From: Thiomicrorhabdus sp. zzn3
GTDB lineage: Bacteria; Pseudomonadota; Gammaproteobacteria; Thiomicrospirales; Thiomicrospiraceae
DNA: 64,000 bases
NCBI RefSeq assembly: GCF_029767755.1
Contig: NZ_JARUQS010000001.1
Span: forward strand, 248,001-312,000
Direction: 5' to 3'
Under the pieces are notes generated by a model, which searched no databases, was not told where the DNA came from, and saw nothing but the letters and a program-made list of their open reading frames with translations. A program made the translations under genes and the position numbers. Numbering within the stretch: the first letter of the stretch is position 1; the number at the start of each line of letters is the position of its first letter. Below are positions 1 through 64,000 of this stretch, in pieces.

Positions 1-21
1 ATGCAATGCGGCAACTGTTAA
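1..21 (+). CDS. possible 3' end of an upstream gene
   Basis: The first 21 bases read as six codons and a TAA stop in frame 1, just ahead of the ribosome binding site of the next gene. This would be the tail of a gene that begins outside the window, probably another member of the carboxysome-linked operon. Too little is visible to name it, and the reading frame is inferred only from the stop and the tight spacing. Confidence 0.3.
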   Translation: MQCGNC

Positions 22-34
22 AGGGAGATGTGTC

Positions 35-421
35 ATGCAATGGTGTGAAGAAGAATATGAAACAGAAACGTGGAGTTTAAGCACACAAACGCCGCAAAAT
101 AAACGCGGAGAGGGTGCAAAGCTATCTCAGGTTGGCGTGGAGGCCGGCAACAAGCTGCTGCAGATTATTCCACCGGACGTTTTGGAACAAGACATGATTG
201 AAATCATGCAGATTCACGGTGTCGAGGATTATACCCTCTACGATGCCAGGAAATCCGCTCACGGCGATTCTGCATTGGCTGGGAATAATATTATGTTTAT
301 GGCTGAGGTGGATAGAAGTACGCTGGTGCTTCTTCTGGATGAGCTGAATCAATATATTCAAAAAGGTCATGATCTGATGGTGTTTTCTTCCGATGTGGAA
401 GTCATGACGCGTTGTAATTAA
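35..421 (+). CDS. PII-like signalling protein, carboxysome-linked
   Basis: A 128-residue protein with a strong ribosome binding site (AAAGGGAG) before the ATG. After a polar N-terminal extension of about 35 residues, the rest fits the ferredoxin-like PII fold: a first strand (KLLQIIPP), a helix (EQDMIEIMQIHGVEDYTLYD), a short and atypical T-loop region, a second strand (NIMFMAEV), a helix (LVLLLDELNQYIQK) and a final strand ending in VEVMTR. PII-like proteins are found in alpha-carboxysome and inorganic-carbon-uptake loci, where they are thought to sense carbon or energy state. The gene sits 7 bp ahead of the Ham1-like gene and is probably cotranscribed with it. The canonical T-loop tyrosine and the usual ATP-binding motif are not obvious, so ligand and partner are unknown. 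Family call is moderately sure, function is inference. Confidence 0.6.
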   Translation: MQWCEEEYETETWSLSTQTPQNKRGEGAKLSQVGVEAGNKLLQIIPPDVLEQDMIEIMQIHGVEDYTLYDARKSAHGDSALAGNNIMFMAEVDRSTLVLLLDELNQYIQKGHDLMVFSSDVEVMTRCN

Positions 422-428
422 GAGTTAA

Positions 429-1040
429 ATGATGATGTCTCCAATTATTTTGGCTACAGCCAATCCGCATAAAGTCGCTGAGCTTGCACCACTTCTGGCT
501 CGGGCCGGCTTTGCTTGCAAGCCGCAAACCGATTTTTTTGCGGAAGAAGCGGTAGAGGACGGTTTAAGCTTTGTGGAAAACGCCATTAAGAAAGCGCGTT
601 TCGCTAGTGAAAGAACAGGCCTGCCCGCTTTGGCGGATGATTCGGGACTAGAGGTTGAGGCTTTGGGAGGCTTGCCCGGCATTTACTCCGCCAGATACAC
701 GGGGTCAACGGAAAACAGTGATGAGCGCAACTTGTCAAAGTTGTTGGATGATATGACACTGCTGCCTTACCCGCAGAGAAAAGCGCGTTATTCCTGCGCA
801 GTTGTTTATGTTAAGCATGCACAGGACCCGATGCCGTTGATAGGCGTGGGGCACTGGTATGGAGAGATTTTAATGAAACCACGCACCGGCTACGGAATTG
901 GCTATGATGATGTTATGTGGATTCCGGCATTGCTCAAATCGGTGTCGGAAATTCCGCTGGAAATAAAAAACCAAATCAGTCATCGGGCTCAGGCGGTTCA
1001 ATCCGTCGTTAATCAGCTTAGAGGGGAAGTGGCTCCATGA
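429..1040 (+). CDS. Ham1/RdgB-like NTP pyrophosphatase paralogue of the carboxysome locus
   Basis: A 203-residue protein of the ITPase (Ham1/RdgB) family, which hydrolyses non-canonical purine NTPs to NMP and PPi. The N-terminal phosphate-binding motif ([12 protein letters not shown]) and the catalytic-region motif ([23 protein letters not shown]) are well kept. The C-terminal nucleotide-recognition part is diverged: the usual SGGFGYDPxF reads TGYGIGYDD, though the [10 protein letters not shown] segment remains. Ham1-like genes recur in alpha-carboxysome loci without an established role. It overlaps csoS1D by 4 bp (ATGA), so it is translationally coupled to a shell protein. There are three ATG codons in a row near the start (429, 432 and 435 region), so the exact start is open. 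It may be a specialised paralogue rather than the housekeeping RdgB. Confidence 0.75.
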
Positions 1041-1660
1041 TTGAATTGCGTACTTATGTGTTTCTGGACTCGCTGCAGCCGCAACTGGCGTCTTATATGG
1101 GCACGGCCTCTATGGGGTTTTTACCTGTGCCTGGCGACTCTTGTCTGTGGATAGAGGTGGCTCCGGGTATGGCCGTTCATCGTTTATCCGATGTGGCTTT
1201 AAAAGCGTCGAATGTTAGATTGGGGCAGCAAATCGTTGAGCGGGCATACGGTTCAATGGTGATTCACCACCGAGATCAGAGTGATGTGCTGGAGGCGGGG
1301 GAAAGTATTTTACGACATCTTAATACGCACGAATATGATCGCCAGCAATGCGTTGTGATGTGGAGTGAAATCATTCGCGGAGTCACGCCGGATCATGCCA
1401 CGTTGATTAACCGGGATAATCGAAAAGGTTCAATGATTCTGCCGGGCCAAAGCATGTTTATTATGGAAACGGAACCGGCCGGCTATATCGTCTATGCGGC
1501 AAATGAAGCCGAGAAGGCCGCCAATGTCACCTTGGTGGAGGCGCGCGCTGTTGGGGCCTACGGTCGTTTATTGATGTGCGGTAAAGAGTCGGATATTAAT
1601 GAAGCGGCCAGGGCGGCAAACGAAGCGCTGGAGCGTCTTACTTGTCGTCCATCAACATAA
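1037..1660 (+). CDS. csoS1D: CsoS1D tandem-BMC carboxysome shell protein
   Basis: A 207-residue tandem bacterial-microcompartment-domain protein. It begins [20 protein letters not shown] and contains [29 protein letters not shown] and [32 protein letters not shown], all matching the CsoS1D family. CsoS1D forms pseudohexameric trimers that stack, with a large pore gated by a Glu-Arg pair; the ER in VERAYG fits that pair. In the alpha-carboxysome shell it is thought to admit larger metabolites such as RuBP. The start overlaps the Ham1-like stop by 4 bp. The position at the end of a carboxysome operon and just before cbbR-dabBA is as expected for Hydrogenovibrio-type loci. Confidence 0.9.
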
Positions 1661-1665
1661 TTTTG

Positions 1666-1680
1666 ATATTTGTCAAATAT
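1666..1680. promoter_or_regulatory. 15-bp palindrome upstream of the LysR gene
   Basis: ATATTTG-T-CAAATAT, a perfect inverted repeat with a single-base centre, lies 63 bp before the likely ATG of the LysR-type regulator and 6 bp after the csoS1D stop. LysR regulators commonly autoregulate through interrupted AT-rich dyads, so this may be an autoregulatory site. It has no GC stem or T-tract, which argues against a terminator. Function is inferred from position only. Confidence 0.35.
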
Positions 1681-1743
1681 TTGTATAGAAAGTGAATTAT
1701 TCTGTACAAGTTGCAATTTAACTTAATGAATAAAGACTTTGTT

Positions 1744-2688
1744 ATGAGTGATCAACCAATTCAACAACCAAAAAATTTTTTGATACGCCATGCCTCGTTG
1801 CGGCAGATTCAGGTGTTTGAATCGGTTGCACGTAATCTTAGCTTTACTAAAGCCGCTGAAGAACTTCACTTAACTCAGCCAACAGTGTCTTCACAGGTTA
1901 AAAGTTTAGCCGAAGCGATAGGGATTCCCCTGTATGAGCAGGTCGGCAGAAAAATTTATCTCACTGAAGTGGGTGAGGAAGTGGCCTGTAGCTGTCGAGA
2001 TGTCATCAACCATTTCTCAAACTTGGAAATGAAACTGGATGATTATCGCGGCATGACTCGCGGGCGTCTTCGGGTCGCGGTTATGACCACGGCGAAATAT
2101 TTTATGCCTTTGGCATTAGGAAAGTTTTCCAAAAAATATCCCGATATCGATTTGGATTTGACGATTTCCAACCGGAATACGTTGCTCAAGAGGATTGCCC
2201 GAAATCTCGATGACATTTATATTTTGGGGCAGGTTCCTCCCAGTGATTTGGATCTTGAGGTGATTCCTTTTGCCCCGAATCCGTTGGTTATTATCGCCAA
2301 TAGTCATCATGAATTGGTCGGTAAAAAAGTCACCCTTAAGCGGTTGTCCAAAGAACCTTTTATTATGCGAGAAGAGGGTTCGGGGATACGCTCGGCAGTC
2401 GAGAAGGTGTTTGCCGATAAAGACTTGAAAGTGAATGAGCGATTGACTTTAAAAAGCAATGAAGCCATCAAACACTGTGTGGCCGGCGATCTCGGGGTTG
2501 CCTGCGTGTCCAAGCATGCGCTGTATTTAGAAAAAGAACAGGGCCCGATTGTCGAGCTCGATGTAGAAGGCTTTCCTATTCACAAACAGTGGAATATTGT
2601 TTATCCAAGAGGTAAAGAGCTTTCGATCATTGCTCAAGAGTTTCTGGAATTTTTGAAGAAGTCGGGCGAAGAGTTTATTGAGCTCTAG
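1744..2688 (+). CDS. cbbR: LysR-type regulator, CbbR-like
   Basis: A 314-residue LysR-type regulator. The N-terminal winged helix-turn-helix is clear (LRQIQVFESVARNLSFTKAAEELHLTQPTVSSQVKSL, about residues 20-55), and the rest is a type 2 periplasmic-binding-like effector domain. CbbR proteins activate Calvin-cycle and CO2-concentrating genes in response to metabolites such as NADPH, RuBP or phosphoglycolate. The gene lies between csoS1D and dabBA and is read in the same direction, which supports control of the carbon pump or the carboxysome. I chose the ATG at 1744; the frame is open from a TTG at 1711 and has another ATG at 1726, and no start has a strong Shine-Dalgarno. The specific CbbR label is from family resemblance and context. 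Confidence 0.75.
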   Translation: MSDQPIQQPKNFLIRHASLRQIQVFESVARNLSFTKAAEELHLTQPTVSSQVKSLAEAIGIPLYEQVGRKIYLTEVGEEVACSCRDVINHFSNLEMKLDDYRGMTRGRLRVAVMTTAKYFMPLALGKFSKKYPDIDLDLTISNRNTLLKRIARNLDDIYILGQVPPSDLDLEVIPFAPNPLVIIANSHHELVGKKVTLKRLSKEPFIMREEGSGIRSAVEKVFADKDLKVNERLTLKSNEAIKHCVAGDLGVACVSKHALYLEKEQGPIVELDVEGFPIHKQWNIVYPRGKELSIIAQEFLEFLKKSGEEFIEL

Positions 2689-3144
2689 AGCGACTTGCAG
2701 GCTCGGAATTTTTGCAGGGCTGGGTCGGTACAATCGCCATCCAACCGCCCTGCTTAAGTAGGCTTATCTTCGTATTTGGCCATTTTCTCGTGCGTCAAAT
2801 TTAGTACGTCATTTCTCATTGATCAACAATCGCCAATGCTTAGTATTTCTCTGCTTGGAAAAAGGTGGCTTTGCAAAATAGCCCCTTTCGAAACGTGAGA
2901 ACCCATGGTGTTTATACGCCGTCTTGTTTGCCTTTGATCTCCTGCGTTTCCTTTTTGCGCGTCGCGCTTCAGGCGGTTTTGTCTCCTTTGAGTCAACTAT
3001 TCTCTTTAGTCTATAGGTCGCATTTGATTTACCAATTTTTCTTTCGCATCGCTATCTCCTAAGATTTAAAACACATTCAAATCGTCGAATCTTGTCAAGC
3101 AACAACGGCGTGCTGGCATTCGATAGGTGGTTAAGGAGTTTTCT
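2689..3144. other. 456-bp intergenic region between cbbR and dabB
   Basis: No convincing gene is present. A 65-codon open frame at 2865-3062 is rich in Phe, Leu and Ser, has no good ribosome binding site and resembles no family I know. The region must carry the dabBA promoter and probably CbbR sites, but no operator could be picked out reliably by eye. A clear AAGGAG Shine-Dalgarno at 3133-3138 belongs to dabB. Confidence 0.5.
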
Positions 3145-4701
3145 ATGAATATGCAATGGATTGGCGCTTCAATGATGTTGTTAATACCGACACTCTTTTT
3201 TATTGGGGCCTTGGCCAACGAAAGGCGAGCAAACTGGAAGCTGGCGACCCTGATCAGTTTAGCGGGGCTGGCTCTGACACTGTTCCTGGCACTGTCGGTT
3301 CTCTTGGGCTGGATTAACTTATCGGAGTCCGGTCAATGGGTTGGAGCTTCAGGAATGAGTTTGGTGATGTTGGGGTTGGTAAGCTTTATCGCTTTCGTCA
3401 ATATTCGATATTCCAGTGCCTATATGGCAGGAAACATAGAGGAAGAAAAACGTTATTTGCGTTGGCTTCTGGTTACGCTTGGAAGCGTTGCCACCGTGAT
3501 TGTCAGTAACCATATGTTGGTATTGATGGTCGCATGGATTGCGATCAGTTTGAGCTTACACAGGCTGCTGGTTTTCTTTCCACATAGACAGCGTGCGGTG
3601 TTGGCTGCACATAAAAAGTTTATCTTCGCGAGAGTGGCGGAGGCCTGCTTGTTAGGTGCGATTTTGATTTTGCACTATGAGCATGACACTTGGTTCATCA
3701 GCGAAGTTTATCAAAATGTCTCGCTGTCCGATGAGCTAAGTAATTGGGATCAGTTTGCGGCGGTGCTTTTGGCTATGGCCGCTTTGGTAAAGTGCGCCCA
3801 GTTGCCATTGCATGGTTGGTTGATTCAGGTGGTGGAGGCGCCGACGCCGGTGTCGGCATTATTGCATGCCGGAATCATTAATCTCGGCGGCTATCTGCTG
3901 ATTATTTTTGCGCCGCTGATCATGCTGTCTGATGTTGCGCAATGGATCTTGCTGGTCGTCGGAGGGATCACGACGGTATTGGCCGCGTTGGTGATGATGA
4001 CGCGGGCGTCGGTTAAGGTGCGTTTGGCCTGGTCAACCATGTCGCAAATGGGATTAATGCTCGTTGAGTGCGCTTTAGGACTGTTTGAATTGGCACTGCT
4101 GCACCTGGTCGCACACTCTTGCTATAAAGCTTACGCTTTCCTGAACTCGGGATCGGAAGTGGAATCGAGTCTGAAACGCAGACTTGCCAGACCCGTGCCT
4201 CCTTCGGTGAGTGAATGGTGGTTGGCTGGAACAGCCTCTTTGGCGTTGGTTGCCGGTCTGGTTTGGATCGCTGACTTGCCGGCTCCTTATAGTCCGTGGC
4301 TCCTTTTCGCTATTGCATTGACGCTTTTAATTGCTGAGAGAAGGGGGCGATTAACTGCCGCTTCAGCCACGGCAATGGTTGGTTTGGGTGCCGTTCTTCT
4401 GTTGGTTTACAGCCTGCAAAAAAATGGTGCCAGCTTGATTGTTCCGTCTATGCAGGCCAGCGTCGGATGGGAAGGCGATTTATGGATAGCGCTTCTGCTT
4501 GTTCTGTTCATGGCGGGTTACGTGTTGCTTCGTTATCACAGCGACAATGCGTGGATGAAAAAGGTTAGACGGGCTTTTTATGCCGGGTTTTACTTGGATG
4601 AATGGGTCACGCGTTTAAACCTGAGGATTTATCCGACAAGATTGCCGGTCAGATTTAAGCCCAAGAAATTACAGATTCCCAAAGAGGAGTTATATCAATG
4701 A
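3145..4701 (+). CDS. dabB: DabB, proton-channel-like membrane subunit of the DAB inorganic-carbon pump
   Basis: A 518-residue polytopic membrane protein of the NuoL/Mrp antiporter family (Proton_antipo_M). The typical core is visible in the segment around KCAQLPLHGWLIQVVEAPTPVSALLHAGIINLGGYLL (two pieces of one conserved loop-helix motif), and hydrophobic helices run from residue 5 to about 470. In Halothiobacillus and Hydrogenovibrio, DabB pairs with DabA to accumulate dissolved inorganic carbon, with DabB thought to carry cations that drive vectorial CO2 hydration by DabA. I chose ATG 3145 because an AAGGAG box lies 6 bp upstream; an in-frame GTG at 3127 has none. The stop overlaps the dabA start (ATGA), as in known dabBA operons. 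Confidence 0.9.
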   Translation: MNMQWIGASMMLLIPTLFFIGALANERRANWKLATLISLAGLALTLFLALSVLLGWINLSESGQWVGASGMSLVMLGLVSFIAFVNIRYSSAYMAGNIEEEKRYLRWLLVTLGSVATVIVSNHMLVLMVAWIAISLSLHRLLVFFPHRQRAVLAAHKKFIFARVAEACLLGAILILHYEHDTWFISEVYQNVSLSDELSNWDQFAAVLLAMAALVKCAQLPLHGWLIQVVEAPTPVSALLHAGIINLGGYLLIIFAPLIMLSDVAQWILLVVGGITTVLAALVMMTRASVKVRLAWSTMSQMGLMLVECALGLFELALLHLVAHSCYKAYAFLNSGSEVESSLKRRLARPVPPSVSEWWLAGTASLALVAGLVWIADLPAPYSPWLLFAIALTLLIAERRGRLTAASATAMVGLGAVLLLVYSLQKNGASLIVPSMQASVGWEGDLWIALLLVLFMAGYVLLRYHSDNAWMKKVRRAFYAGFYLDEWVTRLNLRIYPTRLPVRFKPKKLQIPKEELYQ

Positions 4702-7148
4702 TTTTGCACAAAGATAAACATCCCGAACTCGGAGGTTTGAGTCAAGCAAAGCCTTTGACGCCGCGGCTTTCAGATAAGCAGAAGGCGGCATTGGCTGAAG
4801 CTTGCGGGCGCATCGCTCCAACTTGGCCACTGGATGAGCTTATTGCGGTCAATCCTTGGTGGGAAATGCGAAACCAGCATTTTGCCAAAGTTTCGGCCAA
4901 GTTGAGCGCTCTGAGTCAGGCGCAGTGCGTGATGCCGAAATCCTATTTTCAAGAAATTTGGATGGAAGACTTGCAGCCTCAGCATCTTCAGCAGGCCATA
5001 GAAGAAGCAGGAAAGGATTATTCCATTGAAAACCTTGAGCGTTATTTGCTTGAGGAGGATGAACATACGCACTGGCATAATGTCAGCGATTTTGTTGATA
5101 GCGGCCGGGACCGAAAATACAAGATGGCTTGGCGAGATGAAATAACCCATCAGATAAGTCAGTTTTGTGCGGACTATTTCCGTTTGAAAGACGACCAAGG
5201 TTCGTACTCAGACAGGTATAAGGGATTGTATGGCGAATGGTTGGCCACCACCCGTCAGGATAAGGGAATTGAAATCCTAATGGCGGAAGACGGGTTGACT
5301 GAACATTTCCTGGATTTGCCCGAAGAGACGGAAGATCTCTTGGCGCAAGCGATTGTCGGTTTGGGAGTGCCTGATAGCCAAGTGGCAGATTATGCGCATG
5401 CATTGCTTCTTGATGTAAACGGTTGGGCTTCTTGGGTGGCTTATTTACGTTGGCAAGACCGTCTTAATGGCCATGAAAATGACCTGATGATGGAGTTTCT
5501 TGCCATTCGTTTGGCGTGGGAGTGGGTGCTTTGGTGCCATCAGAAAGAGAGAGATCGTTCCGTATTCAATGAGCTCAAGGTGATGTGGAGACATCAAATG
5601 AGCATTTTGCCGGAATTGATCGAGATTCATGAAGCCGCGCAGGCCAAATCCTGGATCTGGCAAAGAGCGGCCGAGCTTGCTTATCAATCGGATCTGCATC
5701 AACAATTAAAACACGCCAGTAAATCGGGGAGTGAAAATAAGGAAGTGCCGGCTTTATTGCAGGCAGCGTTTTGTATCGACGTTCGCTCTGAGGTCATGCG
5801 ACGTGCATTAGAGGCTCAAGACGCAAGAATTGAAACCATTGGGTTTGCAGGATTTTTCGGGTTGCCCATCGAGTACCAACCGATAGGAACCGATGTTTCT
5901 CGACCGCAACTGCCAGGATTATTGAAGTCGGGCATCAAGGTCACTCCGATTTTGTCAAAAACATCCAAAAAATCGACGGCCAGTTCGTTGAATCTAAAAG
6001 CTCGTTGGATAGAGTGGGGAAATGCGCCTCCGGCGACCTTTAGCATGGTTGAAGCGACAGGATTAATGTATGCGTTCAAGTTGCTGCGCAACAGCCTGTT
6101 TCCAGATGAGCATTTGCACCCTGTTAATCATTTGCCGACAACGGACGAGTTTGAAATGACGCAGCAAGATTCTCCGTTGTCGATTGAACAAAAAGTGGAT
6201 TTGGCGGCAGGCATCTTGCATGCCATGGGGTTGGATCAAAACCTGGCGGAAACTGTGTTGTTGGTCGGTCACGGGAGTAGCAGCTGCAATAACCCGCACG
6301 CAGCCGGTTTGGACTGCGGGGCTTGCGGAGGACAGACCGGAGAAATCAACGTGCGCGTTCTTGCGTTTTTGTTGAACGATCAATGTGTACGCGACGGGTT
6401 GAAGGACAAAGGGATCGTTATTCCTGATGACACGCGTTTTGTTGCGGCCATGCATAATACGACGACGGATGAATTCACCTGCTATGGTTCTGACAGCCTC
6501 AATGAGCGGGTTAGCGTCTGGTTGTCTCGCGCCACTGAGCTGGCGCGCCAGGAACGAGCCGGAAGACTGGGTTTGAATCATTTGCAAGGGCCGAGTTTAC
6601 ATCAGTCGATTCAGCGGCGCGCCAAAGACTGGTCTCAGGTGAGACCGGAGTGGGGACTGTCAAACAATGCCGCGTTCATTGTGGCGCCGCGCTCAAGAAC
6701 CAAAGGATTGGATCTTCAGGGACGGGCGTTCTTGCACGATTATGATTGGCAACAAGATTCCGATTTGTCGCTGTTGACCTTGATTATGACCGCGCCGATG
6801 GTCGTAACCAACTGGATCAATCTGCAGTACTATGCTTCGGTTTGCGATAATCATGTCTATGGCAGCGGCAACAAGGTGTTGCACAATGTTGTCGACGGCT
6901 GTATCGGTGTGTTTGAAGGCAATGGCGGTGACTTAAGAATCGGTTTACCGATGCAGTCGTTGCATAACGGAGAGCAATGGATGCACGAGCCGCTTAGGTT
7001 GAGCGTGTATATCGATGCTCCTTGGGAGGCGGTTGATCAAGTGGCGTCTGAAAATGAAGTGGTAAAACAGCTCATTGATAATGAATGGCTTTATTGCTTT
7101 ATATGGGGGCGGGATGGAACCATCCAGCGTTATTTGAATAACCGCTAA
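4698..7148 (+). CDS. dabA: DabA, zinc-dependent inorganic-carbon transporter subunit (UPF0753/DUF2309)
   Basis: An 816-residue protein of the DUF2309 family, the beta-carbonic-anhydrase-like subunit of the DAB pump. The zinc-site residues are all present: Cys359 and Asp361 in FCIDVRSE, His525 in VGHGSSS and Cys540 in GLDCGACGG; these match the C-D-H-C set shown to be needed in Halothiobacillus DabA2. With DabB it converts CO2 to bicarbonate vectorially, raising cytoplasmic bicarbonate for the carboxysome. The length is normal for the family. It overlaps dabB by 4 bp and is the last gene of the unit. A 6-bp stem (7176-7190) follows the stop but has no T-tract. Confidence 0.93.
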   Translation: MILHKDKHPELGGLSQAKPLTPRLSDKQKAALAEACGRIAPTWPLDELIAVNPWWEMRNQHFAKVSAKLSALSQAQCVMPKSYFQEIWMEDLQPQHLQQAIEEAGKDYSIENLERYLLEEDEHTHWHNVSDFVDSGRDRKYKMAWRDEITHQISQFCADYFRLKDDQGSYSDRYKGLYGEWLATTRQDKGIEILMAEDGLTEHFLDLPEETEDLLAQAIVGLGVPDSQVADYAHALLLDVNGWASWVAYLRWQDRLNGHENDLMMEFLAIRLAWEWVLWCHQKERDRSVFNELKVMWRHQMSILPELIEIHEAAQAKSWIWQRAAELAYQSDLHQQLKHASKSGSENKEVPALLQAAFCIDVRSEVMRRALEAQDARIETIGFAGFFGLPIEYQPIGTDVSRPQLPGLLKSGIKVTPILSKTSKKSTASSLNLKARWIEWGNAPPATFSMVEATGLMYAFKLLRNSLFPDEHLHPVNHLPTTDEFEMTQQDSPLSIEQKVDLAAGILHAMGLDQNLAETVLLVGHGSSSCNNPHAAGLDCGACGGQTGEINVRVLAFLLNDQCVRDGLKDKGIVIPDDTRFVAAMHNTTTDEFTCYGSDSLNERVSVWLSRATELARQERAGRLGLNHLQGPSLHQSIQRRAKDWSQVRPEWGLSNNAAFIVAPRSRTKGLDLQGRAFLHDYDWQQDSDLSLLTLIMTAPMVVTNWINLQYYASVCDNHVYGSGNKVLHNVVDGCIGVFEGNGGDLRIGLPMQSLHNGEQWMHEPLRLSVYIDAPWEAVDQVASENEVVKQLIDNEWLYCFIWGRDGTIQRYLNNR

Positions 7149-7233
7149 CAACAAGTCAAAATGATGCGTTCGTAGCGGCCTTTGAGGCCGTGCCGTACGC
7201 CGGCTTCATGGCGTGTCGTGGGCGATCCGAGTT

Positions 7234-8271
7234 TCATTCCTTCTTCGAATAGGCATTAATTGATTCATCGATAAAGCGCAGCTTGCCTTTTACAACATCT
7301 GAAACCTGGAATGGATACGGTTCTGAAACTCCCATGCTTCGATTTAATGCGTTCATCATTTGAGTTACCCGATCCCATTCGGCGAACCAGTGGTCAAAGT
7401 TGTGCTCTCTAGGATCGTATATACTCAGCCCATAAGTCTGTGCGGTCTGTAGCGTGTCTACAATGTGCATGTAATGGGCCCAGGTTTCCGCCCAGTCTTC
7501 ATAGGGGTGGCTGCTGGCATAAGGGGTGATGAAACGACTGCGCCAATGGTTTTGTTTGCCTTGTCGGTAGTAGTGTTCCAAGGCGGCTTGATAGTCGGTA
7601 CGTTCATCACCAAACACCTCTCGAAAACAGTGCTTTTGTTCAGGAGTAGCGATAAGTTTTGTCCAGAAATAATGCCCGATCTCATGGCGAAAATGCCCAA
7701 GAAGGGTGCGATAGCGTTCTTGCATTTGTTCTTTCATTGCATGTAAAAACCCCTCGTCTGCTTCAGCCGCGTTCAGGGTGATCAGCCCCTGGTTGTGTCC
7801 GGTCAGCACGTGCTCCAAGGTAACGTTTGGGTTGCTGCGCTGATCTTCGAGAAAATCAAATTGCAGGTCGGCAAACTTTTCCGGACATGAGGCATTGATA
7901 AGGTTTAAATCAATAAGTGTTTGGAAAAGCTGGCGCTTTGCCTGTTCCAGTTTTTGCCAGCGCAAAGGGTTTTTAGGCTGGCTCTGGTCTGGAATGGTGC
8001 GAGTGGTTCGGCAGCAGATACACTGGCATTGCGAGTCATTAGGTGGCAGCAACCAATTGCAGACCAGGGCGGTTTGGCGATGTTCGCAGGTTTTGTAGGG
8101 GTTGGACTTATCCCCCTTTTCATCATGCGATAAGAATTGATTGGTATCAATAAGTTCGCCAAAAAGCATGGAACCGCTATGGGGGTCATAAGCAATCGAT
8201 CTTCCACATTTTCGGCAAAAATGATTGTGGAAGAAGCTCTCTTGTCCGCAGACACAATAAAATCGTCTCAT
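7234..8271 (-). CDS. zinc-ribbon metallopeptidase (Peptidase_Mx/COG4307-like)
   Basis: A 345-residue predicted zinc metallopeptidase. An N-terminal zinc ribbon is formed by Cys6, Cys8, Cys19 and Cys22 (FYCVCG and FCRKCG), and a second cysteine-rich stretch (CQCICC) follows around residue 85. The catalytic motif HEIGH is in LGHFRHEIGHYFW near residue 195, with a downstream acidic EDWAETWAHYMH segment that could hold the third ligand. The family is usually annotated only as putative zinc-binding peptidase. It is the last gene of a minus-strand trio with the alpha-E and ATP-grasp genes, 68 bp from the former. The substrate is unknown; maturation or removal of a peptide made by the ATP-grasp partner is speculation. 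Confidence 0.8.
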   Translation of the reverse strand: MRRFYCVCGQESFFHNHFCRKCGRSIAYDPHSGSMLFGELIDTNQFLSHDEKGDKSNPYKTCEHRQTALVCNWLLPPNDSQCQCICCRTTRTIPDQSQPKNPLRWQKLEQAKRQLFQTLIDLNLINASCPEKFADLQFDFLEDQRSNPNVTLEHVLTGHNQGLITLNAAEADEGFLHAMKEQMQERYRTLLGHFRHEIGHYFWTKLIATPEQKHCFREVFGDERTDYQAALEHYYRQGKQNHWRSRFITPYASSHPYEDWAETWAHYMHIVDTLQTAQTYGLSIYDPREHNFDHWFAEWDRVTQMMNALNRSMGVSEPYPFQVSDVVKGKLRFIDESINAYSKKE

Positions 8272-8339
8272 TGCTTGCGGTCTGATCTTGAGAAGTTATG
8301 TCGAGTTGTTTTCTGTGCAGTGGCCGTCATCGCGTGCAT

Positions 8340-9284
8340 TTAAGAGACTCTCCTTGGGTTGAACCAGATATCGTAAAGAAGATTGTTGATCATTGAAAGT
8401 TCCGATTGAATCCAGTCTAAGTGGTCATGCAGTTCGTGGCTGCCTAAGATTAATAATTTCTCGGCATTTATTTTTTGTTGTAATAATTGCAATGCAGTTT
8501 GGACGGCCGATGGATTCGGTAGGTCGTCCATAATCGTGTACATGGCTTTTAAACAGTAGCTAAGTGAGCGTGCAGAAGAAGGGTCTTGTGTTAAAAAACT
8601 AATGACTTCCTGGCCTGAGATTTCACTTTGATATTGTTGGCGGTACATAAAATAAGAGCTGATCGAACGGAGCAAGTGCGCCCACAATATGGCATCAAAG
8701 TGGGATTCCTCTTCATTCTCAAAGCACTCTTGGGCAATGTACAAACCGCCTTCATCCAAGAGTCGGGTCGTCATGTCGGCGCGTTCAATAAACATGCCGA
8801 GCTTTAGAAAACGATAGGTGTCGTTCTGACTCATTGTACCCGACAGCATCCCTGAGAAGGCTTGGCATGCACGAATAATGACCGACAGCAATGCGTTTCT
8901 TTTGGCGCGTGTTTCGAAGTCTTCCTGTTGGGATTTAACGAGCAAATACAATTCATTAACGTGGACCCAGGCTTCCCTTGGCAAAATGTCTCGGGTTGTG
9001 CGAATATTTTCTCGCGCCCAACGTAGAGAGGACATCAGCGAGCTCGGGTTGTTCGGGTCGCTCAACAGCATGGTCATGCAGTTTTTTTCGCTGCGACTGT
9101 CGTAATTGGCGGCGAAATAGGCTTCGTTGCTGGTGATTTGCACCAGGCTGTACCAGCTGAGTTTGACCGATTTCGGGAGGTCCAGCATCAGTTGAGAATG
9201 AACTTTGGCCAACCGTGCCGTATTTTCCACGCGTTCGATATAGCGCGCCAGCCAATATACCCGTTCAGCTACTCTTGAAAGCAT
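8340..9284 (-). CDS. alpha-E domain protein (DUF403)
   Basis: A 314-residue all-helical protein that opens with MLSRVAERVYWLARYIERVENTAR split over the first 24 residues, the hallmark of the alpha-E (DUF403) family. These proteins are nearly always encoded next to circularly permuted ATP-grasp enzymes in predicted peptide-synthesis or protein-tagging systems; their biochemistry is not established. The start at 9284 has a CGGAGG box 7 bp upstream; an in-frame TTG further upstream (9311) would lie before that box. It overlaps the ATP-grasp gene by 16 bp, so the two are coupled. Confidence 0.88.
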   Translation of the reverse strand: MLSRVAERVYWLARYIERVENTARLAKVHSQLMLDLPKSVKLSWYSLVQITSNEAYFAANYDSRSEKNCMTMLLSDPNNPSSLMSSLRWARENIRTTRDILPREAWVHVNELYLLVKSQQEDFETRAKRNALLSVIIRACQAFSGMLSGTMSQNDTYRFLKLGMFIERADMTTRLLDEGGLYIAQECFENEEESHFDAILWAHLLRSISSYFMYRQQYQSEISGQEVISFLTQDPSSARSLSYCLKAMYTIMDDLPNPSAVQTALQLLQQKINAEKLLILGSHELHDHLDWIQSELSMINNLLYDIWFNPRRVS

Positions 9285-10735
9285 GCGTCTTCCTCCGTTA
9301 CTACAATCCAAGTGTCTTTTGATCCGCCCCCCTGGGAAGAGTTCACGACTAATGATCCCTTTTGTAATGCGACTCTCGTCAGTCCTCCGGCTGTTACATA
9401 AGATTTCTCTCCTTGAAGGATGAAAGGTCTCAGGTCAACGTGGCGAGGCTCTAGGCCTTCTTCGCATACCGTAGGAACGGTTGAGAGATTCAACGTAGGC
9501 TGTGCGATATAATTTCTGGGGTTATCTTGAATAAGTTTGGAAAAGGTCTCAATTTCCTCTTTTGAGGCTTTTGGGCCGATCAATAATCCGTATCCTCCCG
9601 ACTCATTGGCCGGTTTGACGACAAGTTCCGAAAGGTGCCCCAGCACGTAATCGCGGTCTTGTTTACGGCTGCACAGGTAGGTGGGAACGTTTTCAATGAT
9701 GGGCTCTTCATTTAAATAGAAGCGGATCATGTCGGGCACATAGGCATACACCACTTTGTCGTCGGCAACTCCGCATCCCGGTGCATTTGCGATAGCGACG
9801 TTGCCGGCTTTCCAAGCCCGCATTAAACCGGGAACACCTAGTGCAGAGTCTTTGCGAAAAACTTCCGGGTCAAGGAAGGCGTCGTCAATGCGGCGGTAAA
9901 TCACATCCACTCGCTTTAGGCCCTCAATATTGCGCATATAAACGCAGTTGTCTTCAAGAACGACAAGATCTGATCCTTCAACAAGTTCAGCCCCCATCTC
10001 ATGGGCGAGGTAGCTGTGTTCATAGTACGCGGAGTTGAAAATGCCCGGGGTCAACACCACGACTTCGGGATTGTCGCTCTCATGCGGGCATAGAGAGCGC
10101 AACATGGACAAGAGTTGCATGGGATATTGATCAATGGGAAGGATGTTCATGTCCTGAAACACTTCTGGCATGACCTGTTTCATCACCGCACGGTTTTCCA
10201 ACATGTAGGAGACTCCGGATGGAACTCTTAAATTATCTTCAAGTACATAGACGGTGCCGCTGGCGTCTCTTACCAAGTCTGAACCGCAGATGCAGGCCCA
10301 TGAGCTGTGCTTTAGGCGCATTCCTCGGCATTCGGGGCGGTAATCTTTTGAGGAAAGAATGACTTCCTTGGGGATGACTTTGGCTTTAAAGATTTGTTGA
10401 TCGTTATAAACGTCTTCAATAAACAGGTTGAGTGCTTTTAAGCGCTGTTTCAGGCCTGTGCTTATGCTCTGCCATTCTTGACTGCAAATGGTTCGGGGAA
10501 AAACATCAAAGGGCCAAAGGCGATCGATATTTCCATTGTCACTGTAAACGGTGAAGGAAATTCCCATTTGTGCGATAGCGGCTTCAGAGCTCTTTTGCAG
10601 TTCTTGAAAGGAGTTGAAAAAGGTATCGTTAAGTTGAGAGAACAGTTGTTTGGCGGATTCTCTGGGTTGATCCGGGGCGGCGAGCGCCTCATCGTAAAAA
10701 TTGTTTACCGGATAGTGGCGTAATGATGTGAGCAT
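9269..10735 (-). CDS. circularly permuted ATP-grasp protein (DUF404/DUF407)
   Basis: A 488-residue protein of the circularly permuted type 2 ATP-grasp family, predicted to form amide bonds between peptides or amino acids at the cost of ATP. Family marks include DVFPRTICSQEW near residue 80, YVLEDNLRVPSGVSYMLENR near residue 165, VDVIYRRIDDAFLDP near residue 275 and VVKPANESGGYGLLIGP near residue 370. In the wider family it works with alpha-E and often a transglutaminase-like peptidase and an Anbu-type hydrolase; the last two are not in this window. ATG 10735 is preceded by AAAGG; a GTG 9 bp upstream is less likely. It is the first gene of the minus-strand operon. Confidence 0.88.
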   Translation of the reverse strand: MLTSLRHYPVNNFYDEALAAPDQPRESAKQLFSQLNDTFFNSFQELQKSSEAAIAQMGISFTVYSDNGNIDRLWPFDVFPRTICSQEWQSISTGLKQRLKALNLFIEDVYNDQQIFKAKVIPKEVILSSKDYRPECRGMRLKHSSWACICGSDLVRDASGTVYVLEDNLRVPSGVSYMLENRAVMKQVMPEVFQDMNILPIDQYPMQLLSMLRSLCPHESDNPEVVVLTPGIFNSAYYEHSYLAHEMGAELVEGSDLVVLEDNCVYMRNIEGLKRVDVIYRRIDDAFLDPEVFRKDSALGVPGLMRAWKAGNVAIANAPGCGVADDKVVYAYVPDMIRFYLNEEPIIENVPTYLCSRKQDRDYVLGHLSELVVKPANESGGYGLLIGPKASKEEIETFSKLIQDNPRNYIAQPTLNLSTVPTVCEEGLEPRHVDLRPFILQGEKSYVTAGGLTRVALQKGSLVVNSSQGGGSKDTWIVVTEEDACFQE

Positions 10736-10757
10736 GGTCAACACCTTTGTTGTGGTT

Positions 10758-10771
10758 TTAAGTTAACTTAA
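10758..10771. promoter_or_regulatory. 14-bp palindrome upstream of the ATP-grasp operon
   Basis: TTAAGTTAACTTAA is a perfect palindrome centred 30 bp upstream of the ATP-grasp start on the minus strand. It may be an operator for the three-gene operon. No known regulator consensus is recognised, and AT-rich palindromes of this length can arise by chance. Confidence 0.3.
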
Positions 10772-11054
10772 CAACAATTGTGCGATAGGTTTAAATTGTT
10801 TATTTTTCAATGTCTTAATTTTATTTGGGGCGGAGTAAAGGGCATGTGTTAACAAGCGTTTGAAACAAAATGGTGCGACGTGAGCATCCGTTTTATTTCA
10901 GTGATTCAAAGAGTTTGCCGTGTTGAAGCTTTTCTAAGCTGTAAAGAGAATGTTTTATTTTGGTGCAATTTTGTTTCTGTTTTTAGTTTATAGCAGAGTT
11001 GTTGTTTGTTAACTGTTTGAATATAAATTAAAAAATATATTTGGAACCGTTAAT
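10772..11054. other. divergent intergenic region
   Basis: This AT-rich stretch separates the minus-strand ATP-grasp operon from the plus-strand ABC transporter operon and must hold promoters for both. No gene, no guanidine-I riboswitch-like conserved block and no clear -35/-10 pair could be recognised by eye. Together with the flanking palindromes at 10758-10771 and 11055-11084, the non-coding gap is about 350 bp. Confidence 0.5.
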
Positions 11055-11084
11055 GTTATTACGAATTTCAATAATTGTAATAAC
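11055..11084. promoter_or_regulatory. 30-bp inverted-repeat operator, NikR-type geometry, before the ABC permease
   Basis: GTTATTAC-N14-GTAATAAC, perfect 8-bp arms with a 14-bp spacer. The same arms (TTATTAC/GTAATAA) and the same spacer length occur again at 24170-24199 before the substrate-binding-protein gene. The E. coli nik operator is GTATGAC-N14-GTCATAC, so total geometry is identical and five of seven half-site bases agree. A NikR-fold regulator is encoded downstream in this operon (13014-13460), making it the natural candidate to bind here. The repeat ends directly at a possible GTG start, so bound protein would block transcription or translation initiation. Confidence 0.8.
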
Positions 11085-12062
11085 GTGGTATCCAAAGATA
11101 TGAGTTTGTTGCCTAAAACATGGTTTGTTCCTAGAGCCCCATTAGATGTCCGCTCTCGTTATTTTTTAATATTTTCCAGCTTTCTTCTGCCGTTGTTTAT
11201 TTGGTCTTTAGTGAGTTATGTCCCTCAGTTATGGCACCCTAAGATCGAAATCACTGATTCCGGGGATGCCGGTTATTTAAGAGTGGGGATGCTGGTTGAT
11301 AAAGAAATTTTCTACCGAGAGGTGGAGAAAAAAGAATCGGAAGGCAAAGTGGCTCCGGAAGGATTTCCGTCTAATCCGGTTTATCTTCCAGCCCCTCATG
11401 AGGTGGCTACCGCGCTCTATACCGCCTTTACCACGCCGCCCAAAAGATCGAACGAACCTTGGTTGCACGAGAGCCTCCTGCACAGTATTCAAGTCATTGC
11501 CTGGGGATTTTTTTGGGCCGTTTTGATCGGCGTGCCTTTGGGTATTTTGGCCGGTACCTATGAAGCGTTTGCAAAGTTGATCGAGCCGTTTACCGAATTT
11601 TTCAGATACCTTCCCGCTCCCGCGTTCGGGGCTTTAGCCGTGGCTATTTTGGGTATTTATGACGCCCCCAAGATCGCGATCATTTTTATAGGAACCGTCT
11701 TTCAAATGATCCTGATCGTTGCGAACACGACCAGGAAATTAAGTCCGGCCTTGGTTGAGGCAGCGCTGACGCTGGGATGTAACGGGGCTTCCCTGCTAAA
11801 ACGCGTCATTGTTCCGGGTGTTCTGCCCGATTTGTATCGAGACATGCGAATTCTTTTGGGATGGGCATGGACCTATTTGATTGTCGCGGAATTGATTGGA
11901 ACCAGCTCTGGAATTACCTGGTTCATTACGCAACAAGCCCGATATAAGAACTTCGACAATGTGTTTGCAGCCATTTTGATCATTGGCGTGATCGGACTGG
12001 TAACGGATCTGATCCTGGCTTGGTTGGGCAGAAGACTCTTTCCTTGGAACAACAGTAAATAA
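11085..12062 (+). CDS. ABC transporter permease, urea/guanidine-carboxylase-associated (NrtB/TauC type)
   Basis: A 325-residue inner-membrane permease of the nitrate/taurine/sulfonate importer class. It has an N-terminal membrane helix (YFLIFSSFLLPLFIWSLVSY), a periplasmic segment of about 80 residues, then the conserved core with the EAA-type loop (EAALTLGCNGASLLKRVIVPG). It begins an operon with an ABC ATPase, a NikR-like regulator, DUF1989 proteins, carboxylase and allophanate hydrolase, so import of urea, guanidine or a close analogue is the likely job. No substrate-binding gene is adjacent; the best candidate is at 24211. The start is uncertain: GTG 11085 abuts the operator and ATG 11100 is the alternative, neither with a good ribosome binding site. 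Confidence 0.85.
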   Translation: MVSKDMSLLPKTWFVPRAPLDVRSRYFLIFSSFLLPLFIWSLVSYVPQLWHPKIEITDSGDAGYLRVGMLVDKEIFYREVEKKESEGKVAPEGFPSNPVYLPAPHEVATALYTAFTTPPKRSNEPWLHESLLHSIQVIAWGFFWAVLIGVPLGILAGTYEAFAKLIEPFTEFFRYLPAPAFGALAVAILGIYDAPKIAIIFIGTVFQMILIVANTTRKLSPALVEAALTLGCNGASLLKRVIVPGVLPDLYRDMRILLGWAWTYLIVAELIGTSSGITWFITQQARYKNFDNVFAAILIIGVIGLVTDLILAWLGRRLFPWNNSK

Positions 12063-12073
12063 AGGTTGACCCC

Positions 12074-13000
12074 ATGAATCACAATGAACATAACCCCAAT
12101 CGTCATCCTCTTGCTGATTTATATACTCCTGAAATTACAGCGCGTTTTGAGCGCATTCGGAATCGTCCGGTAGCGATTGAAGTAAATCAGCTGCGAAAAA
12201 CGTTTTACCACAAAAAACAGGAAAACCTGGTTCTTGGAGGGATCGATTTCAATGCGCACCAAAGAGAGTTTATGTGCGTTGTGGGGCCGTCCGGTTGCGG
12301 TAAGTCGACCTTGGCCAGAACGATTGCAGGCTTGGAAACGCATGACTCCGGAGACATGATAGTGGCTGGTTCTCATGTGAGTGGTCCTGGTCCGGATCGA
12401 GGCATGGTGTTTCAAAAATACACGCTTTTCCCGTGGATGTCCGTCAAGAAAAATGTCATGTTTGGTTTGGTGCAGTCCGGTCAAGACAAGGCGGATGCCG
12501 AGCGGGATGCACTGCAGTGGATCGATCTGGTGGGGCTGTCGAAGTATGCAGAATCTTATCCGCATCAATTGTCGGGCGGGATGCAGCAGCGTGTTGCCAT
12601 AGCAAGGGCTCTGGCGGCACAACCTAAGGTATTGTTGATGGATGAACCCTTCTCGGCATTGGATCCGCAAAATCGCGCCAAGATGCAGCAGTATCTTCTG
12701 GAAATCTGGCAAAACATCGATATTACCATTTTGTTTATTACCCACGACTTGGACGAAGCGGTCTATCTTTCCGATCGTGTTTTGGTTTTGGATGCGCACC
12801 CGGGAAGGGTCAGGGAAATATTGGAGGTACCGCTGCCAAGGCCGAGACCGATTGAGCTGATGTTGAGTGATGAGTTTCAGGCGACCAAACGTTATTTGGA
12901 GAGTCTTGTGCATCCTCCTATTACCCATCTGGATGTCGAAGAGAAACTGAGTATGGTGCAAATGGTGCCGGTGGATTCTGAAGTCCCTAACATTTTTTAG
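12074..13000 (+). CDS. ABC transporter ATP-binding protein (NrtD/TauB type)
   Basis: A 308-residue ATPase that powers the permease encoded 11 bp upstream. Walker A (GPSGCGKST, about residue 73), Q-loop (VFQKYTLFPW), signature (LSGGMQQR) and Walker B (VLLMDEPFSALD) with the switch histidine (FITHD) are all present. The C-terminal 50 residues beyond the ABC core are family-specific. AAGG precedes the ATG by 8 bp. Substrate is inferred from the downstream carboxylase. Confidence 0.92.
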   Translation: MNHNEHNPNRHPLADLYTPEITARFERIRNRPVAIEVNQLRKTFYHKKQENLVLGGIDFNAHQREFMCVVGPSGCGKSTLARTIAGLETHDSGDMIVAGSHVSGPGPDRGMVFQKYTLFPWMSVKKNVMFGLVQSGQDKADAERDALQWIDLVGLSKYAESYPHQLSGGMQQRVAIARALAAQPKVLLMDEPFSALDPQNRAKMQQYLLEIWQNIDITILFITHDLDEAVYLSDRVLVLDAHPGRVREILEVPLPRPRPIELMLSDEFQATKRYLESLVHPPITHLDVEEKLSMVQMVPVDSEVPNIF

Positions 13001-13013
13001 AATCGGTGAAACT

Positions 13014-13460
13014 ATGAATAAGTCAAACTTGGTCAGAGTAAGCGCTTCCATGCCGGCAAAAGTCCTAGAAGACTTAGATCGCTTGGTCAAGAGGCGAGGG
13101 TTTCAAAACCGTTCGGCTCTTCTGACGGAGATGATCCAAAAGGAAGTGGCGTTACAGAACCAAAAACACAGTGATGAGGTGATGGCCGGTACGGTGACGC
13201 TCTTTTATGACCATACCATTTTAGGGCTACAGCACAAACTTAACGAAATTAAACACAAGTATGTAGCGGAAATCATCTCCTCTACACAGATTCAATTGGT
13301 TGATCAACACACTTTGGAAGTCAATCTTCTGCAGGGATCAGCACAAACCCTGCAAATGATCAGTGACGAGATGATTGCCAATCGCGGTGTCAAAACCGGT
13401 AGCTTGTATTTGGTGAATTCGGTGATTCCACCGATTCAGAGTCAGAGCCATGCAAGTTGA
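13014..13460 (+). CDS. NikR-like ribbon-helix-helix/ACT regulator lacking most nickel ligands
   Basis: A 148-residue protein with the two-domain layout of NikR. An N-terminal ribbon-helix-helix (residues 7-45: VRVSASM, then LEDLDRLVKRRGFQNRSALL) aligns with the E. coli domain; the DNA-contacting strand has Arg8, Ser10 and Ser12 where E. coli has Arg3, Thr5 and Thr7. The ACT-like C-terminal domain ends with the conserved MIANRGVKTGSLYLV. Of the high-affinity nickel ligands, His87, His89 and Cys95 of E. coli align to Gln92, Gln94 and Thr100 here; only the His76 equivalent (His81) is kept. It should therefore sense something other than Ni(II), plausibly a pathway compound. It lies 13 bp after the ABC ATPase, and two NikR-geometry operators flank the regulon. 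The family call is firm; the ligand is unknown. Confidence 0.85.
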   Translation: MNKSNLVRVSASMPAKVLEDLDRLVKRRGFQNRSALLTEMIQKEVALQNQKHSDEVMAGTVTLFYDHTILGLQHKLNEIKHKYVAEIISSTQIQLVDQHTLEVNLLQGSAQTLQMISDEMIANRGVKTGSLYLVNSVIPPIQSQSHAS

Positions 13461-13490
13461 TTCATGTTTGATATGAGAAAAGAGGAATTT

Positions 13491-14234
13491 ATGGAAAATT
13501 CAGTTTCTAAAATTTGGTCTGAAACGATCCAGGCCGGCGCGCATTGGTCGGGCGTGATTCGTCGAGGCACCACCTTGAGAGTCAAGGATTTGCAAGGCGG
13601 AGCGAATGTCTCCATGTTGATGTACAACTTGGAAGTGCCGAGTGAACGCTACAACATGCCTGACACTTTAAAAGGACAGAAAACCGCGTTTTTAACGGCG
13701 CCTAATGTCTGTTATTCGGATATGGGGCGAGTCATGTGTTCGATTGTTGAAGACACCTGCGGTTGGCACGACACCATTGGCGGTATATCAAACGCTAAAT
13801 TGGTCGAAGAAAAATTCGGGCAGGCCTCCTATCAGGAAGTGCATAACGATTATTTTAAAAACGGTTACGACAGTTTAGTCAACGAGCTCGAAAAATGGAG
13901 TTTGCAAGCTAAGGATTTGGTGCCGAACATCAACTGGTTCAGCAAAATTCGAGTTGAAAATGACGGCGCCATGACGTTTGTGGAAGGCAACAGCCAGGCG
14001 GGCGATTACGTGGATCTGCGCTTTGAAATGGATTGTATCGTTGTGCTGTCAACCTGTCAGCATCCGCTTGATTCAGCCTCTAGTTATGCGCCAAAACCGA
14101 TTGAACTGACGGTGTCTAAATCGGCTCCGATGCAAAGTGATGACGCTTGCCTGCGCCACAAGCCTGAAAACGAGCGCGCTTTCTATAACACCGCTATCTA
14201 TTATGGAGAAAAGCCTTATGACTTTAGCCACTGA
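13491..14234 (+). CDS. DUF1989 protein, urea-carboxylase-associated (carboxyguanidine deiminase subunit-like)
   Basis: A 247-residue DUF1989 protein. Typical segments are [11 protein letters not shown] near residue 91, [16 protein letters not shown] near residue 115, PNINWFSKI near residue 145 and [24 protein letters not shown] near residue 170. Pairs of such proteins in carboxylase operons, long called urea-amidolyase-associated proteins 1 and 2, were shown in guanidine-degrading bacteria to form carboxyguanidine deiminase, which turns carboxyguanidine into allophanate and ammonia. I chose ATG 13491 (AGAGGA 5 bp upstream); the frame is open from 13464. It overlaps the paralogous next gene by 17 bp. 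Which of the two subunits it is was not determined. Confidence 0.85.
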
Positions 14235-14859
14235 AGAAATTATGCCAAGCCAGATTGTCCATAGAGAGACCGTTAAAGCGGGCGATCCTTGGATGCATGT
14301 GGTCAAAGCGGGAGAGACGTTCCGTATTGTGGATCTGGAAGGAAACCAGGCGGTGGATACGCTGTTTTATAACGCCAACAACACCGAAGAGCGTTACAGC
14401 GCGACCGACACCATCAAGTCGCAAGGGAACATTTATTTAACGACAGGCTCGGTATTGCGTTCTAACTTGGGCAATCCCATGCTGACGATTACCGCAGACA
14501 CTTGCGGGCGTCACGATACGTTAGGCGGCGCGTGCTCGGCGGAGAGCAATACGGTGCGTTACTCGATCGATAAACGTCATATGCACTCCTGTCGAGACAG
14601 TTTCCTGGTGGCGTTGGATAAGTGGGACCATGGCATGAGTAAGCGCGACCTGTCCAGCAACATCAACTTTTTTATGAACGTACCGGTTTCACCGGAGGGG
14701 CATTTGGATTTTGACGACGGCATTTCGGCGCCGGGACGTTTTGTGGAAATGAAGGCGGAAATGGATGTGCTGGTACTGGTTTCAAACTGCCCGCAACTCA
14801 ATAATCCATGTAACGGATACAACCCGACTCCGGTAGAAATGCTGATCTGGCAGGAGTAA
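14218..14859 (+). CDS. DUF1989 protein, second urea-carboxylase-associated subunit
   Basis: A 213-residue paralogue of the preceding protein. It carries [22 protein letters not shown] near residue 98, [11 protein letters not shown] near residue 120, [12 protein letters not shown] near residue 143 and [24 protein letters not shown] near residue 173. The shared CGxHDT motif with nearby conserved Cys and His suggests a common metal or catalytic site in the pair. ATG 14218 has a GGAG box at proper distance inside the upstream gene; the frame is open back to 14137. As part of a heteromer it probably deiminates the carboxylase product; this follows from work on guanidine operons, not from sequence alone. 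Confidence 0.85.
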
Positions 14860-14967
14860 CTCGGCCAGCCGCGGAGTTCAGGACGACCTGATAGCTTGAT
14901 GAGCACTCCAAGAACAAATTAAAAGTGGGACGACTCACTCGGCGATCAAGAGCAAAGAGAGATAAGA

Positions 14968-17900
14968 ATGTTTTCAAAAGTATTGGTGGCAAACCGTGGT
15001 GCGATTGCAACACGCATCATGCGCACGTTGAAAAAAATGAATATTCGTTCGGTGGCATTGGCATCCGAAGTGGATCAGGGATCGTTGCATGTCCAGATGG
15101 CGGATGAGGTCATTCTGCTGAAAGGCGCCACGGCGACTGAAACTTACCTGAATGTTCCTTTAATCCTTGAAGAAGCACTTGAATTAGGCGTGGAGGCGAT
15201 TCATCCGGGGTACGGTTTTTTGAGCGAAAACGACTCTTTTGCCGAGATGTGTGAGGCGGCTGGGATTACGTTTATCGGGCCACGTCCGCAACATATTCGA
15301 GAATTCGGTTTAAAACACACGGCACGTGAGCTGGCGATTAAAAGCAGCGTGCCTCTGTTGCCGGGGTCGGATCTGCTGGATGATGTGGCGCATGCACTGC
15401 AAGAAGCGGAGCGGGTCGGTTATCCTGTAATGCTCAAGAGTACCGCCGGAGGAGGCGGAATCGGCATGCAGAAATGCCACTCTGCGGCAGAGTTGTCAGA
15501 AGCCTTTGAGCAGGTGGTGCGTCTGAGTCAGAATGCCTTCGCCCAAAACGGCGTGTTTATCGAGAAATTCGTCACCAATGCACGCCATATTGAAATCCAG
15601 ATTTTCGGTGATGGCCAGGGCAATGTGGTGTCGTTTGGGGAGCGTGACTGTTCCTTGCAGCGCCGTAATCAGAAGGTGGTGGAAGAGACGCCGGTGGTCA
15701 ATATCGATCGTGCGCTGGTAGACGCGATGGAAGCGGATGCTGTCCGTTTAGGCAAGCTGGTTTCTTATCAATCGGCGGGTACGGTTGAGTATGTTTATGA
15801 TGCGGATACCAATGAATATTACTTCCTTGAAGTGAACACCCGTTTGCAGGTGGAGCACGGCATTACCGAGACGGTGCGTGATGTGGATCTGGTCGAGTGG
15901 ATGCTGGAAGTGGCCTATCACCAGCGCTTCCCGGAAGCAGTCAAGCCGGCTAAAGGCCATTCGATTGAAGTGCGGGTGTATGCCGAAGATCCGGCCAAGA
16001 ATTTCCAGCCCAGCAGCGGCAAGGTGACCCAGTGGCAAATGCCGGAAAATGCCCGCGTAGACACCTGGGTGTCGACCGGACAGGAGGTCAGTTCATTTTA
16101 CGACCCGATGCTGTCAAAAATCATTGTCAGTGCCGAGAATCGCGAAGCGGCAATTCAGGAGCTGCAGAAAGCGCTCGAGTCGACCCGAATTTACGGTTTT
16201 GAAACCAATGTCCGTTACTTGACCTCGCTCTCCTACGATAACGGTTTTATCAAAGGAAGCGAGCTTTACACCCGTTATTTGGCGGACTTTGCACCGCAGC
16301 CTTCGACGGTAGAGGTCTTGAATCCGGGAACCCACTCTATGCTTGTCAGCTATCCCGGGCGCGTGGGACACTGGGATGTCGGGGTACCGCCATCCGGGCC
16401 GATGGATGCCTTGGCGCACCGGTTGGCAAACCGCTGTTTGCAGAATGTTCAAGAAGCCTCCACCATTGAAATGACGGTTTCCGGCGTCAGTCTCAAATTC
16501 AATCGAGATACGGTGATCTGTTTGACCGGGGCTGATATTCAGCCGACCCTGGATAAGCAGCCGATAGCCATGTGGCAACCGGTTGCCGTCAAAGCGGGTC
16601 AAGTACTGAAATCCAAAGTGATTAAAGAGGTGGGGCAGCGCGCGTATCTTGCGATCTCCGGCGGCTTTGACGTGCCGGAGTATATGGGCAGTGAAACCAC
16701 CTTCTCTCTTGGTGGATTTGGCGGACATGGTGGCCGTTTATTGCGTGCCGGTGATGTTTTGCCGATCCATGAAATGAACCAGTCAAGCGGCGAGTTAGCG
16801 CCGATTCCTGAAGCGTTGATTCCGAGTTATGCCAATCAGTATGAGATTGCCGTGACCTACGGGCCGCAGGGGGCGCCGGATTTTTTCACCGACAAAGACA
16901 TTGAAACCTTCTTTTCGGCCGAATGGAAAGTGCACTATAACTCGAGTCGAACCGGGATCCGTCTGATTGGTCCCAAGCCGGAGTGGGCGCGTGACGACGG
17001 TGGAGAAGCTGGATTGCACCCGTCGAATATCCACGACAATCCCTATGCGATCGGAGCGATCGACTTTACCGGCGACATGCCGGTGATTTTGGCCCAGGAC
17101 GGCCCGAGTCTGGGCGGTTTTGTCTGCCCGGCCACCATCATTCAGGCCAACCAGTGGATCATGGGGCAGTTGCGTCCTGGCGATAAAGTGCGCTTTAAAG
17201 CGGTGTCGATTGAAACCGCTGAAGCGCAGATGAAGGCGTTTGAGCGTTGGGTGGAGAATTATGAACAGCCTGAGGATTTGAGGTTTCTGGCTAACCCGAC
17301 GCAAGAGTCGTGCATCTTGCTGGAGTTGGATGAAACCCAGCACGAAGTGGGCATTCGTTATCGCCGCTCCGGCGACAGCAACCTGTTGATCGAATTTGGC
17401 AAAATGGAGCTGGACATCGCCCTTCGTTTCCGCGGCCAAGTGCTGTATGAAAAGCTTAAAGAGTTGAATTGGTCTTGTATTATCGATTTGACCCCGGGTA
17501 TTCGCAGTCTTCAGGTGCATTACGATGCCAAACAGATCTCGCAGATGGATTTAGTCAACCGCATTCAGGAAGTGGAAGCCGAATTGTCCAGCGGTGGGGA
17601 TATGGTGGTGAAAAGCCGCATTGTGCATTTGCCGTTGTCTTGGGACGACCCGAGCACGCAACTGGCGATTGACAAGTACACCCAGTCGGTGCGCCCGGAC
17701 GCCCCATGGTGTCCGAGCAATATTGAATTCATTCGCCGCATTAACGGTTTGGACTCGATTGAAGAGGTCAAAAAAATCGTGTTCGATGCCAATTACCTGG
17801 TCATGGGCTTGGGGGATGTCTATCTCGGCGCGCCGGTGGCCACGCCATTGGATCCGCGTCACCGCCTGGTCACTACCAAATATAATCCGGCGCGTACCTG

Positions 17901-18579
17901 GACCCCGGAAAATGCAGTGGGGATCGGCGGCGCCTATATGTGTATTTACGGGATGGAAGGCCCGGGTGGCTACCAGTTTGTCGGGCGTACCATACAGATT
18001 TGGAACGCCTACCATCAAACCAAGGTATTCACCCAAGAAAAGCCTTGGCTGCTCGAGTTTTTTGATCAGATCAAGTTCTATCCGGTGTCGCATGAAGAGC
18101 TGGAACAGGCGCGTAAAGATTTTCCACTGGGCCGCTTTGACATCAAAATCGAAGAGACGGAATTGTCGTTGACGGAATACCAGGCCTTCCTGGAACGTGA
18201 ACAGGAATCCATAGAGCGGTTCCAAGGCACGCAGCAAAAGGCGTTTGAAGAAGAGCGTCAGCGTTGGCAAGAGAGTGGGCAGGCGAACTTTGAATCGGAC
18301 AGCGGTGAGGATGAAATTATCCAAGAACCGGAAGCGGAGGTGCCGGAAGGGTTCGAAGCGGCGCTGTCCCCGATTACCGGCAGTGTGTGGAAAATTCCGG
18401 TTCAGGTCGGCGATCAGGTTCAGGAAGGGGATGTCATTGCCAGTCTGGAGACCATGAAAATCGAAATCCACATTGAAGCCGAGGCCGATGGCGTCGTCAC
18501 CGAAATTTTGGTGGGCGAGGGCGATCTGATTCAAAACGGACAACGTTTAATGATTCTGGAGCTGAACCATGCATCTTAA
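14968..18579 (+). CDS. biotin-dependent urea/guanidine carboxylase
   Basis: A 1203-residue single-chain carboxylase. Order: biotin carboxylase (residues 1 to about 450, starting MFSKVLVANRGAIATRIMRT, with EKFVTNARHIEIQIFGD and EVNTRLQVEHGITE), carboxyltransferase built from KipA-like (about 470-780) and KipI-like (about 800-1000) halves, a linker with coiled character, and a C-terminal biotinyl domain with Lys1164 in ETMKIEI. Such enzymes carboxylate urea to allophanate or guanidine to carboxyguanidine, using ATP, bicarbonate and biotin. The two DUF1989 genes just upstream favour guanidine as substrate, although urea cannot be excluded. The diagnostic residue in the carboxyltransferase site was not located by eye. 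The stop overlaps the allophanate hydrolase start. Confidence 0.93.
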   Translation: MFSKVLVANRGAIATRIMRTLKKMNIRSVALASEVDQGSLHVQMADEVILLKGATATETYLNVPLILEEALELGVEAIHPGYGFLSENDSFAEMCEAAGITFIGPRPQHIREFGLKHTARELAIKSSVPLLPGSDLLDDVAHALQEAERVGYPVMLKSTAGGGGIGMQKCHSAAELSEAFEQVVRLSQNAFAQNGVFIEKFVTNARHIEIQIFGDGQGNVVSFGERDCSLQRRNQKVVEETPVVNIDRALVDAMEADAVRLGKLVSYQSAGTVEYVYDADTNEYYFLEVNTRLQVEHGITETVRDVDLVEWMLEVAYHQRFPEAVKPAKGHSIEVRVYAEDPAKNFQPSSGKVTQWQMPENARVDTWVSTGQEVSSFYDPMLSKIIVSAENREAAIQELQKALESTRIYGFETNVRYLTSLSYDNGFIKGSELYTRYLADFAPQPSTVEVLNPGTHSMLVSYPGRVGHWDVGVPPSGPMDALAHRLANRCLQNVQEASTIEMTVSGVSLKFNRDTVICLTGADIQPTLDKQPIAMWQPVAVKAGQVLKSKVIKEVGQRAYLAISGGFDVPEYMGSETTFSLGGFGGHGGRLLRAGDVLPIHEMNQSSGELAPIPEALIPSYANQYEIAVTYGPQGAPDFFTDKDIETFFSAEWKVHYNSSRTGIRLIGPKPEWARDDGGEAGLHPSNIHDNPYAIGAIDFTGDMPVILAQDGPSLGGFVCPATIIQANQWIMGQLRPGDKVRFKAVSIETAEAQMKAFERWVENYEQPEDLRFLANPTQESCILLELDETQHEVGIRYRRSGDSNLLIEFGKMELDIALRFRGQVLYEKLKELNWSCIIDLTPGIRSLQVHYDAKQISQMDLVNRIQEVEAELSSGGDMVVKSRIVHLPLSWDDPSTQLAIDKYTQSVRPDAPWCPSNIEFIRRINGLDSIEEVKKIVFDANYLVMGLGDVYLGAPVATPLDPRHRLVTTKYNPARTWTPENAVGIGGAYMCIYGMEGPGGYQFVGRTIQIWNAYHQTKVFTQEKPWLLEFFDQIKFYPVSHEELEQARKDFPLGRFDIKIEETELSLTEYQAFLEREQESIERFQGTQQKAFEEERQRWQESGQANFESDSGEDEIIQEPEAEVPEGFEAALSPITGSVWKIPVQVGDQVQEGDVIASLETMKIEIHIEAEADGVVTEILVGEGDLIQNGQRLMILELNHAS

Positions 18580-20392
18580 TTCCAAAGCGCAAAACCGATA
18601 TCACCTGGGCATTCAGACGCTGCACGCGCAGTATCAAAGCGGCGAGTTAACCCCGCAAATGTTGTTTGAGTTTTTGCACCATCAGGCTGAGGCGTTGCCG
18701 GAATACAACATCTGGATTCGCCTGCTTACCATGCAGGAAATACAGGGATATCTGGATCGTTTGGGCGAGTTTGATCCTGATGCCAAGCCCCTGTGGGGCA
18801 TTCCGTTTGCGATTAAAGACAACATCGATTTGGCCGGCATTGAGACCACCGCGGCGTGTCCCTCTTTTGCGTATCACGCGCAGGAGGACGCCGAGGTCGT
18901 GCGCCTGTTGATCGAAGCCGGTGCAATTCCTTTAGGCAAAACCAATATGGACCAGTTTGCAACCGGCCTGGTCGGAACCCGTTCACCGTATGGGGTTTGC
19001 CATAACAGTTTTCATTTCGATTACATTTCCGGTGGCTCCAGTTCCGGTTCCGCGGTGGCGGTGGCCATGGGATTGTGCAGTTTCTCTTTGGGAACCGATA
19101 CCGCCGGGTCAGGACGAGTGCCGGCGGCGTTTAATAATCTGATCGGTTTGAAACCCTCCAAGGGGCTGTTGAGTACGCGCGGTGTGGTGCCGGCGGTTCG
19201 TTCACAGGATGTGGTGTCCGTTTTTGCGCTTGACAGCGGGGATGCCAACACGGTGTTTGAGGTGGCTGCCAAGCAGGATTTGGCCGACGCTTACAGCCGT
19301 TCGGAAGGCGCATTGTCGGTGCCCGCGTGGGGCGACAAACCGGTCATTGGCATCCCGGATCAACCGAGCCGCTATTTTGCCGGCGATGAACTGGCGCAGG
19401 TGAATTTTGAAACGGCGGTGAATCGTATTAAATCGCTGGGGTATGAGGTTAAGGAGCTGGATTTCACGCCGTGGCTGGAAACCGCCAAATTACTGTACGG
19501 CGGCGCCTGGGTGGCCGAACGCTATGCGGCGATTAAGGCATTCATTCAAAGTGACCCGCAGGACATGGATCCTACGGTTGGCGGCATTATTCAATCGGCT
19601 TCCGAACTGGGTGCGGTTCAGGCGTTTGAAGGCATGTATCAGCTGCAAGAGGCGATCAGAGCCACCCAATCGGTTTGGCAGCAGGTTGACTGCATAGTGA
19701 CGCCGACGGTGCCGTCAATCTTTACCATTGAAGAGTTGCAAGCCGAACCGGTTGCGCTTAATAGCGAGTTGGGCACCTATACCAACTTCATGAACCTGCT
19801 GGATTACAGTGCGGTGGCGATGCCGAGCGGGTTCCGTGAGGATAATCTGCCGGCCGGGATTACGGTGTTTGCTCCGGCGGGAAGTGATCGCAAACTCCTC
19901 GACTTAAGCCGTCAGTGGCATCCGCAGTTTGTGAAGTATGCCGCGGCCAACGGCAGCGTGCTCAAAGCCAATGATCCGATTGAAAGCCGGCAGGCCATTC
20001 CTCTGGCGGTCGTCGGCGCGCACTTGACCGGCTTTCCGTTGAACGGCCAATTGATTGAGCGTGGCGCCAAGTTGCTCAAAGTGACGAAAACCGCGCCGAA
20101 ATACCAATTTTTTGAGCTGAGCAGTCGGCCGATTCTGAAGCCCGGATTGGTCAAGGTCGGCGCAGATCATGGCGGCGCTTCGATTGAACTGGAAGTCTGG
20201 TCGATGCCGAAAGAACATTTGGGCAGCTTTTTGGCGTTGATTCCTTCGCCGTTAGGCTTGGGGAAAGTGGAGCTGGAAGACGGTTCGGAAGTGATCGGCT
20301 TTATTTGCGAGCCGTCGGGGATTGAAGGCGCCAGAGAAATCACCGAACACGGCGGCTGGCGCAACTGGATGAAGGTCCGTCCTCAAGAGTAA
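18569..20392 (+). CDS. atzF: allophanate hydrolase
   Basis: A 607-residue enzyme that hydrolyses allophanate to CO2 and two ammonia. Residues 1 to about 440 form an amidase-signature domain: the catalytic Lys is in FAIKDNIDLAG, and the Ser pair is in ISGGSSSGSAVAVA and LGTDTAGSGRVPAAF. The C-terminal domain (about 470-607, with FPLNGQLIERGAKLL and PLGLGKVELEDGSEVIGFICEP) is the AtzF-type domain that handles the N-carboxyurea decarboxylation step. It overlaps the carboxylase gene by 11 bp, so product can be passed on at matched levels. A perfect 28-bp palindrome 25 bp after the stop probably ends the operon. Confidence 0.93.
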   Translation: MHLNSKAQNRYHLGIQTLHAQYQSGELTPQMLFEFLHHQAEALPEYNIWIRLLTMQEIQGYLDRLGEFDPDAKPLWGIPFAIKDNIDLAGIETTAACPSFAYHAQEDAEVVRLLIEAGAIPLGKTNMDQFATGLVGTRSPYGVCHNSFHFDYISGGSSSGSAVAVAMGLCSFSLGTDTAGSGRVPAAFNNLIGLKPSKGLLSTRGVVPAVRSQDVVSVFALDSGDANTVFEVAAKQDLADAYSRSEGALSVPAWGDKPVIGIPDQPSRYFAGDELAQVNFETAVNRIKSLGYEVKELDFTPWLETAKLLYGGAWVAERYAAIKAFIQSDPQDMDPTVGGIIQSASELGAVQAFEGMYQLQEAIRATQSVWQQVDCIVTPTVPSIFTIEELQAEPVALNSELGTYTNFMNLLDYSAVAMPSGFREDNLPAGITVFAPAGSDRKLLDLSRQWHPQFVKYAAANGSVLKANDPIESRQAIPLAVVGAHLTGFPLNGQLIERGAKLLKVTKTAPKYQFFELSSRPILKPGLVKVGADHGGASIELEVWSMPKEHLGSFLALIPSPLGLGKVELEDGSEVIGFICEPSGIEGAREITEHGGWRNWMKVRPQE

Positions 20393-20417
20393 GAGTACGG
20401 GAGGCCTGAAACGGACC

Positions 20418-20445
20418 AGGCCTGTTCAAAATTTTGAACAGGCCT
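20418..20445. terminator. 28-bp perfect palindrome, probable terminator
   Basis: AGGCCTGTTCAAAA and its exact complement follow the allophanate hydrolase stop by 25 bp. The stem ends in the iterated octamer CAGGCCTG (20417-20424) and is followed only by a short CTTTG, so termination may be weak. It separates the carboxylase operon from the desaturase-like gene. Confidence 0.55.
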
Positions 20446-20479
20446 CTTTGACATCAATCTTCGCTTAAGAGACGTTGCG

Positions 20480-21493
20480 ATGAACTCTTTTTCCACTCTA
20501 TTTCGTTATGAAGATGCTTTGAGGCCCAATGTGCTGGCGTTGGGTTACGTTCTGTTCACCTATGGTTTGGGGTTTGCAGGGCTGATGGCGGAATCGCTCT
20601 GGCTCAATCTTGGAGCAGTCTTGGTGCTGGCGCACTCGATGGTGATGGCCGCTTACTTCGTTCACGAATGCGCCCATGAAAGCGTCTTCAAGGAGCGGCG
20701 CTATAACCGCCGGCTAAGCGAAGTGCTGTTGTGGGTATGCGGTTCGAGTTACAGCGATTTTGATGACATCAAACGCAAACACAACCGTCACCACAGTGAC
20801 CGGGCGGACATTGTCTCGTTTGATTATCGAACCCGGTTAGTGCGTTATCCACGTCTGCTCAAGCTGATTCAGTGGCTGGAATGGGCGTATATTCCGGCGC
20901 TGGAGGTGTTGATGCACGCTTTGGTGATCGTATTGCCGTTTGTGAAGCCGAGCCGCCAGTCCCGGCGCAAGCGTGTCGTTTTCTATCTGCTGTTTAGAGG
21001 CGGTTTTTTCGTTGCCATCGCCTGGGTCTCCCCAGCCGCCTTGTTGTGGTATGCCTTGGCGTATCTGCTGTTTCTGACGGTCATGCGCTTTATGGATGTT
21101 CATCAGCATACTTACGAACTGTACGAGACTCTGGAGCAGAAGCGCGGGCCGGAAGCGCGGCTGCGGGATGGCGATTTTGAGCACCGTAATACCTATTCCA
21201 ATTTGCTTTCCACCCGTTATCCCTGGCTGAATCTGCTGGTTCTCAACTTCTGTTACCACAACGTGCATCATGACCAGCAGGCTCAGCCCTGGTATCGGTT
21301 GCCGGCATTGCATGCCCAGAAATACGGTAATAGGCATCAGCAGGTATTGAGCTTTAAAAACCTGTTGAGCAGTTACCACCGCTACCGCGTGCCGCGTATT
21401 CTCAACTCCGATCCGGTTGATCTGCCGGTGTATAAAGATCGGGGCAAGACCTTTATCGGTGTGGACGGCGTTTCATTTTTAACGGCTCATTAA
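20480..21493 (+). CDS. membrane fatty-acid-desaturase-like di-iron enzyme
   Basis: A 337-residue integral membrane protein with the three histidine clusters of the FA_desaturase superfamily: HECAHE (near residue 62), KHNRHHSD (near 103) and CYHNVHHD (near 262), plus an extra VHQHTYE near 210. Hydrophobic helices lie at about 15-60, 150-170 and 175-205. The family includes acyl-lipid desaturases and also hydroxylases, so an oxidation of a lipid or another hydrophobic substrate is expected. It starts a four-gene block with a hydrolase, a TIM-barrel protein and an exporter. No link to the nitrogen operon is proven beyond position. Confidence 0.8.
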   Translation: MNSFSTLFRYEDALRPNVLALGYVLFTYGLGFAGLMAESLWLNLGAVLVLAHSMVMAAYFVHECAHESVFKERRYNRRLSEVLLWVCGSSYSDFDDIKRKHNRHHSDRADIVSFDYRTRLVRYPRLLKLIQWLEWAYIPALEVLMHALVIVLPFVKPSRQSRRKRVVFYLLFRGGFFVAIAWVSPAALLWYALAYLLFLTVMRFMDVHQHTYELYETLEQKRGPEARLRDGDFEHRNTYSNLLSTRYPWLNLLVLNFCYHNVHHDQQAQPWYRLPALHAQKYGNRHQQVLSFKNLLSSYHRYRVPRILNSDPVDLPVYKDRGKTFIGVDGVSFLTAH

Positions 21494-21513
21494 CGGTTGA
21501 AAGGAAGGTAGTG

Positions 21514-22296
21514 ATGACTCAGGTGACGAAGTTTTGGCCGATTTTGACCGGCACCCACCGTTATGAAAAAACGCTGTCTACCCGCGGGCGGGGCGCCGGC
21601 GAGTATATCGATGCGCCGATTCTGGCGTATTTGATCGAGACCCGCAATGGCCGCATTCTGTTTGATGTGGGCTGTGACTACCACAAGATCGCGGATACAC
21701 AGCTGCGCCAACACTACTATGAAAATGAAGCGTTTCCGTTTGGCCCGCCGCAAATGAGCGAAGAGCAGAGGTTGCCGAATAAATTGGAAATCTTGGGACT
21801 TTCGCCGTTGGATGTGGATGTCGTATTTTGCAGTCATCTGCATTTCGACCATGCAGGAGGCCTGTGCGAATTCTGTCATGCCGATGTCCATGTGCATCAA
21901 CGCGAATTGCAAGCCGCTCAGGAACCGGCGGATGAAGCCTATTTTGCATCGGACGTTGCCTTGCCGTTGAACTGGAAAGTTCAGACCGGCGAGTATGATC
22001 TGGTTGAGGGGGTACGCGCGATTGAGAGCCCCGGGCATACCGCGGGGCATATGTCGATGTTGATTGAACTGCCAAAAGGCCGGCCGATTCTGTTGGCCGG
22101 CGATGCCGCAGATTTGCAGGAGAACATCGATCAGGAAGTGGCGCCGGGACTCTGCTGGCAGGACAAGGAGGTGCTGGCGGTCGCCAGTATCCGCAAGCTC
22201 AAGCAGTTGAGCCGTGAACACCGGGCGCAACTCTGGCCGAACCATGATCAAACGTTCTTTGAGCGCCACAATCCTTTTCCGAATTTTTACGAGTAA
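21514..22296 (+). CDS. metallo-beta-lactamase-fold hydrolase, lactonase-like
   Basis: A 260-residue metallo-beta-lactamase-fold protein. The di-metal motif HLHFDH is in VVFCSHLHFDHAGG near residue 105, with further ligands in SPGHTAGH (near 173) and LLAGDAAD (near 197). This pattern and length fit the N-acyl homoserine lactonase branch, but the branch contains many hydrolases with other substrates. ATG 21514 follows AAGGAAGG at 5-6 bp; a GTG directly before it is less likely. It is separated by only 3 bp from the following TIM-barrel gene, so the two are cotranscribed. Confidence 0.8.
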   Translation: MTQVTKFWPILTGTHRYEKTLSTRGRGAGEYIDAPILAYLIETRNGRILFDVGCDYHKIADTQLRQHYYENEAFPFGPPQMSEEQRLPNKLEILGLSPLDVDVVFCSHLHFDHAGGLCEFCHADVHVHQRELQAAQEPADEAYFASDVALPLNWKVQTGEYDLVEGVRAIESPGHTAGHMSMLIELPKGRPILLAGDAADLQENIDQEVAPGLCWQDKEVLAVASIRKLKQLSREHRAQLWPNHDQTFFERHNPFPNFYE

Positions 22297-22299
22297 CCC

Positions 22300-23145
22300 A
22301 TGCAATTAAAACTGTTTAAAACGCTGTGGGGAAACCGCTTGCCGATTGAGAGCGTGATTAAGAAAGCGTTGAATCAAGGGTTCGACGGCCTGGAGGGTCA
22401 GGCGCCACAATCAAAAGGTGAGGCGTCGCGGTGGCACGGTATTTTGCATGACGCCAAACTCGACTATATTGCCGAAGTGGTGACGGGCGGCGATTATGTA
22501 CCAAATGCCAGCGCCTCGCCGCAAAATCATCTTGAGGATTTGCGCCAGGGAATCGAACGCAGTTTGGAGCTGAATCCACTGTTTATTACCTGCATTACCG
22601 GCTATGACGCCTGGCCGGAACCCGAGAGCATCGCCTACTTTGAAGCGGCAATGAAATTGGCGCAGGAGTACGACGTTTCAGTTTGCTTTGAAACTCATCG
22701 CAGCCGCAGTCTGTTCAACCCCTGGGTGACGCAGCGTATTACTGAGGCGTTGCCGGAGATGCGTTTGACGTTGGACATCAGTCACTGGTGCGCGGTCTGT
22801 GAACGTTTAATGGATTCGGAAGAGGGCGTTATCCGCCGTTTCCTGCCGCAAGTTGCTCATATTCATGGCCGAGTAGGCTATGACCAGGGGCCTCAAGTCC
22901 CCCATCCGGCCGCTCCGGAGTATGAATCGGCTCTGAAATCGCATCAGACCTTTTGGGAGCAGGTATGGCATCATCATCGCTCCTCCGGTTTGGCATTGAC
23001 GACCCTGACGCCCGAATTCGGTCCGGACGGTTATCTGCATACCCTTCCTTTCACGCAAATGCCAGTGGCGGATCTGGATGAGGTCAATCATTGGATGGCC
23101 GGCTGTGAGCGCCAGCATTTTGAGCGTTTTTGCCACTGCTTATAA
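22300..23145 (+). CDS. sugar-phosphate isomerase/epimerase-like TIM barrel
   Basis: A 281-residue protein resembling the xylose-isomerase-like TIM-barrel family (AP_endonuc_2). Visible elements are IKKALNQGFDGLEGQ, SVCFETHRSR, LTLDISHWCAV and VAHIHGRVGY, which would supply Glu, Asp and His metal ligands at the barrel mouth. Members isomerise or epimerise sugars and polyols, or cleave related compounds. The substrate is not known. It lies 3 bp after the lactonase-like gene. Confidence 0.75.
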   Translation: MQLKLFKTLWGNRLPIESVIKKALNQGFDGLEGQAPQSKGEASRWHGILHDAKLDYIAEVVTGGDYVPNASASPQNHLEDLRQGIERSLELNPLFITCITGYDAWPEPESIAYFEAAMKLAQEYDVSVCFETHRSRSLFNPWVTQRITEALPEMRLTLDISHWCAVCERLMDSEEGVIRRFLPQVAHIHGRVGYDQGPQVPHPAAPEYESALKSHQTFWEQVWHHHRSSGLALTTLTPEFGPDGYLHTLPFTQMPVADLDEVNHWMAGCERQHFERFCHCL

Positions 23146-23180
23146 CCTCTCTTAATTTCTCTTAAATTTTCAGGTTTGTT

Positions 23181-24035
23181 ATGGAAACTCGAGCGATTTC
23201 GGCATTGTTTGCAACCTCTATTTTATGGGGGTTCAGTTGGTTGCCTTTAAAGTACTTCCATCAAATGGGGTTTGATGGACTTTCATTGACGCTATTTGTT
23301 TATGCCCTGATGTTTGTGTTTATCGCACCTTTTTTAGTGAAAAGACGACAGGAATGGCAAGGTGCTTGGAAACCTTTGTTTGGCATCGCTCTGTTGGGGG
23401 GAGGGGCTCAACTCGCGTTTAACAGCGCGTTGATTTACGGGGATGTGATTCGTGTGATGGTGCTGTTTTATTTGTTGCCGCTATGGGGTGTTTTGGGCGG
23501 GAAACTGTTTTTGAATGAGACCATTGATCGCTGGCGTTGGTTGGGGATGGGATTGGCGATCAGTGGCGCCTTTTTGGTGATTGGTGGCATGCATGCTTTG
23601 ATTGATCCTCCGACCCTGGTTGATTTGCTTGCGCTCTTGGCTGGGTTTTTCTTTGCCATGAATAATATCGTATTCCGTGTGGCGCAAGAGGTGTCCATCC
23701 GATCGAAGCTGGGGGCAATGTTTCTGGGGGCGTGGGTTCTGTCTGCGGTAACCGTATTGGTTGTCGGCCAACCGTTGGAAGTCAATGTCGGTATGGAGGC
23801 ATGGATGGCATTAGTGCTCTATGCCCTGGTGTGGATGATGGTCGCCAATTTGGGCACGCAATGGGCGGTAACCCATCTTGAAGCAAGCCGCTCTTCGGTG
23901 ATTATTATTGTGGAACTGGTTACCGCGGTGCTTTCCGCAAGCCTGATTTTGGGGGATAGCATGACGTCTTGGGAAAAAATCGGGGCGGGGATGATTTTGA
24001 TTTCAGCGTTTTTGGAAGCTAGAAAAGCAAAATAG
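23181..24035 (+). CDS. EamA/DMT-family transporter
   Basis: A 284-residue inner-membrane protein with ten hydrophobic helices and two EamA repeats; the first begins LFATSILWGFSWLPLKY and the second LLAGFFFAMNNIVFRV. Drug/metabolite transporters of this type export amino acids, bases or other small metabolites, occasionally import. It lies 35 bp after the TIM-barrel gene and probably moves the substrate or product of that block. Direction and substrate cannot be told from sequence. Confidence 0.85.
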   Translation: METRAISALFATSILWGFSWLPLKYFHQMGFDGLSLTLFVYALMFVFIAPFLVKRRQEWQGAWKPLFGIALLGGGAQLAFNSALIYGDVIRVMVLFYLLPLWGVLGGKLFLNETIDRWRWLGMGLAISGAFLVIGGMHALIDPPTLVDLLALLAGFFFAMNNIVFRVAQEVSIRSKLGAMFLGAWVLSAVTVLVVGQPLEVNVGMEAWMALVLYALVWMMVANLGTQWAVTHLEASRSSVIIIVELVTAVLSASLILGDSMTSWEKIGAGMILISAFLEARKAK

Positions 24036-24147
24036 TGCACCTTTATGGTGCTTGTGCTTGAATTTGTTTGTCTTTATTTCGATCAAGACGCGACGAATAA
24101 TGTTTTATATTGATTAACTTATTGAAATTTAAGGTTTATTATATTTT

Positions 24148-24164
24148 TTGGCACGTGGAGTGAT
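24148..24164 (+). promoter_or_regulatory. sigma-54-like promoter element (weak)
   Basis: TTGGCACG-N4-GTGAT resembles the sigma-54 consensus TTGGCACG-N4-TTGCW. The -24 half is perfect but the -12 half lacks the invariant GC. If real, it would tie the binding-protein operon to nitrogen control through NtrC. It is offered as a candidate only. Confidence 0.25.
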
Positions 24165-24169
24165 TATAT

Positions 24170-24199
24170 ATTATTACCATTTAGGTAAATCGTAATAAT
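24170..24199. promoter_or_regulatory. 30-bp inverted-repeat operator before the substrate-binding protein
   Basis: ATTATTAC-N14-GTAATAAT, perfect 8-bp arms and 14-bp spacer, matching the copy at 11055-11084 in arms and spacing while the spacers themselves differ. It ends 1 bp before the Shine-Dalgarno AGGAGG of the binding-protein gene, so a bound regulator would mask the start region. The shared dyad predicts that the separated binding protein and the permease/ATPase operon are controlled by the same NikR-like protein. Confidence 0.8.
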
Positions 24200-24210
24200 C
24201 AGGAGGTGCG

Positions 24211-25191
24211 ATGATGTTTGGTAGTAAGAAGGTGTTGGGTGCACTGGCTGGGCTGTTTTTATCTGCTCAGGCCATGTCTGTTAGCGCAGAACCTTTAAAG
24301 ATTGGTTACAGTGATTGGCCAGGCTGGGTAGCGTGGGAAGTGGCTGTTGAGAAAAACATGTTTGAAAAAGAAGGGGTGGATGTTCAGTTTGAGTGGTTCG
24401 ACTACGTCGCCTCAATGGATGCTTTTGCGGCCGGCCAAATCGATGCGGTCAGTATGACGAACGGTGATGCGTTAGTGACTGGGGCAACGGGTGCGAAGAG
24501 CGTGATGGTCATTATCAATGACTACAGTAATGGTAATGACATGGTGATCGGTGCTCCAGGAATCAGTTCCGTGAAAGATCTTAAAGGGAAGAAAATCGGG
24601 GTCGAAGTTGGTTTTGTTGGCCATCTGTTGCTGTTGAATGCGTTGGAAAAAAACGGTTTGAGCGAAGCGGATGTTGAGCTGGTGAACGTGCCGACCAACG
24701 AAACACCTCAAGTGTTGGCTTCTGGCCAGGTGGATGCGATTGTGGCATGGCAGCCTAACTCTGGTGCGGCGTTGCAATTGGTGCCAGGTTCATCGGCCAT
24801 TTATACGAGTGCGAACGAACCGGGTCTGATTTACGACGTGTTGGCAGTTTCTCCAAGTAGCTTAGCGGCACACCGCGCTGAATGGGAAAAGGTCGCTAAG
24901 GTTTGGTATAAAGCGGTAGATTTTATTAAAGATCCGGCGACGGCGGATGAAGCGATTGCGATTATGGCGTCACGTGTGGGTCTTCCTCCCGAGGAGTATA
25001 AAACCTTCGTAAAAGGCACCAAGATCCTGACGTTAGAAGAGGCCAAGGCTCATTATAAAAAAGCAGATGGATTTGAATCATTGTTTGGTTCATCGAAAAT
25101 TTCTGATGACTTCAATGTGAACAACAAGGTGTATGACGCGCCACAGGATATTGATTCTTATATCGATCCTTCCATTACGATGGGAATGTAA
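24211..25191 (+). CDS. periplasmic substrate-binding protein of an ABC importer (NMT1/SsuA-like)
   Basis: A 326-residue exported protein. The signal peptide (about residues 1-26, ending [10 protein letters not shown]) is followed by an NMT1/taurine-type binding fold: [34 protein letters not shown] (in two pieces), [20 protein letters not shown] and [13 protein letters not shown]. This type serves NrtB/TauC permeases, and such proteins are regularly encoded in urea/guanidine carboxylase operons. Here it sits about 12 kb from the permease but shares its operator. AGGAGG precedes ATG 24211 and a second ATG at 24214. The mature protein shows no lipobox. Confidence 0.88.
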
Positions 25192-25354
25192 GGTTTAACC
25201 TGCTGATTTCTAACGTATTCCATAAGGCGGTCAATCTATGGGTTGGCTGCCTCTGATCTAAATTTCTTACGGCAGTGCTTTTGCATTTTTATTCCTAAGT
25301 TAACAGGAAGGAGAGAGTGCTGCCCTAAGAAAATAATTTACAAGGGTAAGACAG

Positions 25355-26134
25355 ATGAAAGTATGGCACGCCATGACCTGGGATGAGGTGGCTGATGCGG
25401 TTGCTCAAGGAGTGGATTCCGCGCTGTTGCCCGTGGGCGCCACTGAACAGCATGGTCCGCATTTAGGGTGTGGTATGGATACGGAGTTGGCCGATCAGCT
25501 GGCTAAAGCCGTGGCAAGTAAAAATGAAGTGCTTTTGTTGCCAACGCTTCCTTACGGTTGCTCAATTGGTCATTCGCATCGTTGGCCGGGCACCATTGCT
25601 CTTCAGCCTAAAACCCTAATTGATGTGGTAAAGGAAATCGGCGACTGGGTTGCGAACGCGGGCGTCAAAAGGTTGTTTATTCTGAATTCGCACGTGTCTA
25701 ATTTTGCGCCCTTGCGCTGTGCCTTGGAGATGCTTAGAGCAGAACACGACGGGTTTATGGTGGGGATTGTTCATTCGGCCACTTTAAGTCCGCGGGTAAA
25801 AGATCGCCATTTTGAAGATGCGGACGACTGGCATGCGAATGAGGCGGAAACGTCTTTGATGATGGCGGTTGCCCCTGATTTAGTGCGTGAAGAGAAGCTG
25901 GCTGAGAGTGATGACCCGGATAGAACCGTAGATTGTGTTTTCTCTCATCCGGTAAATCGTACCAGTGTGAATGGTGTGACTGGTAACCCCAGTTTGGCAA
26001 CCAGGCAAAAGGGTGAAGAGCTTTTTGCCTGGATGGTGGAAGATTTAAGTGACATTGTTGAGCGTGGCCTTAAGGAGGAGCCTCCTTTGGCGCACGGTTA
26101 TTTTGAAAAGGCCTCCGGCAGTATAGATAAGTAA
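25355..26134 (+). CDS. creatininase-family amidohydrolase
   Basis: A 259-residue member of the creatininase family. The metal-binding residues are recognisable: Glu31 and His33 in [11 protein letters not shown], Asp42 in GCGMDTELA, a histidine in [10 protein letters not shown], and a glutamate in [12 protein letters not shown]. Known members hydrolyse cyclic or linear amides such as creatinine or formylated pyrimidine fragments. It follows the binding protein by 163 bp and precedes the ligase by 11 bp. Hydrolysis of a nitrogen-rich amide delivered by the importer is a reasonable guess, but true creatininase activity cannot be claimed. Confidence 0.85.
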
Positions 26135-26145
26135 AGGACAGATTA

Positions 26146-27507
26146 ATGAAAGGTGGAAAGGAAATTGAAGATTTTAAGCGTAAGCTTGAAGCGGCAGGTG
26201 TGAAATACTGCATTGGTGCTTACGTTGATATTCATGGTATTCCAAAAGGAAAAGTCGTGCCGATTGAGCATTTGGATCGTATGGTCGAAGGGTCCGAGCT
26301 CTATACGGGGTACGCTTTGGACGGCTTGGGGCAGATGCCTAATGACGATGAGATTGCCTCGGTTCCGGATCTGGACAGTATGATTCAGTTGCCATGGCAG
26401 CCCGAAGTGGCCTGGATGGCCGCGGATAATACCTTGCACGGCGAACCCTATGAAATCAATACTCGCGTTGCCTTGAAAAAAGTGCTTAAAGAAGCTGAGG
26501 AAATGGGCTTCGGCTTTAACCTGGGAATTGAGTGTGAGCTGTATGTTCTGAAGGAAGAGGAAGACGGTTCTTTGTCGGTTCCTGATCCTGATGACCGGTT
26601 GGTTAAGCCGTGTTACGACATTCGCAGCTTTATGAACCGTTTCACCTGGCTGGATAAGATGGCGACCACGATCAATGAATTGGGTTGGGATCTTTACTCG
26701 TTCGACCATGAAGATGCCAACGGTCAGTTCGAGTTTGATTTCCAATACAGCGATGCCTTAACCATGTCCGACCGATTCATCTTCTTCCGTTATATGGCGA
26801 AGCATTATGCGCAGGAAGAAGGGCTGTTGGCGACTTTTATGCCTAAGCCGTTTGCGGATAAAACGGGGAATGGTGCCCATTTTAATATGTCTTTGTATGA
26901 TAAAGAGACTGGTAAAAACCTGTTTGCCTGCGACCCTAAAGACGATCCGCGTGGTTTAGGCTTGACGGAGCTAGGGTATCACTTTATTGCCGGCGTCTTA
27001 AAGCATGGTCGCGCGTTGTGTGCTGTGTTCTCGCCGACGGTCAATAGTTACAAACGTTTGATTCGACAAGGGGGGATGGCGACGTTCTCTTGGGCGCCGG
27101 TATTCAACTCGTTCGGTTCCAATAACCGTACCAATTCGGTGCGTGTGCCGATGGGCGGCGGACGCTTTGAATCGAGAAATGCGGATGGGGCAGTCAATCC
27201 GTATCTGGCCTCTGCTTTGGTGCTGGCTGCGGGCCTGGAAGGGATTCGTGAAAAGCTGGATCCGGGACTGCCACAGGAAGATAACCTGTATGAACTGTCG
27301 GATGAAGAGCGTGCCGCGAGAGGGATTGAATTCCTGCCGCAAAACCTGGGTGAAGCGGTTCAAGCGTTTGCTGACGATCCGTTTGTGGAAAAAGCCTTAG
27401 GCAAAGAGTTGAGAGACGAGTTTGTGAAGTACAAGTCTTTGGAGTGGGAAGAGTACCATCAAACCATTTCGGCTTGGGAAACAAGACGTTATAGCCACCT
27501 GTTCTAA
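26146..27507 (+). CDS. glnT: glutamine-synthetase-family ligase, GlnT/type III-like
   Basis: A 453-residue glutamine-synthetase-family enzyme close to the GlnT group. Family motifs are [13 protein letters not shown] near residue 126, [13 protein letters not shown] near residue 188, [12 protein letters not shown] near residue 243, and [15 protein letters not shown] near residue 325. The usual N-terminal beta-grasp part is present ([14 protein letters not shown]). Relatives make glutamine or gamma-glutamyl amides such as gamma-glutamylmethylamide. With a creatininase-like hydrolase next door it may capture released ammonia or an amine on glutamate. A strong bidirectional terminator follows 24 bp after the stop. 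Confidence 0.88.
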
Positions 27508-27531
27508 GTCTGTTCGTTGGCCTCTTCTGAT

Positions 27532-27568
27532 AAAAAGCCGCATGGAGATTACATTCATGCGGCTTTTT
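27532..27568. terminator. strong rho-independent terminator, bidirectional
   Basis: AAAAAGCCGCATG and its exact complement are separated by an 11-base loop, giving a 13-bp stem with a T-tract on each strand. It closes the binding-protein, creatininase and glnT unit before the type II secretion operon. Confidence 0.85.
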
Positions 27569-27685
27569 CATTTGCAGATCATTTTTTATGTCATAAAACT
27601 ATAAATATCTTATGGGTGAGGTTTTTAAGCTTCTGGTTTACAATGGGCGAATTACATTATTAGAAAAAGTCAGTAGTCTGTAGTT

Positions 27686-28549
27686 ATGCCCGCGTGGTCT
27701 TCATCACTTTATCAAGTTGTTCATTCTTCTTCCTTGCCTAAGATATTAAGCTTCGTGTTTTTACTGTGGTGTGCCTGGCTGATCGGCGACTTGATAAGTT
27801 CCCAACTTCAAACGATAGAGCGGCCGGAGTTGCCGACTGTTCAAGTGCTGCCGGAGAAAAAAGTATCCACTGAGGGGGAGCCCTCTTATCTGTTTGGCAA
27901 GCCGGATGTCGAACAAACCGCTCTGGCAACGGATCGTTCGGTTTCTCCCGATGAACTTGATCAAACTCGCCTTAAGCTCAAACTGATCGGCGTGATTGTC
28001 AGTCAAGACAAAGGTGTTGCGATTATCGAAGCGTCTGGAACGACCAAGGTCGTGTCCGAAGGCGAAGAGATTTTAAGCGGGGTCGAGTTGTTGAAAGTAC
28101 TGCCGGATCAGGTGGTGATCTTGCATCGCGGCAAACAGGAAAAGCTGATGATGGAGCGTTCCGAAGCGGCTTTGATGCAGACACTAAGTGCGCAATCGTC
28201 GCCAACTGCAGAAGCTTCCGACCTCTCTTACGATCAAAAACAGACGCTGCGCAATATCGGTGAAGAGTTGCGGCAGCAGCCGGTGAGTATTTCCAAATAC
28301 ATCCGCTTTCAGCCGATAAATGAAGATGGAAAGTGGGTGGCGGTAAAGATTTGGCCGAGAGCAGAAAAAGAAGTGTTTGAAAGCATTGGCTTTAAGGCAG
28401 GGGATTTGCTTAAGAGCATTAATGGGCGTTCCATTCATGAAATGTCTCAAGAACCGGCTTTGTGGCAGGCGTTTTTAAATGACAGCCGTTTTGAACTGGG
28501 TGTGGAACGAAAAGGCCAGTTAGTCACACTGTCAGTGGATTTAAATTAA
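27686..28549 (+). CDS. gspC: type II secretion inner-membrane protein GspC
   Basis: A 287-residue bitopic protein. A short cytoplasmic N-terminus precedes one membrane helix (KILSFVFLLWCAWLIGDLI, residues 13-31). The periplasmic homology-region domain is at about 85-155 (TRLKLKLIGVIVSQDKGVAIIE) and a C-terminal PDZ domain at about 190-287 (GFKAGDLLKSINGR). GspC links the inner-membrane assembly platform to the GspD secretin and takes part in substrate recognition. It is the first gene of the gsp operon, 8 bp before the gspD frame opens. Confidence 0.92.
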   Translation: MPAWSSSLYQVVHSSSLPKILSFVFLLWCAWLIGDLISSQLQTIERPELPTVQVLPEKKVSTEGEPSYLFGKPDVEQTALATDRSVSPDELDQTRLKLKLIGVIVSQDKGVAIIEASGTTKVVSEGEEILSGVELLKVLPDQVVILHRGKQEKLMMERSEAALMQTLSAQSSPTAEASDLSYDQKQTLRNIGEELRQQPVSISKYIRFQPINEDGKWVAVKIWPRAEKEVFESIGFKAGDLLKSINGRSIHEMSQEPALWQAFLNDSRFELGVERKGQLVTLSVDLN

Positions 28550-28593
28550 TTTTAATAGTGAAAAGTAATCTCTCAATCAGTAATGGAAGTGGA

Positions 28594-30717
28594 ATGAGAA
28601 AGTTAAGCGCATTATTTCGATCACTCAGTTTGGCCGGCCTGTTGGCTGTGTCTTCGCCGTTAATTTATAGTTCGGTTGTCATGGCGGATGAAGGATTGCA
28701 GCAAAGCTTCAAGCAGGCTGAGATCAGCACGGTGATCGAGGCCGTGGCCAAGATCACCGGTCATAACTTCGTGATCGATCCCCGGGTTAAAGGCAAGGTG
28801 ACCTTGATTGCTCCGGAGCCGATGAGTCCGGATGCGCTTTATCAGACGTTGTTGACGATCCTGAATGTCCACGGCTATACCGCGGTGCCGAGTGAGAATG
28901 TGATCAAAATCGTGCCGGCCAATCTGGCGCGAGATCAACTGCCATACCGTCATAAGCATGAAGAGAGCGAGGCTTGGGTTTCCGAAGTGATTTCGGTCAA
29001 AAACGTCTCTGCGTCCAAGCTGGTGGCCGTATTGCGTCCTTTGGTCGCTCGAGAAGGGCATCTAGTCGCGCTGGCTGAGAGCAATAAGCTGATTGTGACC
29101 GATACCGTCGCCAATATTCAACGTATTAAAAAGGTTTTGCAGCGCGTTGATGTGGATACGCAAAGCGGCTATGAAATTCTGGAACTGAAACATGCGTCTG
29201 CCGAAGAGGTCGCGAAAACCTTGCGCAACGTATTGCCTAAAGGGGTGGCGGCGGCTACCAATGTTAAGGTCAGTTACGACGAGCGCTCCAATCGGGTGAT
29301 TTTGGTAGGGGATGAGGCTAAGCGAATGATGTTGAGAGCGCTGGTTGCCGAACTGGATGTGCAGGTGCCGACCCAGGGCCGGGTGCAGGTGATCTATTTA
29401 CGCTACGCTAAAGCTAAAGAGTTGGTGCCGGTGCTGCAAGCTCTGGCGAGCAACCGTTCGCTTCTGATCAGTGAAGAATCCCAGCCGGAGGGAGCGGTGC
29501 AAGTACCGGTCGCTGCGGAAGGCGAGGCTGCACCTGCGATGATGACAGCTTCTGTCGGGTCGCAAGATACTAAAACGTTGCAAGAGCGGATCAGTATTGA
29601 AGCAGACGAGCGTATGAATGCTTTGGTCATCAGTGCGCCACCGGCGATGGTGGCGGCTTTGAAAGATGTGATCAAGCAATTGGATATCCGCCGAGCTCAG
29701 GTGCTGATTGAGGCGATTTTCGTGGAAATTTCCGAAACCAAGGCCGCCGAACTCGGGGTCGAATGGGGGGCCAACGGCCCGAACGGAGGGGGGTTGATCA
29801 ACTTCTCAGGAACCATTCCGGCGCTTCTTAGCGGTGATCCGGCCACGCAAATTTCAGCGCTGGGTCGAGGGGTGACCACCGGACTGGGTGAAGTCGAGTC
29901 GAACGGCTACGGTTGGGGGGCGTTGATTCGCGCACTTAACAGCGACTCCAACTCCAACGTATTGGCAACGCCTTCGCTGTTAACGCTGGACAATGAAGAA
30001 GCGGAAATCGTGGTTGGGCGCGAGGTGCCCTTCCAGACCGGTAGCTATACCAGTACCACCACCAGTGTTACCAGTCCCTTTACCACGGTCGAGCGCAAGA
30101 ATGTCGGTCTCAAGCTCAAGGTGAAGCCGCAGATCAACGAGGGGGATGAAATCTATCTGGACATCGATCAAGAGGTGTCGGACGTATTGCCTAAAGACGA
30201 AGCGGTGGATATTCAAACCACCAAACGCCAGATTAAAACCCGTGTGATTGTCGGTGACGGCAATGTCATCGTGTTGGGCGGTTTAATTAATGAACGTGAG
30301 ACGGAAGTCGTTTCCAAAGTCCCGGGGCTTGGAGATATTCCGGGCTTGGGAGCGCTGTTCCGTTCTAAGCAGAATGAGCGTGAAAAAGTGAACCTGATGA
30401 TTTTCCTGCGTCCGGTGATTGTGCGTGACCAGGCGACGAGCGACTATTACAGCCAGAAGAAATACAGCCTGATCCAGGGGCATCAAGAGCATATGCTGCA
30501 TAAATATGATTCCGAACTGCTTGACGGTTTGCGTCCGCGTATGCCGACCATCGAACAGTGGCAGAAGAATGAACCGGCGACGCCGTTTGGCGAAGAAGTG
30601 GACAGGCCTGCTCAGAAGGCGGAAGAGACCAAGTCAGGCAAGCCAGTCTTAAAGTCAAATGAAGCAGATCAACCGGACTTCTCCGGGGTTGAAGAACTTC
30701 TGGATATTGATCTATGA
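28594..30717 (+). CDS. gspD: type II secretion outer-membrane secretin GspD
   Basis: A 707-residue secretin. After a signal peptide (about residues 1-31, ending VVMADEG) come the periplasmic N0 domain (LQQSFKQAEISTVIEAV) and N1-N3 repeats, then the secretin core with the signature VPGLGDIPGLGALFRS near residue 590. It forms the multimeric channel through which folded exoproteins leave. I chose ATG 28594, preceded by GGAAG and starting a proper signal peptide; the GTG at 28558 lacks a ribosome binding site and would add 12 residues. The stop overlaps the gspE start (ATGA). An acidic C-terminal tail of about 60 residues may be the pilotin or S-domain region. Confidence 0.93.
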   Translation: MRKLSALFRSLSLAGLLAVSSPLIYSSVVMADEGLQQSFKQAEISTVIEAVAKITGHNFVIDPRVKGKVTLIAPEPMSPDALYQTLLTILNVHGYTAVPSENVIKIVPANLARDQLPYRHKHEESEAWVSEVISVKNVSASKLVAVLRPLVAREGHLVALAESNKLIVTDTVANIQRIKKVLQRVDVDTQSGYEILELKHASAEEVAKTLRNVLPKGVAAATNVKVSYDERSNRVILVGDEAKRMMLRALVAELDVQVPTQGRVQVIYLRYAKAKELVPVLQALASNRSLLISEESQPEGAVQVPVAAEGEAAPAMMTASVGSQDTKTLQERISIEADERMNALVISAPPAMVAALKDVIKQLDIRRAQVLIEAIFVEISETKAAELGVEWGANGPNGGGLINFSGTIPALLSGDPATQISALGRGVTTGLGEVESNGYGWGALIRALNSDSNSNVLATPSLLTLDNEEAEIVVGREVPFQTGSYTSTTTSVTSPFTTVERKNVGLKLKVKPQINEGDEIYLDIDQEVSDVLPKDEAVDIQTTKRQIKTRVIVGDGNVIVLGGLINERETEVVSKVPGLGDIPGLGALFRSKQNEREKVNLMIFLRPVIVRDQATSDYYSQKKYSLIQGHQEHMLHKYDSELLDGLRPRMPTIEQWQKNEPATPFGEEVDRPAQKAEETKSGKPVLKSNEADQPDFSGVEELLDIDL

Positions 30718-32198
30718 ATCTAGAGCTGGCTTTCTCTTTTGCGCGGGGGAATGAGGTGGTGATCGCCCCGCTCGATGACGGCAAGTTGGGGGTCTTTTTT
30801 ACCGCCAAAACCCCTGCAAGCGCCTTGCTGGAACTGCAGCGAAAAATGGATCAACTTGATCCGGCTGATCAGGCCGAGGTGGTGTTTGAGGAGCTGGACG
30901 AAGCGGCATTCGAACGTAAAATCCAAACCGTTTATTCCGGCAGCGGCCAGAGCTCGATGGCGGCGATTGACGAATTTGAGAATGAAGACCTGGCCAGTGT
31001 GGCGGCCGAAATCGGCGAACCTGAAGATCTGCTGGAGAGTGCCGACGATGCACCGGTCATTAAATTGCTAAATGCGATTTTGGCCGAAGCGATCCGAGCC
31101 AATGCGTCTGACGTGCATATCGAACCCTTCGAAAATCAGCTGCGTATCCGTTTTCGTGTCGACGGCCGTTTATCGACCGTGTTAACCCCGAAGCCAGGGA
31201 TCGGCAGCATGCTGGTGTCGCGTATCAAGGTCATGGCGCGCCTCGATATTGCCGAAAAACGTCTGCCCCAAGATGGGCGAATCGCTTTGAAACTGGGGGG
31301 GCGTGCAGTGGATCTGCGTGTCTCCACGATTCCGTCCAGTTTCGGCGAACGTGTGGTCATGCGCCTGTTGGACAAAAGTGCGGGACGCCTGCATTTAAGC
31401 CAGCTCGGTTTGTCTGATGCGACCTATGCCGGGATTCAAACACTGCTGGATAGACCGCACGGCATCTTTTTGGTCACCGGACCGACCGGTTCCGGTAAGA
31501 CGACCACGCTTTATGCCGGCTTGAGCCGTTTGAACGACACTCAGCGTAACATCATGACGGTTGAAGATCCGGTGGAATATCACATCGACGGCATCAGTCA
31601 GACTCAGGTTAATACCAAGGCCAATATGACGTTTGCCAAAGGCCTGCGTGCGATTCTGCGTCAGGACCCGGATGTGGTCATGATCGGTGAGATTCGAGAT
31701 CGGGAGACGGCCGAAATTGCGGTTCAAGCCTCTCTAACAGGGCACTTGGTGCTGTCTACTTTGCACACCAATACCGCCGTCGGCGCCATCACCCGTTTGC
31801 GCGATATGGGGATCGAACCCTTTTTGTTATCATCAAGTTTAATCGGCGTACTCGCCCAGCGCCTGGTGCGCAAGCTGTGTCCGCACTGCAAACAGCCGCA
31901 TCAGGCGGACGAAAAGGAGTGTGCGACGCTGGGGGTCAATGAAGCGACGATCTATCTTCCACAAGGGTGCGATCACTGCCAGCAAAGCGGTTATCAGGGG
32001 CGCATGGGATTGTATGACTTGGTGGTCGTGGACGACAAGGTGCGTCATATGATTCATGCCGATGCCTCAGAGTTAGACATCGAAGACTATGTGCGCAGTG
32101 AACAAAACAGTAAATCACTGCTTCAGCATGGGCTACAGAAAGTCTTGGAAGGCGAAACCAGCTTGGAAGAAGTGCTGCGAGTCACTCAGAATGGTTAG
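30714..32198 (+). CDS. gspE: type II secretion ATPase GspE
   Basis: A 494-residue cytoplasmic ATPase that powers pseudopilus assembly. Walker A is GPTGSGKTTTLYAG near residue 257, the Asp and His boxes are visible (VEDPVEYHIDGISQ and ASLTGHLVLSTLHTN), and Walker B is RQDPDVVMIGEIRD. A tetra-cysteine zinc element (CPHC and CDHC) lies near residues 394-425. The N-terminal domain of about 100 residues should bind GspL. It overlaps gspD by 4 bp. Confidence 0.95.
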   Translation: MNLELAFSFARGNEVVIAPLDDGKLGVFFTAKTPASALLELQRKMDQLDPADQAEVVFEELDEAAFERKIQTVYSGSGQSSMAAIDEFENEDLASVAAEIGEPEDLLESADDAPVIKLLNAILAEAIRANASDVHIEPFENQLRIRFRVDGRLSTVLTPKPGIGSMLVSRIKVMARLDIAEKRLPQDGRIALKLGGRAVDLRVSTIPSSFGERVVMRLLDKSAGRLHLSQLGLSDATYAGIQTLLDRPHGIFLVTGPTGSGKTTTLYAGLSRLNDTQRNIMTVEDPVEYHIDGISQTQVNTKANMTFAKGLRAILRQDPDVVMIGEIRDRETAEIAVQASLTGHLVLSTLHTNTAVGAITRLRDMGIEPFLLSSSLIGVLAQRLVRKLCPHCKQPHQADEKECATLGVNEATIYLPQGCDHCQQSGYQGRMGLYDLVVVDDKVRHMIHADASELDIEDYVRSEQNSKSLLQHGLQKVLEGETSLEEVLRVTQNG

Positions 32199-32230
32199 TG
32201 GTGGCAGAAACAGGGTAAATTAAGCGAAAC

Positions 32231-33454
32231 ATGGCAGCTTACGAGTACAGGGCCTTAACCTCAAATGGCCAAATGAAAAAAGGACTGATCGAAGGCGATT
32301 CGGAAAGGCAGGTGCGTCAGCTGTTGCGAGAACAGCAGTTGACACCGGTTGAGCTGAGATCAATCGAGCAGAAGAAAGGGCGTAGCGCAAGCCAAGGCAA
32401 AACTCTGTTTGCCCCTAAAGTGCAAACCGCCGACTTGGCTTTGGCGACCCGCCAGTTATTTACTTTGTTAGATGCCGGTACGCCATTAACCCAAGCGCTG
32501 CAGTCGATTTCGCAACAGGCGGAATCCAAGCTGATGCAGCGTTTCCTGGCCAATCTTCATACCCGCGTTTCCGAGGGCTATTCCTTGGCGCATGCGTTGG
32601 AGCGCTCAGATTATCGAGTCGGTCAGGATTACATCGCCACCATTCGCGCCGGTGAAGAGAGCGGTCATCTGGATAAGGTGCTGGCGCGTCTGGCGGATGC
32701 GATCGAGCAGCGTGATCAATTGAACAAGAAGATGAAAACCGCGCTGATTTACCCGATATTGATGGTGATTGTGGCGATTATCATTGTCTTTTTTCTGATG
32801 GTTTATGTCGTCCCCAAGGTGGTCGGGGTATTTGACAACATGAACCAGGAATTGCCGCCGCTGACCCAAGGATTGCTGACGTTGAGCGAATTCATCCAAA
32901 ACCAGTGGGGCTGGATTGTGGTGCTGCTGTTGCTGAGTTGGCTTGGCTTTAAAGGCATTATGCGCCAGCCGAAGTGGCGTTATCGGGTGCATCAGGCGTT
33001 GATGAAAACCCCTGCGGTGAGGCGTTTTGTGATCTACGCGGCGGCGGCGCGTTGGGCGCGTACCGTGGGGGTGTTGTTGTCCAGCGGGGTGACCGCGACG
33101 GATGCGCTGAAAATTTCCGCCGAGGTGATGACGTTGGACCCAATGAAGCAGGCGGTCGAAAAAATGGTGGCTCAGGTGAAAGAAGGTAAAAGAATCAGTG
33201 CTGCCATGCAGCAAGCCGGATTTTTCCCTCCGCTGTTGCTGAACCTGGTGCAGACCGGTGAAGGCGGGGGCGAACTGGACAATATGATGCTGAAGGGCGC
33301 GGCTCACTACGAGCAGTCGGTGGAAAACGCCGCCACGACCCTGGTGAGCATCTTGGAACCCGCTTTGATTATTGTCATGGGAGGCGTGGTGCTGACCATC
33401 GTGTTGGCGATTATGATGCCGATCTTTGAAATGAATCAAATGGTCGGCGGTTAG
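32231..33454 (+). CDS. gspF: type II secretion inner-membrane protein GspF
   Basis: A 407-residue polytopic protein with two T2SSF repeats (about 72-195 and 275-397), each with a helical cytoplasmic part, and three membrane helices (near 170-192, 222-240 and 375-400). It starts MAAYEYRALTSNGQMKKG, as usual. GspF is the core platform protein that contacts GspE and GspL during pseudopilin assembly. Confidence 0.94.
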   Translation: MAAYEYRALTSNGQMKKGLIEGDSERQVRQLLREQQLTPVELRSIEQKKGRSASQGKTLFAPKVQTADLALATRQLFTLLDAGTPLTQALQSISQQAESKLMQRFLANLHTRVSEGYSLAHALERSDYRVGQDYIATIRAGEESGHLDKVLARLADAIEQRDQLNKKMKTALIYPILMVIVAIIIVFFLMVYVVPKVVGVFDNMNQELPPLTQGLLTLSEFIQNQWGWIVVLLLLSWLGFKGIMRQPKWRYRVHQALMKTPAVRRFVIYAAAARWARTVGVLLSSGVTATDALKISAEVMTLDPMKQAVEKMVAQVKEGKRISAAMQQAGFFPPLLLNLVQTGEGGGELDNMMLKGAAHYEQSVENAATTLVSILEPALIIVMGGVVLTIVLAIMMPIFEMNQMVGG

Positions 33455-33515
33455 ATCGAAGCTTAAATGCCCATAGAATAGACATTTTGATAGACAACGC
33501 TTTAGGAGAAACGAT

Positions 33516-33998
33516 ATGCAATTAGACAGAGCGTCTTTCAGAGCATCCGCGCATTTAAACGCGCATAAAGTCGCCGCAAAGGCAAAACAACGCGGTTTTA
33601 CCCTGATCGAACTGATGGTGGTGGTCGTGATTTTGGCAGTATTAGCGGCGTTCGTTGCCCCTAAACTGATGGACCGTCCGGATGAAGCGCGGATTGTGAA
33701 GGCCAAGCAGGATATCGGTGCGATCGGTTCAGCCTTAAAGCTGTATAAGTTGGACAATTTTGTCTATCCAACCACCGACCAGGGATTGGAAGCCTTGGTA
33801 TCGGAGCCGACCGAAGATCCACAACCTAAAAACTGGAAGCAGTACTTGGAACAGATGCCGACAGATCCATGGGGCAATCCTTATCTGTACGTGAGTCCGG
33901 GCGAACATGGTGATTTCGACCTCTATACTTTGGGCGCCGACGGTCAGGAAGGCGGTGAAGGGATCAACGCCACCATCGGCAATTGGAATTTGAACTGA
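33516..33998 (+). CDS. gspG: major pseudopilin GspG
   Basis: A 160-residue major pseudopilin. The prepilin-peptidase site is RG^[19 protein letters not shown] at about residue 27, following an unusually long 27-residue leader rich in Ala and Lys. The C-terminal globular part holds the conserved [10 protein letters not shown] and [23 protein letters not shown] pieces, which include the calcium-binding loop. A ribosome binding site (AGGAG) lies before the ATG. Translation may instead start further in, since no prepilin peptidase gene is here to compare. Confidence 0.94.
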
Positions 33999-34016
33999 CC
34001 GGCGATTGTCGAGTTC

Positions 34017-34565
34017 ATGGCTTCTTACAGAACCATCATAGACCAGCGGGGTTTCACTCTGATTGAGTTGATGGTCGTGGTGGTGATCATCTCGGTGGTG
34101 GTGTCGATCGGGGTGGTCTCCCTCGGCTCCAGCGAGCAGGCCACACTGCGCAGCCAGGAACGCTCGGTTAAAGCACTGCTGCTGTATGTGCGTGACCAAG
34201 CCGCGTTTAATCAGCAGCTCTATCTGCTCGAGGTCGATGCAAACGGCTTAAGTGCCTATCGTTTGCGACACAACCGCTGGCAGGCGGATGACAGCATTAA
34301 GCCGCTTAAGTGGGACGAAGCGTTGAATGTGGACTGGGCGATCGGTTCGTTTCAGACTCAAGATGGCCTATTGAATCAGACCGGGCAGGATGTGGACGGT
34401 CGAGAGGGCTGGCTGTTTTGGCCGAGCGGAGAGGTGATGCCGGGCGAAATCCGCTTCACGCCGATACAAGAGGGTTTACGCCGCCAGGGCGGAGTCGGCA
34501 ACCAATCGAGTGGCTTGCGTTGGAACGAGTTGCTGCAGTTTAAAGCGCTGGATGAAGAAAAGTGA
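34017..34565 (+). CDS. gspH: minor pseudopilin GspH
   Basis: A 182-residue minor pseudopilin with a short leader and the cleavage site RG^[21 protein letters not shown] at about residue 12. The C-terminal domain shows the Trp-rich pattern of GspH (GREGWLFWPSGEVMPGEIRF). It joins the pseudopilus near the tip complex. It lies 18 bp after gspG and before gspI, as in standard operons. Confidence 0.88.
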   Translation: MASYRTIIDQRGFTLIELMVVVVIISVVVSIGVVSLGSSEQATLRSQERSVKALLLYVRDQAAFNQQLYLLEVDANGLSAYRLRHNRWQADDSIKPLKWDEALNVDWAIGSFQTQDGLLNQTGQDVDGREGWLFWPSGEVMPGEIRFTPIQEGLRRQGGVGNQSSGLRWNELLQFKALDEEK

Positions 34566-34581
34566 AAATGGTCGTATCAGC

Positions 34582-34989
34582 ATGAATCCATGTCAACGCG
34601 GTGTTTTAAAACGGAACCGTCCCGGTCGAACGACGTACCTGGCGCAAACCGGGTTTACCCTGATTGAGGTGTTGGTGGCGTTGGCGATCGTCTCCGTGGC
34701 TTTGGCGGCTTTGTCGCGCGCGATGGGACTCACGGTCGGCAATCAGGCGGCGCTTGAAGAAAGGGTGTTTGCGACCTGGGTGGCCGAAGACGAATTGGTG
34801 AAATTGCATATTCAGGCCAGCAGCCGTGAAGAGGCCAAACAGCAGGTGACGCAGTTGCAGCGTACCTGGGTGACAGAAATGCAAACCGAAGATACCTTGA
34901 TTCCTAATATCAAAAAGGTGACGATGCAGGTGATCGCAGAGGGTGAGAAAACGCCTTCAGCGACCTTAGTGACGGTGGTTGGTCCTTGA
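34582..34989 (+). CDS. gspI: minor pseudopilin GspI
   Basis: A 135-residue minor pseudopilin with the cleavage motif TG^FTLIEVLVALAIVSVALAAL about 23 residues from the chosen start. GspI nucleates the tip complex with GspJ and GspK. ATG 34582 lies 16 bp after the gspH stop; an in-frame ATG at 34552 inside gspH would give a longer leader, and neither has a strong ribosome binding site. Length after cleavage is normal for GspI. Confidence 0.88.
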   Translation: MNPCQRGVLKRNRPGRTTYLAQTGFTLIEVLVALAIVSVALAALSRAMGLTVGNQAALEERVFATWVAEDELVKLHIQASSREEAKQQVTQLQRTWVTEMQTEDTLIPNIKKVTMQVIAEGEKTPSATLVTVVGP

Positions 34990-34993
34990 TGTG

Positions 34994-35692
34994 ATGAGTA
35001 TGAATAAGGGCAAGCATTTAGACCATCGACAACGTGGCTTCACCTTGATTGAATTGTTGATTGCGTTGAGTGTTTCCGCGGTGATCGCAGTCATCGCTTA
35101 TCAGGCGGTCAGCAGTGTCGTGACCTTGCAAACCCGCACCGAAGCGCATGCCGATGACATGGATCAATTGCAACGTGCCATGTGGTGGATGGAGCAGGAC
35201 TTTATTCAATTGGCGCCGCGTACGGTGCAGGATGGTCTGGGAGGGACACTTCCGGCCTTTCAGTACCGGGAAGATCTAGGCGTTGAGTTCAGCCGTCTCG
35301 CCGAGTTTGTCACGCCTTACGGGCGTGGCGGCGTGATCCGGGTTGCTTACCAGTGGCAAGACGACATCTTGTATCGTTTGGTTTGGCCGGTTCTGGATCG
35401 TGCCCCGGACACTCAGCCGACACGCTTACCTATTCTGCAAGGGGTGGAAGAGTTTGAGTTGCGGTTGATGAATATCCAAAATGTCTACGTGGAGAGCTGG
35501 CCGGGCGAACAACAATTGTTGACGGCGCTGCCCAAGTTAACCGAAGTGCGTCTCAAACTGAAAGGCTTAGGAGAGATCACGCGCTTGTTTATGGGGGTGG
35601 ATACGGAAGGGTTTGCATCGCAAAGCGGTGCGTCCACAGAAAGCGCGGTGACCGAAACCGCAGCGGATGCCGCGTCGGAGACGACACCATGA
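34994..35692 (+). CDS. gspJ: minor pseudopilin GspJ
   Basis: A 232-residue minor pseudopilin; RG^FTLIELLIALSVSAVIAVIAY marks the cleavage site about 15 residues in. The globular part contains the family-typical DQLQRAMWWMEQDFIQLAPR and LLTALPKLTEVRLKL. ATG 34994 is 5 bp after the gspI stop; ATG 35000 is equally possible. A Ser/Thr/Ala-rich C-terminal tail of about 30 residues looks disordered. Confidence 0.88.
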   Translation: MSMNKGKHLDHRQRGFTLIELLIALSVSAVIAVIAYQAVSSVVTLQTRTEAHADDMDQLQRAMWWMEQDFIQLAPRTVQDGLGGTLPAFQYREDLGVEFSRLAEFVTPYGRGGVIRVAYQWQDDILYRLVWPVLDRAPDTQPTRLPILQGVEEFELRLMNIQNVYVESWPGEQQLLTALPKLTEVRLKLKGLGEITRLFMGVDTEGFASQSGASTESAVTETAADAASETTP

Positions 35693-36720
35693 ACGGTCGA
35701 GCATTAGTTCACTCGGAACAAGAGAATGTGACTTCCCCGCAGGCCTGTTCGGAATTGAATAAGGAGCAGGGCGGATTTGCTTTGCTCACGGTGTTATTGA
35801 TTGTGGCGCTGGTGGCGATCCTTTCAGGCCAGCTGATTTACCAGCAGCATCTGACATTGAACCGCAGCACCCATATGTTGCATCAGGCGCAATCACTGGC
35901 GGTGGCCTGGGGGCTGGAAGGTTGGGTCAAGGAAGGCTTGAAGCTGGATGCGCAAAATAACCGCTACGATCACTTGCAGGAGATGTGGGCGCAACCGTTG
36001 GTCAGCATCCCGTTTGAAGGCGGAGAGATTTCCGGCCAATTGACGGATCTGCAAGGGCGTTTAAATCTGAATAATGTTCAGGTCAGTGATCAGGCGCAAC
36101 GTCAGCGCTGGCAGGAGGTGATTAACCGCTGGGCTGAACTGATCGGCTTGGAATCGCCGCCGGCAGAAGTGCTGACGGATTGGGTTGATGCCGATGAAGA
36201 GCGTCTTCCTGGGGGCGCGGAAAGTGATTCCTATTTGCTGATGCAGCCGCCTTACCGCGCGGCTAATCAGCCGCTGGTGATGCTTGAAGAGCTGAAAAAC
36301 CTGCAAGGGTTGCAGCAGATTGAATACGACGTTTGGCTGGCGTTGAAGCAGACGGCCGCCACCTTGCCGACCGTGACCGCAGTGAATGTAAATACGGCCG
36401 ACAAAACCGTGTTGATGAGCTTGATCGAATGGATGAATGAGTCGATCGCCCAGGCCTGGATAGAGTGGCGCAAGCAGCAGCCGGCGGAAAGTATCGAGAC
36501 GTTCAGAACGTTTGTTCAACAGCAGACGGGGATGGAAGCAGAAGCGGTTGCCGAAGCGTTCCCTGACTGGTTGATCAGCATCAGCAGTGAATATTTTTTA
36601 CTCTCCGGACGGATTGATTTCGGAGAATCGAAACAAGGTGTCTCGGCGATTTTTTATCGCCCGGACCAAAAAACGGTTCAGTTAGTACAAAGGTGGTTAA
36701 GTGTTGCAGAAACACCCTGA
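35689..36720 (+). CDS. gspK: minor pseudopilin GspK
   Basis: A 343-residue atypical pseudopilin. The cleavage site is GG^FALLTVLLIVALVAILSGQL, which lacks the usual Glu at +5 as is normal for GspK, after a 27-residue leader. The large alpha-domain carries LTDLQGRLNLNNV and LTDWVDADEERLPGGAESDSY (in part). GspK caps the pseudopilus. It overlaps gspJ by 4 bp. Confidence 0.9.
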   Translation: MNGRALVHSEQENVTSPQACSELNKEQGGFALLTVLLIVALVAILSGQLIYQQHLTLNRSTHMLHQAQSLAVAWGLEGWVKEGLKLDAQNNRYDHLQEMWAQPLVSIPFEGGEISGQLTDLQGRLNLNNVQVSDQAQRQRWQEVINRWAELIGLESPPAEVLTDWVDADEERLPGGAESDSYLLMQPPYRAANQPLVMLEELKNLQGLQQIEYDVWLALKQTAATLPTVTAVNVNTADKTVLMSLIEWMNESIAQAWIEWRKQQPAESIETFRTFVQQQTGMEAEAVAEAFPDWLISISSEYFLLSGRIDFGESKQGVSAIFYRPDQKTVQLVQRWLSVAETP

Positions 36721-38011
36721 ACAAAAACCAAATAGCGCGCAGGTATCGTCGGAAAAGGCGGAAATGGCCGAATTCGATGTGCAGCATGTCTGCTTTGATT
36801 TGAGCGGCAACTTGTTGTTTGCAGACCGAGAGGGGCAACTGCAAGAGGCGGCTTTATGGCAGCAGAATGAGGGGCAAAAGCAAGCATTGCAAAAAGCGTT
36901 TGCCGGCGTGGCCATAGTTTGGGTACCGAGCGAGCAGATGAATCTTCTGCATGGGTTGGTGCCAGGCAAGCGACGTGCCGACTGGATGGCCGCACTGCCA
37001 TACGCATTTGAAGAGTCATTGTCCGATCCGGTAGAGACGCTGCATTTTGCCGTGTTAAATCGTACGGTTGAGGGCGAAACCGACGTCGCCGTGATCAGTA
37101 GAGACAGAATGCAATTGTGGGTGGAGCAGTTGCAACAGAGCGGCTTGGATCATGCCTTGTTGGTTCCGGACTGTTTCCGGCTTCCATGGACGGTGCCGCA
37201 GACAGATACTCTGTCCAGCGAAAGCGTTGCCAAAGCGGGTGTGGAAGCTGAAAGCCAGGCAAAGAAAACGCAGCAGGCCTGGTCGGTCTATCGACAGAGC
37301 GCCCAGAGATGGGTGGTACGCACGGGGCCGTTCAGCGGCTTTGCGGCCACACCGCAATGGTTTGAACAGCTGAAGAACTTGCAGGTTCATCAACATCAGC
37401 CGGTTTCCGTGCAGTTTTACGAATCCACTCAATTGCTGCAAAGTTGCGACGCCAGCCGCAAAGGCCAAGATAGAAAAGTCTGTGGGCAATTTAATTTGCG
37501 CAGCGGCCCGTTTGCACCGCGCCAGCGCCAGTCGGGCGAGTGGCGCCGTTGGCGGTGGCCATTGGTGTCAGTGGCGGCACTTGTGGTTGTTTATCTGCTG
37601 GGATTGACGCTGCAGGCGCAACACGACCGGCAGCAGGCTGAGGCGTATCAGATGCAAACGCAAGCTTTGTTTAAGCAGCGCTTTCCTGAGGTGAAGCGAA
37701 TTGTGAATCTACGGGCCCAGGCCAAATCCGGGTTTGCTGGCGGAAACGCTGCTCAAGTCAGCGCGATCGGTCCGGCGGAGATGGTGCATAAGATCGAAGG
37801 GCTTTTTGCCAATTACTCTCAAGTAAAAATTAAACGTTTGGACTGGAAAGCGACTTCGCAAGAATTGAGTTTTCAGCTTGAAGCGCCGCAAGTCAGTCAA
37901 CTGCAAAGTCTGGCACAAGGGGTTCAAAAGCTGTATTCACGCAGCGAGTTGAAAGTGAAAAATGTCTCGCAAACATTGGCGGAAGGAGTGTTGTATGTGG
38001 TCGCAGATTGA
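36701..38011 (+). CDS. gspL: type II secretion inner-membrane protein GspL
   Basis: A 436-residue bitopic protein with a cytoplasmic actin-like domain (about residues 15-270; WVPSEQMNLLHGLVPGKRRADWMAAL fits GspL in two adjoining pieces), one membrane helix near 285-305 (WPLVSVAALVVVYLLGLTL) and a periplasmic ferredoxin-like domain (about 350-436). GspL recruits GspE to the membrane and pairs with GspM. The GTG start has AAAGGTGG 4 bp upstream and overlaps gspK by 20 bp. Confidence 0.88.
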   Translation: MLQKHPEQKPNSAQVSSEKAEMAEFDVQHVCFDLSGNLLFADREGQLQEAALWQQNEGQKQALQKAFAGVAIVWVPSEQMNLLHGLVPGKRRADWMAALPYAFEESLSDPVETLHFAVLNRTVEGETDVAVISRDRMQLWVEQLQQSGLDHALLVPDCFRLPWTVPQTDTLSSESVAKAGVEAESQAKKTQQAWSVYRQSAQRWVVRTGPFSGFAATPQWFEQLKNLQVHQHQPVSVQFYESTQLLQSCDASRKGQDRKVCGQFNLRSGPFAPRQRQSGEWRRWRWPLVSVAALVVVYLLGLTLQAQHDRQQAEAYQMQTQALFKQRFPEVKRIVNLRAQAKSGFAGGNAAQVSAIGPAEMVHKIEGLFANYSQVKIKRLDWKATSQELSFQLEAPQVSQLQSLAQGVQKLYSRSELKVKNVSQTLAEGVLYVVAD

Positions 38012-38483
38012 ACAGGCCTGGTCACAACTGGCCGAACGCGAACGCAAAATGGTGCTGGGTTTGGCGGTTTTTTTGTTGGTGACGCTTTTTTACGTTCTGG
38101 TTTGGCAGCCTTTGCATGAGCGCGCTCACTCGGCCCAGCAATCGGTTCAACGTGCCCAGGGTGAATGGCAGTGGCTGCGGGAAGAGGTCATCAAGCATCC
38201 GCGCCAGCACAGTAGCGGTGCGGTGTTACAGTTTGAAACTCAGTCTCAGCTGATGGCGACCATTCAAAGAACCTTGCGCGATGAAAACTTGCAAGGTTTT
38301 ATGGAAAGTATTACTCCAAGCAAGCGGGCGATTAGGGTCTCGTTCAAATCGGTTCCTGCGCCACGTTTGTTTCGCTGGCTGTCCGGTATGGAGAAACGGG
38401 GCTTAATCAGCCAGCAGCTGCAAATCGTCCCTGTGGGAACGGGGATGGTGGAAGTGATGGTGAGTTTTGAGGCGCAGCAGTGA
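37995..38483 (+). CDS. gspM: type II secretion protein GspM
   Basis: A 162-residue protein with a short cytoplasmic N-terminus, a membrane helix (MVLGLAVFLLVTLFYVLVW, about residues 19-37) and a periplasmic ferredoxin-like domain. GspM forms a complex with GspL in the inner-membrane platform. ATG 37995 has GGAAGGAG 6 bp upstream inside gspL, which decides the start over an upstream frame opening at 37962. Confidence 0.87.
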   Translation: MWSQIEQAWSQLAERERKMVLGLAVFLLVTLFYVLVWQPLHERAHSAQQSVQRAQGEWQWLREEVIKHPRQHSSGAVLQFETQSQLMATIQRTLRDENLQGFMESITPSKRAIRVSFKSVPAPRLFRWLSGMEKRGLISQQLQIVPVGTGMVEVMVSFEAQQ

Positions 38484-38484
38484 A

Positions 38485-39276
38485 ATGACGGCAAGGGGAA
38501 ATAAGAAAAGCCTGGTCGGGTGGAGTGTTTCGTTTTTTGCGGTATTGCTGATCTCATTGCTCTATCACTTACCCGCTCAATGGGTTGTAAAACAGACGCA
38601 ATTGCTAGACCACTTGCCGAAGAATGTGGTGGTCTCGGAAATCGAAGGTCGAGTTTGGCAGGGGACATTGCATTTAAGCGTGAAGCAACATAATCAGGAT
38701 CTGGGACGTTTGCATTGGGGATTAAGTCCAGGGTCGCTTTTAGGTTTGAAGCTCAAAGCGCAGATGCGCCTGGAACAGGCCCAGGGTGGTGCGCGTTGGG
38801 CGCTCTCCACGTCCCTGTTGAATCCGCAAAGTATGCATCTTGAAGCGCTGGAAGGGCAATGGCCTTTGCAGGAGCTGATGCCATTGATGCCGCCATCAAT
38901 CAGTGTTCTGGCCGGCCGTTCCGGCGCGCAAGGACAGCTTTCATTGGATCAGATCGATGTGCAGTGGGCGATGGATAAAAATTGGCCGACGTCGGTTCAG
39001 GGAAATGTTCATTTAAGCGGTGTTGACCTGATGGGGGTGCAGATTCCCAAGTTAAAGATCGAACCTGAGCTGATCGATCAAACCTTGAGCTTAAAATTGA
39101 ACGGCGGTGGAGATGGCTGGCAAATTGGTGGGACTAGTAAGTTGACGCCTAAGAGCTTTAATCATCAAGTCACCATTCGTGCCGATCAGGCGGCTAAAAT
39201 GCCAAGTTGGGTGGAATTGTTTATGCGCCGCAACAGCCCGGTATTGGCGACTTTGAATCAAAAAGGCCGTTGGTAA
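38485..39276 (+). CDS. gspN: type II secretion protein GspN
   Basis: A 263-residue protein with one N-terminal membrane helix (WSVSFFAVLLISLLYHLPA) and a periplasmic beta-rich domain typical of GspN (VVSEIEGRVWQGTLHL, GRLHWGLSPGSLLGLKLKAQ). Its role is accessory and not fully understood. ATG 38485 lies 1 bp after the gspM stop; the frame opens earlier with a TTG. It ends the gsp block; no gspO prepilin peptidase is in the window. Confidence 0.82.
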   Translation: MTARGNKKSLVGWSVSFFAVLLISLLYHLPAQWVVKQTQLLDHLPKNVVVSEIEGRVWQGTLHLSVKQHNQDLGRLHWGLSPGSLLGLKLKAQMRLEQAQGGARWALSTSLLNPQSMHLEALEGQWPLQELMPLMPPSISVLAGRSGAQGQLSLDQIDVQWAMDKNWPTSVQGNVHLSGVDLMGVQIPKLKIEPELIDQTLSLKLNGGGDGWQIGGTSKLTPKSFNHQVTIRADQAAKMPSWVELFMRRNSPVLATLNQKGRW

Positions 39277-39313
39277 CCGATATCAAGATCCCGTCTCAGA
39301 AAGGGGGTGTAAC

Positions 39314-41251
39314 ATGGTGAAGCGTTCAGTGATAAAAAAAGAGCGGCTTAAACAGGCATGGCTTGTGGCTTTGCTGGCGCTGAATGGTTGCGGTGGTGGC
39401 GGCTCTTCCAGTACCGCTGACCCGGTCCCCGCTCCGGAACCCGTTCCGGATGTCTTGATTGAAAGCATCAACGACCCCTTGATTGAACATCAATGGTATC
39501 TATACAACTATGGTCAAAGCGCCTTGACGGTTTCCGGTGACGGCGGAACGCTTAACAGTGAAGGTACCTATGCCGACATCCGTGTTTTCGATACGTTGGC
39601 CGACTCGCCCACAGCCTATGCTCAAGGCTATAGTGGCAATGGCGTGCGTTTGGCGATTATCGATAACAGCCTCGAAATCGCGCATGAAGATCTGGCTGCC
39701 AATGTGCTCGAAAACGCTTCCTATAATTTTTATGCCGACAGCAATGGCAAGCCTCTGCATGATCCCACTCCTCCGCTTACCGTAGAGAACCCAGATGGAC
39801 ACCACGGCACCGCCGTCAGCGGTTTAGCCGCTGCGCGTGGCGGTAACGAGTTGGGTATTTGGGGGGTGGCGCCCAGCGCGGAGTTGATGGGGTTCAACTT
39901 GCTCTATGCGAATTTTGATTTGACCATGGAGCTGGCGGCGTTGGGGTACGGTGATGTGATCAATAATACAGACTTTCCTGAACTGTATAGCGAAAGCGTC
40001 GATGTCTTCAATATGAGTTACGGGCGCAATCCTTACCAGGGCACCAATGAAAACCCGCTTTATTCCCCGGAAATCATTGCGGGCCTTAAAGCGGGCACAC
40101 AAACCTTGCGTGACGGCAAGGGCGCGATTTATGTCAAAGCCGGCGGCAATGAGTATGATGGCGGTGTCGTGTTTGACGCCAATTGGTGTGCCCAGGCCAT
40201 CGAGCATCAGGTGACCTGCTACAACGTCAATATGGAAAATGAAAACGTCACTCCGTATCAGATGGTGGTAGGGGCGTTTAATGCCGATGATCAGCGTTCC
40301 AGTTACTCCAATACCGGTTCGGCCTTATGGTTGGTTGGACCGGGAGGCGAATACGGTCTCGATTCACCCGCCCTGATGACCACGGATATGAGCGGTTGCG
40401 GGTACGGTTTCAGTCAGGATCAGGTCGATTATGGCTTGCCTCTCAGCAGCGATTTCAATAGCGGCGTTGACGGGTTGGGAAATGAAAGCTGTCACTATTT
40501 TTCTGCGTTTAACGGCAGTTCGTCGTCGGCACCGGTGATCAGCGGGATTGCAGCTTTGCTATTGGAAGCCAATCCCAATCTGACTTGGCGTGATCTCAAG
40601 CATATTTTGGCGACGACCGCGCGCCAGCTGGATCCGGAACTGGCGGAGAACAGCATGACGATAGACGGTCAGAGTGTGCTACTGGAACCGGGTTGGGTGA
40701 GCAATGCGGCAGGGTATCACTACAGCAATCATTATGGATTTGGGGCCCCGAATACCCTGGAGGCCTTGCGGATGGCGGAGGAATGGAAAAGCAACGGGGA
40801 AACGCTACCGGCGTTTAAAGAAAGTGATGTAGTGGTGGGAAGCGTGCCGGCCGATGCCGCCATTCCGGATAACAGCACTGCTGGTTTAACTGCAATATTG
40901 ACGTTTGCCGAGTCGTTGAGCGTTGAAAGTGTGGAGCTGGTTTTGAGTATTGAAGATCTCGTCGGAGTGCCTGAGGACGGTACGGCAAATAAGATTGATA
41001 TGAGCGATTATCAAGTGATTTTGCGTTCGCCCAGCGGTACCGAAAGCGTATTATTGACGCCATTCAACGCTTATCAGTCCGGTTACGATATGCGGGATTT
41101 GAAACTGATTTCCCATGCGTTTTATGGTGAGTCGAGTCAAGGTGACTGGCAGTTGGTTGTGCGCGATGTGGACGGATCAACCTCTAACCGCATCAATCAT
41201 GCCGGGGAAGGCAAGCTGACCGCTTGGTCATTAAAAATCTACGGTCATTAA
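39314..41251 (+). CDS. kexin-like S8 serine protease lipoprotein with P-domain
   Basis: A 645-residue subtilase. A lipoprotein signal ends at Cys26 (LALNGC), a Pro-rich linker follows, and the catalytic domain begins almost at once with DPLIEHQWYLYNYGQ, the usual start of mature kexin-like domains. The triad is Asp117 (AIIDNS), His164 (DGHHGTAVSG) and a Ser in NGSSSSAPVISG near residue 410. A C-terminal P/Homo B domain (about 505-645) ends TAWSLKIYGH. There is no room for an N-terminal propeptide; the next gene may supply it in trans, as in the Aeromonas sobria ASP-ORF2 pair. Position right after gspN suggests secretion by this type II system, perhaps with surface anchoring. Confidence 0.88.
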   Translation: MVKRSVIKKERLKQAWLVALLALNGCGGGGSSSTADPVPAPEPVPDVLIESINDPLIEHQWYLYNYGQSALTVSGDGGTLNSEGTYADIRVFDTLADSPTAYAQGYSGNGVRLAIIDNSLEIAHEDLAANVLENASYNFYADSNGKPLHDPTPPLTVENPDGHHGTAVSGLAAARGGNELGIWGVAPSAELMGFNLLYANFDLTMELAALGYGDVINNTDFPELYSESVDVFNMSYGRNPYQGTNENPLYSPEIIAGLKAGTQTLRDGKGAIYVKAGGNEYDGGVVFDANWCAQAIEHQVTCYNVNMENENVTPYQMVVGAFNADDQRSSYSNTGSALWLVGPGGEYGLDSPALMTTDMSGCGYGFSQDQVDYGLPLSSDFNSGVDGLGNESCHYFSAFNGSSSSAPVISGIAALLLEANPNLTWRDLKHILATTARQLDPELAENSMTIDGQSVLLEPGWVSNAAGYHYSNHYGFGAPNTLEALRMAEEWKSNGETLPAFKESDVVVGSVPADAAIPDNSTAGLTAILTFAESLSVESVELVLSIEDLVGVPEDGTANKIDMSDYQVILRSPSGTESVLLTPFNAYQSGYDMRDLKLISHAFYGESSQGDWQLVVRDVDGSTSNRINHAGEGKLTAWSLKIYGH

Positions 41252-41293
41252 CGGGTAAGCCATATTTTGGCATCTTAACAAAGTGAGAGCGCG

Positions 41294-41857
41294 ATGAAAA
41301 AATCAATTTGTTCAGGCCTGCTGGCTTGTTTGAGTCTGTTTATGCTGCCTTCGGCAAACGCTTTTAACGAAGCGTGCCAGTTGGTCGCCAAAATGGCGGG
41401 TCCGGCTTATGTGATTCAGGAAAATCGGGTGGCGAGTTTTACCCCGCCGGATAAGATGCCGGAAGAGTTCGAGTTGACCTTGCTGGAGCAAAACGGAGGG
41501 TGGTTTGTTTATCAAACCCAGCAGGCCTGGTTCGATAAAGAGACCTGCGCCCTGTTGCACAAACCTTCCGATCAAGGTCGGTTTGATTTTGCCCCGGTTT
41601 TGTTGAATCAATCGACGGGAAGCCATGCGGTCGTCACCAGCAGCTTTATGATCAAAACCTACCGCAAGCAAGACATTGAAAAAATGGCTGAACGATATCA
41701 TTTTCGTTTGTTGACTCTGCTGCCAAGCGGCAGCGCAGCGATTTTCGACGTCGGCGAGGTAGCCTCCTACGATCGGATGCTCGAAACCTTGGATCGCGAT
41801 AAAGATGTTCAAGTGGCGGCGCCACTGTTGTCCGAGCCTCGTTATCGCCTACGCTAA
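41294..41857 (+). CDS. exported small protein, possible external chaperone of the protease
   Basis: A 187-residue protein with a clean signal peptide (MKKSICSGLLACLSLFML, cleavage after SANA). The last 75 residues (SSFMIKTYRKQDIEKMAERY, then LLTLLPSGSAAIFDVGEV and DRDKDVQVAAPLL) have the strand-helix-strand pattern of subtilase propeptides of the I9/fervidolysin type. The gene follows the S8 protease by 42 bp and the protease itself lacks a propeptide. In Aeromonas sobria the downstream ORF2 product folds the kexin-like protease ASP in this way. Two cysteines in the mature part may form a disulfide. The chaperone role is inference from layout and weak pattern similarity. Confidence 0.6.
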   Translation: MKKSICSGLLACLSLFMLPSANAFNEACQLVAKMAGPAYVIQENRVASFTPPDKMPEEFELTLLEQNGGWFVYQTQQAWFDKETCALLHKPSDQGRFDFAPVLLNQSTGSHAVVTSSFMIKTYRKQDIEKMAERYHFRLLTLLPSGSAAIFDVGEVASYDRMLETLDRDKDVQVAAPLLSEPRYRLR

Positions 41858-42146
41858 TGTATTGATATCTATGCGTAAAGCGTTGGGTTATTCCTGGTTT
41901 TCCCCGTTTTTTCCTATTTTGCACTAGCGAACGACACAATAAATTTGGTGCAAAGCCTCTTTTTTTTCCTGTTTTTGGTGCTGTATTGATGCGTTTTTCC
42001 TTCTTTCGTGAGAGAGAATTTCATCGTTTCGCGTTAATTGTTTATTTTGAAAGGTAAAAGGTATCTTGGCATGTAATGTGTTATATATTTAAACAAACAT
42101 CAACAATTGTTAACAAAGTTAATCAATATCGAGCAAACGAGTGGCC
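41858..42146. other. AT-rich intergenic region before the Cache gene
   Basis: About 290 bp with no supported gene. It should contain the promoter of the tandem-Cache gene. A run of AT-rich short palindromes near 42100-42120 (CAATTG, TTAAC) is present but matches no operator I recognise, and no terminator for the preceding pair is clear. Confidence 0.4.
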
Positions 42147-44159
42147 ATGCATCAGAATCAATCGGAATCACTTAAGGATTATATTCAGTACCTGCCAGAG
42201 GTGAAAAAGTATGTAGAAGAGTTGCAGCATCAGGATCTGTGGTGGACCACGGTTGCGATGGTCGGGAAGATCAATAATGAAAACATGGATTCCCAGTTGC
42301 TCGACTCGATCGTCGATACCCAGCAGGAATTTCAGGGGCTGCGTGATCGCATGATCTCCGAATTGATCGGACGCTATCTGAACCAGGCTAACAGTGAAAT
42401 CATCCTTAAAGCCCAGGCTGCGATTGATATTTTGATTCGTAACCTGTTCGAACGGACCGCTGACGTCGGTTTCTTGGCGACAGATGACGATTTGGTCGAG
42501 TTTATGGCAAAGTCGTCGGTGTCTGACGAAGAGCAGGATTTCATCTATCGCCGTATCCAGGAGTATGTAGCCAAGTACAGTGTCTATGACGATGTCTTGC
42601 TCGTGTCGACATCCGGCGATGTCCGTGCCAAATTGAATCCCCAGAACCCGACGACTCACAGTGTTGATCCGCTGATTCGCGAAACCGCGAATACGGATGA
42701 AGAGTATGTTGAGGTTTACCGATATTCCGACTTGTTTGCCAATAAAGAGAAAAGCCTGATTTACGCCAAGAAAATCCTCGCTGAAATTGATGGGCAGTCG
42801 CAGGTTGTGGGGGTGTTGTGTTTAAGCTTCAATATTGAAGACGAATTGGAGCGACTTTTTAACACGCTGAACAACGGTCAGGACGGCTATTCGATCATGT
42901 TGTTGGATGACCAAGGCAAAACTCTGGCATCCAACGATCCGCAACAGCACCCGCTGGGCAAGCAGCAAATTCGCCCTAAATCGTATGAAGTGCCGGAACG
43001 AATCGGCGCTAATTTGCACTTCACAACCAAGACCACCGGGTATCAAGGCTTCTACGGCTTGCCTTGGTATGGTTATGTGACCGTGCCCAATCAAACCGCC
43101 TTTGCCGATCGTAAAAACCTCAAAGAGATGGATGTGACCATTCCTAAAAATTCACCGCTCTACCTTTCGCAGTTGGAAGAGATGAATTTGAAGGTGAGCA
43201 CGTTGCTCTTGATCGTGATCCTGAACGGCAAGATCACTTCATTAAAACGCGATGTGAAAGCTTTTTTACCCGTTTTGGATAACTTCCAAAACATCAGTAT
43301 CGATATACAGGAAATTTTTACCCGGTTTATTCATCACATTCATAATGTTCTGGTCAGGACCATTCAAGGCAAGGTGGCCTTCAGTGCGACCCTGGCGGTC
43401 GAAATCATGGATCGCAACCTGTATGAGCGCGCCAATGACTGCCGATGGTGGGCGTTGAACAGCACCTTCCGCCAGATTTTGACCCGTTATAACAATGAAA
43501 AAACGATTTCTGAAGTCGAATCCGATAAGCTGACGGAAATACTGATGTACATTAACAAACTGTATACGGTATACACCAATATCATGCTTTACGACCGCAA
43601 TGGACGGGTGATGGCGGTGTCCAATCCGCGCGAAAGTCATTTGGTGGGCACGGTGTTGCCCAGACCGCATGATTCTTCACGCTGTATGTCGCTTAATGAT
43701 ACGCAAGCTTATGTGGTTTCGGACTTCCATAAAACCGAGCTGTACGACGATCGTTACACTTATCTCTATCATGCCGCCGTCAAAGACTGGGAAAACCCGC
43801 AAAGAAATGTGGGGGGGATCGCTCTGGTGTTCGATAGCGAGCCTGAATTCGATGCGATGTTACGCGATTCGGAACCCAAATACACCAATCAGGCGCTCAA
43901 TGAGGCGACTTGCAGCGCATTTATCGACCGTGAAGGGAACGTGATTGCGACCACGTCGCCAACGATTAAAATCGGGGAGCGCATCGACGTGCCAAAAGAG
44001 GTTCTTAACGCTGAAAACGGTGAAACGGATACCGTGTTCTGGGAGTGGAACGGTCAGCCCGCTCTGATCGGTTACAAGGTTTCAGAAGGGTATCGCGAAT
44101 ACAAAAATGGCGATGGCTACGACAATGATGTGATCGCGCTGGTCTTTACCGGAATGTAA
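42147..44159 (+). CDS. soluble tandem-Cache sensor protein without transmitter domain
   Basis: A 670-residue protein without signal peptide or confident membrane helix. Two Cache-like sensor regions are visible: the first at about 140-340 (YVAKYSVYDDVLLVSTSGDV, LLDDQGKTLASN) and the second at about 465-665 (YTVYTNIMLYDRNGRVMAVSN, AFIDREGNVIATTSPTIKIG). Helical segments occupy residues 1-135 and about 345-460. Cache domains normally face the periplasm in chemoreceptors and kinases, yet here no MCP, GGDEF, kinase or CheW part is present. It could be a cytoplasmic ligand sensor acting through a protein partner. ATG 42147 was chosen; GTG 42141 is possible. Function unknown. Confidence 0.7.
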   Translation: MHQNQSESLKDYIQYLPEVKKYVEELQHQDLWWTTVAMVGKINNENMDSQLLDSIVDTQQEFQGLRDRMISELIGRYLNQANSEIILKAQAAIDILIRNLFERTADVGFLATDDDLVEFMAKSSVSDEEQDFIYRRIQEYVAKYSVYDDVLLVSTSGDVRAKLNPQNPTTHSVDPLIRETANTDEEYVEVYRYSDLFANKEKSLIYAKKILAEIDGQSQVVGVLCLSFNIEDELERLFNTLNNGQDGYSIMLLDDQGKTLASNDPQQHPLGKQQIRPKSYEVPERIGANLHFTTKTTGYQGFYGLPWYGYVTVPNQTAFADRKNLKEMDVTIPKNSPLYLSQLEEMNLKVSTLLLIVILNGKITSLKRDVKAFLPVLDNFQNISIDIQEIFTRFIHHIHNVLVRTIQGKVAFSATLAVEIMDRNLYERANDCRWWALNSTFRQILTRYNNEKTISEVESDKLTEILMYINKLYTVYTNIMLYDRNGRVMAVSNPRESHLVGTVLPRPHDSSRCMSLNDTQAYVVSDFHKTELYDDRYTYLYHAAVKDWENPQRNVGGIALVFDSEPEFDAMLRDSEPKYTNQALNEATCSAFIDREGNVIATTSPTIKIGERIDVPKEVLNAENGETDTVFWEWNGQPALIGYKVSEGYREYKNGDGYDNDVIALVFTGM

Positions 44160-44189
44160 CGACGATTCGCGCGTGCATGGTTGCGGCGA

Positions 44190-44223
44190 CTTCAAAGCTG
44201 AACAGGCCTGTTCAGCTTTGAAG
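44190..44223. terminator. 34-bp perfect palindrome between convergent genes
   Basis: CTTCAAAGCTGAACAGG is followed at once by its exact complement, giving a 34-bp perfect palindrome centred on the octamer CAGGCCTG. It lies 30 bp after the Cache gene and 10 bp after the end of the minus-strand thioredoxin-like gene, so it probably ends transcription from both sides, although T-tracts are poor. Confidence 0.65.
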
Positions 44224-44233
44224 CTTTGATGGG

Positions 44234-44755
44234 TTAACGTCCGTCGCTTTCTTCAACCAGTTGGTATAGATCCAGGCGTTTAGGGTTGCCCAGCTTTTCC
44301 AGCGCCTGATTGATGCGTTTTTCCAAATTGCCCGGGTAATGTTCTTCCAGGGTTAAACCGATAATCGGCTCCGCAATCTGCTCGCCTTGGGCGTTAAACA
44401 CCAGTGTGGTCGGCGCGACTTGAACCCCCAGTTTAGGCGCGAACGTTTTCATTTCCAGATCACGGCCGTCAAAATCTTTCATCATCCAGTGCGCCTTGTC
44501 CATGACGACTTGAGTGAACTGAGCATAACGTTCGATGTCGGTGGTTTCCAGCAACGGGTTAATGATATTTTCTTCCAGCTTTTTGCAGTAGTTGCACCAG
44601 GTGGCGGTGAAGAAGATCACTACCGGCACATTGTGCTTGGCCGCAACCTTCCCGGTTTTCTGCAGGTCGACTGCCAGCGGCAGAATTTCCCCACTAAAGG
44701 CGGGAGCGCTAAAAAGCAGCGTTAAGGTAACTAAAATTGTGCGTATGAATTTCAT
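44234..44755 (-). CDS. periplasmic thioredoxin-like protein
   Basis: A 173-residue exported protein: signal peptide (about 1-21, ending APAFSGE) and a thioredoxin fold with the redox motif CNYC in FFTATWCNYCKKLEE near residue 54, and a cis-proline loop (VAPTTLVFNAQG). The sequence resembles SoxW/DsbE-like thioredoxins in sulfur oxidisers, but no sox genes are nearby. It probably reduces or oxidises periplasmic cysteines. It is the last gene of a minus-strand group, 18 bp after the lipoprotein. Confidence 0.8.
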   Translation of the reverse strand: MKFIRTILVTLTLLFSAPAFSGEILPLAVDLQKTGKVAAKHNVPVVIFFTATWCNYCKKLEENIINPLLETTDIERYAQFTQVVMDKAHWMMKDFDGRDLEMKTFAPKLGVQVAPTTLVFNAQGEQIAEPIIGLTLEEHYPGNLEKRINQALEKLGNPKRLDLYQLVEESDGR

Positions 44756-44773
44756 AAAGGGCTCCTGACCGGG

Positions 44774-45421
44774 TTAGCGGTGTCTGCGATAACACTGCGA
44801 TCCCTGTTCTTCAATATAGATGCGAAGATGGTTGAGTGCTTCGTATTTAGAGAATTGGAAGCCACTCTTATGTTGGCTGCCGCAGATCCAGTCGGCATTG
44901 CGCAACAGGGTGATGCGATCATGGTTGTAGTCGCTGGGATAAGAGAGGTAGAGGTAAATCCCGGTTCCTTGCGGATTGTATTGCAGCCAAGCACGTTCAG
45001 TACGCGTGTACTGTTTGTTGTCACGCATAACGAGCTCAATTTCTTTGGTTTCACCGCGAGCGATCAGTGTCGTGTAGGGTTGCAGTTGATAGCTTTTTTT
45101 ATGGGATCGATATTCACCGCTCAAAAGATTGACCATCAATACATTGCCGTTTCCGGGGTTGGAATAGAGACGATTCAGACGTTCTTGTTCTTTGAGTTTG
45201 AGCGCCATTTGCTGTTCGTCGCGTTTGGCGTTGGCCTTAATGCGTTCCAGGCGCTGTTGCTCTTGATATTCTTGCTGTTTAAGGAGCAGTGTTTTACGTT
45301 CGTCCGGAGTCAGTTTGTTCCACTGTTCCTCGGTCATGTTGAGCGGATAGGGATTGCTTGCGCAAGCGCTGAGCAATAAAGCGGAACACAACGCTAAACT
45401 CAAGGTTATCCAGTTTTTATT
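44774..45421 (-). CDS. lipoprotein of unknown function
   Basis: A 215-residue lipoprotein with lipobox LLSAC. A charged coiled-coil-like segment (DERKTLLLKQQEYQEQQRLE and the following 35 residues) precedes a compact C-terminal domain with four cysteine/tyrosine-rich stretches (NADWICGSQHKSG, EEQGSQCYRRHR). GTG 45421 is chosen because AAAGGAG lies 5 bp upstream; an ATG 18 bp earlier would sit on that box. I do not recognise the family. Confidence 0.65.
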   Translation of the reverse strand, partial: NKNWITLSLALCSALLLSACASNPYPLNMTEEQWNKLTPDERKTLLLKQQEYQEQQRLERIKANAKRDEQQMALKLKEQERLNRLYSNPGNGNVLMVNLLSGEYRSHKKSYQLQPYTTLIARGETKEIELVMRDNKQYTRTERAWLQYNPQGTGIYLYLSYPSDYNHDRITLLRNADWICGSQHKSGFQFSKYEALNHLRIYIEEQGSQCYRRHR

Positions 45422-45461
45422 CACGGTTTCTCCTTTCAACCGACAGGGATTGGAACGAATG

Positions 45462-47075
45462 CTATTTTTTGATCAGTAGATAACCGCCGGCAACCAGCAG
45501 TCCGCTTTGCACCCAGAACAAGTAGGCGATTTCATAAGGCATAAACAGCCCGAGTAACAGGATGGCAAACCCCAGAGCGCGTTGACGCTGTTGGCGGTTT
45601 TGCGTTTGAATTTCCTGTTGCAGTAACTGCACCTGTTCCGACTGCACCTGTAATCCATTATGCGCGATTTTATTCAGCGAATGATGGAGTAACCCTGGAA
45701 TTTGTGGGGCCTGTTCAATCCAGTAAGGCAGGTTGGCTTTGATGTTCTTGATCAAGCTCTTTGGCCCGACCCGTTCCTGCATCCACTCTTCCAGGAAAGG
45801 CTTGGCGGTATCCCAAAGATCCAATTCATCGTCCAATTGACGACCTAAGCCTTCAATGTTGAGTAAGGTTTTTTGCAAAAGCACCAGTTGTGGCTGCACT
45901 TCCATGCCAAAGCGCCGTGCCGTTTGGAACAAGCGCATCAGGAACAAACCGAAAGAGATCTCTTTAAGCGGGCGATCCCAGATCGGTTCGCACACCGAGC
46001 GGATCGCGGATTCCAGCTCATTGACACGGGTATCGCGCGGCACCCATTCCGATTCGATGTGCAGCTCGGAAACGCGCAGGTAGTCACGGTTAAAGAAAGC
46101 GAGGAAGTTTTCCGCCAGGTAGCGCTGATCCTCAGGGGTGAGGGTTCCCATAATGCCGAAGTCGATTGCGGCATAACGGCCGTCCGGCAAGACAAAGATA
46201 TTGCCCGGATGCATGTCGGCGTGGAAGAAATTGTGCTTGAATACCTGAGTGAAGAAGATCACTACCCCCTTGGCGGACAGGTCTTTCAAATCGACGCCGA
46301 CTTCCACCAGCTTTTCGGTTTCGGAAATGCGGATGCCATAAATGCGTTCCATGGTCATGACGTTATCGTTGGTGTGCGACCAGAAGATTTCCGGGACATA
46401 GAGCAGCTCCGAGTCCTCAAAGTTGCGGCGCAGCTGGGCGGCATTGGCGGCTTCGCGCATCATGTCGAGTTCGTCGAGAATGGTTTTTTCGAATTCGGCG
46501 ACCACTTCAACCGGATGCAGGCGTCGTGATTCCTTAACCGCCGCTTCCAGCAGTTTGGCCAACGAGAACATGATGGCGACATCTTGCTCGATGACCGGTT
46601 TGATGTCCGGGCGCACCACCTTGACCACCACGTCGGTGCCGCTGTGCAGGGTGGCGGCGTGAACTTGGGCGATCGAAGCCGAGGCCATCGGGACCGGGTC
46701 GAAGCTGGCAAACGCCTCTTCTACCGGCTGTTTTAGCGCCTGTTCAATAATCTGTTTGGAGTGGGCTTCGTCAAACGGCGGGCAGTCATCTTGCAGTTTG
46801 GTCAGTTCCACCGAGATGTCTTGCGGGAGCAAGTCCTTACGAGTGGAAAGCGCCTGCCCGAGCTTGATAAAGATCGGTCCGAGTTCTTCCAGGGCGAGGC
46901 GGATGCGTTCGCCGCGTTCCGCTTGGGATTTGCTGCGCCAGTTCCAGGGTAGAAGTTGGTTGAGCAGCAGCAGCCAGGCGTATTTGGTGTGTGCCAGTAC
47001 CAGTTGGTCGATACGGTAGTAGGTGAGTACGCGGTTAATTTTGATGATGCGGAGCAGTGGTTTGAGAAGTGTCAT
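45462..47075 (-). CDS. ubiB: UbiB, atypical kinase-like ubiquinone biosynthesis protein
   Basis: A 537-residue ABC1/ADCK/UbiB-family protein needed for aerobic ubiquinone synthesis, thought to use ATP to extract or move lipid precursors. The KxGQ motif appears as FIKLGQALSTRKDLLP near residue 70, Ala-rich loop and catalytic parts follow (ADMHPGNIFV, YAAIDFGIMGTL near residue 300), and two C-terminal membrane helices end the chain (ALGFAILLLGLFMPYEIAYL). It is the third gene of the usual ubiE-ubiJ-ubiB operon. Confidence 0.94.
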   Translation of the reverse strand: MTLLKPLLRIIKINRVLTYYRIDQLVLAHTKYAWLLLLNQLLPWNWRSKSQAERGERIRLALEELGPIFIKLGQALSTRKDLLPQDISVELTKLQDDCPPFDEAHSKQIIEQALKQPVEEAFASFDPVPMASASIAQVHAATLHSGTDVVVKVVRPDIKPVIEQDVAIMFSLAKLLEAAVKESRRLHPVEVVAEFEKTILDELDMMREAANAAQLRRNFEDSELLYVPEIFWSHTNDNVMTMERIYGIRISETEKLVEVGVDLKDLSAKGVVIFFTQVFKHNFFHADMHPGNIFVLPDGRYAAIDFGIMGTLTPEDQRYLAENFLAFFNRDYLRVSELHIESEWVPRDTRVNELESAIRSVCEPIWDRPLKEISFGLFLMRLFQTARRFGMEVQPQLVLLQKTLLNIEGLGRQLDDELDLWDTAKPFLEEWMQERVGPKSLIKNIKANLPYWIEQAPQIPGLLHHSLNKIAHNGLQVQSEQVQLLQQEIQTQNRQQRQRALGFAILLLGLFMPYEIAYLFWVQSGLLVAGGYLLIKK

Positions 47076-47103
47076 TCGCGTCGTTCTGTTTTAAAAATTC
47101 AAT

Positions 47104-47751
47104 TTAGGCATCCGCTTTGTGCGGGCGCTTGTTTAAGAGTTGCTCAATGCGTTCGGCAATCGCGTCCGTCTGTTCCTGCAACCGGTTCACCTCGTCCGTA
47201 AAGCGCATAACCTGGTCTTTGGTCGGCAGAGCGTTCAATTCAAACTGCAGATACTCTTTGAGGGTGTCTGCCGCTTGCTGTTTGGCCGTTTCTTTGGCGT
47301 GAGCGAAGGAGCGCGCCGCCTGGCCGACTTTAAATGCGATGAGGTCTCCCGTGTAGTGGGAAAGATGCTCTTCCCAGTCAATGTCCAAATTGGCGAGCGC
47401 CTGGATAAATTGTGTTGCCAGTGCGTCATCGCCGGAAAGCTGGGCATTGTTCAGTTGCCCCGTACGGTGCAGAGCGACCAGTTCCGCCAGTTCGGTTTGA
47501 ATGCAGGCGTCCGCTTCGCCCTTGAGGGCGTTTTGCACGCTGATACCGTAATCGGTGCACACTAGGTAAAAATTCACTTGTACGTCTTTCAGGTGCAGTT
47601 GAATCGCGCATTCCGGCAGCGCCTTAAAGGCTGCGCCGTGCTGTGCATCCAGGCGGATCGCTTCGTTCAGCAGAGTTTCCAGCAGTTTGGCTGCGGTTAA
47701 ACTCATCAGGCCTGTTGCGTGTTGTGAATTGGCATTCTGTGGGTTTGGCAT
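47104..47751 (-). CDS. ubiJ: UbiJ, SCP2-domain ubiquinone biosynthesis factor
   Basis: A 215-residue protein with an SCP2 lipid-binding domain in the N-terminal half (LQLKDVQVNFYLVCTDYGIS-like stretch, ADACIQTELAELVALHRTG) and a C-terminal coiled coil (FTDEVNRLQEQTDAIAERIE). UbiJ binds ubiquinone intermediates in the soluble Ubi metabolon with UbiK. ATG 47751 follows GAGG at 6 bp; an upstream extension that overlaps ubiE is not needed. It lies between ubiE and ubiB, as is standard. Confidence 0.88.
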   Translation of the reverse strand: MPNPQNANSQHATGLMSLTAAKLLETLLNEAIRLDAQHGAAFKALPECAIQLHLKDVQVNFYLVCTDYGISVQNALKGEADACIQTELAELVALHRTGQLNNAQLSGDDALATQFIQALANLDIDWEEHLSHYTGDLIAFKVGQAARSFAHAKETAKQQAADTLKEYLQFELNALPTKDQVMRFTDEVNRLQEQTDAIAERIEQLLNKRPHKADA

Positions 47752-47782
47752 GACCATCCTCGCAGGCTTTGTTGCTGGCTGT

Positions 47783-48535
47783 TTAGTATTTCCAGCCACG
47801 GTGCAGGGCGACAATGCCCTCACTCATATTGAGATATTCGGCCTTGTCAAAACCGGCATCGAGCATCATCTGTTTCAAGGTTTCCTGATCCGGGTGCATA
47901 CGGATCGATTCCGCCAGGTACTGATAACTGGCTTCATCGTCAGCGATCAGCTTGCCCATTTTGGGCAGTATATTGAAGGAGTAGAAGTCGTAAGCTTTGG
48001 AAAGCAGAGGTTGGGTGACTTTAGAAAATTCCAGCACCATCAGTTGCCCACCCGGTTTCAGCACTCGATAGAGTTCTTCCAGCGCTTTATCTTTGTTAGT
48101 GACGTTACGCAGGCCGAAGGCAATGGTCGCCAAATCAAAGGTGTTGTCCGGAAACGCCAGCGCTTCGGCATTGGTGATGGTGTAGTCGACATTGCCGGCG
48201 ATCCCTTGATTAATCAAGCGGTCGCGGCCAACGCGGACCATGCTTTCGTTAATGTCGGCCAACACCACTCTGCCCGACTGGCCGACGCGCTTGGCGAAGG
48301 CCTTGGTCAGGTCTCCGGTCCCGCCCGCCAGATCCAGTACACTTTGTCCCGGGCGGATGCCGCTCAATTCGATGGTGTGACGTTTCCATAAACGGTGGAT
48401 GCCCATCGACATGACGTCGTTCATAATGTCGTATTTGTCGGCGACGGAATCAAAGACGCCTTTGACTTTTTTGACTTTTTCTTCCAGAGGCACTTCGCTG
48501 AAACCGAAGTCGATGGTGCGCTTATTTTGACTCAT
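47783..48535 (-). CDS. ubiE: UbiE, ubiquinone/menaquinone C-methyltransferase
   Basis: A 250-residue SAM-dependent methyltransferase that C-methylates demethylmenaquinone and the 2-polyprenyl-6-methoxybenzoquinol intermediate. The SAM-binding motif is [16 protein letters not shown] near residue 65, and the UbiE signatures [17 protein letters not shown] (near 35) and [17 protein letters not shown] (near 140) are present. It heads ubiE-ubiJ-ubiB, 33 bp after the DUF971 gene. Confidence 0.95.
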
Positions 48536-48568
48536 AACGGGGTTCTCTTGTGTTGAGTGGCGGCCAGC

Positions 48569-48958
48569 TTAAGATTCGCCACGGCTGTGCGCTTTGAGGC
48601 GCTGTAAATCTGGGTGGTCATGTCCGGCACGCATTAAACGACGCAGGTAATCGGTCCAGTATTTGTCCTGGTGTTTACCCAAGGCGTAAAGCCGTTCCCA
48701 AGTATAAATGCCGGTGTCGTGACCGTCGTCAAAATGCAGTTTAACGGCGTAATTACCCACCGGGGTGATGTCGTCTATATTGACGGCTTCTTTGCCTATC
48801 TGCAACACCTCTTGCCCAGGCATATGGCCGGTTACCTCGGCCGATTGCGAATAGACTCGCAGGTATTCGCACGGCAGTTCAAAGGTCTCACCGCTGTCGA
48901 AAGCGATTTCCAGTTTGCGCGATCCGCGGTGCAGTTTGATGTCGGTTGGGTGCGGCAT
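48569..48958 (-). CDS. DUF971 protein
   Basis: A 129-residue protein of the DUF971 family (the N-terminal domain of gamma-butyrobetaine hydroxylases as a free protein). It has the typical start PTDIKLHRGSRKLEIAFDSG, the middle LPCEYLRVYSQSAEV and HFDDGHDTGIYTWERLYALG. Free-standing members often lie between hslU and ubiE in gammaproteobacteria, as here, 21 bp after hslU. The function is not established; a role in iron-sulfur or metal handling has been proposed for relatives. Confidence 0.85.
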   Translation of the reverse strand: MPHPTDIKLHRGSRKLEIAFDSGETFELPCEYLRVYSQSAEVTGHMPGQEVLQIGKEAVNIDDITPVGNYAVKLHFDDGHDTGIYTWERLYALGKHQDKYWTDYLRRLMRAGHDHPDLQRLKAHSRGES

Positions 48959-48979
48959 AACCTTTTCTTGGACTCTCTA

Positions 48980-50299
48980 TTACAGAATGTATTGCGACAG
49001 GTCTTGGTCTTGAGCCAGTTCGCCGAGACGTTCTTCAACAAATTCCGGCGTAATCTCAATGCGCGCACCATGCATATTGGGCGCCTCGAACGAGATGTCT
49101 TCCAGCAGACGTTCCAGTACCGTGTGCAGACGGCGAGCCCCAATATTTTCTGTGGTTTCGTTTACCTGGTAAGCGATTTCTGCGATGCGTTGAATGCCGC
49201 CATTGGTGAAAGAAAGCGCTACGCCTTCGGTTTTCATCAATTCGATTGCTTGTGTGGTCAGGGCCGCTTTCGGTTCGGTGAGAATGCGCACGAAATCGTC
49301 CACTTTCAATGATTGCAATTCGACGCGAATCGGCAGGCGTCCTTGAAGCTCAGGAATCAGATCGGATGGTTTGGCCAGATGGAAGGCGCCCGAAGCGATA
49401 AACAGAATGTGATCGGTTTTGATCATGCCGTATTTGGTAGAGACCGTGCTTCCCTCAATCAGAGGCAATAGATCACGTTGCACGCCTTCTCGGGAAACAT
49501 CGCCGCCGCCGGCTTCTTGGCGTTTGGCCACCTTATCGATCTCATCAATAAAGACAATGCCGTTTTGTTCGACCGCTTCAACCGCTTGGGTTTTAATGTC
49601 TTCTTCGTTGATCAGGCGCTGGGCCTCTTCTTCGACTAAAGCTTTTAAAGCCTTTTTAATCGGCAGTTTGCGTTTCTCTTTCTTGCCCTGGTGCATGCCC
49701 TCGAACATGCCTTGCAGTTGCTGGGTCATCTCTTCGAGGCCGGGGGCGCCGAGAATTTCGACCTGTGCCGGCGGCGCGCTGAGATTGATTTCGATCTCTT
49801 TGTTATCGAGCTCGCCTTCACGGAGGCGTTTGCGGAATTTCTGGCGGGTTTCCGCCATGCTGTCGTAACTGTCTTCTTCACGACCGCGAGCAGGAGGCAA
49901 TAAGATATCCAGAATGCGCTCTTCCGCGGCATCTTCCGCTTGGCGCTGTACCTTTTGCATCGCCTGTTCGCGCACCATCTTGATCGCGTTTTCCATCAGG
50001 TCGCGTACGATGGAATCCACATCGCGGCCAACATAGCCTACTTCCGTGAATTTGGTGGCTTCGATTTTCAGAAAAGGAGCGTTCGCCAATTTGGCCAGAC
50101 GGCGTGCAATTTCGGTTTTACCGACACCGGTCGGTCCGATCATAAGGATGTTTTTCGGTGTGACTTCCGGACGCAATTCTTCCGGCAGTTGTGAGCGTCG
50201 CCAACGGTTACGCAGGGCGATGGCGACAGCGCGTTTGGCTTCACTTTGTCCAACAATATGCGTATCAAGTGCATGCACAATCTCTTTGGGCGTCATCAT
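48980..50299 (-). CDS. hslU: HslU, ATPase subunit of the HslUV protease
   Basis: A 439-residue AAA+ unfoldase. Walker A is [15 protein letters not shown] near residue 56, Walker B is IVFIDEIDK near residue 252, with an intermediate domain (about 110-245) and the C-terminal tail ending DLSQYIL that activates HslV. The Tyr of the GYVGRD pore loop is visible. Its partner hslV is not adjacent but lies at 53673 on the other strand, separated by four genes. Confidence 0.95.
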
Positions 50300-50363
50300 T
50301 TGAAAATCTGTCCTAAACGTTACTTTAAAAGAATGGCCTCATTATAAAGGAAAACGTGAGTGT

Positions 50364-50392
50364 TTGCGTATTGCGGGTGTGCGTGATAGATT
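50364..50392 (+). promoter_or_regulatory. candidate sigma-70 promoter of dapF
   Basis: TTGCGT-N17-TAGATT lies 41 bp before the dapF start in the divergent hslU-dapF region. Spacing is ideal, but the -35 box matches only three of six consensus bases, so this is tentative. Confidence 0.3.
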
Positions 50393-50432
50393 TTCCGTAT
50401 TTACCGATATTTAAAGTAGGGCTTTTATCAAA

Positions 50433-51269
50433 ATGGGATTGAAATTTACCAAAATGCACGGCTTGGGTAACGACTTTATGGTGATCGATGCGATTCATCA
50501 AACCGTGGACTTGACCCCGCAACAGGTTAAGGGCTGGGCGGACCGTCATTTTGGCATCGGATTTGATCAGCTTTTGTTGGTAGAAGCCACAGAGACGCCG
50601 AATGTGGATTTTCGCTACCGCATTTTCAACGCCGATGGTTCAGAAGTGCAACAGTGCGGCAACGGCGCACGTTGTTTTGCCAAGTTCGTCTACGACAAGG
50701 GTTTGACCGACAAAACCGAAATTACCGTAGAAACCGCCTCGGGCGTCATCGTGCTGTATGTGGAGGACAACGGTTGGATTCGCGTCAATATGGGGGCTCC
50801 GAATTTCCGACCGCAAAGCCTGCCCATGGAAAGCTCGGTTGAAAAAGCCGTGTATGAGCTGCAAGTGGATGGCGAAGTGTTTGAAGTGGGTGCGGTATCC
50901 ATGGGCAACCCCCACGCGGTATTGCGGGTGACCGATATTAGTCGAGCACCCGTGGAAAAGGTCGGGCCTTTGTTGGAAGCGCACCGGGCCTTTCCGGAAC
51001 GAGTCAATGTCGGCTTTGCCGAGCGGGTCGATGATACCCATATTAAATTGCGGGTGTACGAGCGCGGAGCGGCGGAGACGCTGGCTTGTGGAACCGGAGC
51101 TTGCGCGGCCATGGTGGTGTACCGCAATTGGGGTGAGGTGGCCGATGAGGTGACGGTTTCGCTGCCGGGCGGTGATTTGAAAGTGGCGTGGAACGGGGAT
51201 CGCAATGCGCCTGTGTGGATGACCGGGCCGGCGGAAACGGTGTTTGAGGGGGAAGTAGAAGGTGTCTAG
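50433..51269 (+). CDS. dapF: diaminopimelate epimerase
   Basis: A 278-residue enzyme that interconverts LL- and meso-diaminopimelate for lysine and peptidoglycan. The two catalytic cysteines are in [13 protein letters not shown] (near residue 77) and [12 protein letters not shown] (near residue 218), and the start [19 protein letters not shown] is classic. It begins the conserved dapF-DUF484-xerC operon. Confidence 0.96.
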
Positions 51270-51948
51270 TCTGTTAAACGACATTCATGAAGAGGATGTT
51301 GCGAACTTTTTAAATCAGAACCGTGAGTTCTTTCACGTTTTTCCCAACCTGCTCAATGAGTTGAGTATTCCGCATCCTGAAACCGGCAAGGCGGTTTCTC
51401 TGCTGGAAAGGCAGATCTACCAGTTGCGCAAGCAGCGCGATGACTTGCAGGTCGAGGTGGATACGCTGATTAATATCGCCGGCGAAAACGGCCAGCTGTT
51501 CCACAAGGTCAAAGATTTTACTCGAGCCTTGATGAAGGCGCGCAGCGAGCAAGCCGCGGTGGACTGCATCTATCAGCAGATGCAACAGTATTTCGACGTC
51601 GAAGCGGTGTCGTTGGTGTCCTGGGAGGTGCCGAGCGTCAGTCTGCAAGGTCTGGCTCAGTTAGGCATCAGCCAAAATTGGTCGGAAACCTTAAAGGCAA
51701 CGCTGCGTCCTGACGAACCGGCCTGCGGGCTGTTGGAGGATAGCTGGCAGAAAGGGTTGTTTCACAGTGATGAGGCCATGCATTCGGTCTGTCTGCTGCC
51801 ACTGGGTGAAGATCGCGTGTGGGGCGTGCTGGCGCTTGGAAGTACAACGGATCGTTTTCACCCCAGTTTGGGCACCTATTTCTTAAAAATTATGGCGGAG
51901 ATGATTACCGCACGCCTTGAGCACCTGTTTGATCCTGCTCAAGGATAG
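51262..51948 (+). CDS. DUF484 protein
   Basis: A 228-residue DUF484 protein. The N-terminal [20 protein letters not shown] and a coiled coil ([20 protein letters not shown]) lead into a GAF-like domain (about 95-220, with [16 protein letters not shown]). It is always found between dapF and xerC in proteobacteria; function unknown, possibly a sensor. The GTG start overlaps dapF by 8 bp. Confidence 0.9.
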
Positions 51949-51957
51949 GGAGAGGTT

Positions 51958-52890
51958 ATGGTCGCCAGCTATCCGGCAGTGAATGCCTATCTGCTCAGTT
52001 TGCAACGACAGAACCTGTCTTCGCATACGGTTTCCAATTACCGGCGGGATTTGCAGGCGTTTTTGGATTTTTATCTGTTGGGTGAGGCTGATGAGGAACA
52101 AGCCGTACGCGAGTTCAGTGATTGGGAATTGGTCGACGCGCATGCGGTACGTGCTTTTTTAGGTGCGAGATCTCAGGCCGGTGTCGGCAGCCGGACCTTG
52201 GCACGTCAACTGTCGGCAATTCGCAGTTTTTTTGACTATTTGATGGTCGAAGGACTGACGCGGAAAAATCCTGCCAAAGGGGTTAAGGCTCCTAAACAAC
52301 CTAAGCCGTTACCGAAAAGTCTGGATGTGGATTGGACGCGCAAGTTGTTGGAACAGCCGTTAAAAAGTTGGCAGGATATTCGCGACCAAGCAATTTTTGA
52401 ACTCCTTTATTCAGCAGGGTTGCGTGTCTCTGAATGTGCCGAGATGGACTTGTCTCCGGGATTGGATCCGCTCGATTCGGGCTGGGTGGAAGTGCTGGGT
52501 AAGGGCCAGAAAACCCGGCGGGCTCCTGTAGGTTCTATGGCAAATAAAGCGCTGCGGCAATGGCTTTCTATCCGGGCGGACTATGCTAAGGCTGACGAAC
52601 AGGCGGTTTTTGTCAATCAGCGAGGCGGCAGGCTAAGCGTGCGCAGCATTCAATTACGTTTGGATCGGCGTGCGATGCAGGCCGGCCTGCCCACCAAGAT
52701 GTCACCTCACCGATTGCGTCATGCGTGCGCTACCCATGTTCTCGAATCCAGTGGTGATTTGAGAGCGGTTCAGGAGATGTTGGGGCACGCCAATCTTTCA
52801 ACGACGCAAATTTATACTAAGCTCGATATGCAGCATCTGGCTCAAGTCTATGATCAGGCACACCCGCGTGCTCGCAAACGTAACAAGTAA
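51958..52890 (+). CDS. xerC: tyrosine recombinase XerC
   Basis: A 310-residue tyrosine recombinase that resolves chromosome dimers at dif with XerD. The catalytic set is visible: Arg in SAGLRVSECAEM, Lys near GKGQKTRRAPVG, HRLRH in MSPHRLRHACATH, His in LGHANLSTTQ and the Tyr nucleophile in IYTKLDM. AGGGAGAGG precedes the ATG. Context dapF-DUF484-xerC confirms the housekeeping role rather than a mobile-element integrase. Confidence 0.95.
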   Translation: MVASYPAVNAYLLSLQRQNLSSHTVSNYRRDLQAFLDFYLLGEADEEQAVREFSDWELVDAHAVRAFLGARSQAGVGSRTLARQLSAIRSFFDYLMVEGLTRKNPAKGVKAPKQPKPLPKSLDVDWTRKLLEQPLKSWQDIRDQAIFELLYSAGLRVSECAEMDLSPGLDPLDSGWVEVLGKGQKTRRAPVGSMANKALRQWLSIRADYAKADEQAVFVNQRGGRLSVRSIQLRLDRRAMQAGLPTKMSPHRLRHACATHVLESSGDLRAVQEMLGHANLSTTQIYTKLDMQHLAQVYDQAHPRARKRNK

Positions 52891-52982
52891 TTGACGTTTC
52901 CGTTTGATTATTCCTGTTGGTAACCCCTTTTCTTTATTTCTTTATTTATTAATAACTTGTGCGTTAATATACGTAATGCATT

Positions 52983-53006
52983 AATAAGTAATTGTTTTTA
53001 CTTATT
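52983..53006. repeat. inverted repeat before the pilin-like gene
   Basis: AATAAGTA-N8-TACTTATT, perfect 8-bp arms, lies 29 bp before the pilin-like ATG in a very AT-rich gap. It could be an operator or mRNA hairpin; nothing else supports a role. Confidence 0.35.
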
Positions 53007-53034
53007 TGGTGAAAATGTTTTGCGGAGGTGCATC

Positions 53035-53574
53035 ATGGCACGCTACAGCACGATTGAAATGCGCCAGAAGGGATTTACTCTGCTTGAAGTGATAACGGTT
53101 TTGCTGATTGTGGGGCTATTGGTAACCGGAATATTCAAGGCGATGGCTTTGATTGATAATGTGAAACTGCAGCGCGATATTAAATTTATGAAAGGTCTGC
53201 ATGCAGCTTATTTTCTGTATAAGGACCGCTATGGGCGTATGCCGGGAGAAGATTTGCAGCGTCCGGGACGTTTAAAGACCATTCTTTCCACACAGGACGC
53301 ACCCAGTGAAGGGTTGTTTTATGATCTGTATCAAGCGGGGTTTACTAAAGAGTTGGTGTTTCAGCCTAATATCGGTCAAGCCTTCAAGGCAACATGGGGT
53401 GGGAGCAGCGGTGCGAACTACGGTTTGATCGCAGGCCAAAATCAGCTCTGTATTACCGAAGTCGAGGTGGATTTAGCGCAATGGATGGAGGCGAAAATGG
53501 ACGATTCAAATCGATCTCAAGGAGACGTTGAGTACACTCTGAATGGCTCTCAATTATGCATGTTGCTTTCTTAA
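53035..53574 (+). CDS. orphan type IV pilin-like/pseudopilin protein
   Basis: A 179-residue protein with a type III signal: short leader, KG^FTLLEVITVLLIVGLLVTGI at about residue 13, including Glu at +5 of the mature chain. The C-terminal part (YFLYKDRYGRMPGED, GSSGANYGLIAGQNQLCI) is not like GspG-K and may be a minor type IV pilin of the PilA/prepilin group. GGAGG precedes ATG 53035. It lies alone between xerC and hslV, far from the gsp operon. Two cysteines (near the C-terminus) could form a disulfide loop. Function is unknown. Confidence 0.8.
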   Translation: MARYSTIEMRQKGFTLLEVITVLLIVGLLVTGIFKAMALIDNVKLQRDIKFMKGLHAAYFLYKDRYGRMPGEDLQRPGRLKTILSTQDAPSEGLFYDLYQAGFTKELVFQPNIGQAFKATWGGSSGANYGLIAGQNQLCITEVEVDLAQWMEAKMDDSNRSQGDVEYTLNGSQLCMLLS

Positions 53575-53672
53575 GGCTTGTGTATCCGCTGTAGTTGTTC
53601 TCGTTTATTATGACGTTTTCAGATAGAATAGCCGCCATGTTTTTCTAACCAAACATAGCCAAAGGAATGAAA

Positions 53673-54215
53673 ATGTCATTTCACGGAACAACGATTTTGT
53701 GTGCCAAGCGCAATGGCGAAATGGTCATTGGTGGTGACGGTCAAGTCACATTAGGTCATGTGGTCATGAAGGGCAATGCCCGTAAGGTTCGCCGACTCTA
53801 TAACGGTCAGGTGTTGGCGGGGTTTGCCGGTGCCACGGCCGATGCCTTTACTTTGTTTGAACGCTTTGAAGGGCGTTTGCAGACGCATAACGGTCAGCTT
53901 ATGCGCGCCGCAGTAGAAATGGCCAAAGATTGGCGGACGGATCGTGCCTTACGTAAGTTGGAGGCAATGATGTTGGTCGCTGATAAAGAGAACATGCTGC
54001 TGATTTCCGGTACCGGGGATGTGATTGAGCCGCAGGATGATTTTATTGCCATCGGTTCCGGCGGCAACTATGCGCATTCGGCCGCTTGGGCACTGATGGA
54101 GAATACCGATCTTTCCGCACGTGAAGTGGTGGAGAAATCGCTGAATATCGCGGCGGATCTTTGTATCTACACCAACCATAACCTGACGATCGAGTCGCTT
54201 TCCGCCGATGAGTGA
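53673..54215 (+). CDS. hslV: HslV, peptidase subunit of the HslUV protease
   Basis: A 180-residue threonine peptidase. The catalytic Thr is the first of the TT in [15 protein letters not shown], so a five-residue propeptide must be removed. The proteasome-beta motif [20 protein letters not shown] follows, then [20 protein letters not shown] 53673 is chosen since AAAGGA lies 6 bp upstream; ATG 53667 abuts that box. Usually hslV is directly upstream of hslU; here hslU is on the other strand at 48980-50299. Confidence 0.95.
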
Positions 54216-54263
54216 GAACGCGACCCTGACGCCCGTTTTTTAGTTTAATTGAGAGGAAAGGCG

Positions 54264-54824
54264 ATGCAGACTGAAAATAGTGACACGTGTGATGTTCCGG
54301 TACAGCGCTCCAAGGCGGAGGCGATGCTGGAAAGCTTTTTGTGGAACAGCCGTTTTGTGGTTCTGGTGGCGGTTGTTGCCAGCCTGTTGACCGCATTTGC
54401 GGTGTTTTATCTGACCATGGTGGATGTGTTTTACACCATTGCTCACCTGACCCATTATCACGAACTCGATGATGCTGGGCGCGCGATGCTTAAGGCGCAG
54501 ACGGTGGCGCATGTGGTCGGTTCGGTCGACGGCTTTCTGCTCGGGGCGATTATGTTGATCTTTTCACTCGGTCTGTATGAACTGTTTATCTCCAAGATTG
54601 ACGATACGAGCGGCAGCTGTTCCAGCAAGATTCTGATCATCAATTCGCTTGATGACCTGAAGGATAAACTGGCCAAAGTGATTCTGATGATTCTGATCGT
54701 GATGTTTTTTGAACAGGCGATCTTCCTGAAACCGACGGCGCCGCTGGAACTGCTTTACTATTCTCTGGCCATTATGTTGGTGGCGTTGGCGCTGTATCTG
54801 TCTCATAAAGCGTACAGTCACTGA
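54264..54824 (+). CDS. YqhA/UPF0114-family membrane protein
   Basis: A 186-residue inner-membrane protein of the UPF0114 (YqhA) family with four hydrophobic helices (FVVLVAVVASLLTAFAVFYL; VGSVDGFLLGAIMLIFSLGL; LAKVILMILIVMFFEQAIFL; ELLYYSLAIMLVALALYL). The family motif near GLYELFISKID is present. Its function is not known. GAGAGGAAAG precedes the ATG at 54264. A strong terminator follows. Confidence 0.85.
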   Translation: MQTENSDTCDVPVQRSKAEAMLESFLWNSRFVVLVAVVASLLTAFAVFYLTMVDVFYTIAHLTHYHELDDAGRAMLKAQTVAHVVGSVDGFLLGAIMLIFSLGLYELFISKIDDTSGSCSSKILIINSLDDLKDKLAKVILMILIVMFFEQAIFLKPTAPLELLYYSLAIMLVALALYLSHKAYSH

Positions 54825-54845
54825 TTGCGATGTAAGCCGACGTAT

Positions 54846-54873
54846 AAAAAAGCCCCCTAACGGGGCTTTTTTT
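54846..54873. terminator. bidirectional rho-independent terminator
   Basis: A GCCCC/GGGGC stem with a 5-base loop is flanked by six A and seven T, so it works on either strand. It separates the convergent YqhA-family and waaA genes. Confidence 0.92.
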
Positions 54874-54893
54874 ATTGTAGTCAGATGCGCGTC

Positions 54894-56225
54894 TCAACGT
54901 TTGTCTGAAAGCAGGGGGGCGATCTCGTGCATCAGTCTCTGCAAAGCGCCGCTCTGTTGTGCAAAAGCCCGATAGGCGCGTTCGCCCAATTCGGCTTGGC
55001 GTTGCGGTTTTTGCGCTAATTCCGCTAAATGATGCGCCAGATCGTTCGGGCTGTCGATCAAGCCCAGAGCCGCTTGCTCGATAAAGGTGTCGAACAGCGC
55101 TTTGAGATTGGCGTAATGCGGTCCGGAAAAAACGGGCTTAGACAAGGCGGCCGGTTCGAGAATGTTGTGCCCGCCGAATGGAACCAGGCTGCCGCCGATA
55201 AAGGCGGCGTGTGACGCGGCGAACCACAGCATCAGTTCACCGACAGTATCGGCCAGATACACCTGAGTGTCTGCGCTGATTGGTTGCTGCCGGCTGCGTT
55301 GCGTCCAATTCAGCCCGCTCTTCGCCAGCAAGTCGGCGACCTCTTCAAAGCGGTCCGCATGACGCGGCACCAGAATCAGCAGCGCATCGGGTTGGGTTTG
55401 CAACAGTTCGCGATGTGTTTCGAGCATTTTCGTCTCTTCGCTTTCACCGTGTTCGGGGTCCGCATGGGTGCTGGCGGCCACCCAAATGAAACGCGTTTGC
55501 AGGCCATGTTGCGTTTTCCAGCTTTCGGCGTTTTTCAACAGGCCTGTTGGGATTTCCAGGTCGAATTTGAGGTTGCCGAGCGTTTTGATGCGGTCCGGTC
55601 GGGCTCCCAGCTGTTCGAAATGCTCAGCATCAGTCGCAAACTGCGCGCCGATAAAGCGGGTTTGGTTGAGCGCGTCTTTGAGCATCTTGCCGCCCCATTT
55701 TTGGTAGGCAGCGAAGGATTTTTCTTTCAGGCGAGCATTGGCGAGCACAAGCGGAATGTTCCGGTTCGAACAGGCCTGGTAGAGATTCGGCCAGATCTCA
55801 GTTTCGATCATAATCACCAGTTTCGGCTGGATTTGATCGAGAAAGCGGTTTACGGCGAACGGGAAATCGTAGGGGATCATCTGGTGCTGAATGTCGACCG
55901 GTGCAAACCTCAATGCCTGGATCGCACCTTGAGTCGATCCGTTGGTGACGGTCAGGGGGAGCTCGGGATAATCGGCCTTCAAGGCGCGGAGCAGTGGGAA
56001 AATGGAACGGGTTTCCCCGACCGAGACGGCATGAATCCAAATCCCGCCGGTTCGAAAGGGGGTCGGGTTGCGGCCAAATCGTGAGGCAAAGCAATGCGGA
56101 ATGGCTGGCAGCTCCGGACGAGTCGCCCTTTGTTGCTGGTGTTTTTTGCAACGTTTCCAGCCCGACCACGCGATCAGCGGTAGAGCCACAGTGGTCAGCA
56201 GTTTATAGCAGCCTAAACGCATCAC
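54894..56225 (-). CDS. waaA: Kdo transferase WaaA
   Basis: A 443-residue GT30 glycosyltransferase that adds Kdo residues to lipid IVA at the cytoplasmic face of the inner membrane. An N-terminal hydrophobic anchor (LLTTVALPLIAWSGW) is followed by IWIHAVSVGETRSIFPLLRAL, the family signature with its catalytic Glu, and the C-terminal PFGGHNILEPAALSKPVFSGP. It lies 18 bp downstream of kdsD on the same strand, fitting a Kdo operon. The length is slightly above the usual 425. Confidence 0.93.
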   Translation of the reverse strand: MMRLGCYKLLTTVALPLIAWSGWKRCKKHQQQRATRPELPAIPHCFASRFGRNPTPFRTGGIWIHAVSVGETRSIFPLLRALKADYPELPLTVTNGSTQGAIQALRFAPVDIQHQMIPYDFPFAVNRFLDQIQPKLVIMIETEIWPNLYQACSNRNIPLVLANARLKEKSFAAYQKWGGKMLKDALNQTRFIGAQFATDAEHFEQLGARPDRIKTLGNLKFDLEIPTGLLKNAESWKTQHGLQTRFIWVAASTHADPEHGESEETKMLETHRELLQTQPDALLILVPRHADRFEEVADLLAKSGLNWTQRSRQQPISADTQVYLADTVGELMLWFAASHAAFIGGSLVPFGGHNILEPAALSKPVFSGPHYANLKALFDTFIEQAALGLIDSPNDLAHHLAELAQKPQRQAELGERAYRAFAQQSGALQRLMHEIAPLLSDKR

Positions 56226-56243
56226 ATCGTCTCGTAGCGTCGG

Positions 56244-57185
56244 TTATATGTTCAAATCGTAAATTTGAATGACGCCAGCCAGTCTGCCGTTTTCGGTTAC
56301 CAGCAACGAAGTGATTTTGTGTTCGTTCATCAGTTCCTCGGCTTGACTGAGCGTGGCTTCGCTGTCGATGGTTTTCGGTGCGGTGCCCATAATGTCGGCC
56401 GCCGTTTTACTCATCAGCCCCGCTGCATCGTTTTCCATATGGCGGCGCAGATCGCCGTCGGTAATGATGCCGCGACCTTCGTCGACGATACACAGCCCCA
56501 GGCGGCCCTCATTCATAGTGTGAATGACTTCGGTCATAGGGGCGTCAGAGCGGATCAGCGGCAAGTTGCCGGACTTCATCTCGTGTTTGACGCGAGTCAA
56601 CAGTTTGCGACCCAAGCTTCCACCCGGGTGGAAACGAGCGAAGTCGTGCGGTTGAAAATCACGCGCTTCCATTAAGGCGACGGCCAGGGCGTCTCCCATG
56701 ACTAAGGTTGCGGTGGTGGACGAGGTCGGCGCGAGCTGGTGCGGACAGGCCTCTTGAGGAACAGAGATGTTCAAATGGAAGTCCGAGTTTTGTGCCAACG
56801 TTGACTGCGGACGACCGGTCATGGAAATCAGCACATTGCCATTGTCTTTTAGAAACGGCAGCAGGCGAATGACTTCATCGGTTTCGCCTGAATTGGACAG
56901 GGCCAGAAACACATCGTCCGGCGCCACCATGCCCAAATCGCCGTGGAACGCTTCTCCCGGGTGCATAAAAAAACAAGGCGTACCGGTACTGGCCAAAGTC
57001 GCCATGATTTTTTTGCCGATCAGTCCGGATTTACCCATGCCGCAGATGACGACGCGCCCGTTGGTTTTAAGAATGGCGTCGACACTGCCGTTAAAGTCAT
57101 CGTCGAGCAGGGTTTTCAGGTGTAGAACCGCTTCGGCTTCGATGTCGAATACACGTTTGGCAATGGCTTGATAATCTTGTGACAT
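56244..57185 (-). CDS. kdsD: arabinose-5-phosphate isomerase KdsD
   Basis: A 313-residue SIS-domain isomerase (about residues 30-180; VICGMGKSGLIGKKIMATLA, EAFHGDLGM) with two C-terminal CBS domains (about 200-313; GIITDGDLRRHME, ITSLLVTENGRLAGVIQIYDL). It turns ribulose-5-phosphate into arabinose-5-phosphate, the first step to Kdo. The HPGG-type loop is present (FHPGGSLGRKLL). It is cotranscribed with waaA. Confidence 0.94.
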   Translation of the reverse strand: MSQDYQAIAKRVFDIEAEAVLHLKTLLDDDFNGSVDAILKTNGRVVICGMGKSGLIGKKIMATLASTGTPCFFMHPGEAFHGDLGMVAPDDVFLALSNSGETDEVIRLLPFLKDNGNVLISMTGRPQSTLAQNSDFHLNISVPQEACPHQLAPTSSTTATLVMGDALAVALMEARDFQPHDFARFHPGGSLGRKLLTRVKHEMKSGNLPLIRSDAPMTEVIHTMNEGRLGLCIVDEGRGIITDGDLRRHMENDAAGLMSKTAADIMGTAPKTIDSEATLSQAEELMNEHKITSLLVTENGRLAGVIQIYDLNI

Positions 57186-57237
57186 GAGTGTTTCCGTAAT
57201 TGATGATTTTCTAAAGATCTAAATAAGTGGAATGAAA

Positions 57238-57897
57238 TTAAAAACGATATCCAAGATGAAGGTTGTGAAAATCGGTCCCCGGGTTCGGCATTTCGATACC
57301 GGCATTAGAAATGTGCAGATAACGGTAGCCTAGCTCAAATTGTTTGACCTTGACGCCCAGGCCGAAAACGTCGCCGAACTGGAATTGGGTGGATTTGAAT
57401 TCATTTTCTATCGTCGGGTCATCCAGAAGATACAGTCCAGCACCGGTCTCGGCATAGAGCTTAAAATTTGAAAAGGCGTAGTTGTATTGAAACAGCGGAT
57501 GCACGCCGATGATGTAGCCCTGTTTATTTTCCGGATTGGCGCGCGTGGAATGCCAGTGGTTAGCGTTGACCTCCCAGCGACCGTTGATCTCAAAAGGACC
57601 AGACTGGTAAAAGCTTTCCTTCCAATCCGCGCCCAGTGCCAGACGCAGGTGATCAATCGTGTCGTCACTGCCCATGTCAAAGCTGGCGATGGTTTTGTCG
57701 GTATCGATGCCCGGAGAGAGCGAACACGGCGCTTTACCCTGATAGCAAGCCATGCCGAATGAAAGCAGAGAGCCGGCAATGGCAAAGGTCATGGGTGAAT
57801 TGTTGCTCTCGGCACGTGCCGAAGTGGTATGAGTCAGCGTCGCCAGAGCGATCATAAGGGAAAACAGTAAAGAAAAATGGGGTTTGTGTCTGTGCAT
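57238..57897 (-). CDS. pagL: PagL-type lipid A 3-O-deacylase
   Basis: A 219-residue outer-membrane protein. A signal peptide (about 1-29, ending TSARAES) precedes an eight-stranded beta-barrel pattern with a terminal aromatic (HLGYRF). The PagL catalytic motif is clear: YRYLHISNAGIEMPNPG near residue 190 contains the His-Ser pair. PagL removes the 3-O-acyl chain of lipid A in the outer leaflet, which tunes membrane and host-recognition properties. A stretch with MACYQGKAPCSLSPG near residue 52 is an unusual two-cysteine insert. It sits among LPS genes. Confidence 0.82.
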   Translation of the reverse strand: MHRHKPHFSLLFSLMIALATLTHTTSARAESNNSPMTFAIAGSLLSFGMACYQGKAPCSLSPGIDTDKTIASFDMGSDDTIDHLRLALGADWKESFYQSGPFEINGRWEVNANHWHSTRANPENKQGYIIGVHPLFQYNYAFSNFKLYAETGAGLYLLDDPTIENEFKSTQFQFGDVFGLGVKVKQFELGYRYLHISNAGIEMPNPGTDFHNLHLGYRF

Positions 57898-58031
57898 TTA
57901 AGGCTTTCCTGATAAACTAATGGCCTTATTGTAATCGATTTTCAATCAAATTTTGGGGGCGGGCTAAGGATTTTAAGAAGTTCTTTATGCCGGTTCCCCA
58001 AGCCCTTAGACGCGGTAACTAATCAACGGAT

Positions 58032-59492
58032 ATGATGCACGATTTTTCGCAAGCAAAAATTCTCGTGGTCGGCGATGTGATGCTGGACCAGTATTGGACC
58101 GGCCGAGCCGGCCGTATCTCGCCGGAAGCTCCGGTGCCGGTGGTGAAAGTGGCGGAGGAAGAGGTCCGAGCGGGTGGCGCGGCGAATGTGGCGTTGAATA
58201 TTGCCGCCTTGGGCGCTCGGGCGCATTTGATGGGCGTGGTTGGAGAGGACGAACACGCGCGTCAGCTGCAGGGATTGCTCGACCAATCGGGCGTGGCGTT
58301 TGATTGGGCCTATTCCGAAAGCGGAACCATCTGCAAGTTGCGGGTTTTAAGCCATCATCAGCAGTTGATTCGGATGGATTTTGAGAATCCGGTTCCGAGC
58401 GAACCTGCAGAAAAACTGGCAGGCCTGGTAGCGGAGCGTGTCGCTGAGTTCGATGTGCTTGTGATTTCCGACTACGCCAAAGGGGCATTGCAGTTCGTCG
58501 AGAAGATGATTGCGGCGGCGCGTGACGCGCAAGTGCCGGTACTCATCGATCCTAAGGGGAAGGATTTCGGGCGTTATCGCGGTGCGACCCTGGTTAAACC
58601 GAATCAAGGCGAGTTTGAAGCCATTGTCGGGGCTTGTCCGGACAGTGAGACGGTGGTGGCCAAAGCGCAGGATTTGGTGGCTGAACTGGATTTAACGGCG
58701 TTGTTGGTGACGCGCAGCGAGCATGGAATGGCACTGGTGTCCGGTCAAGACAAGCCTTATCTGTTGAAATCCCAGGCTCAGGAAGTGTTTGATGTGACCG
58801 GTGCGGGGGATACGGTGATGGCGGCTCTGGCCACCGGCTTTGCCAGCGGCATGAGTCTGCAAAATGCGGTGCATTTGGCGAATCAAGCGGCCAGTATTGT
58901 CGTGCGCAAAGTGGGTACCTCCACTGTTTCCAAAGCCGAATTGGACGAGGCGATCAAGGCGTCGATGCGCCATCAAGGCTATGTGGCGATGAATGAGGAT
59001 GAATTGCTGGAATTGGTACAGATGGCCCAGAGTAATGGTGAGCGCGTGGTGATCACCAACGGCTGTTTCGATCTGTTACACAGCGGCCATGTACGTTATT
59101 TGAATGAGGCGGCTAAGCTGGGAGAGCGTCTGATCGTGGCGGTGAATTCCGATGAATCCGTACAGATGCTCAAAGGGCCGAGCCGCCCGATTGTGCCTCT
59201 GGAAGGGCGGATGGAGTTATTGTCCGCGCTGAGCTGTGTGGATTGGGTGGTGCCGTTTAATGAACAAACTCCGGAACGCCTCATTTGTAAGCTTAAACCG
59301 GATGTGCTGGTAAAAGGTGGCGATTATCGTCCAGAAGAGATTGCCGGTTCGCAATGTGTTTGGCAAAATGGGGGGCAGGTTGAAGTGCTCTCGTTTTGGG
59401 ATGGCTACTCGACGACCAATATCGTTGAGCGCATTCATGAGTCCGACAGAGTGATGCAGAAACTGGATGAGCTCGATGAACAGGGCGTATAA
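58032..59492 (+). CDS. hldE: bifunctional heptose kinase/adenylyltransferase HldE
   Basis: A 486-residue two-domain enzyme of ADP-heptose synthesis. The N-terminal ribokinase-type domain (about 1-330; ILVVGDVMLDQYWTGR, EVFDVTGAGDTVMAALA) phosphorylates heptose-7-phosphate, and the C-terminal nucleotidyltransferase (about 350-486; ITNGCFDLLHSGHVRYLNEA) adds AMP. The product feeds inner-core LPS. Two ATGs, at 58032 and 58035, are both possible. Confidence 0.95.
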   Translation: MMHDFSQAKILVVGDVMLDQYWTGRAGRISPEAPVPVVKVAEEEVRAGGAANVALNIAALGARAHLMGVVGEDEHARQLQGLLDQSGVAFDWAYSESGTICKLRVLSHHQQLIRMDFENPVPSEPAEKLAGLVAERVAEFDVLVISDYAKGALQFVEKMIAAARDAQVPVLIDPKGKDFGRYRGATLVKPNQGEFEAIVGACPDSETVVAKAQDLVAELDLTALLVTRSEHGMALVSGQDKPYLLKSQAQEVFDVTGAGDTVMAALATGFASGMSLQNAVHLANQAASIVVRKVGTSTVSKAELDEAIKASMRHQGYVAMNEDELLELVQMAQSNGERVVITNGCFDLLHSGHVRYLNEAAKLGERLIVAVNSDESVQMLKGPSRPIVPLEGRMELLSALSCVDWVVPFNEQTPERLICKLKPDVLVKGGDYRPEEIAGSQCVWQNGGQVEVLSFWDGYSTTNIVERIHESDRVMQKLDELDEQGV

Positions 59493-59545
59493 GGCCAAAT
59501 ACCGTTTGTAAACCCGCTGCGATCCTTGGCGATGATTTCTTTCAT

Positions 59546-59574
59546 TTGCCTGTAGATTAACGCTACTTTATCTT
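59546..59574 (+). promoter_or_regulatory. candidate sigma-70 promoter of gmhA
   Basis: TTGCCT-N17-TATCTT, 27 bp before the gmhA start. Each box matches four of six consensus bases at ideal spacing. Confidence 0.4.
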
Positions 59575-59601
59575 TTAGAATTCCAAGTAAATCCCAATAA
59601 A

Positions 59602-60174
59602 ATGATGCAGATACACTTTACCCATGCATTGGCCGAACATCGTCGTGCGATCGATTCGGTCATTCAACAATCCGCTCAAATCGAACAGTTGGTTTCACGC
59701 ATTGTGACGTGTGTTGATGCCGGGGGCAAAGTAATCTGGTTGGGTAACGGCGGCAGTGCGGCGGATGCTCAGCATATGGCGGCGGAATTGATGGTGCGCT
59801 ATGTCAAAAATCGTCGCCCAATTGCGTCGTTAGCGTTAACCACCGACAGTTCGATCTTAACGGCGCACAGCAATGATTACAGTTTCGACACGGTGTTTTC
59901 GCGCCAGATAGAAGGGATTGCTGGAAAAGAGGATGTGGTGATTGCGATGTCCACTTCCGGACACAGTGCGAATGTGGTTGAAGCGTTGAAGGCCGCGCAA
60001 GCCAAAGGCTGCTATACGGTTGCGATGACCGGCGCCAAAAAAAGTCCGTTGGAGAATCTGGCGGATCTCTGTTTTAAAGTGGATACGTTGGAAACTGCGC
60101 GTGCGCAAGAGGCGCACAGCTTTATCAGTCATTTACTTTGCGAAGGGTTGGACTCTGTTTATGCCAATGATTAG
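59602..60174 (+). CDS. gmhA: sedoheptulose-7-phosphate isomerase GmhA
   Basis: A 190-residue SIS-domain isomerase converting sedoheptulose-7-phosphate to D-glycero-D-manno-heptose-7-phosphate, the step before HldE. The substrate loop VIWLGNGGSAADAQHMAAEL near residue 50 and the STSGHSANV motif near 115 are intact. It lies 109 bp after hldE. No gmhB is seen nearby. Confidence 0.92.
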   Translation: MMQIHFTHALAEHRRAIDSVIQQSAQIEQLVSRIVTCVDAGGKVIWLGNGGSAADAQHMAAELMVRYVKNRRPIASLALTTDSSILTAHSNDYSFDTVFSRQIEGIAGKEDVVIAMSTSGHSANVVEALKAAQAKGCYTVAMTGAKKSPLENLADLCFKVDTLETARAQEAHSFISHLLCEGLDSVYAND

Positions 60175-60325
60175 ACGGCTTCTCCAGCGTTGTTCAGCAC
60201 GGCCATTATGTCAGAGGCATGATGGCGGCCGAGTGCGCTTGCCCGGAAGTGTTTGCGGTCAAGCGCCCGTAGATCAGCAAAGTGGATTGCTCTTGTACGA
60301 TTTTTGTTTACGGCAGGAGCGATAG

Positions 60326-61492
60326 ATGAGAATCCTGGCTGGCGACATCGGGGGCACAAAAGCCCAGCTTCAATTGATTGAATGTCGGCGGCCAGGTTTG
60401 GAATGTGCCCGGCATTTCAATTCCTTAACCCAGCTTTATTCGGCTAATCCGCCAGCCAATCTGAAGGTGATCGGCGAACAGCGTTTTGTCTGCGCTGAAT
60501 TCGAATCCTTAGAATCGATTGTCAACGCCTTTCTAGACTCTCTTGAACTCAACCAAACAACGGTAGACGTCGCCTGTTTTGGCTTGCCAGGGCCGGTTGA
60601 TGGTGACCGGGTCGAACTGACCAATTTGCCCTGGATTCTAGAGTCACATCAAATTCAACAGGCCTGTTCAATTTCCAAGGTGTTGTTCATTAATGATTTT
60701 CACGCAGCGGCGTTAGGCGTTCAGCTTCTGCGATCGGATCAATTGACTTCGCTTTATCCCTCTGTTTCCACCCCCAACTCCGCAATTTCAGGGCACCATT
60801 TGGTGATTGGCGCCGGCACTGGTTTAGGAGTGGCACCGGTGTATTTTGATGGCAAGCAGTCTCGGCCGGTGGCGCATGAAGGCGGGCATTTCGATTTTGC
60901 TCCGATCTCGGACACTCAGGTGCACTTGTTAAGTTGGTTGTGGCAGCAGTATGAGCATGTTTCTTATGAACGCATTCTCTCCGGTCCAGGGTTGGAAGCG
61001 CTCTATCACTTTTTTTCCCTCTACGACGATTGTCCTACCTCTTATCAGATCGATGCGTCACAAAACCTTAAAAAAAACCGGGTGAAAACGGTACAAAATA
61101 ATTCAATGGGTTCGGTTATTGCTGAGGAGTTAAGTAATGATGGTCGTTCAAAGTCGTTTCAGCCGCTCAGTGCCGAGCAAATCTACGTGAGTGCGGAGCT
61201 TGGGGATCCTGTCGCCGAAAAGGCCATGATTGAATTTGTTACCGTATATGGTGCTTTTGTTGGTGCAGCTGCCCTTTTTTGGAATGCATTTCAGGGTGTC
61301 TATCTTGCCGGCGGAATTGCGAGCAAGATCAGTAAATGGATGCAAATGCCCTACTTTCGACAGGCCTACCTGGAAAAAGGGCGCATGACTAAGGTGGTCG
61401 CGTCCCGTCCGGTTTTTATTGTCAATGACCCTGGTTTGGGTGTGAAAGGTGCTGCCCTGTTTGCTGTGCAGGCCTTGGCGGATGGATCTTAA
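60326..61492 (+). CDS. glk: glucokinase
   Basis: A 388-residue glucokinase of the Glk family, phosphorylating glucose with [22 protein letters not shown] opens the nucleotide-binding domain, [11 protein letters not shown] near residue 125 holds the catalytic Asp, and [17 protein letters not shown] and LAGGIASKI are conserved. It is about 65 residues longer than the E. coli enzyme, mostly from an insert near 240-285 (including [17 protein letters not shown]) that has no match in the family core. GCAGGAG precedes the ATG. It precedes glgC and a GH57 gene, so glucose from glycogen breakdown is a likely substrate. Confidence 0.88.
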
Positions 61493-61574
61493 TCGTGCAC
61501 AGCTCTCAAGTTTTTATAAAAGTTGGTTGTTTACCTGTTTTGAATCGTCTGAGTGGTCAGGAGGAGGGCTGCGA

Positions 61575-62846
61575 ATGAAGTATTATTGCGAGACCAAAAG
61601 TGCGACTGATCTGACACGAAAAACACTGGCGCTGGTTTTGGCCGGTGGGGAAGGTAGTCGTTTGAAAGAGTTGACGCGTTGGCGGGCTAAACCGGCGGTG
61701 CCGTTTGGGGGGAAATATCGCATTGTCGATTTCGTGTTATCCAATTGCGTCAATTCAGGGATTCGCAAAATTGGGGTGTTGACTCAATATAAATCGCACT
61801 CTTTAATTCGTCATATTCAGCGCGCCTGGAGTTTTATGCGCTATGAAGTGGGTGAATTTGTTGAATTGCTTCCCGCGCAGCAGCGTGTCGATAAGGACTG
61901 GTATAAAGGTACCGCCGACGCACTCTATCAAAACTTGGACATTATGCGTCGCCATACCCCGGAATATGTGTTGGTGTTGGGCGGTGATCATATCTATTCG
62001 ATGGACTACAGCAAAATGTTGGTCGAGCATGCCAATTCGGGGGCGGATGTTACCATCGGTTGTATTGAAGTGCCGCGAGAAGAGGCCAAAGGGTTCGGGG
62101 TGATGTCGGTCGATGAGAACTTTCGCATCACCAAATTTACCGAAAAACCGGCGGATCCGGATTCCATGCCGGGCAAGCCGGATGTGGCGTTGGCTTCGAT
62201 GGGAATTTATGTTTTTTCGACTGAATTTCTGTTTCAGAAGTTGATAGAAGACCGTGACAACCCGGACTCCTCGCGTGATTTCGGTAAGGACATTATTCCT
62301 TCGATTATCGAGGACTGGATTGCCCGTGCTTATCCGTTTGTCGATGAAGAAAAAGGAGAGCCGCTTTACTGGCGAGACGTAGGCACTATTGAGTCGTTCT
62401 GGAAAGCTAATCTGGATTTGTGTTCGATTGAACCCGAGTTGAATCTATATGATCGCGATTGGCCGATTTGGACCTACCAGGCGCAAATGCCACCTGCCAA
62501 ATTTACCTTCGATGATGAGGGGCGACGCGGTGAAGCGATCGATTCATTGGTTGCGGGCGGATGTATTATTTCCGGGGCGCGTATCAAGCGTTCGGTGATC
62601 TCCAGCGGCAACCGTATCCACAGTTATTCTTTGATCAAAGATTCCGTGCTGCTGCCGCGTGTGGAAGTGGGACGCAACTGTCGAATTCAGAACGCGGTGA
62701 TCGATAAAGGGACTTTTATTCCGGAAGGAACCGTCATCGGTGAAGATCCGGTCGCCGATGCAGAGCGTTTTTATGTGGAAGAGGCTTCAGGAATCGTATT
62801 GGTGACGCCGGATATGTTTGGTCAGCGACTGCACATGATTCGTTAA
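61575..62846 (+). CDS. glgC: glucose-1-phosphate adenylyltransferase
   Basis: A 423-residue enzyme making ADP-glucose, the committed step of glycogen synthesis. [17 protein letters not shown] is the nucleotide loop, [18 protein letters not shown] the allosteric/substrate segment, [12 protein letters not shown] the substrate Tyr/Lys region, and the C-terminal left-handed beta-helix begins around residue 300. ATG 61575 is chosen; AGGAGG lies about 10 bp before it, and the upstream in-frame extension to 61449 overlaps glucokinase and adds residues absent from the family. Confidence 0.94.
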
Positions 62847-62919
62847 TAGATTCGTCTCTTACGTTCGATTATCCGAATTGAGGCGTGCTGGAACTTAGAC
62901 GCTTCGGGGGTGGTTTAAG

Positions 62920-64000
62920 ATGGGAAGCAAAAAAATTAAAGTGGTGCTGTGTTGGCATATGCACCAGCCACACTATCGAGACGGCTTGGACGGCACTTAT
63001 CGTTTGCCGTGGGTGTACCTGCATGCCATTAAAGACTATACCGACATGGTATGGCATTTGGAAAACTGCCCTCGCGCCAAAGTGGTGGTGAATTTTGCAC
63101 CGGTATTGCTGGAACAGTTACAGGATTACGACCAGCAGATGCGTCGCTGGTTGCAAGACGGTTCTGCCATGCAGGATCCGCTGCTTAATCTGCTGGCTGG
63201 TGTGTCCCCGATTCCGCAAACGCCTGATGCTCGCGTTGAACTGGTCAGTGCCTGTCAACGTGCCTATGCACCCACCATGATCAATAGTCTGCCGCATTTT
63301 CGCGAGTTGGTCGACCTGTTGCAGTGCAGCGGGGCTCCGCAAGAACTCAATGAAGTCTGCCTGCACTATCTGAATGATCAGTTTTATATTGATCTTCTGG
63401 TTTGGTATCACCTGGCGTGGATGGGTATCAGTCTGCGTTCCGACCCGCGCGTCGTCCAGTTGATGGATAAAAAGCGTCGGTTTGATGCGAAGGATCGCAG
63501 GCAGCTTGTCGAGATCATGCGTGATGCGATCGCAGGGATTATCCCTCGCTATCGTAAACTCATGGAAAAGCGGCAGATCGAGATTTCCATGACGCCTTAC
63601 GGTCATCCGATCGTGCCTTTGTTGATCGATTTTGCCAGTATGAAAGAGGCGATGCCCGATGCGCCGGTGCCGATCTATCCGAGCTATCCTGACGGTTATG
63701 AGCGCGCCAAGTGGCATATGGAACACGGTTTTGACGTTTTTAGTCGGAATTTCGGGTGCAGGCCCAGCGGGATTTGGCTTTCTGAAGGGGCTGTGAGTAG
63801 CGAAGCGGTCGGTTTGCTGGATGAGTATGGCATTCGCTGGACCGCTTCCGGCGAAGGCGTTTGGCGGCACTCTTGTGAGGCCTCACATATTGATCAACAT
63901 GATTTGCATAGTAAAAGGGCGTTATATCAGCCGTTACAGCATGCTTCGCAAGACTGTGCGCTGTTTTTCCGTGACGACGGTTTATCCGACCTGATCGGGT
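62920..64000 (+). CDS. glycoside hydrolase family 57 protein, cut by window end
   Basis: The first 360 residues of a GH57 enzyme; the frame stays open at base 64000. It begins MGSKKIKVVLCWHMHQPHYRD, the family's first conserved motif, and reaches the catalytic-nucleophile region RPSGIWLSEGAVSSEAVG near residue 285. GH57 enzymes act on alpha-glucans as amylases, amylopullulanases or branching enzymes. Position directly after glgC suggests a glycogen role. Which activity cannot be decided from this part. Confidence 0.88.
   Translation, partial: MGSKKIKVVLCWHMHQPHYRDGLDGTYRLPWVYLHAIKDYTDMVWHLENCPRAKVVVNFAPVLLEQLQDYDQQMRRWLQDGSAMQDPLLNLLAGVSPIPQTPDARVELVSACQRAYAPTMINSLPHFRELVDLLQCSGAPQELNEVCLHYLNDQFYIDLLVWYHLAWMGISLRSDPRVVQLMDKKRRFDAKDRRQLVEIMRDAIAGIIPRYRKLMEKRQIEISMTPYGHPIVPLLIDFASMKEAMPDAPVPIYPSYPDGYERAKWHMEHGFDVFSRNFGCRPSGIWLSEGAVSSEAVGLLDEYGIRWTASGEGVWRHSCEASHIDQHDLHSKRALYQPLQHASQDCALFFRDDGLSDLIG

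Follow-up and report, generated by a model that had tools for sequence, protein, structure and literature searches.

A nickel-blind NikR homologue as the probable regulator of two matching dyads beside a split importer and guanidine-pathway genes in Thiomicrorhabdus sp. zzn3

The 64,000-nucleotide stretch of the Thiomicrorhabdus sp. zzn3 genome analysed here, referred to as the window, raises the question of which regulator reads two matching inverted repeats that precede the two halves of an ABC importer, and to which compound this regulator responds. Operator 1, GTTATTAC-N14-GTAATAAC, lies at positions 11055..11084 and is an exact palindrome; operator 2, ATTATTAC-N14-GTAATAAT, lies at 24170..24199 ahead of the substrate-binding-protein gene (no strand is assigned to either). 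As stated in the preliminary description, the two 30-bp dyads have common arms and the same spacer length while the spacers are unlike, and the inverted arms are perfect over 8 bp. With 7-bp arms and a 14-bp spacer they are laid out as in NikR, and the E. coli NikR-type geometry proposed for them fits the operator GTATGA-N16-TCATAC given in an excerpt of a review (PMC7055735). The dyads had also been placed directly before the importer genes, with the permease beginning at 11085. Both do precede these genes, but the permease very probably starts at ATG 11100, 15 bp beyond operator 1, because a start at GTG 11085 would abut operator 1, with no space left for ribosome binding, and because in relatives an ATG follows the dyad.

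Scanning the whole genome (2,366,806 bp) for exact TTATTAC-N14-GTAATAA returned operators 1 and 2 and no third copy. The only match with one mismatch falls within a 161-aa open reading frame, read by eye as CoaD, and with two mismatches allowed, 14 places match as opposed to 19 for the reversed control, which is no excess. The shorter core TATTAC-N14-GTAATA matches exactly twice in this genome, compared with 0 for its control. The window itself has two matches with three mismatches in addition to the two exact ones; since 4 of 100 shuffled windows reach four matches at up to three mismatches (mean 1.36), the exactness of the two dyads is what counts.

Loci in related genomes were picked by the regulator protein, named here NikRL, and the named loci are the best 80 of 224, with usable upstream DNA in 70 and none in 10. 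Several of these 80 come from genomes that are also part of the set from the host's own family, so that the family counts overlap with them. The counts leave out L110, for which no upstream sequence was extracted, and L045, where the contig stops short of the permease start. The residue tables lack L132, and for one class-level match there was no locus. Comparison of the upstream regions shows that the dyad is conserved: among the 70 usable loci of the best 80 of 224, it precedes the importer genes with at most one mismatch in 63 and exactly in 41. The spacer is conserved as well, as no length from 8 to 20 other than 14 exceeds 1 locus at one mismatch in these 70, and 197 permuted palindromes reach a maximum of 1 locus; at two mismatches, spacer 14 is found in 70/70 and other spacers in up to 13 (again within the best 80 of 224). 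Within the family, the dyad stands before the permease in 22/22 relatives with upstream DNA (12-base core exact in 21, one mismatch in 1) and, counting the window, before the permease and before the binding protein in 23/23 usable loci each, while 14 further family regions hold additional dyads before the creatininase-GSIII genes (5) and before a desaturase gene (4). A chance origin of the dyads was ruled out by the genome count, the reversed-pattern control, the spacer scan and the permuted palindromes.

The dyad also tracks the regulator. Of the 62 family genomes, the same 24 have NikRL, the binding-protein orthologue and the NikR_C domain, and each of these 24 contains at least two exact copies of TATTAC-N14-GTAATA, 58 sites in all versus 21 for the control, whereas the 38 family genomes without NikRL contain 18 versus 19 (hand tallies); regulator, binding protein and dyad thus occur together across genomes, in line with the preliminary description. 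Of eight distant NikRL genomes, six have a single copy of the exact 12-base dyad, one has two and one has none, with controls of 0 to 2. Among the first six distant loci, the sole near-match of L141 lies before UAAP1 and L145 has no near-match to the dyad. It is very unlikely that another factor reads the dyad, or that it acts as an RNA hairpin, with NikRL as a bystander: although the dyad lies near or within the presumed transcribed leader, its excess follows the presence of NikRL, it precedes the NikRL gene itself in the Pelagicoccus and Methylobacterium loci, the constant N14 suits NikR geometry, the spacer sequences vary, and a hairpin stem would be A-U rich. The genomic checks therefore support the earlier claim that the two operons form one regulon linked to the NikR-like protein, and both dyads, as predicted operators, very probably bind the single regulator NikRL.

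NikRL (13014..13460, forward strand) consists of a ribbon-helix-helix and a NikR_C domain, which score 28.5 (RHH_1) and 68.4 bits (NikR_C), both over the Pfam cut-offs, and no other NikR_C protein was found in this genome. An AlphaFold model (mean pLDDT 79.3, pTM 0.55), which is uninformative on the ligand, supports a NikR fold. These features, together with the operator geometry, would suit an ordinary nickel-responsive NikR governing a nickel importer. This reading is barely plausible, however, as the canonical nickel ligands His76, His87, His89 and Cys95 (H-H-H-C) are kept as a set in 0/80 loci (best 80 of 224) and Cys95 is lost in 80/80, compared with H-H-H-C in 22/22 other NikR rows; all 24 family members have H-Q-Q-T, including the window protein, with H87 and H89 replaced by Gln. 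NikRL also stays under all five NCBIfam NikR cut-offs (PRK04460, 102.2 of 105; TIGR02793, 71.5 of 175.45), and in a midpoint-rooted tree, for which the tool warned of long branches, one branch with support 100/100 splits 91 NikRL rows from 22 H-H-H-C rows. By sequence comparison, NikRL is a clade separate from canonical NikR. A nickel regulon was rejected because of the ligand residues and the gene content, in which a NitT/TauT-type importer stands beside guanidine-pathway genes. Sensing of another metal, for instance through the HHHT (17/80) or YHHM (16/80) sets of the best 80 of 224 loci, would couple metal supply to nitrogen use, and the three histidines kept in 17/80 make some metal binding in the clade possible. 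We nevertheless consider this unlikely, because the four positions show 19 patterns over these 80 loci while the operator and the gene set persist, and the HQQT set of the window forms no obvious metal site.

The loss of the nickel site, the guanidine-type pathway, the sigma-54-like promoters in relatives and the adjacency of the importer halves outside the family all go beyond the preliminary description. In the window, all genes of the locus lie on the forward strand. The permease (11100..12062; BPD_transp_1) has SaoP, TauC and SsuC as its top NCBIfam matches, each under cut-off, and the ATPase (12074..13000) has SaoA and NrtCD, also under cut-off. Their partner is the NMT1/SsuA-type substrate-binding protein (24211..25191), for which TIGR03427 (putative urea ABC binding protein, ABC_peri_uca) is the best curated family that names a urea-carboxylase-linked binding protein, although the window protein, at 147.5 bits, stays under its cut-off of 333.9. 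In 60/60 non-family loci with both genes (best 80 of 224), the one for the binding protein lies immediately 5' of the permease gene. UAAP1 (13464..14234; TIGR03425) and UAAP2 (14203..14859, exact start uncertain; TIGR03424), which we take to be the subunits of carboxyguanidine deiminase, a biotin-dependent urea/guanidine carboxylase (14968..18579) and an allophanate hydrolase (18569..20392), assigned by profile matches, all score over their NCBIfam cut-offs. They are followed by associated genes (20480..24035) for a fatty-acid-desaturase-like protein, a lactonase-like MBL protein, a TIM barrel and an EamA transporter, the first of which is preceded by a dyad or a guanidine-II riboswitch in some relatives. 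Behind operator 2 and the binding protein lie a creatininase-family amidohydrolase (25355..26134) and a type III glutamine-synthetase-like ligase (26146..27507).

Asp699 of the window carboxylase aligns with Asn1330 of the K. lactis urea amidolyase (5i8i), presumably the deciding position. Asp at the active site denotes guanidine and Asn urea, according to the part of a review that treats these enzymes (PMC12186494). By comparison, the Asp type occurs in all 60 readable loci, and a carboxylase is present in 64/80 (both among the best 80 of 224). Taken together, we consider it probable that NikRL, a nickel-blind NikR homologue, controls both dyads and gates how guanidine, or a related guanidino compound, is taken up and used as a nitrogen source.

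The riboswitches were considered in this context. Rfam scans covered the window, 8/23 family loci, 23/69 non-family loci (best 80 of 224) and eight carboxylase regions. At the gathering score no guanidine-I or -II riboswitch was found in the window, and at a lax threshold 20250-20600 likewise gave none, its sub-threshold matches being a hairpin-bearing sRNA family and a microRNA family. Guanidine-I was found in 0/62 family genomes under strict filters, with up to 51 guanidine-I and up to 80 guanidine-II candidates scored per genome. Guanidine-II precedes the desaturase gene in three near relatives and lies just 5' of the carboxylase in 10/23 scanned non-family NikRL loci (best 80 of 224); within these 23 loci, guanidine-I appears at a single place, the divergent carboxylase operon of L191. 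From the 16 loci without a carboxylase (best 80 of 224), eight genomes were followed, and the prediction that their unlinked carboxylase operons carry the dyad failed (0/8): all eight operons have guanidine-I and no dyad, while NikRL stays beside the importer genes, and three of these genomes have a second importer. This narrows the core regulon to the importer genes and their neighbours, and it leaves room for a ligand other than guanidine itself. The same regulon and regulator could instead respond to a substrate of the binding protein, creatininase and GSIII set, such as a substituted guanidine or an amide compound (creatinine-like or of another kind), or to a downstream metabolite. We regard this as quite possible while leaning against it: of the 69 non-family loci (best 80 of 224), binding protein, permease and ATPase are each present in 61, GSIII in 52, creatininase in 48 and the carboxylase in 54, which fits such a ligand together with the unlinked operons, whereas the frequency and Asp type of the carboxylase and the guanidine-II riboswitches within NikRL loci speak against it. 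The dyad precedes UAAP1 in only 1/61 loci, so that any control of the carboxylase genes would mostly depend on read-through.

The NtrC/sigma-54 nitrogen regulon has -24/-12 promoters, and comparison reveals sigma-54-like elements at the dyads of relatives: GG-N10-GC stands beside 89/106 dyads examined (21/23, 12/23 and 56/60), versus 3% in mononucleotide shuffles, a chance rate to be read with the related loci not being independent. The element is absent at 11/23 family binding-protein promoters, and the window dyads have GG-N10-GT and GG-N10-GA instead. On the forward strand, the former (11043..11056) has an imperfect -12 and runs into operator 1; the latter (24150..24163, GGCACG...GA) has a good -24 and an imperfect -12, with TATTAC of operator 2 following 8 bp on. 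RpoN and NtrC are encoded in the genome, and a candidate NtrC site, TGCACC-TTTAT-GGTGCT (24036..24052, no strand assigned), has one mismatch to what we assumed to be the NtrC consensus in scoring. Such sites occur in 7/24 family regions, where controls average 0.14 with a maximum of 3, and in 10/60 others, where they average 1.17 with a maximum of 21, so that these weak sites are only partly supported.

From these elements we infer the ligand and the direction of control. The ribbon-helix-helix domain of NikRL would still read the 7+14+7 palindrome, with a C-domain that lacks the nickel ligand set, and the regulon would comprise the binding protein, permease, ATPase, carboxyguanidine deiminase, guanidine carboxylase and allophanate hydrolase, as well as the creatininase-family hydrolase and the GS-III-like ligase. 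Bound to an operator at the transcription start, NikRL would repress, while NtrC/sigma-54 would provide the drive under nitrogen starvation; a guanidino ligand, perhaps at the former nickel position, would free NikRL from DNA, an effect opposite in sign to that in NikR, where nickel brings about DNA binding. Tentatively, and with a chance somewhat below even, NikRL may be a guanidine sensor protein in which planar guanidinium takes the place of square-planar Ni(II), with Gln, Asn and Thr as hydrogen-bond acceptors, and which replaces guanidine-I as the entry switch.

If true, a metal sensor has turned into a regulator of nitrogen compounds, the split of the importer over two operons is explained, and NikR_C-domain proteins can be nickel-blind, which calls for caution. 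According to the relevant part of a 2025 review, the known guanidine receptors are only riboswitches, transporters and enzymes, and future research may reveal guanidine-binding transcription factors (PMC12186494); the NikRL family would be a concrete, widespread candidate with an operator already defined. Titles and abstract openings in the open PMC literature on NikR, guanidine, urea carboxylase and creatininase describe no regulator of this kind, and excerpts of PMC12153308 and PMC12508155 contain nothing bearing on it. A NikR tree that PMC2667541 announces for its supplement may contain NikRL members.

Compared with known systems, NikRL resembles the NikR proteins of E. coli, H. pylori and P. 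horikoshii in its RHH and NikR_C fold, palindromic operator geometry and link to an ABC importer, whereas it differs in the missing nickel ligands, its own clade, guanidine-pathway rather than nickel genes, sigma-54-like promoters and the arms (TATTAC versus GTATGA). Like the NtrC/sigma-54 nitrogen regulon, the loci have -24/-12-like elements at relatives' dyads, with NtrC and RpoN encoded; unlike it, they have an additional operator, specific to the pathway, close to the start site, and their NtrC sites are only partly supported. The guanidine-I and -II riboswitch operons of Klebsiella and Raoultella, as outlined in the pertinent part of PMC12186494, likewise combine an importer, deiminase, guanidine carboxylase and allophanate hydrolase, and where guanidine-I is positioned in those operons, the NikRL loci bear a DNA dyad.

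Both dyads of the preliminary description are present, at 11055-11084 (operator 1, before the permease gene) and 24170-24199 (operator 2, before the binding-protein gene), with perfect 8-bp arms and a spacer of exactly 14 bp. The permease start, however, had been placed at 11085, probably 15 bases too early, as the gene most likely starts at ATG 11100. In the genome scanned (2.37 Mb, 6 contigs), TTATTAC-N14-GTAATAA occurs in 2 exact copies, operators 1 and 2 only, and in 1 single-mismatch copy within an ORF. The signal is limited to near-perfect copies, since with up to two mismatches the pattern is found at 14 places and a reversed-pattern control at 19. The proposal of one regulon split over two operons is supported: one operator and one regulon are almost certain, and the dyads are very probably bound by the NikR-like regulator NikRL (13014-13460).

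Downstream of operator 1 lie the genes for the permease, the ATPase, NikRL, UAAP1 and UAAP2 (the carboxyguanidine deiminase pair), a urea/guanidine carboxylase and allophanate hydrolase, and downstream of operator 2 those for an NMT1/SsuA-type binding protein, a creatininase-family hydrolase and a type III glutamine-synthetase-like (GSIII) ligase. In the alignment, Asp699 of the carboxylase is paired with Asn1330 of the yeast enzyme 5i8i, which we take to be the position meant by the aspartate/asparagine rule for these enzymes. Guanidine carboxylases are marked by aspartate and urea carboxylases by asparagine, according to a 2025 review (PMC12186494). Among 80 NikRL loci (the best 80 of 224 from a protein-alignment scan), 64 contain a carboxylase match, with aspartate in 60/60 readable cases. 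No riboswitch was found in the window at gathering score. A gene pair on the minus strand (8340-10744), divergent from operator 1 and apparently unrelated, encodes an Alpha-E domain protein plus an ATP-grasp protein of the circularly permuted type.

NikRL is present in 24 of the 62 Thiomicrospiraceae genomes, and the binding-protein orthologue occurs in the same 24. The NikR_C domain is found as a single copy in each of these genomes only, so that no canonical NikR was found among the 62. Each NikRL genome holds at least 2 exact TATTAC-N14-GTAATA sites (58 in total against 21 for the control, hand tally), whereas the 38 genomes lacking NikRL hold 18 against 19 (hand tally). Conservation in related genomes was borne out as well, the dyad preceding the permease gene in 23/23 and the binding-protein gene in 23/23 usable family cases, window included, and although gene order varies, it stays 5' of the latter where the binding-protein cluster is inverted, as in several genomes. 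Two paralogous binding proteins (26 and 29% identity) have no dyad before their genes. In 14 additional family regions, a further dyad precedes the creatininase-GSIII genes in five and a desaturase gene in four, three of these four with one mismatch.

Beyond the family, six distant gammaproteobacterial loci were examined first. Five of them carry the binding-protein, permease, ATPase, NikRL and carboxylase genes as a single co-directional cluster, which in one case also includes an inserted paralogue of the binding-protein gene. In L145, the sixth, importer, GSIII and NikRL are present, but there is no match to the carboxylase. At up to one mismatch, the dyad precedes the binding-protein gene in 4/6, the sole dyad of another locus (L141) sits before UAAP1, and L145 has none. 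By record title, the best 80 of 224 loci come from Gamma-, Beta- and Alphaproteobacteria and Verrucomicrobia; the binding-protein gene lies directly 5' of the permease gene in all 60 non-family loci with both. In the 70 of these 80 with usable upstream DNA, the 12-base dyad TATTAC-N14-GTAATA is exact in 41, within one mismatch in 63 and within two in all 70. At one mismatch, every other spacer from 8 to 20 and each of 197 permuted palindromes reaches at most one locus, although at two mismatches other spacers score up to 13 loci. Eight distant NikRL genomes hold zero to two exact copies each. The dyad lies directly 5' of NikRL in four Pelagicoccus loci, and between NikRL and a divergent importer operon in four from Methylobacterium; these positions suggest autoregulation.

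The layout had been likened to that of the E. coli NikR operator, given as GTATGA-N16-TCATAC in PMC7055735. Judged against this operator and canonical-NikR control loci, the geometry is NikR-like and the arms are changed. Loci around 22 other NikR genes yielded 3 dyads at up to two mismatches, in 2/22 loci, and one of these dyads (one mismatch) falls within the NikR match itself; other 7-bp N14 palindromes just 5' of NikR, GTATGAT (L138) and GTAACAC (L123), are picks among many chance palindromes. The structure model of NikRL (mean pLDDT 79.3) is closest to NikR structures, and 50/50 matches shown are NikR. The nickel ligands of NikR are His76, His87, His89 and Cys95 (PMC7055735). These positions read H-Q-Q-T in 24/24 family proteins, and H-H-H-C occurs in none of the best 80 of 224 loci, where another residue (Thr, Met, Val, Ile, Leu or Ser) always stands in place of Cys. 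It is kept in 22/22 controls, which comprise P. horikoshii NikR and 21 NikR proteins from the class-level set. In the tree, for which the tool warned of long branches, a single branch with full support separates the 91 NikRL rows from the 22 H-H-H-C rows. On the best reading, NikRL is a NikR variant that is blind to nickel and linked to nitrogen assimilation of the guanidine type, and we are highly confident that it does not respond to nickel; the nickel association implied by the NikR name does not apply to this system. Three His are retained in 17 of the best 80 of 224 loci, and another 16 have Y-H-H-M, so residual metal binding may persist elsewhere in the clade.

The sigma-54 signature GG-N10-GC stands beside the dyad in 21/23 family permease promoters, 12/23 family binding-protein promoters and 56/60 others, with a chance rate of 3% in mononucleotide shuffles; in the window itself, both -12 elements are imperfect, with GT and GA in place of GC. 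The genome encodes RpoN and a full-score NtrC, and NtrC-like sites (up to two mismatches) occur in 7/24 family regions, where permuted controls average 0.14 (maximum 3), and in 10/60 non-family ones, where they average 1.17 (maximum 21). Because the dyad directly follows the -12 element at constant spacing in 18/23 family permease promoters, the operator would overlap the start site, a position suiting a repressor. In non-family binding-protein promoters (e.g. L195, L196, L207 and L226), the gap from -12 to dyad falls into two groups, around 8 and around 15 bases, depending on the locus; where the operator sits relative to the start site is therefore not fixed. On balance, we favour NikRL as a repressor at a sigma-54 promoter.

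Eight of the 16 loci without a carboxylase match (among the best 80 of 224) were followed. All eight genomes encode the carboxylase elsewhere, in a 17-kb region with a guanidine-I riboswitch (8/8) and no dyad at up to two mismatches (0/8). Guanidine-I was found in 0/62 family genomes under strict filters; in this family it is the dyad that precedes the operon. Guanidine-II lies just 5' of the carboxylase in 10/23 scanned non-family NikRL loci, and in an eleventh (L191) a divergent carboxylase operon has guanidine-I as well as guanidine-II. Three near relatives of the window have guanidine-II in the gap from allophanate hydrolase to the desaturase gene, a gene that in four other relatives is preceded by the dyad; at this spot the window has a perfect hairpin, AGGCCTGTTC/GAACAGGCCT (20418-20445). 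The four genes that follow (20480-24035; FA-desaturase-like, AHL-lactonase-like MBL, TIM barrel, EamA) often accompany the cluster in relatives, in some behind a dyad or guanidine-II, and perhaps serve the breakdown of substituted guanidines.

A related guanidino compound is a possible ligand, because the dyad precedes UAAP1 in only 1/61 loci and NikRL is apart from the carboxylase in the eight unlinked genomes, in three of which the riboswitch-bearing region also encodes a second importer. Guanidine itself is a tentative candidate for the ligand. From the distribution of riboswitches and dyads, the dyad replaces guanidine-I in position, which favours guanidine as the signal: in the Klebsiella and Raoultella operons, as described in PMC12186494, guanidine-I occupies the place held by the dyad in NikRL loci, and many NikRL operons still retain guanidine-II inside.
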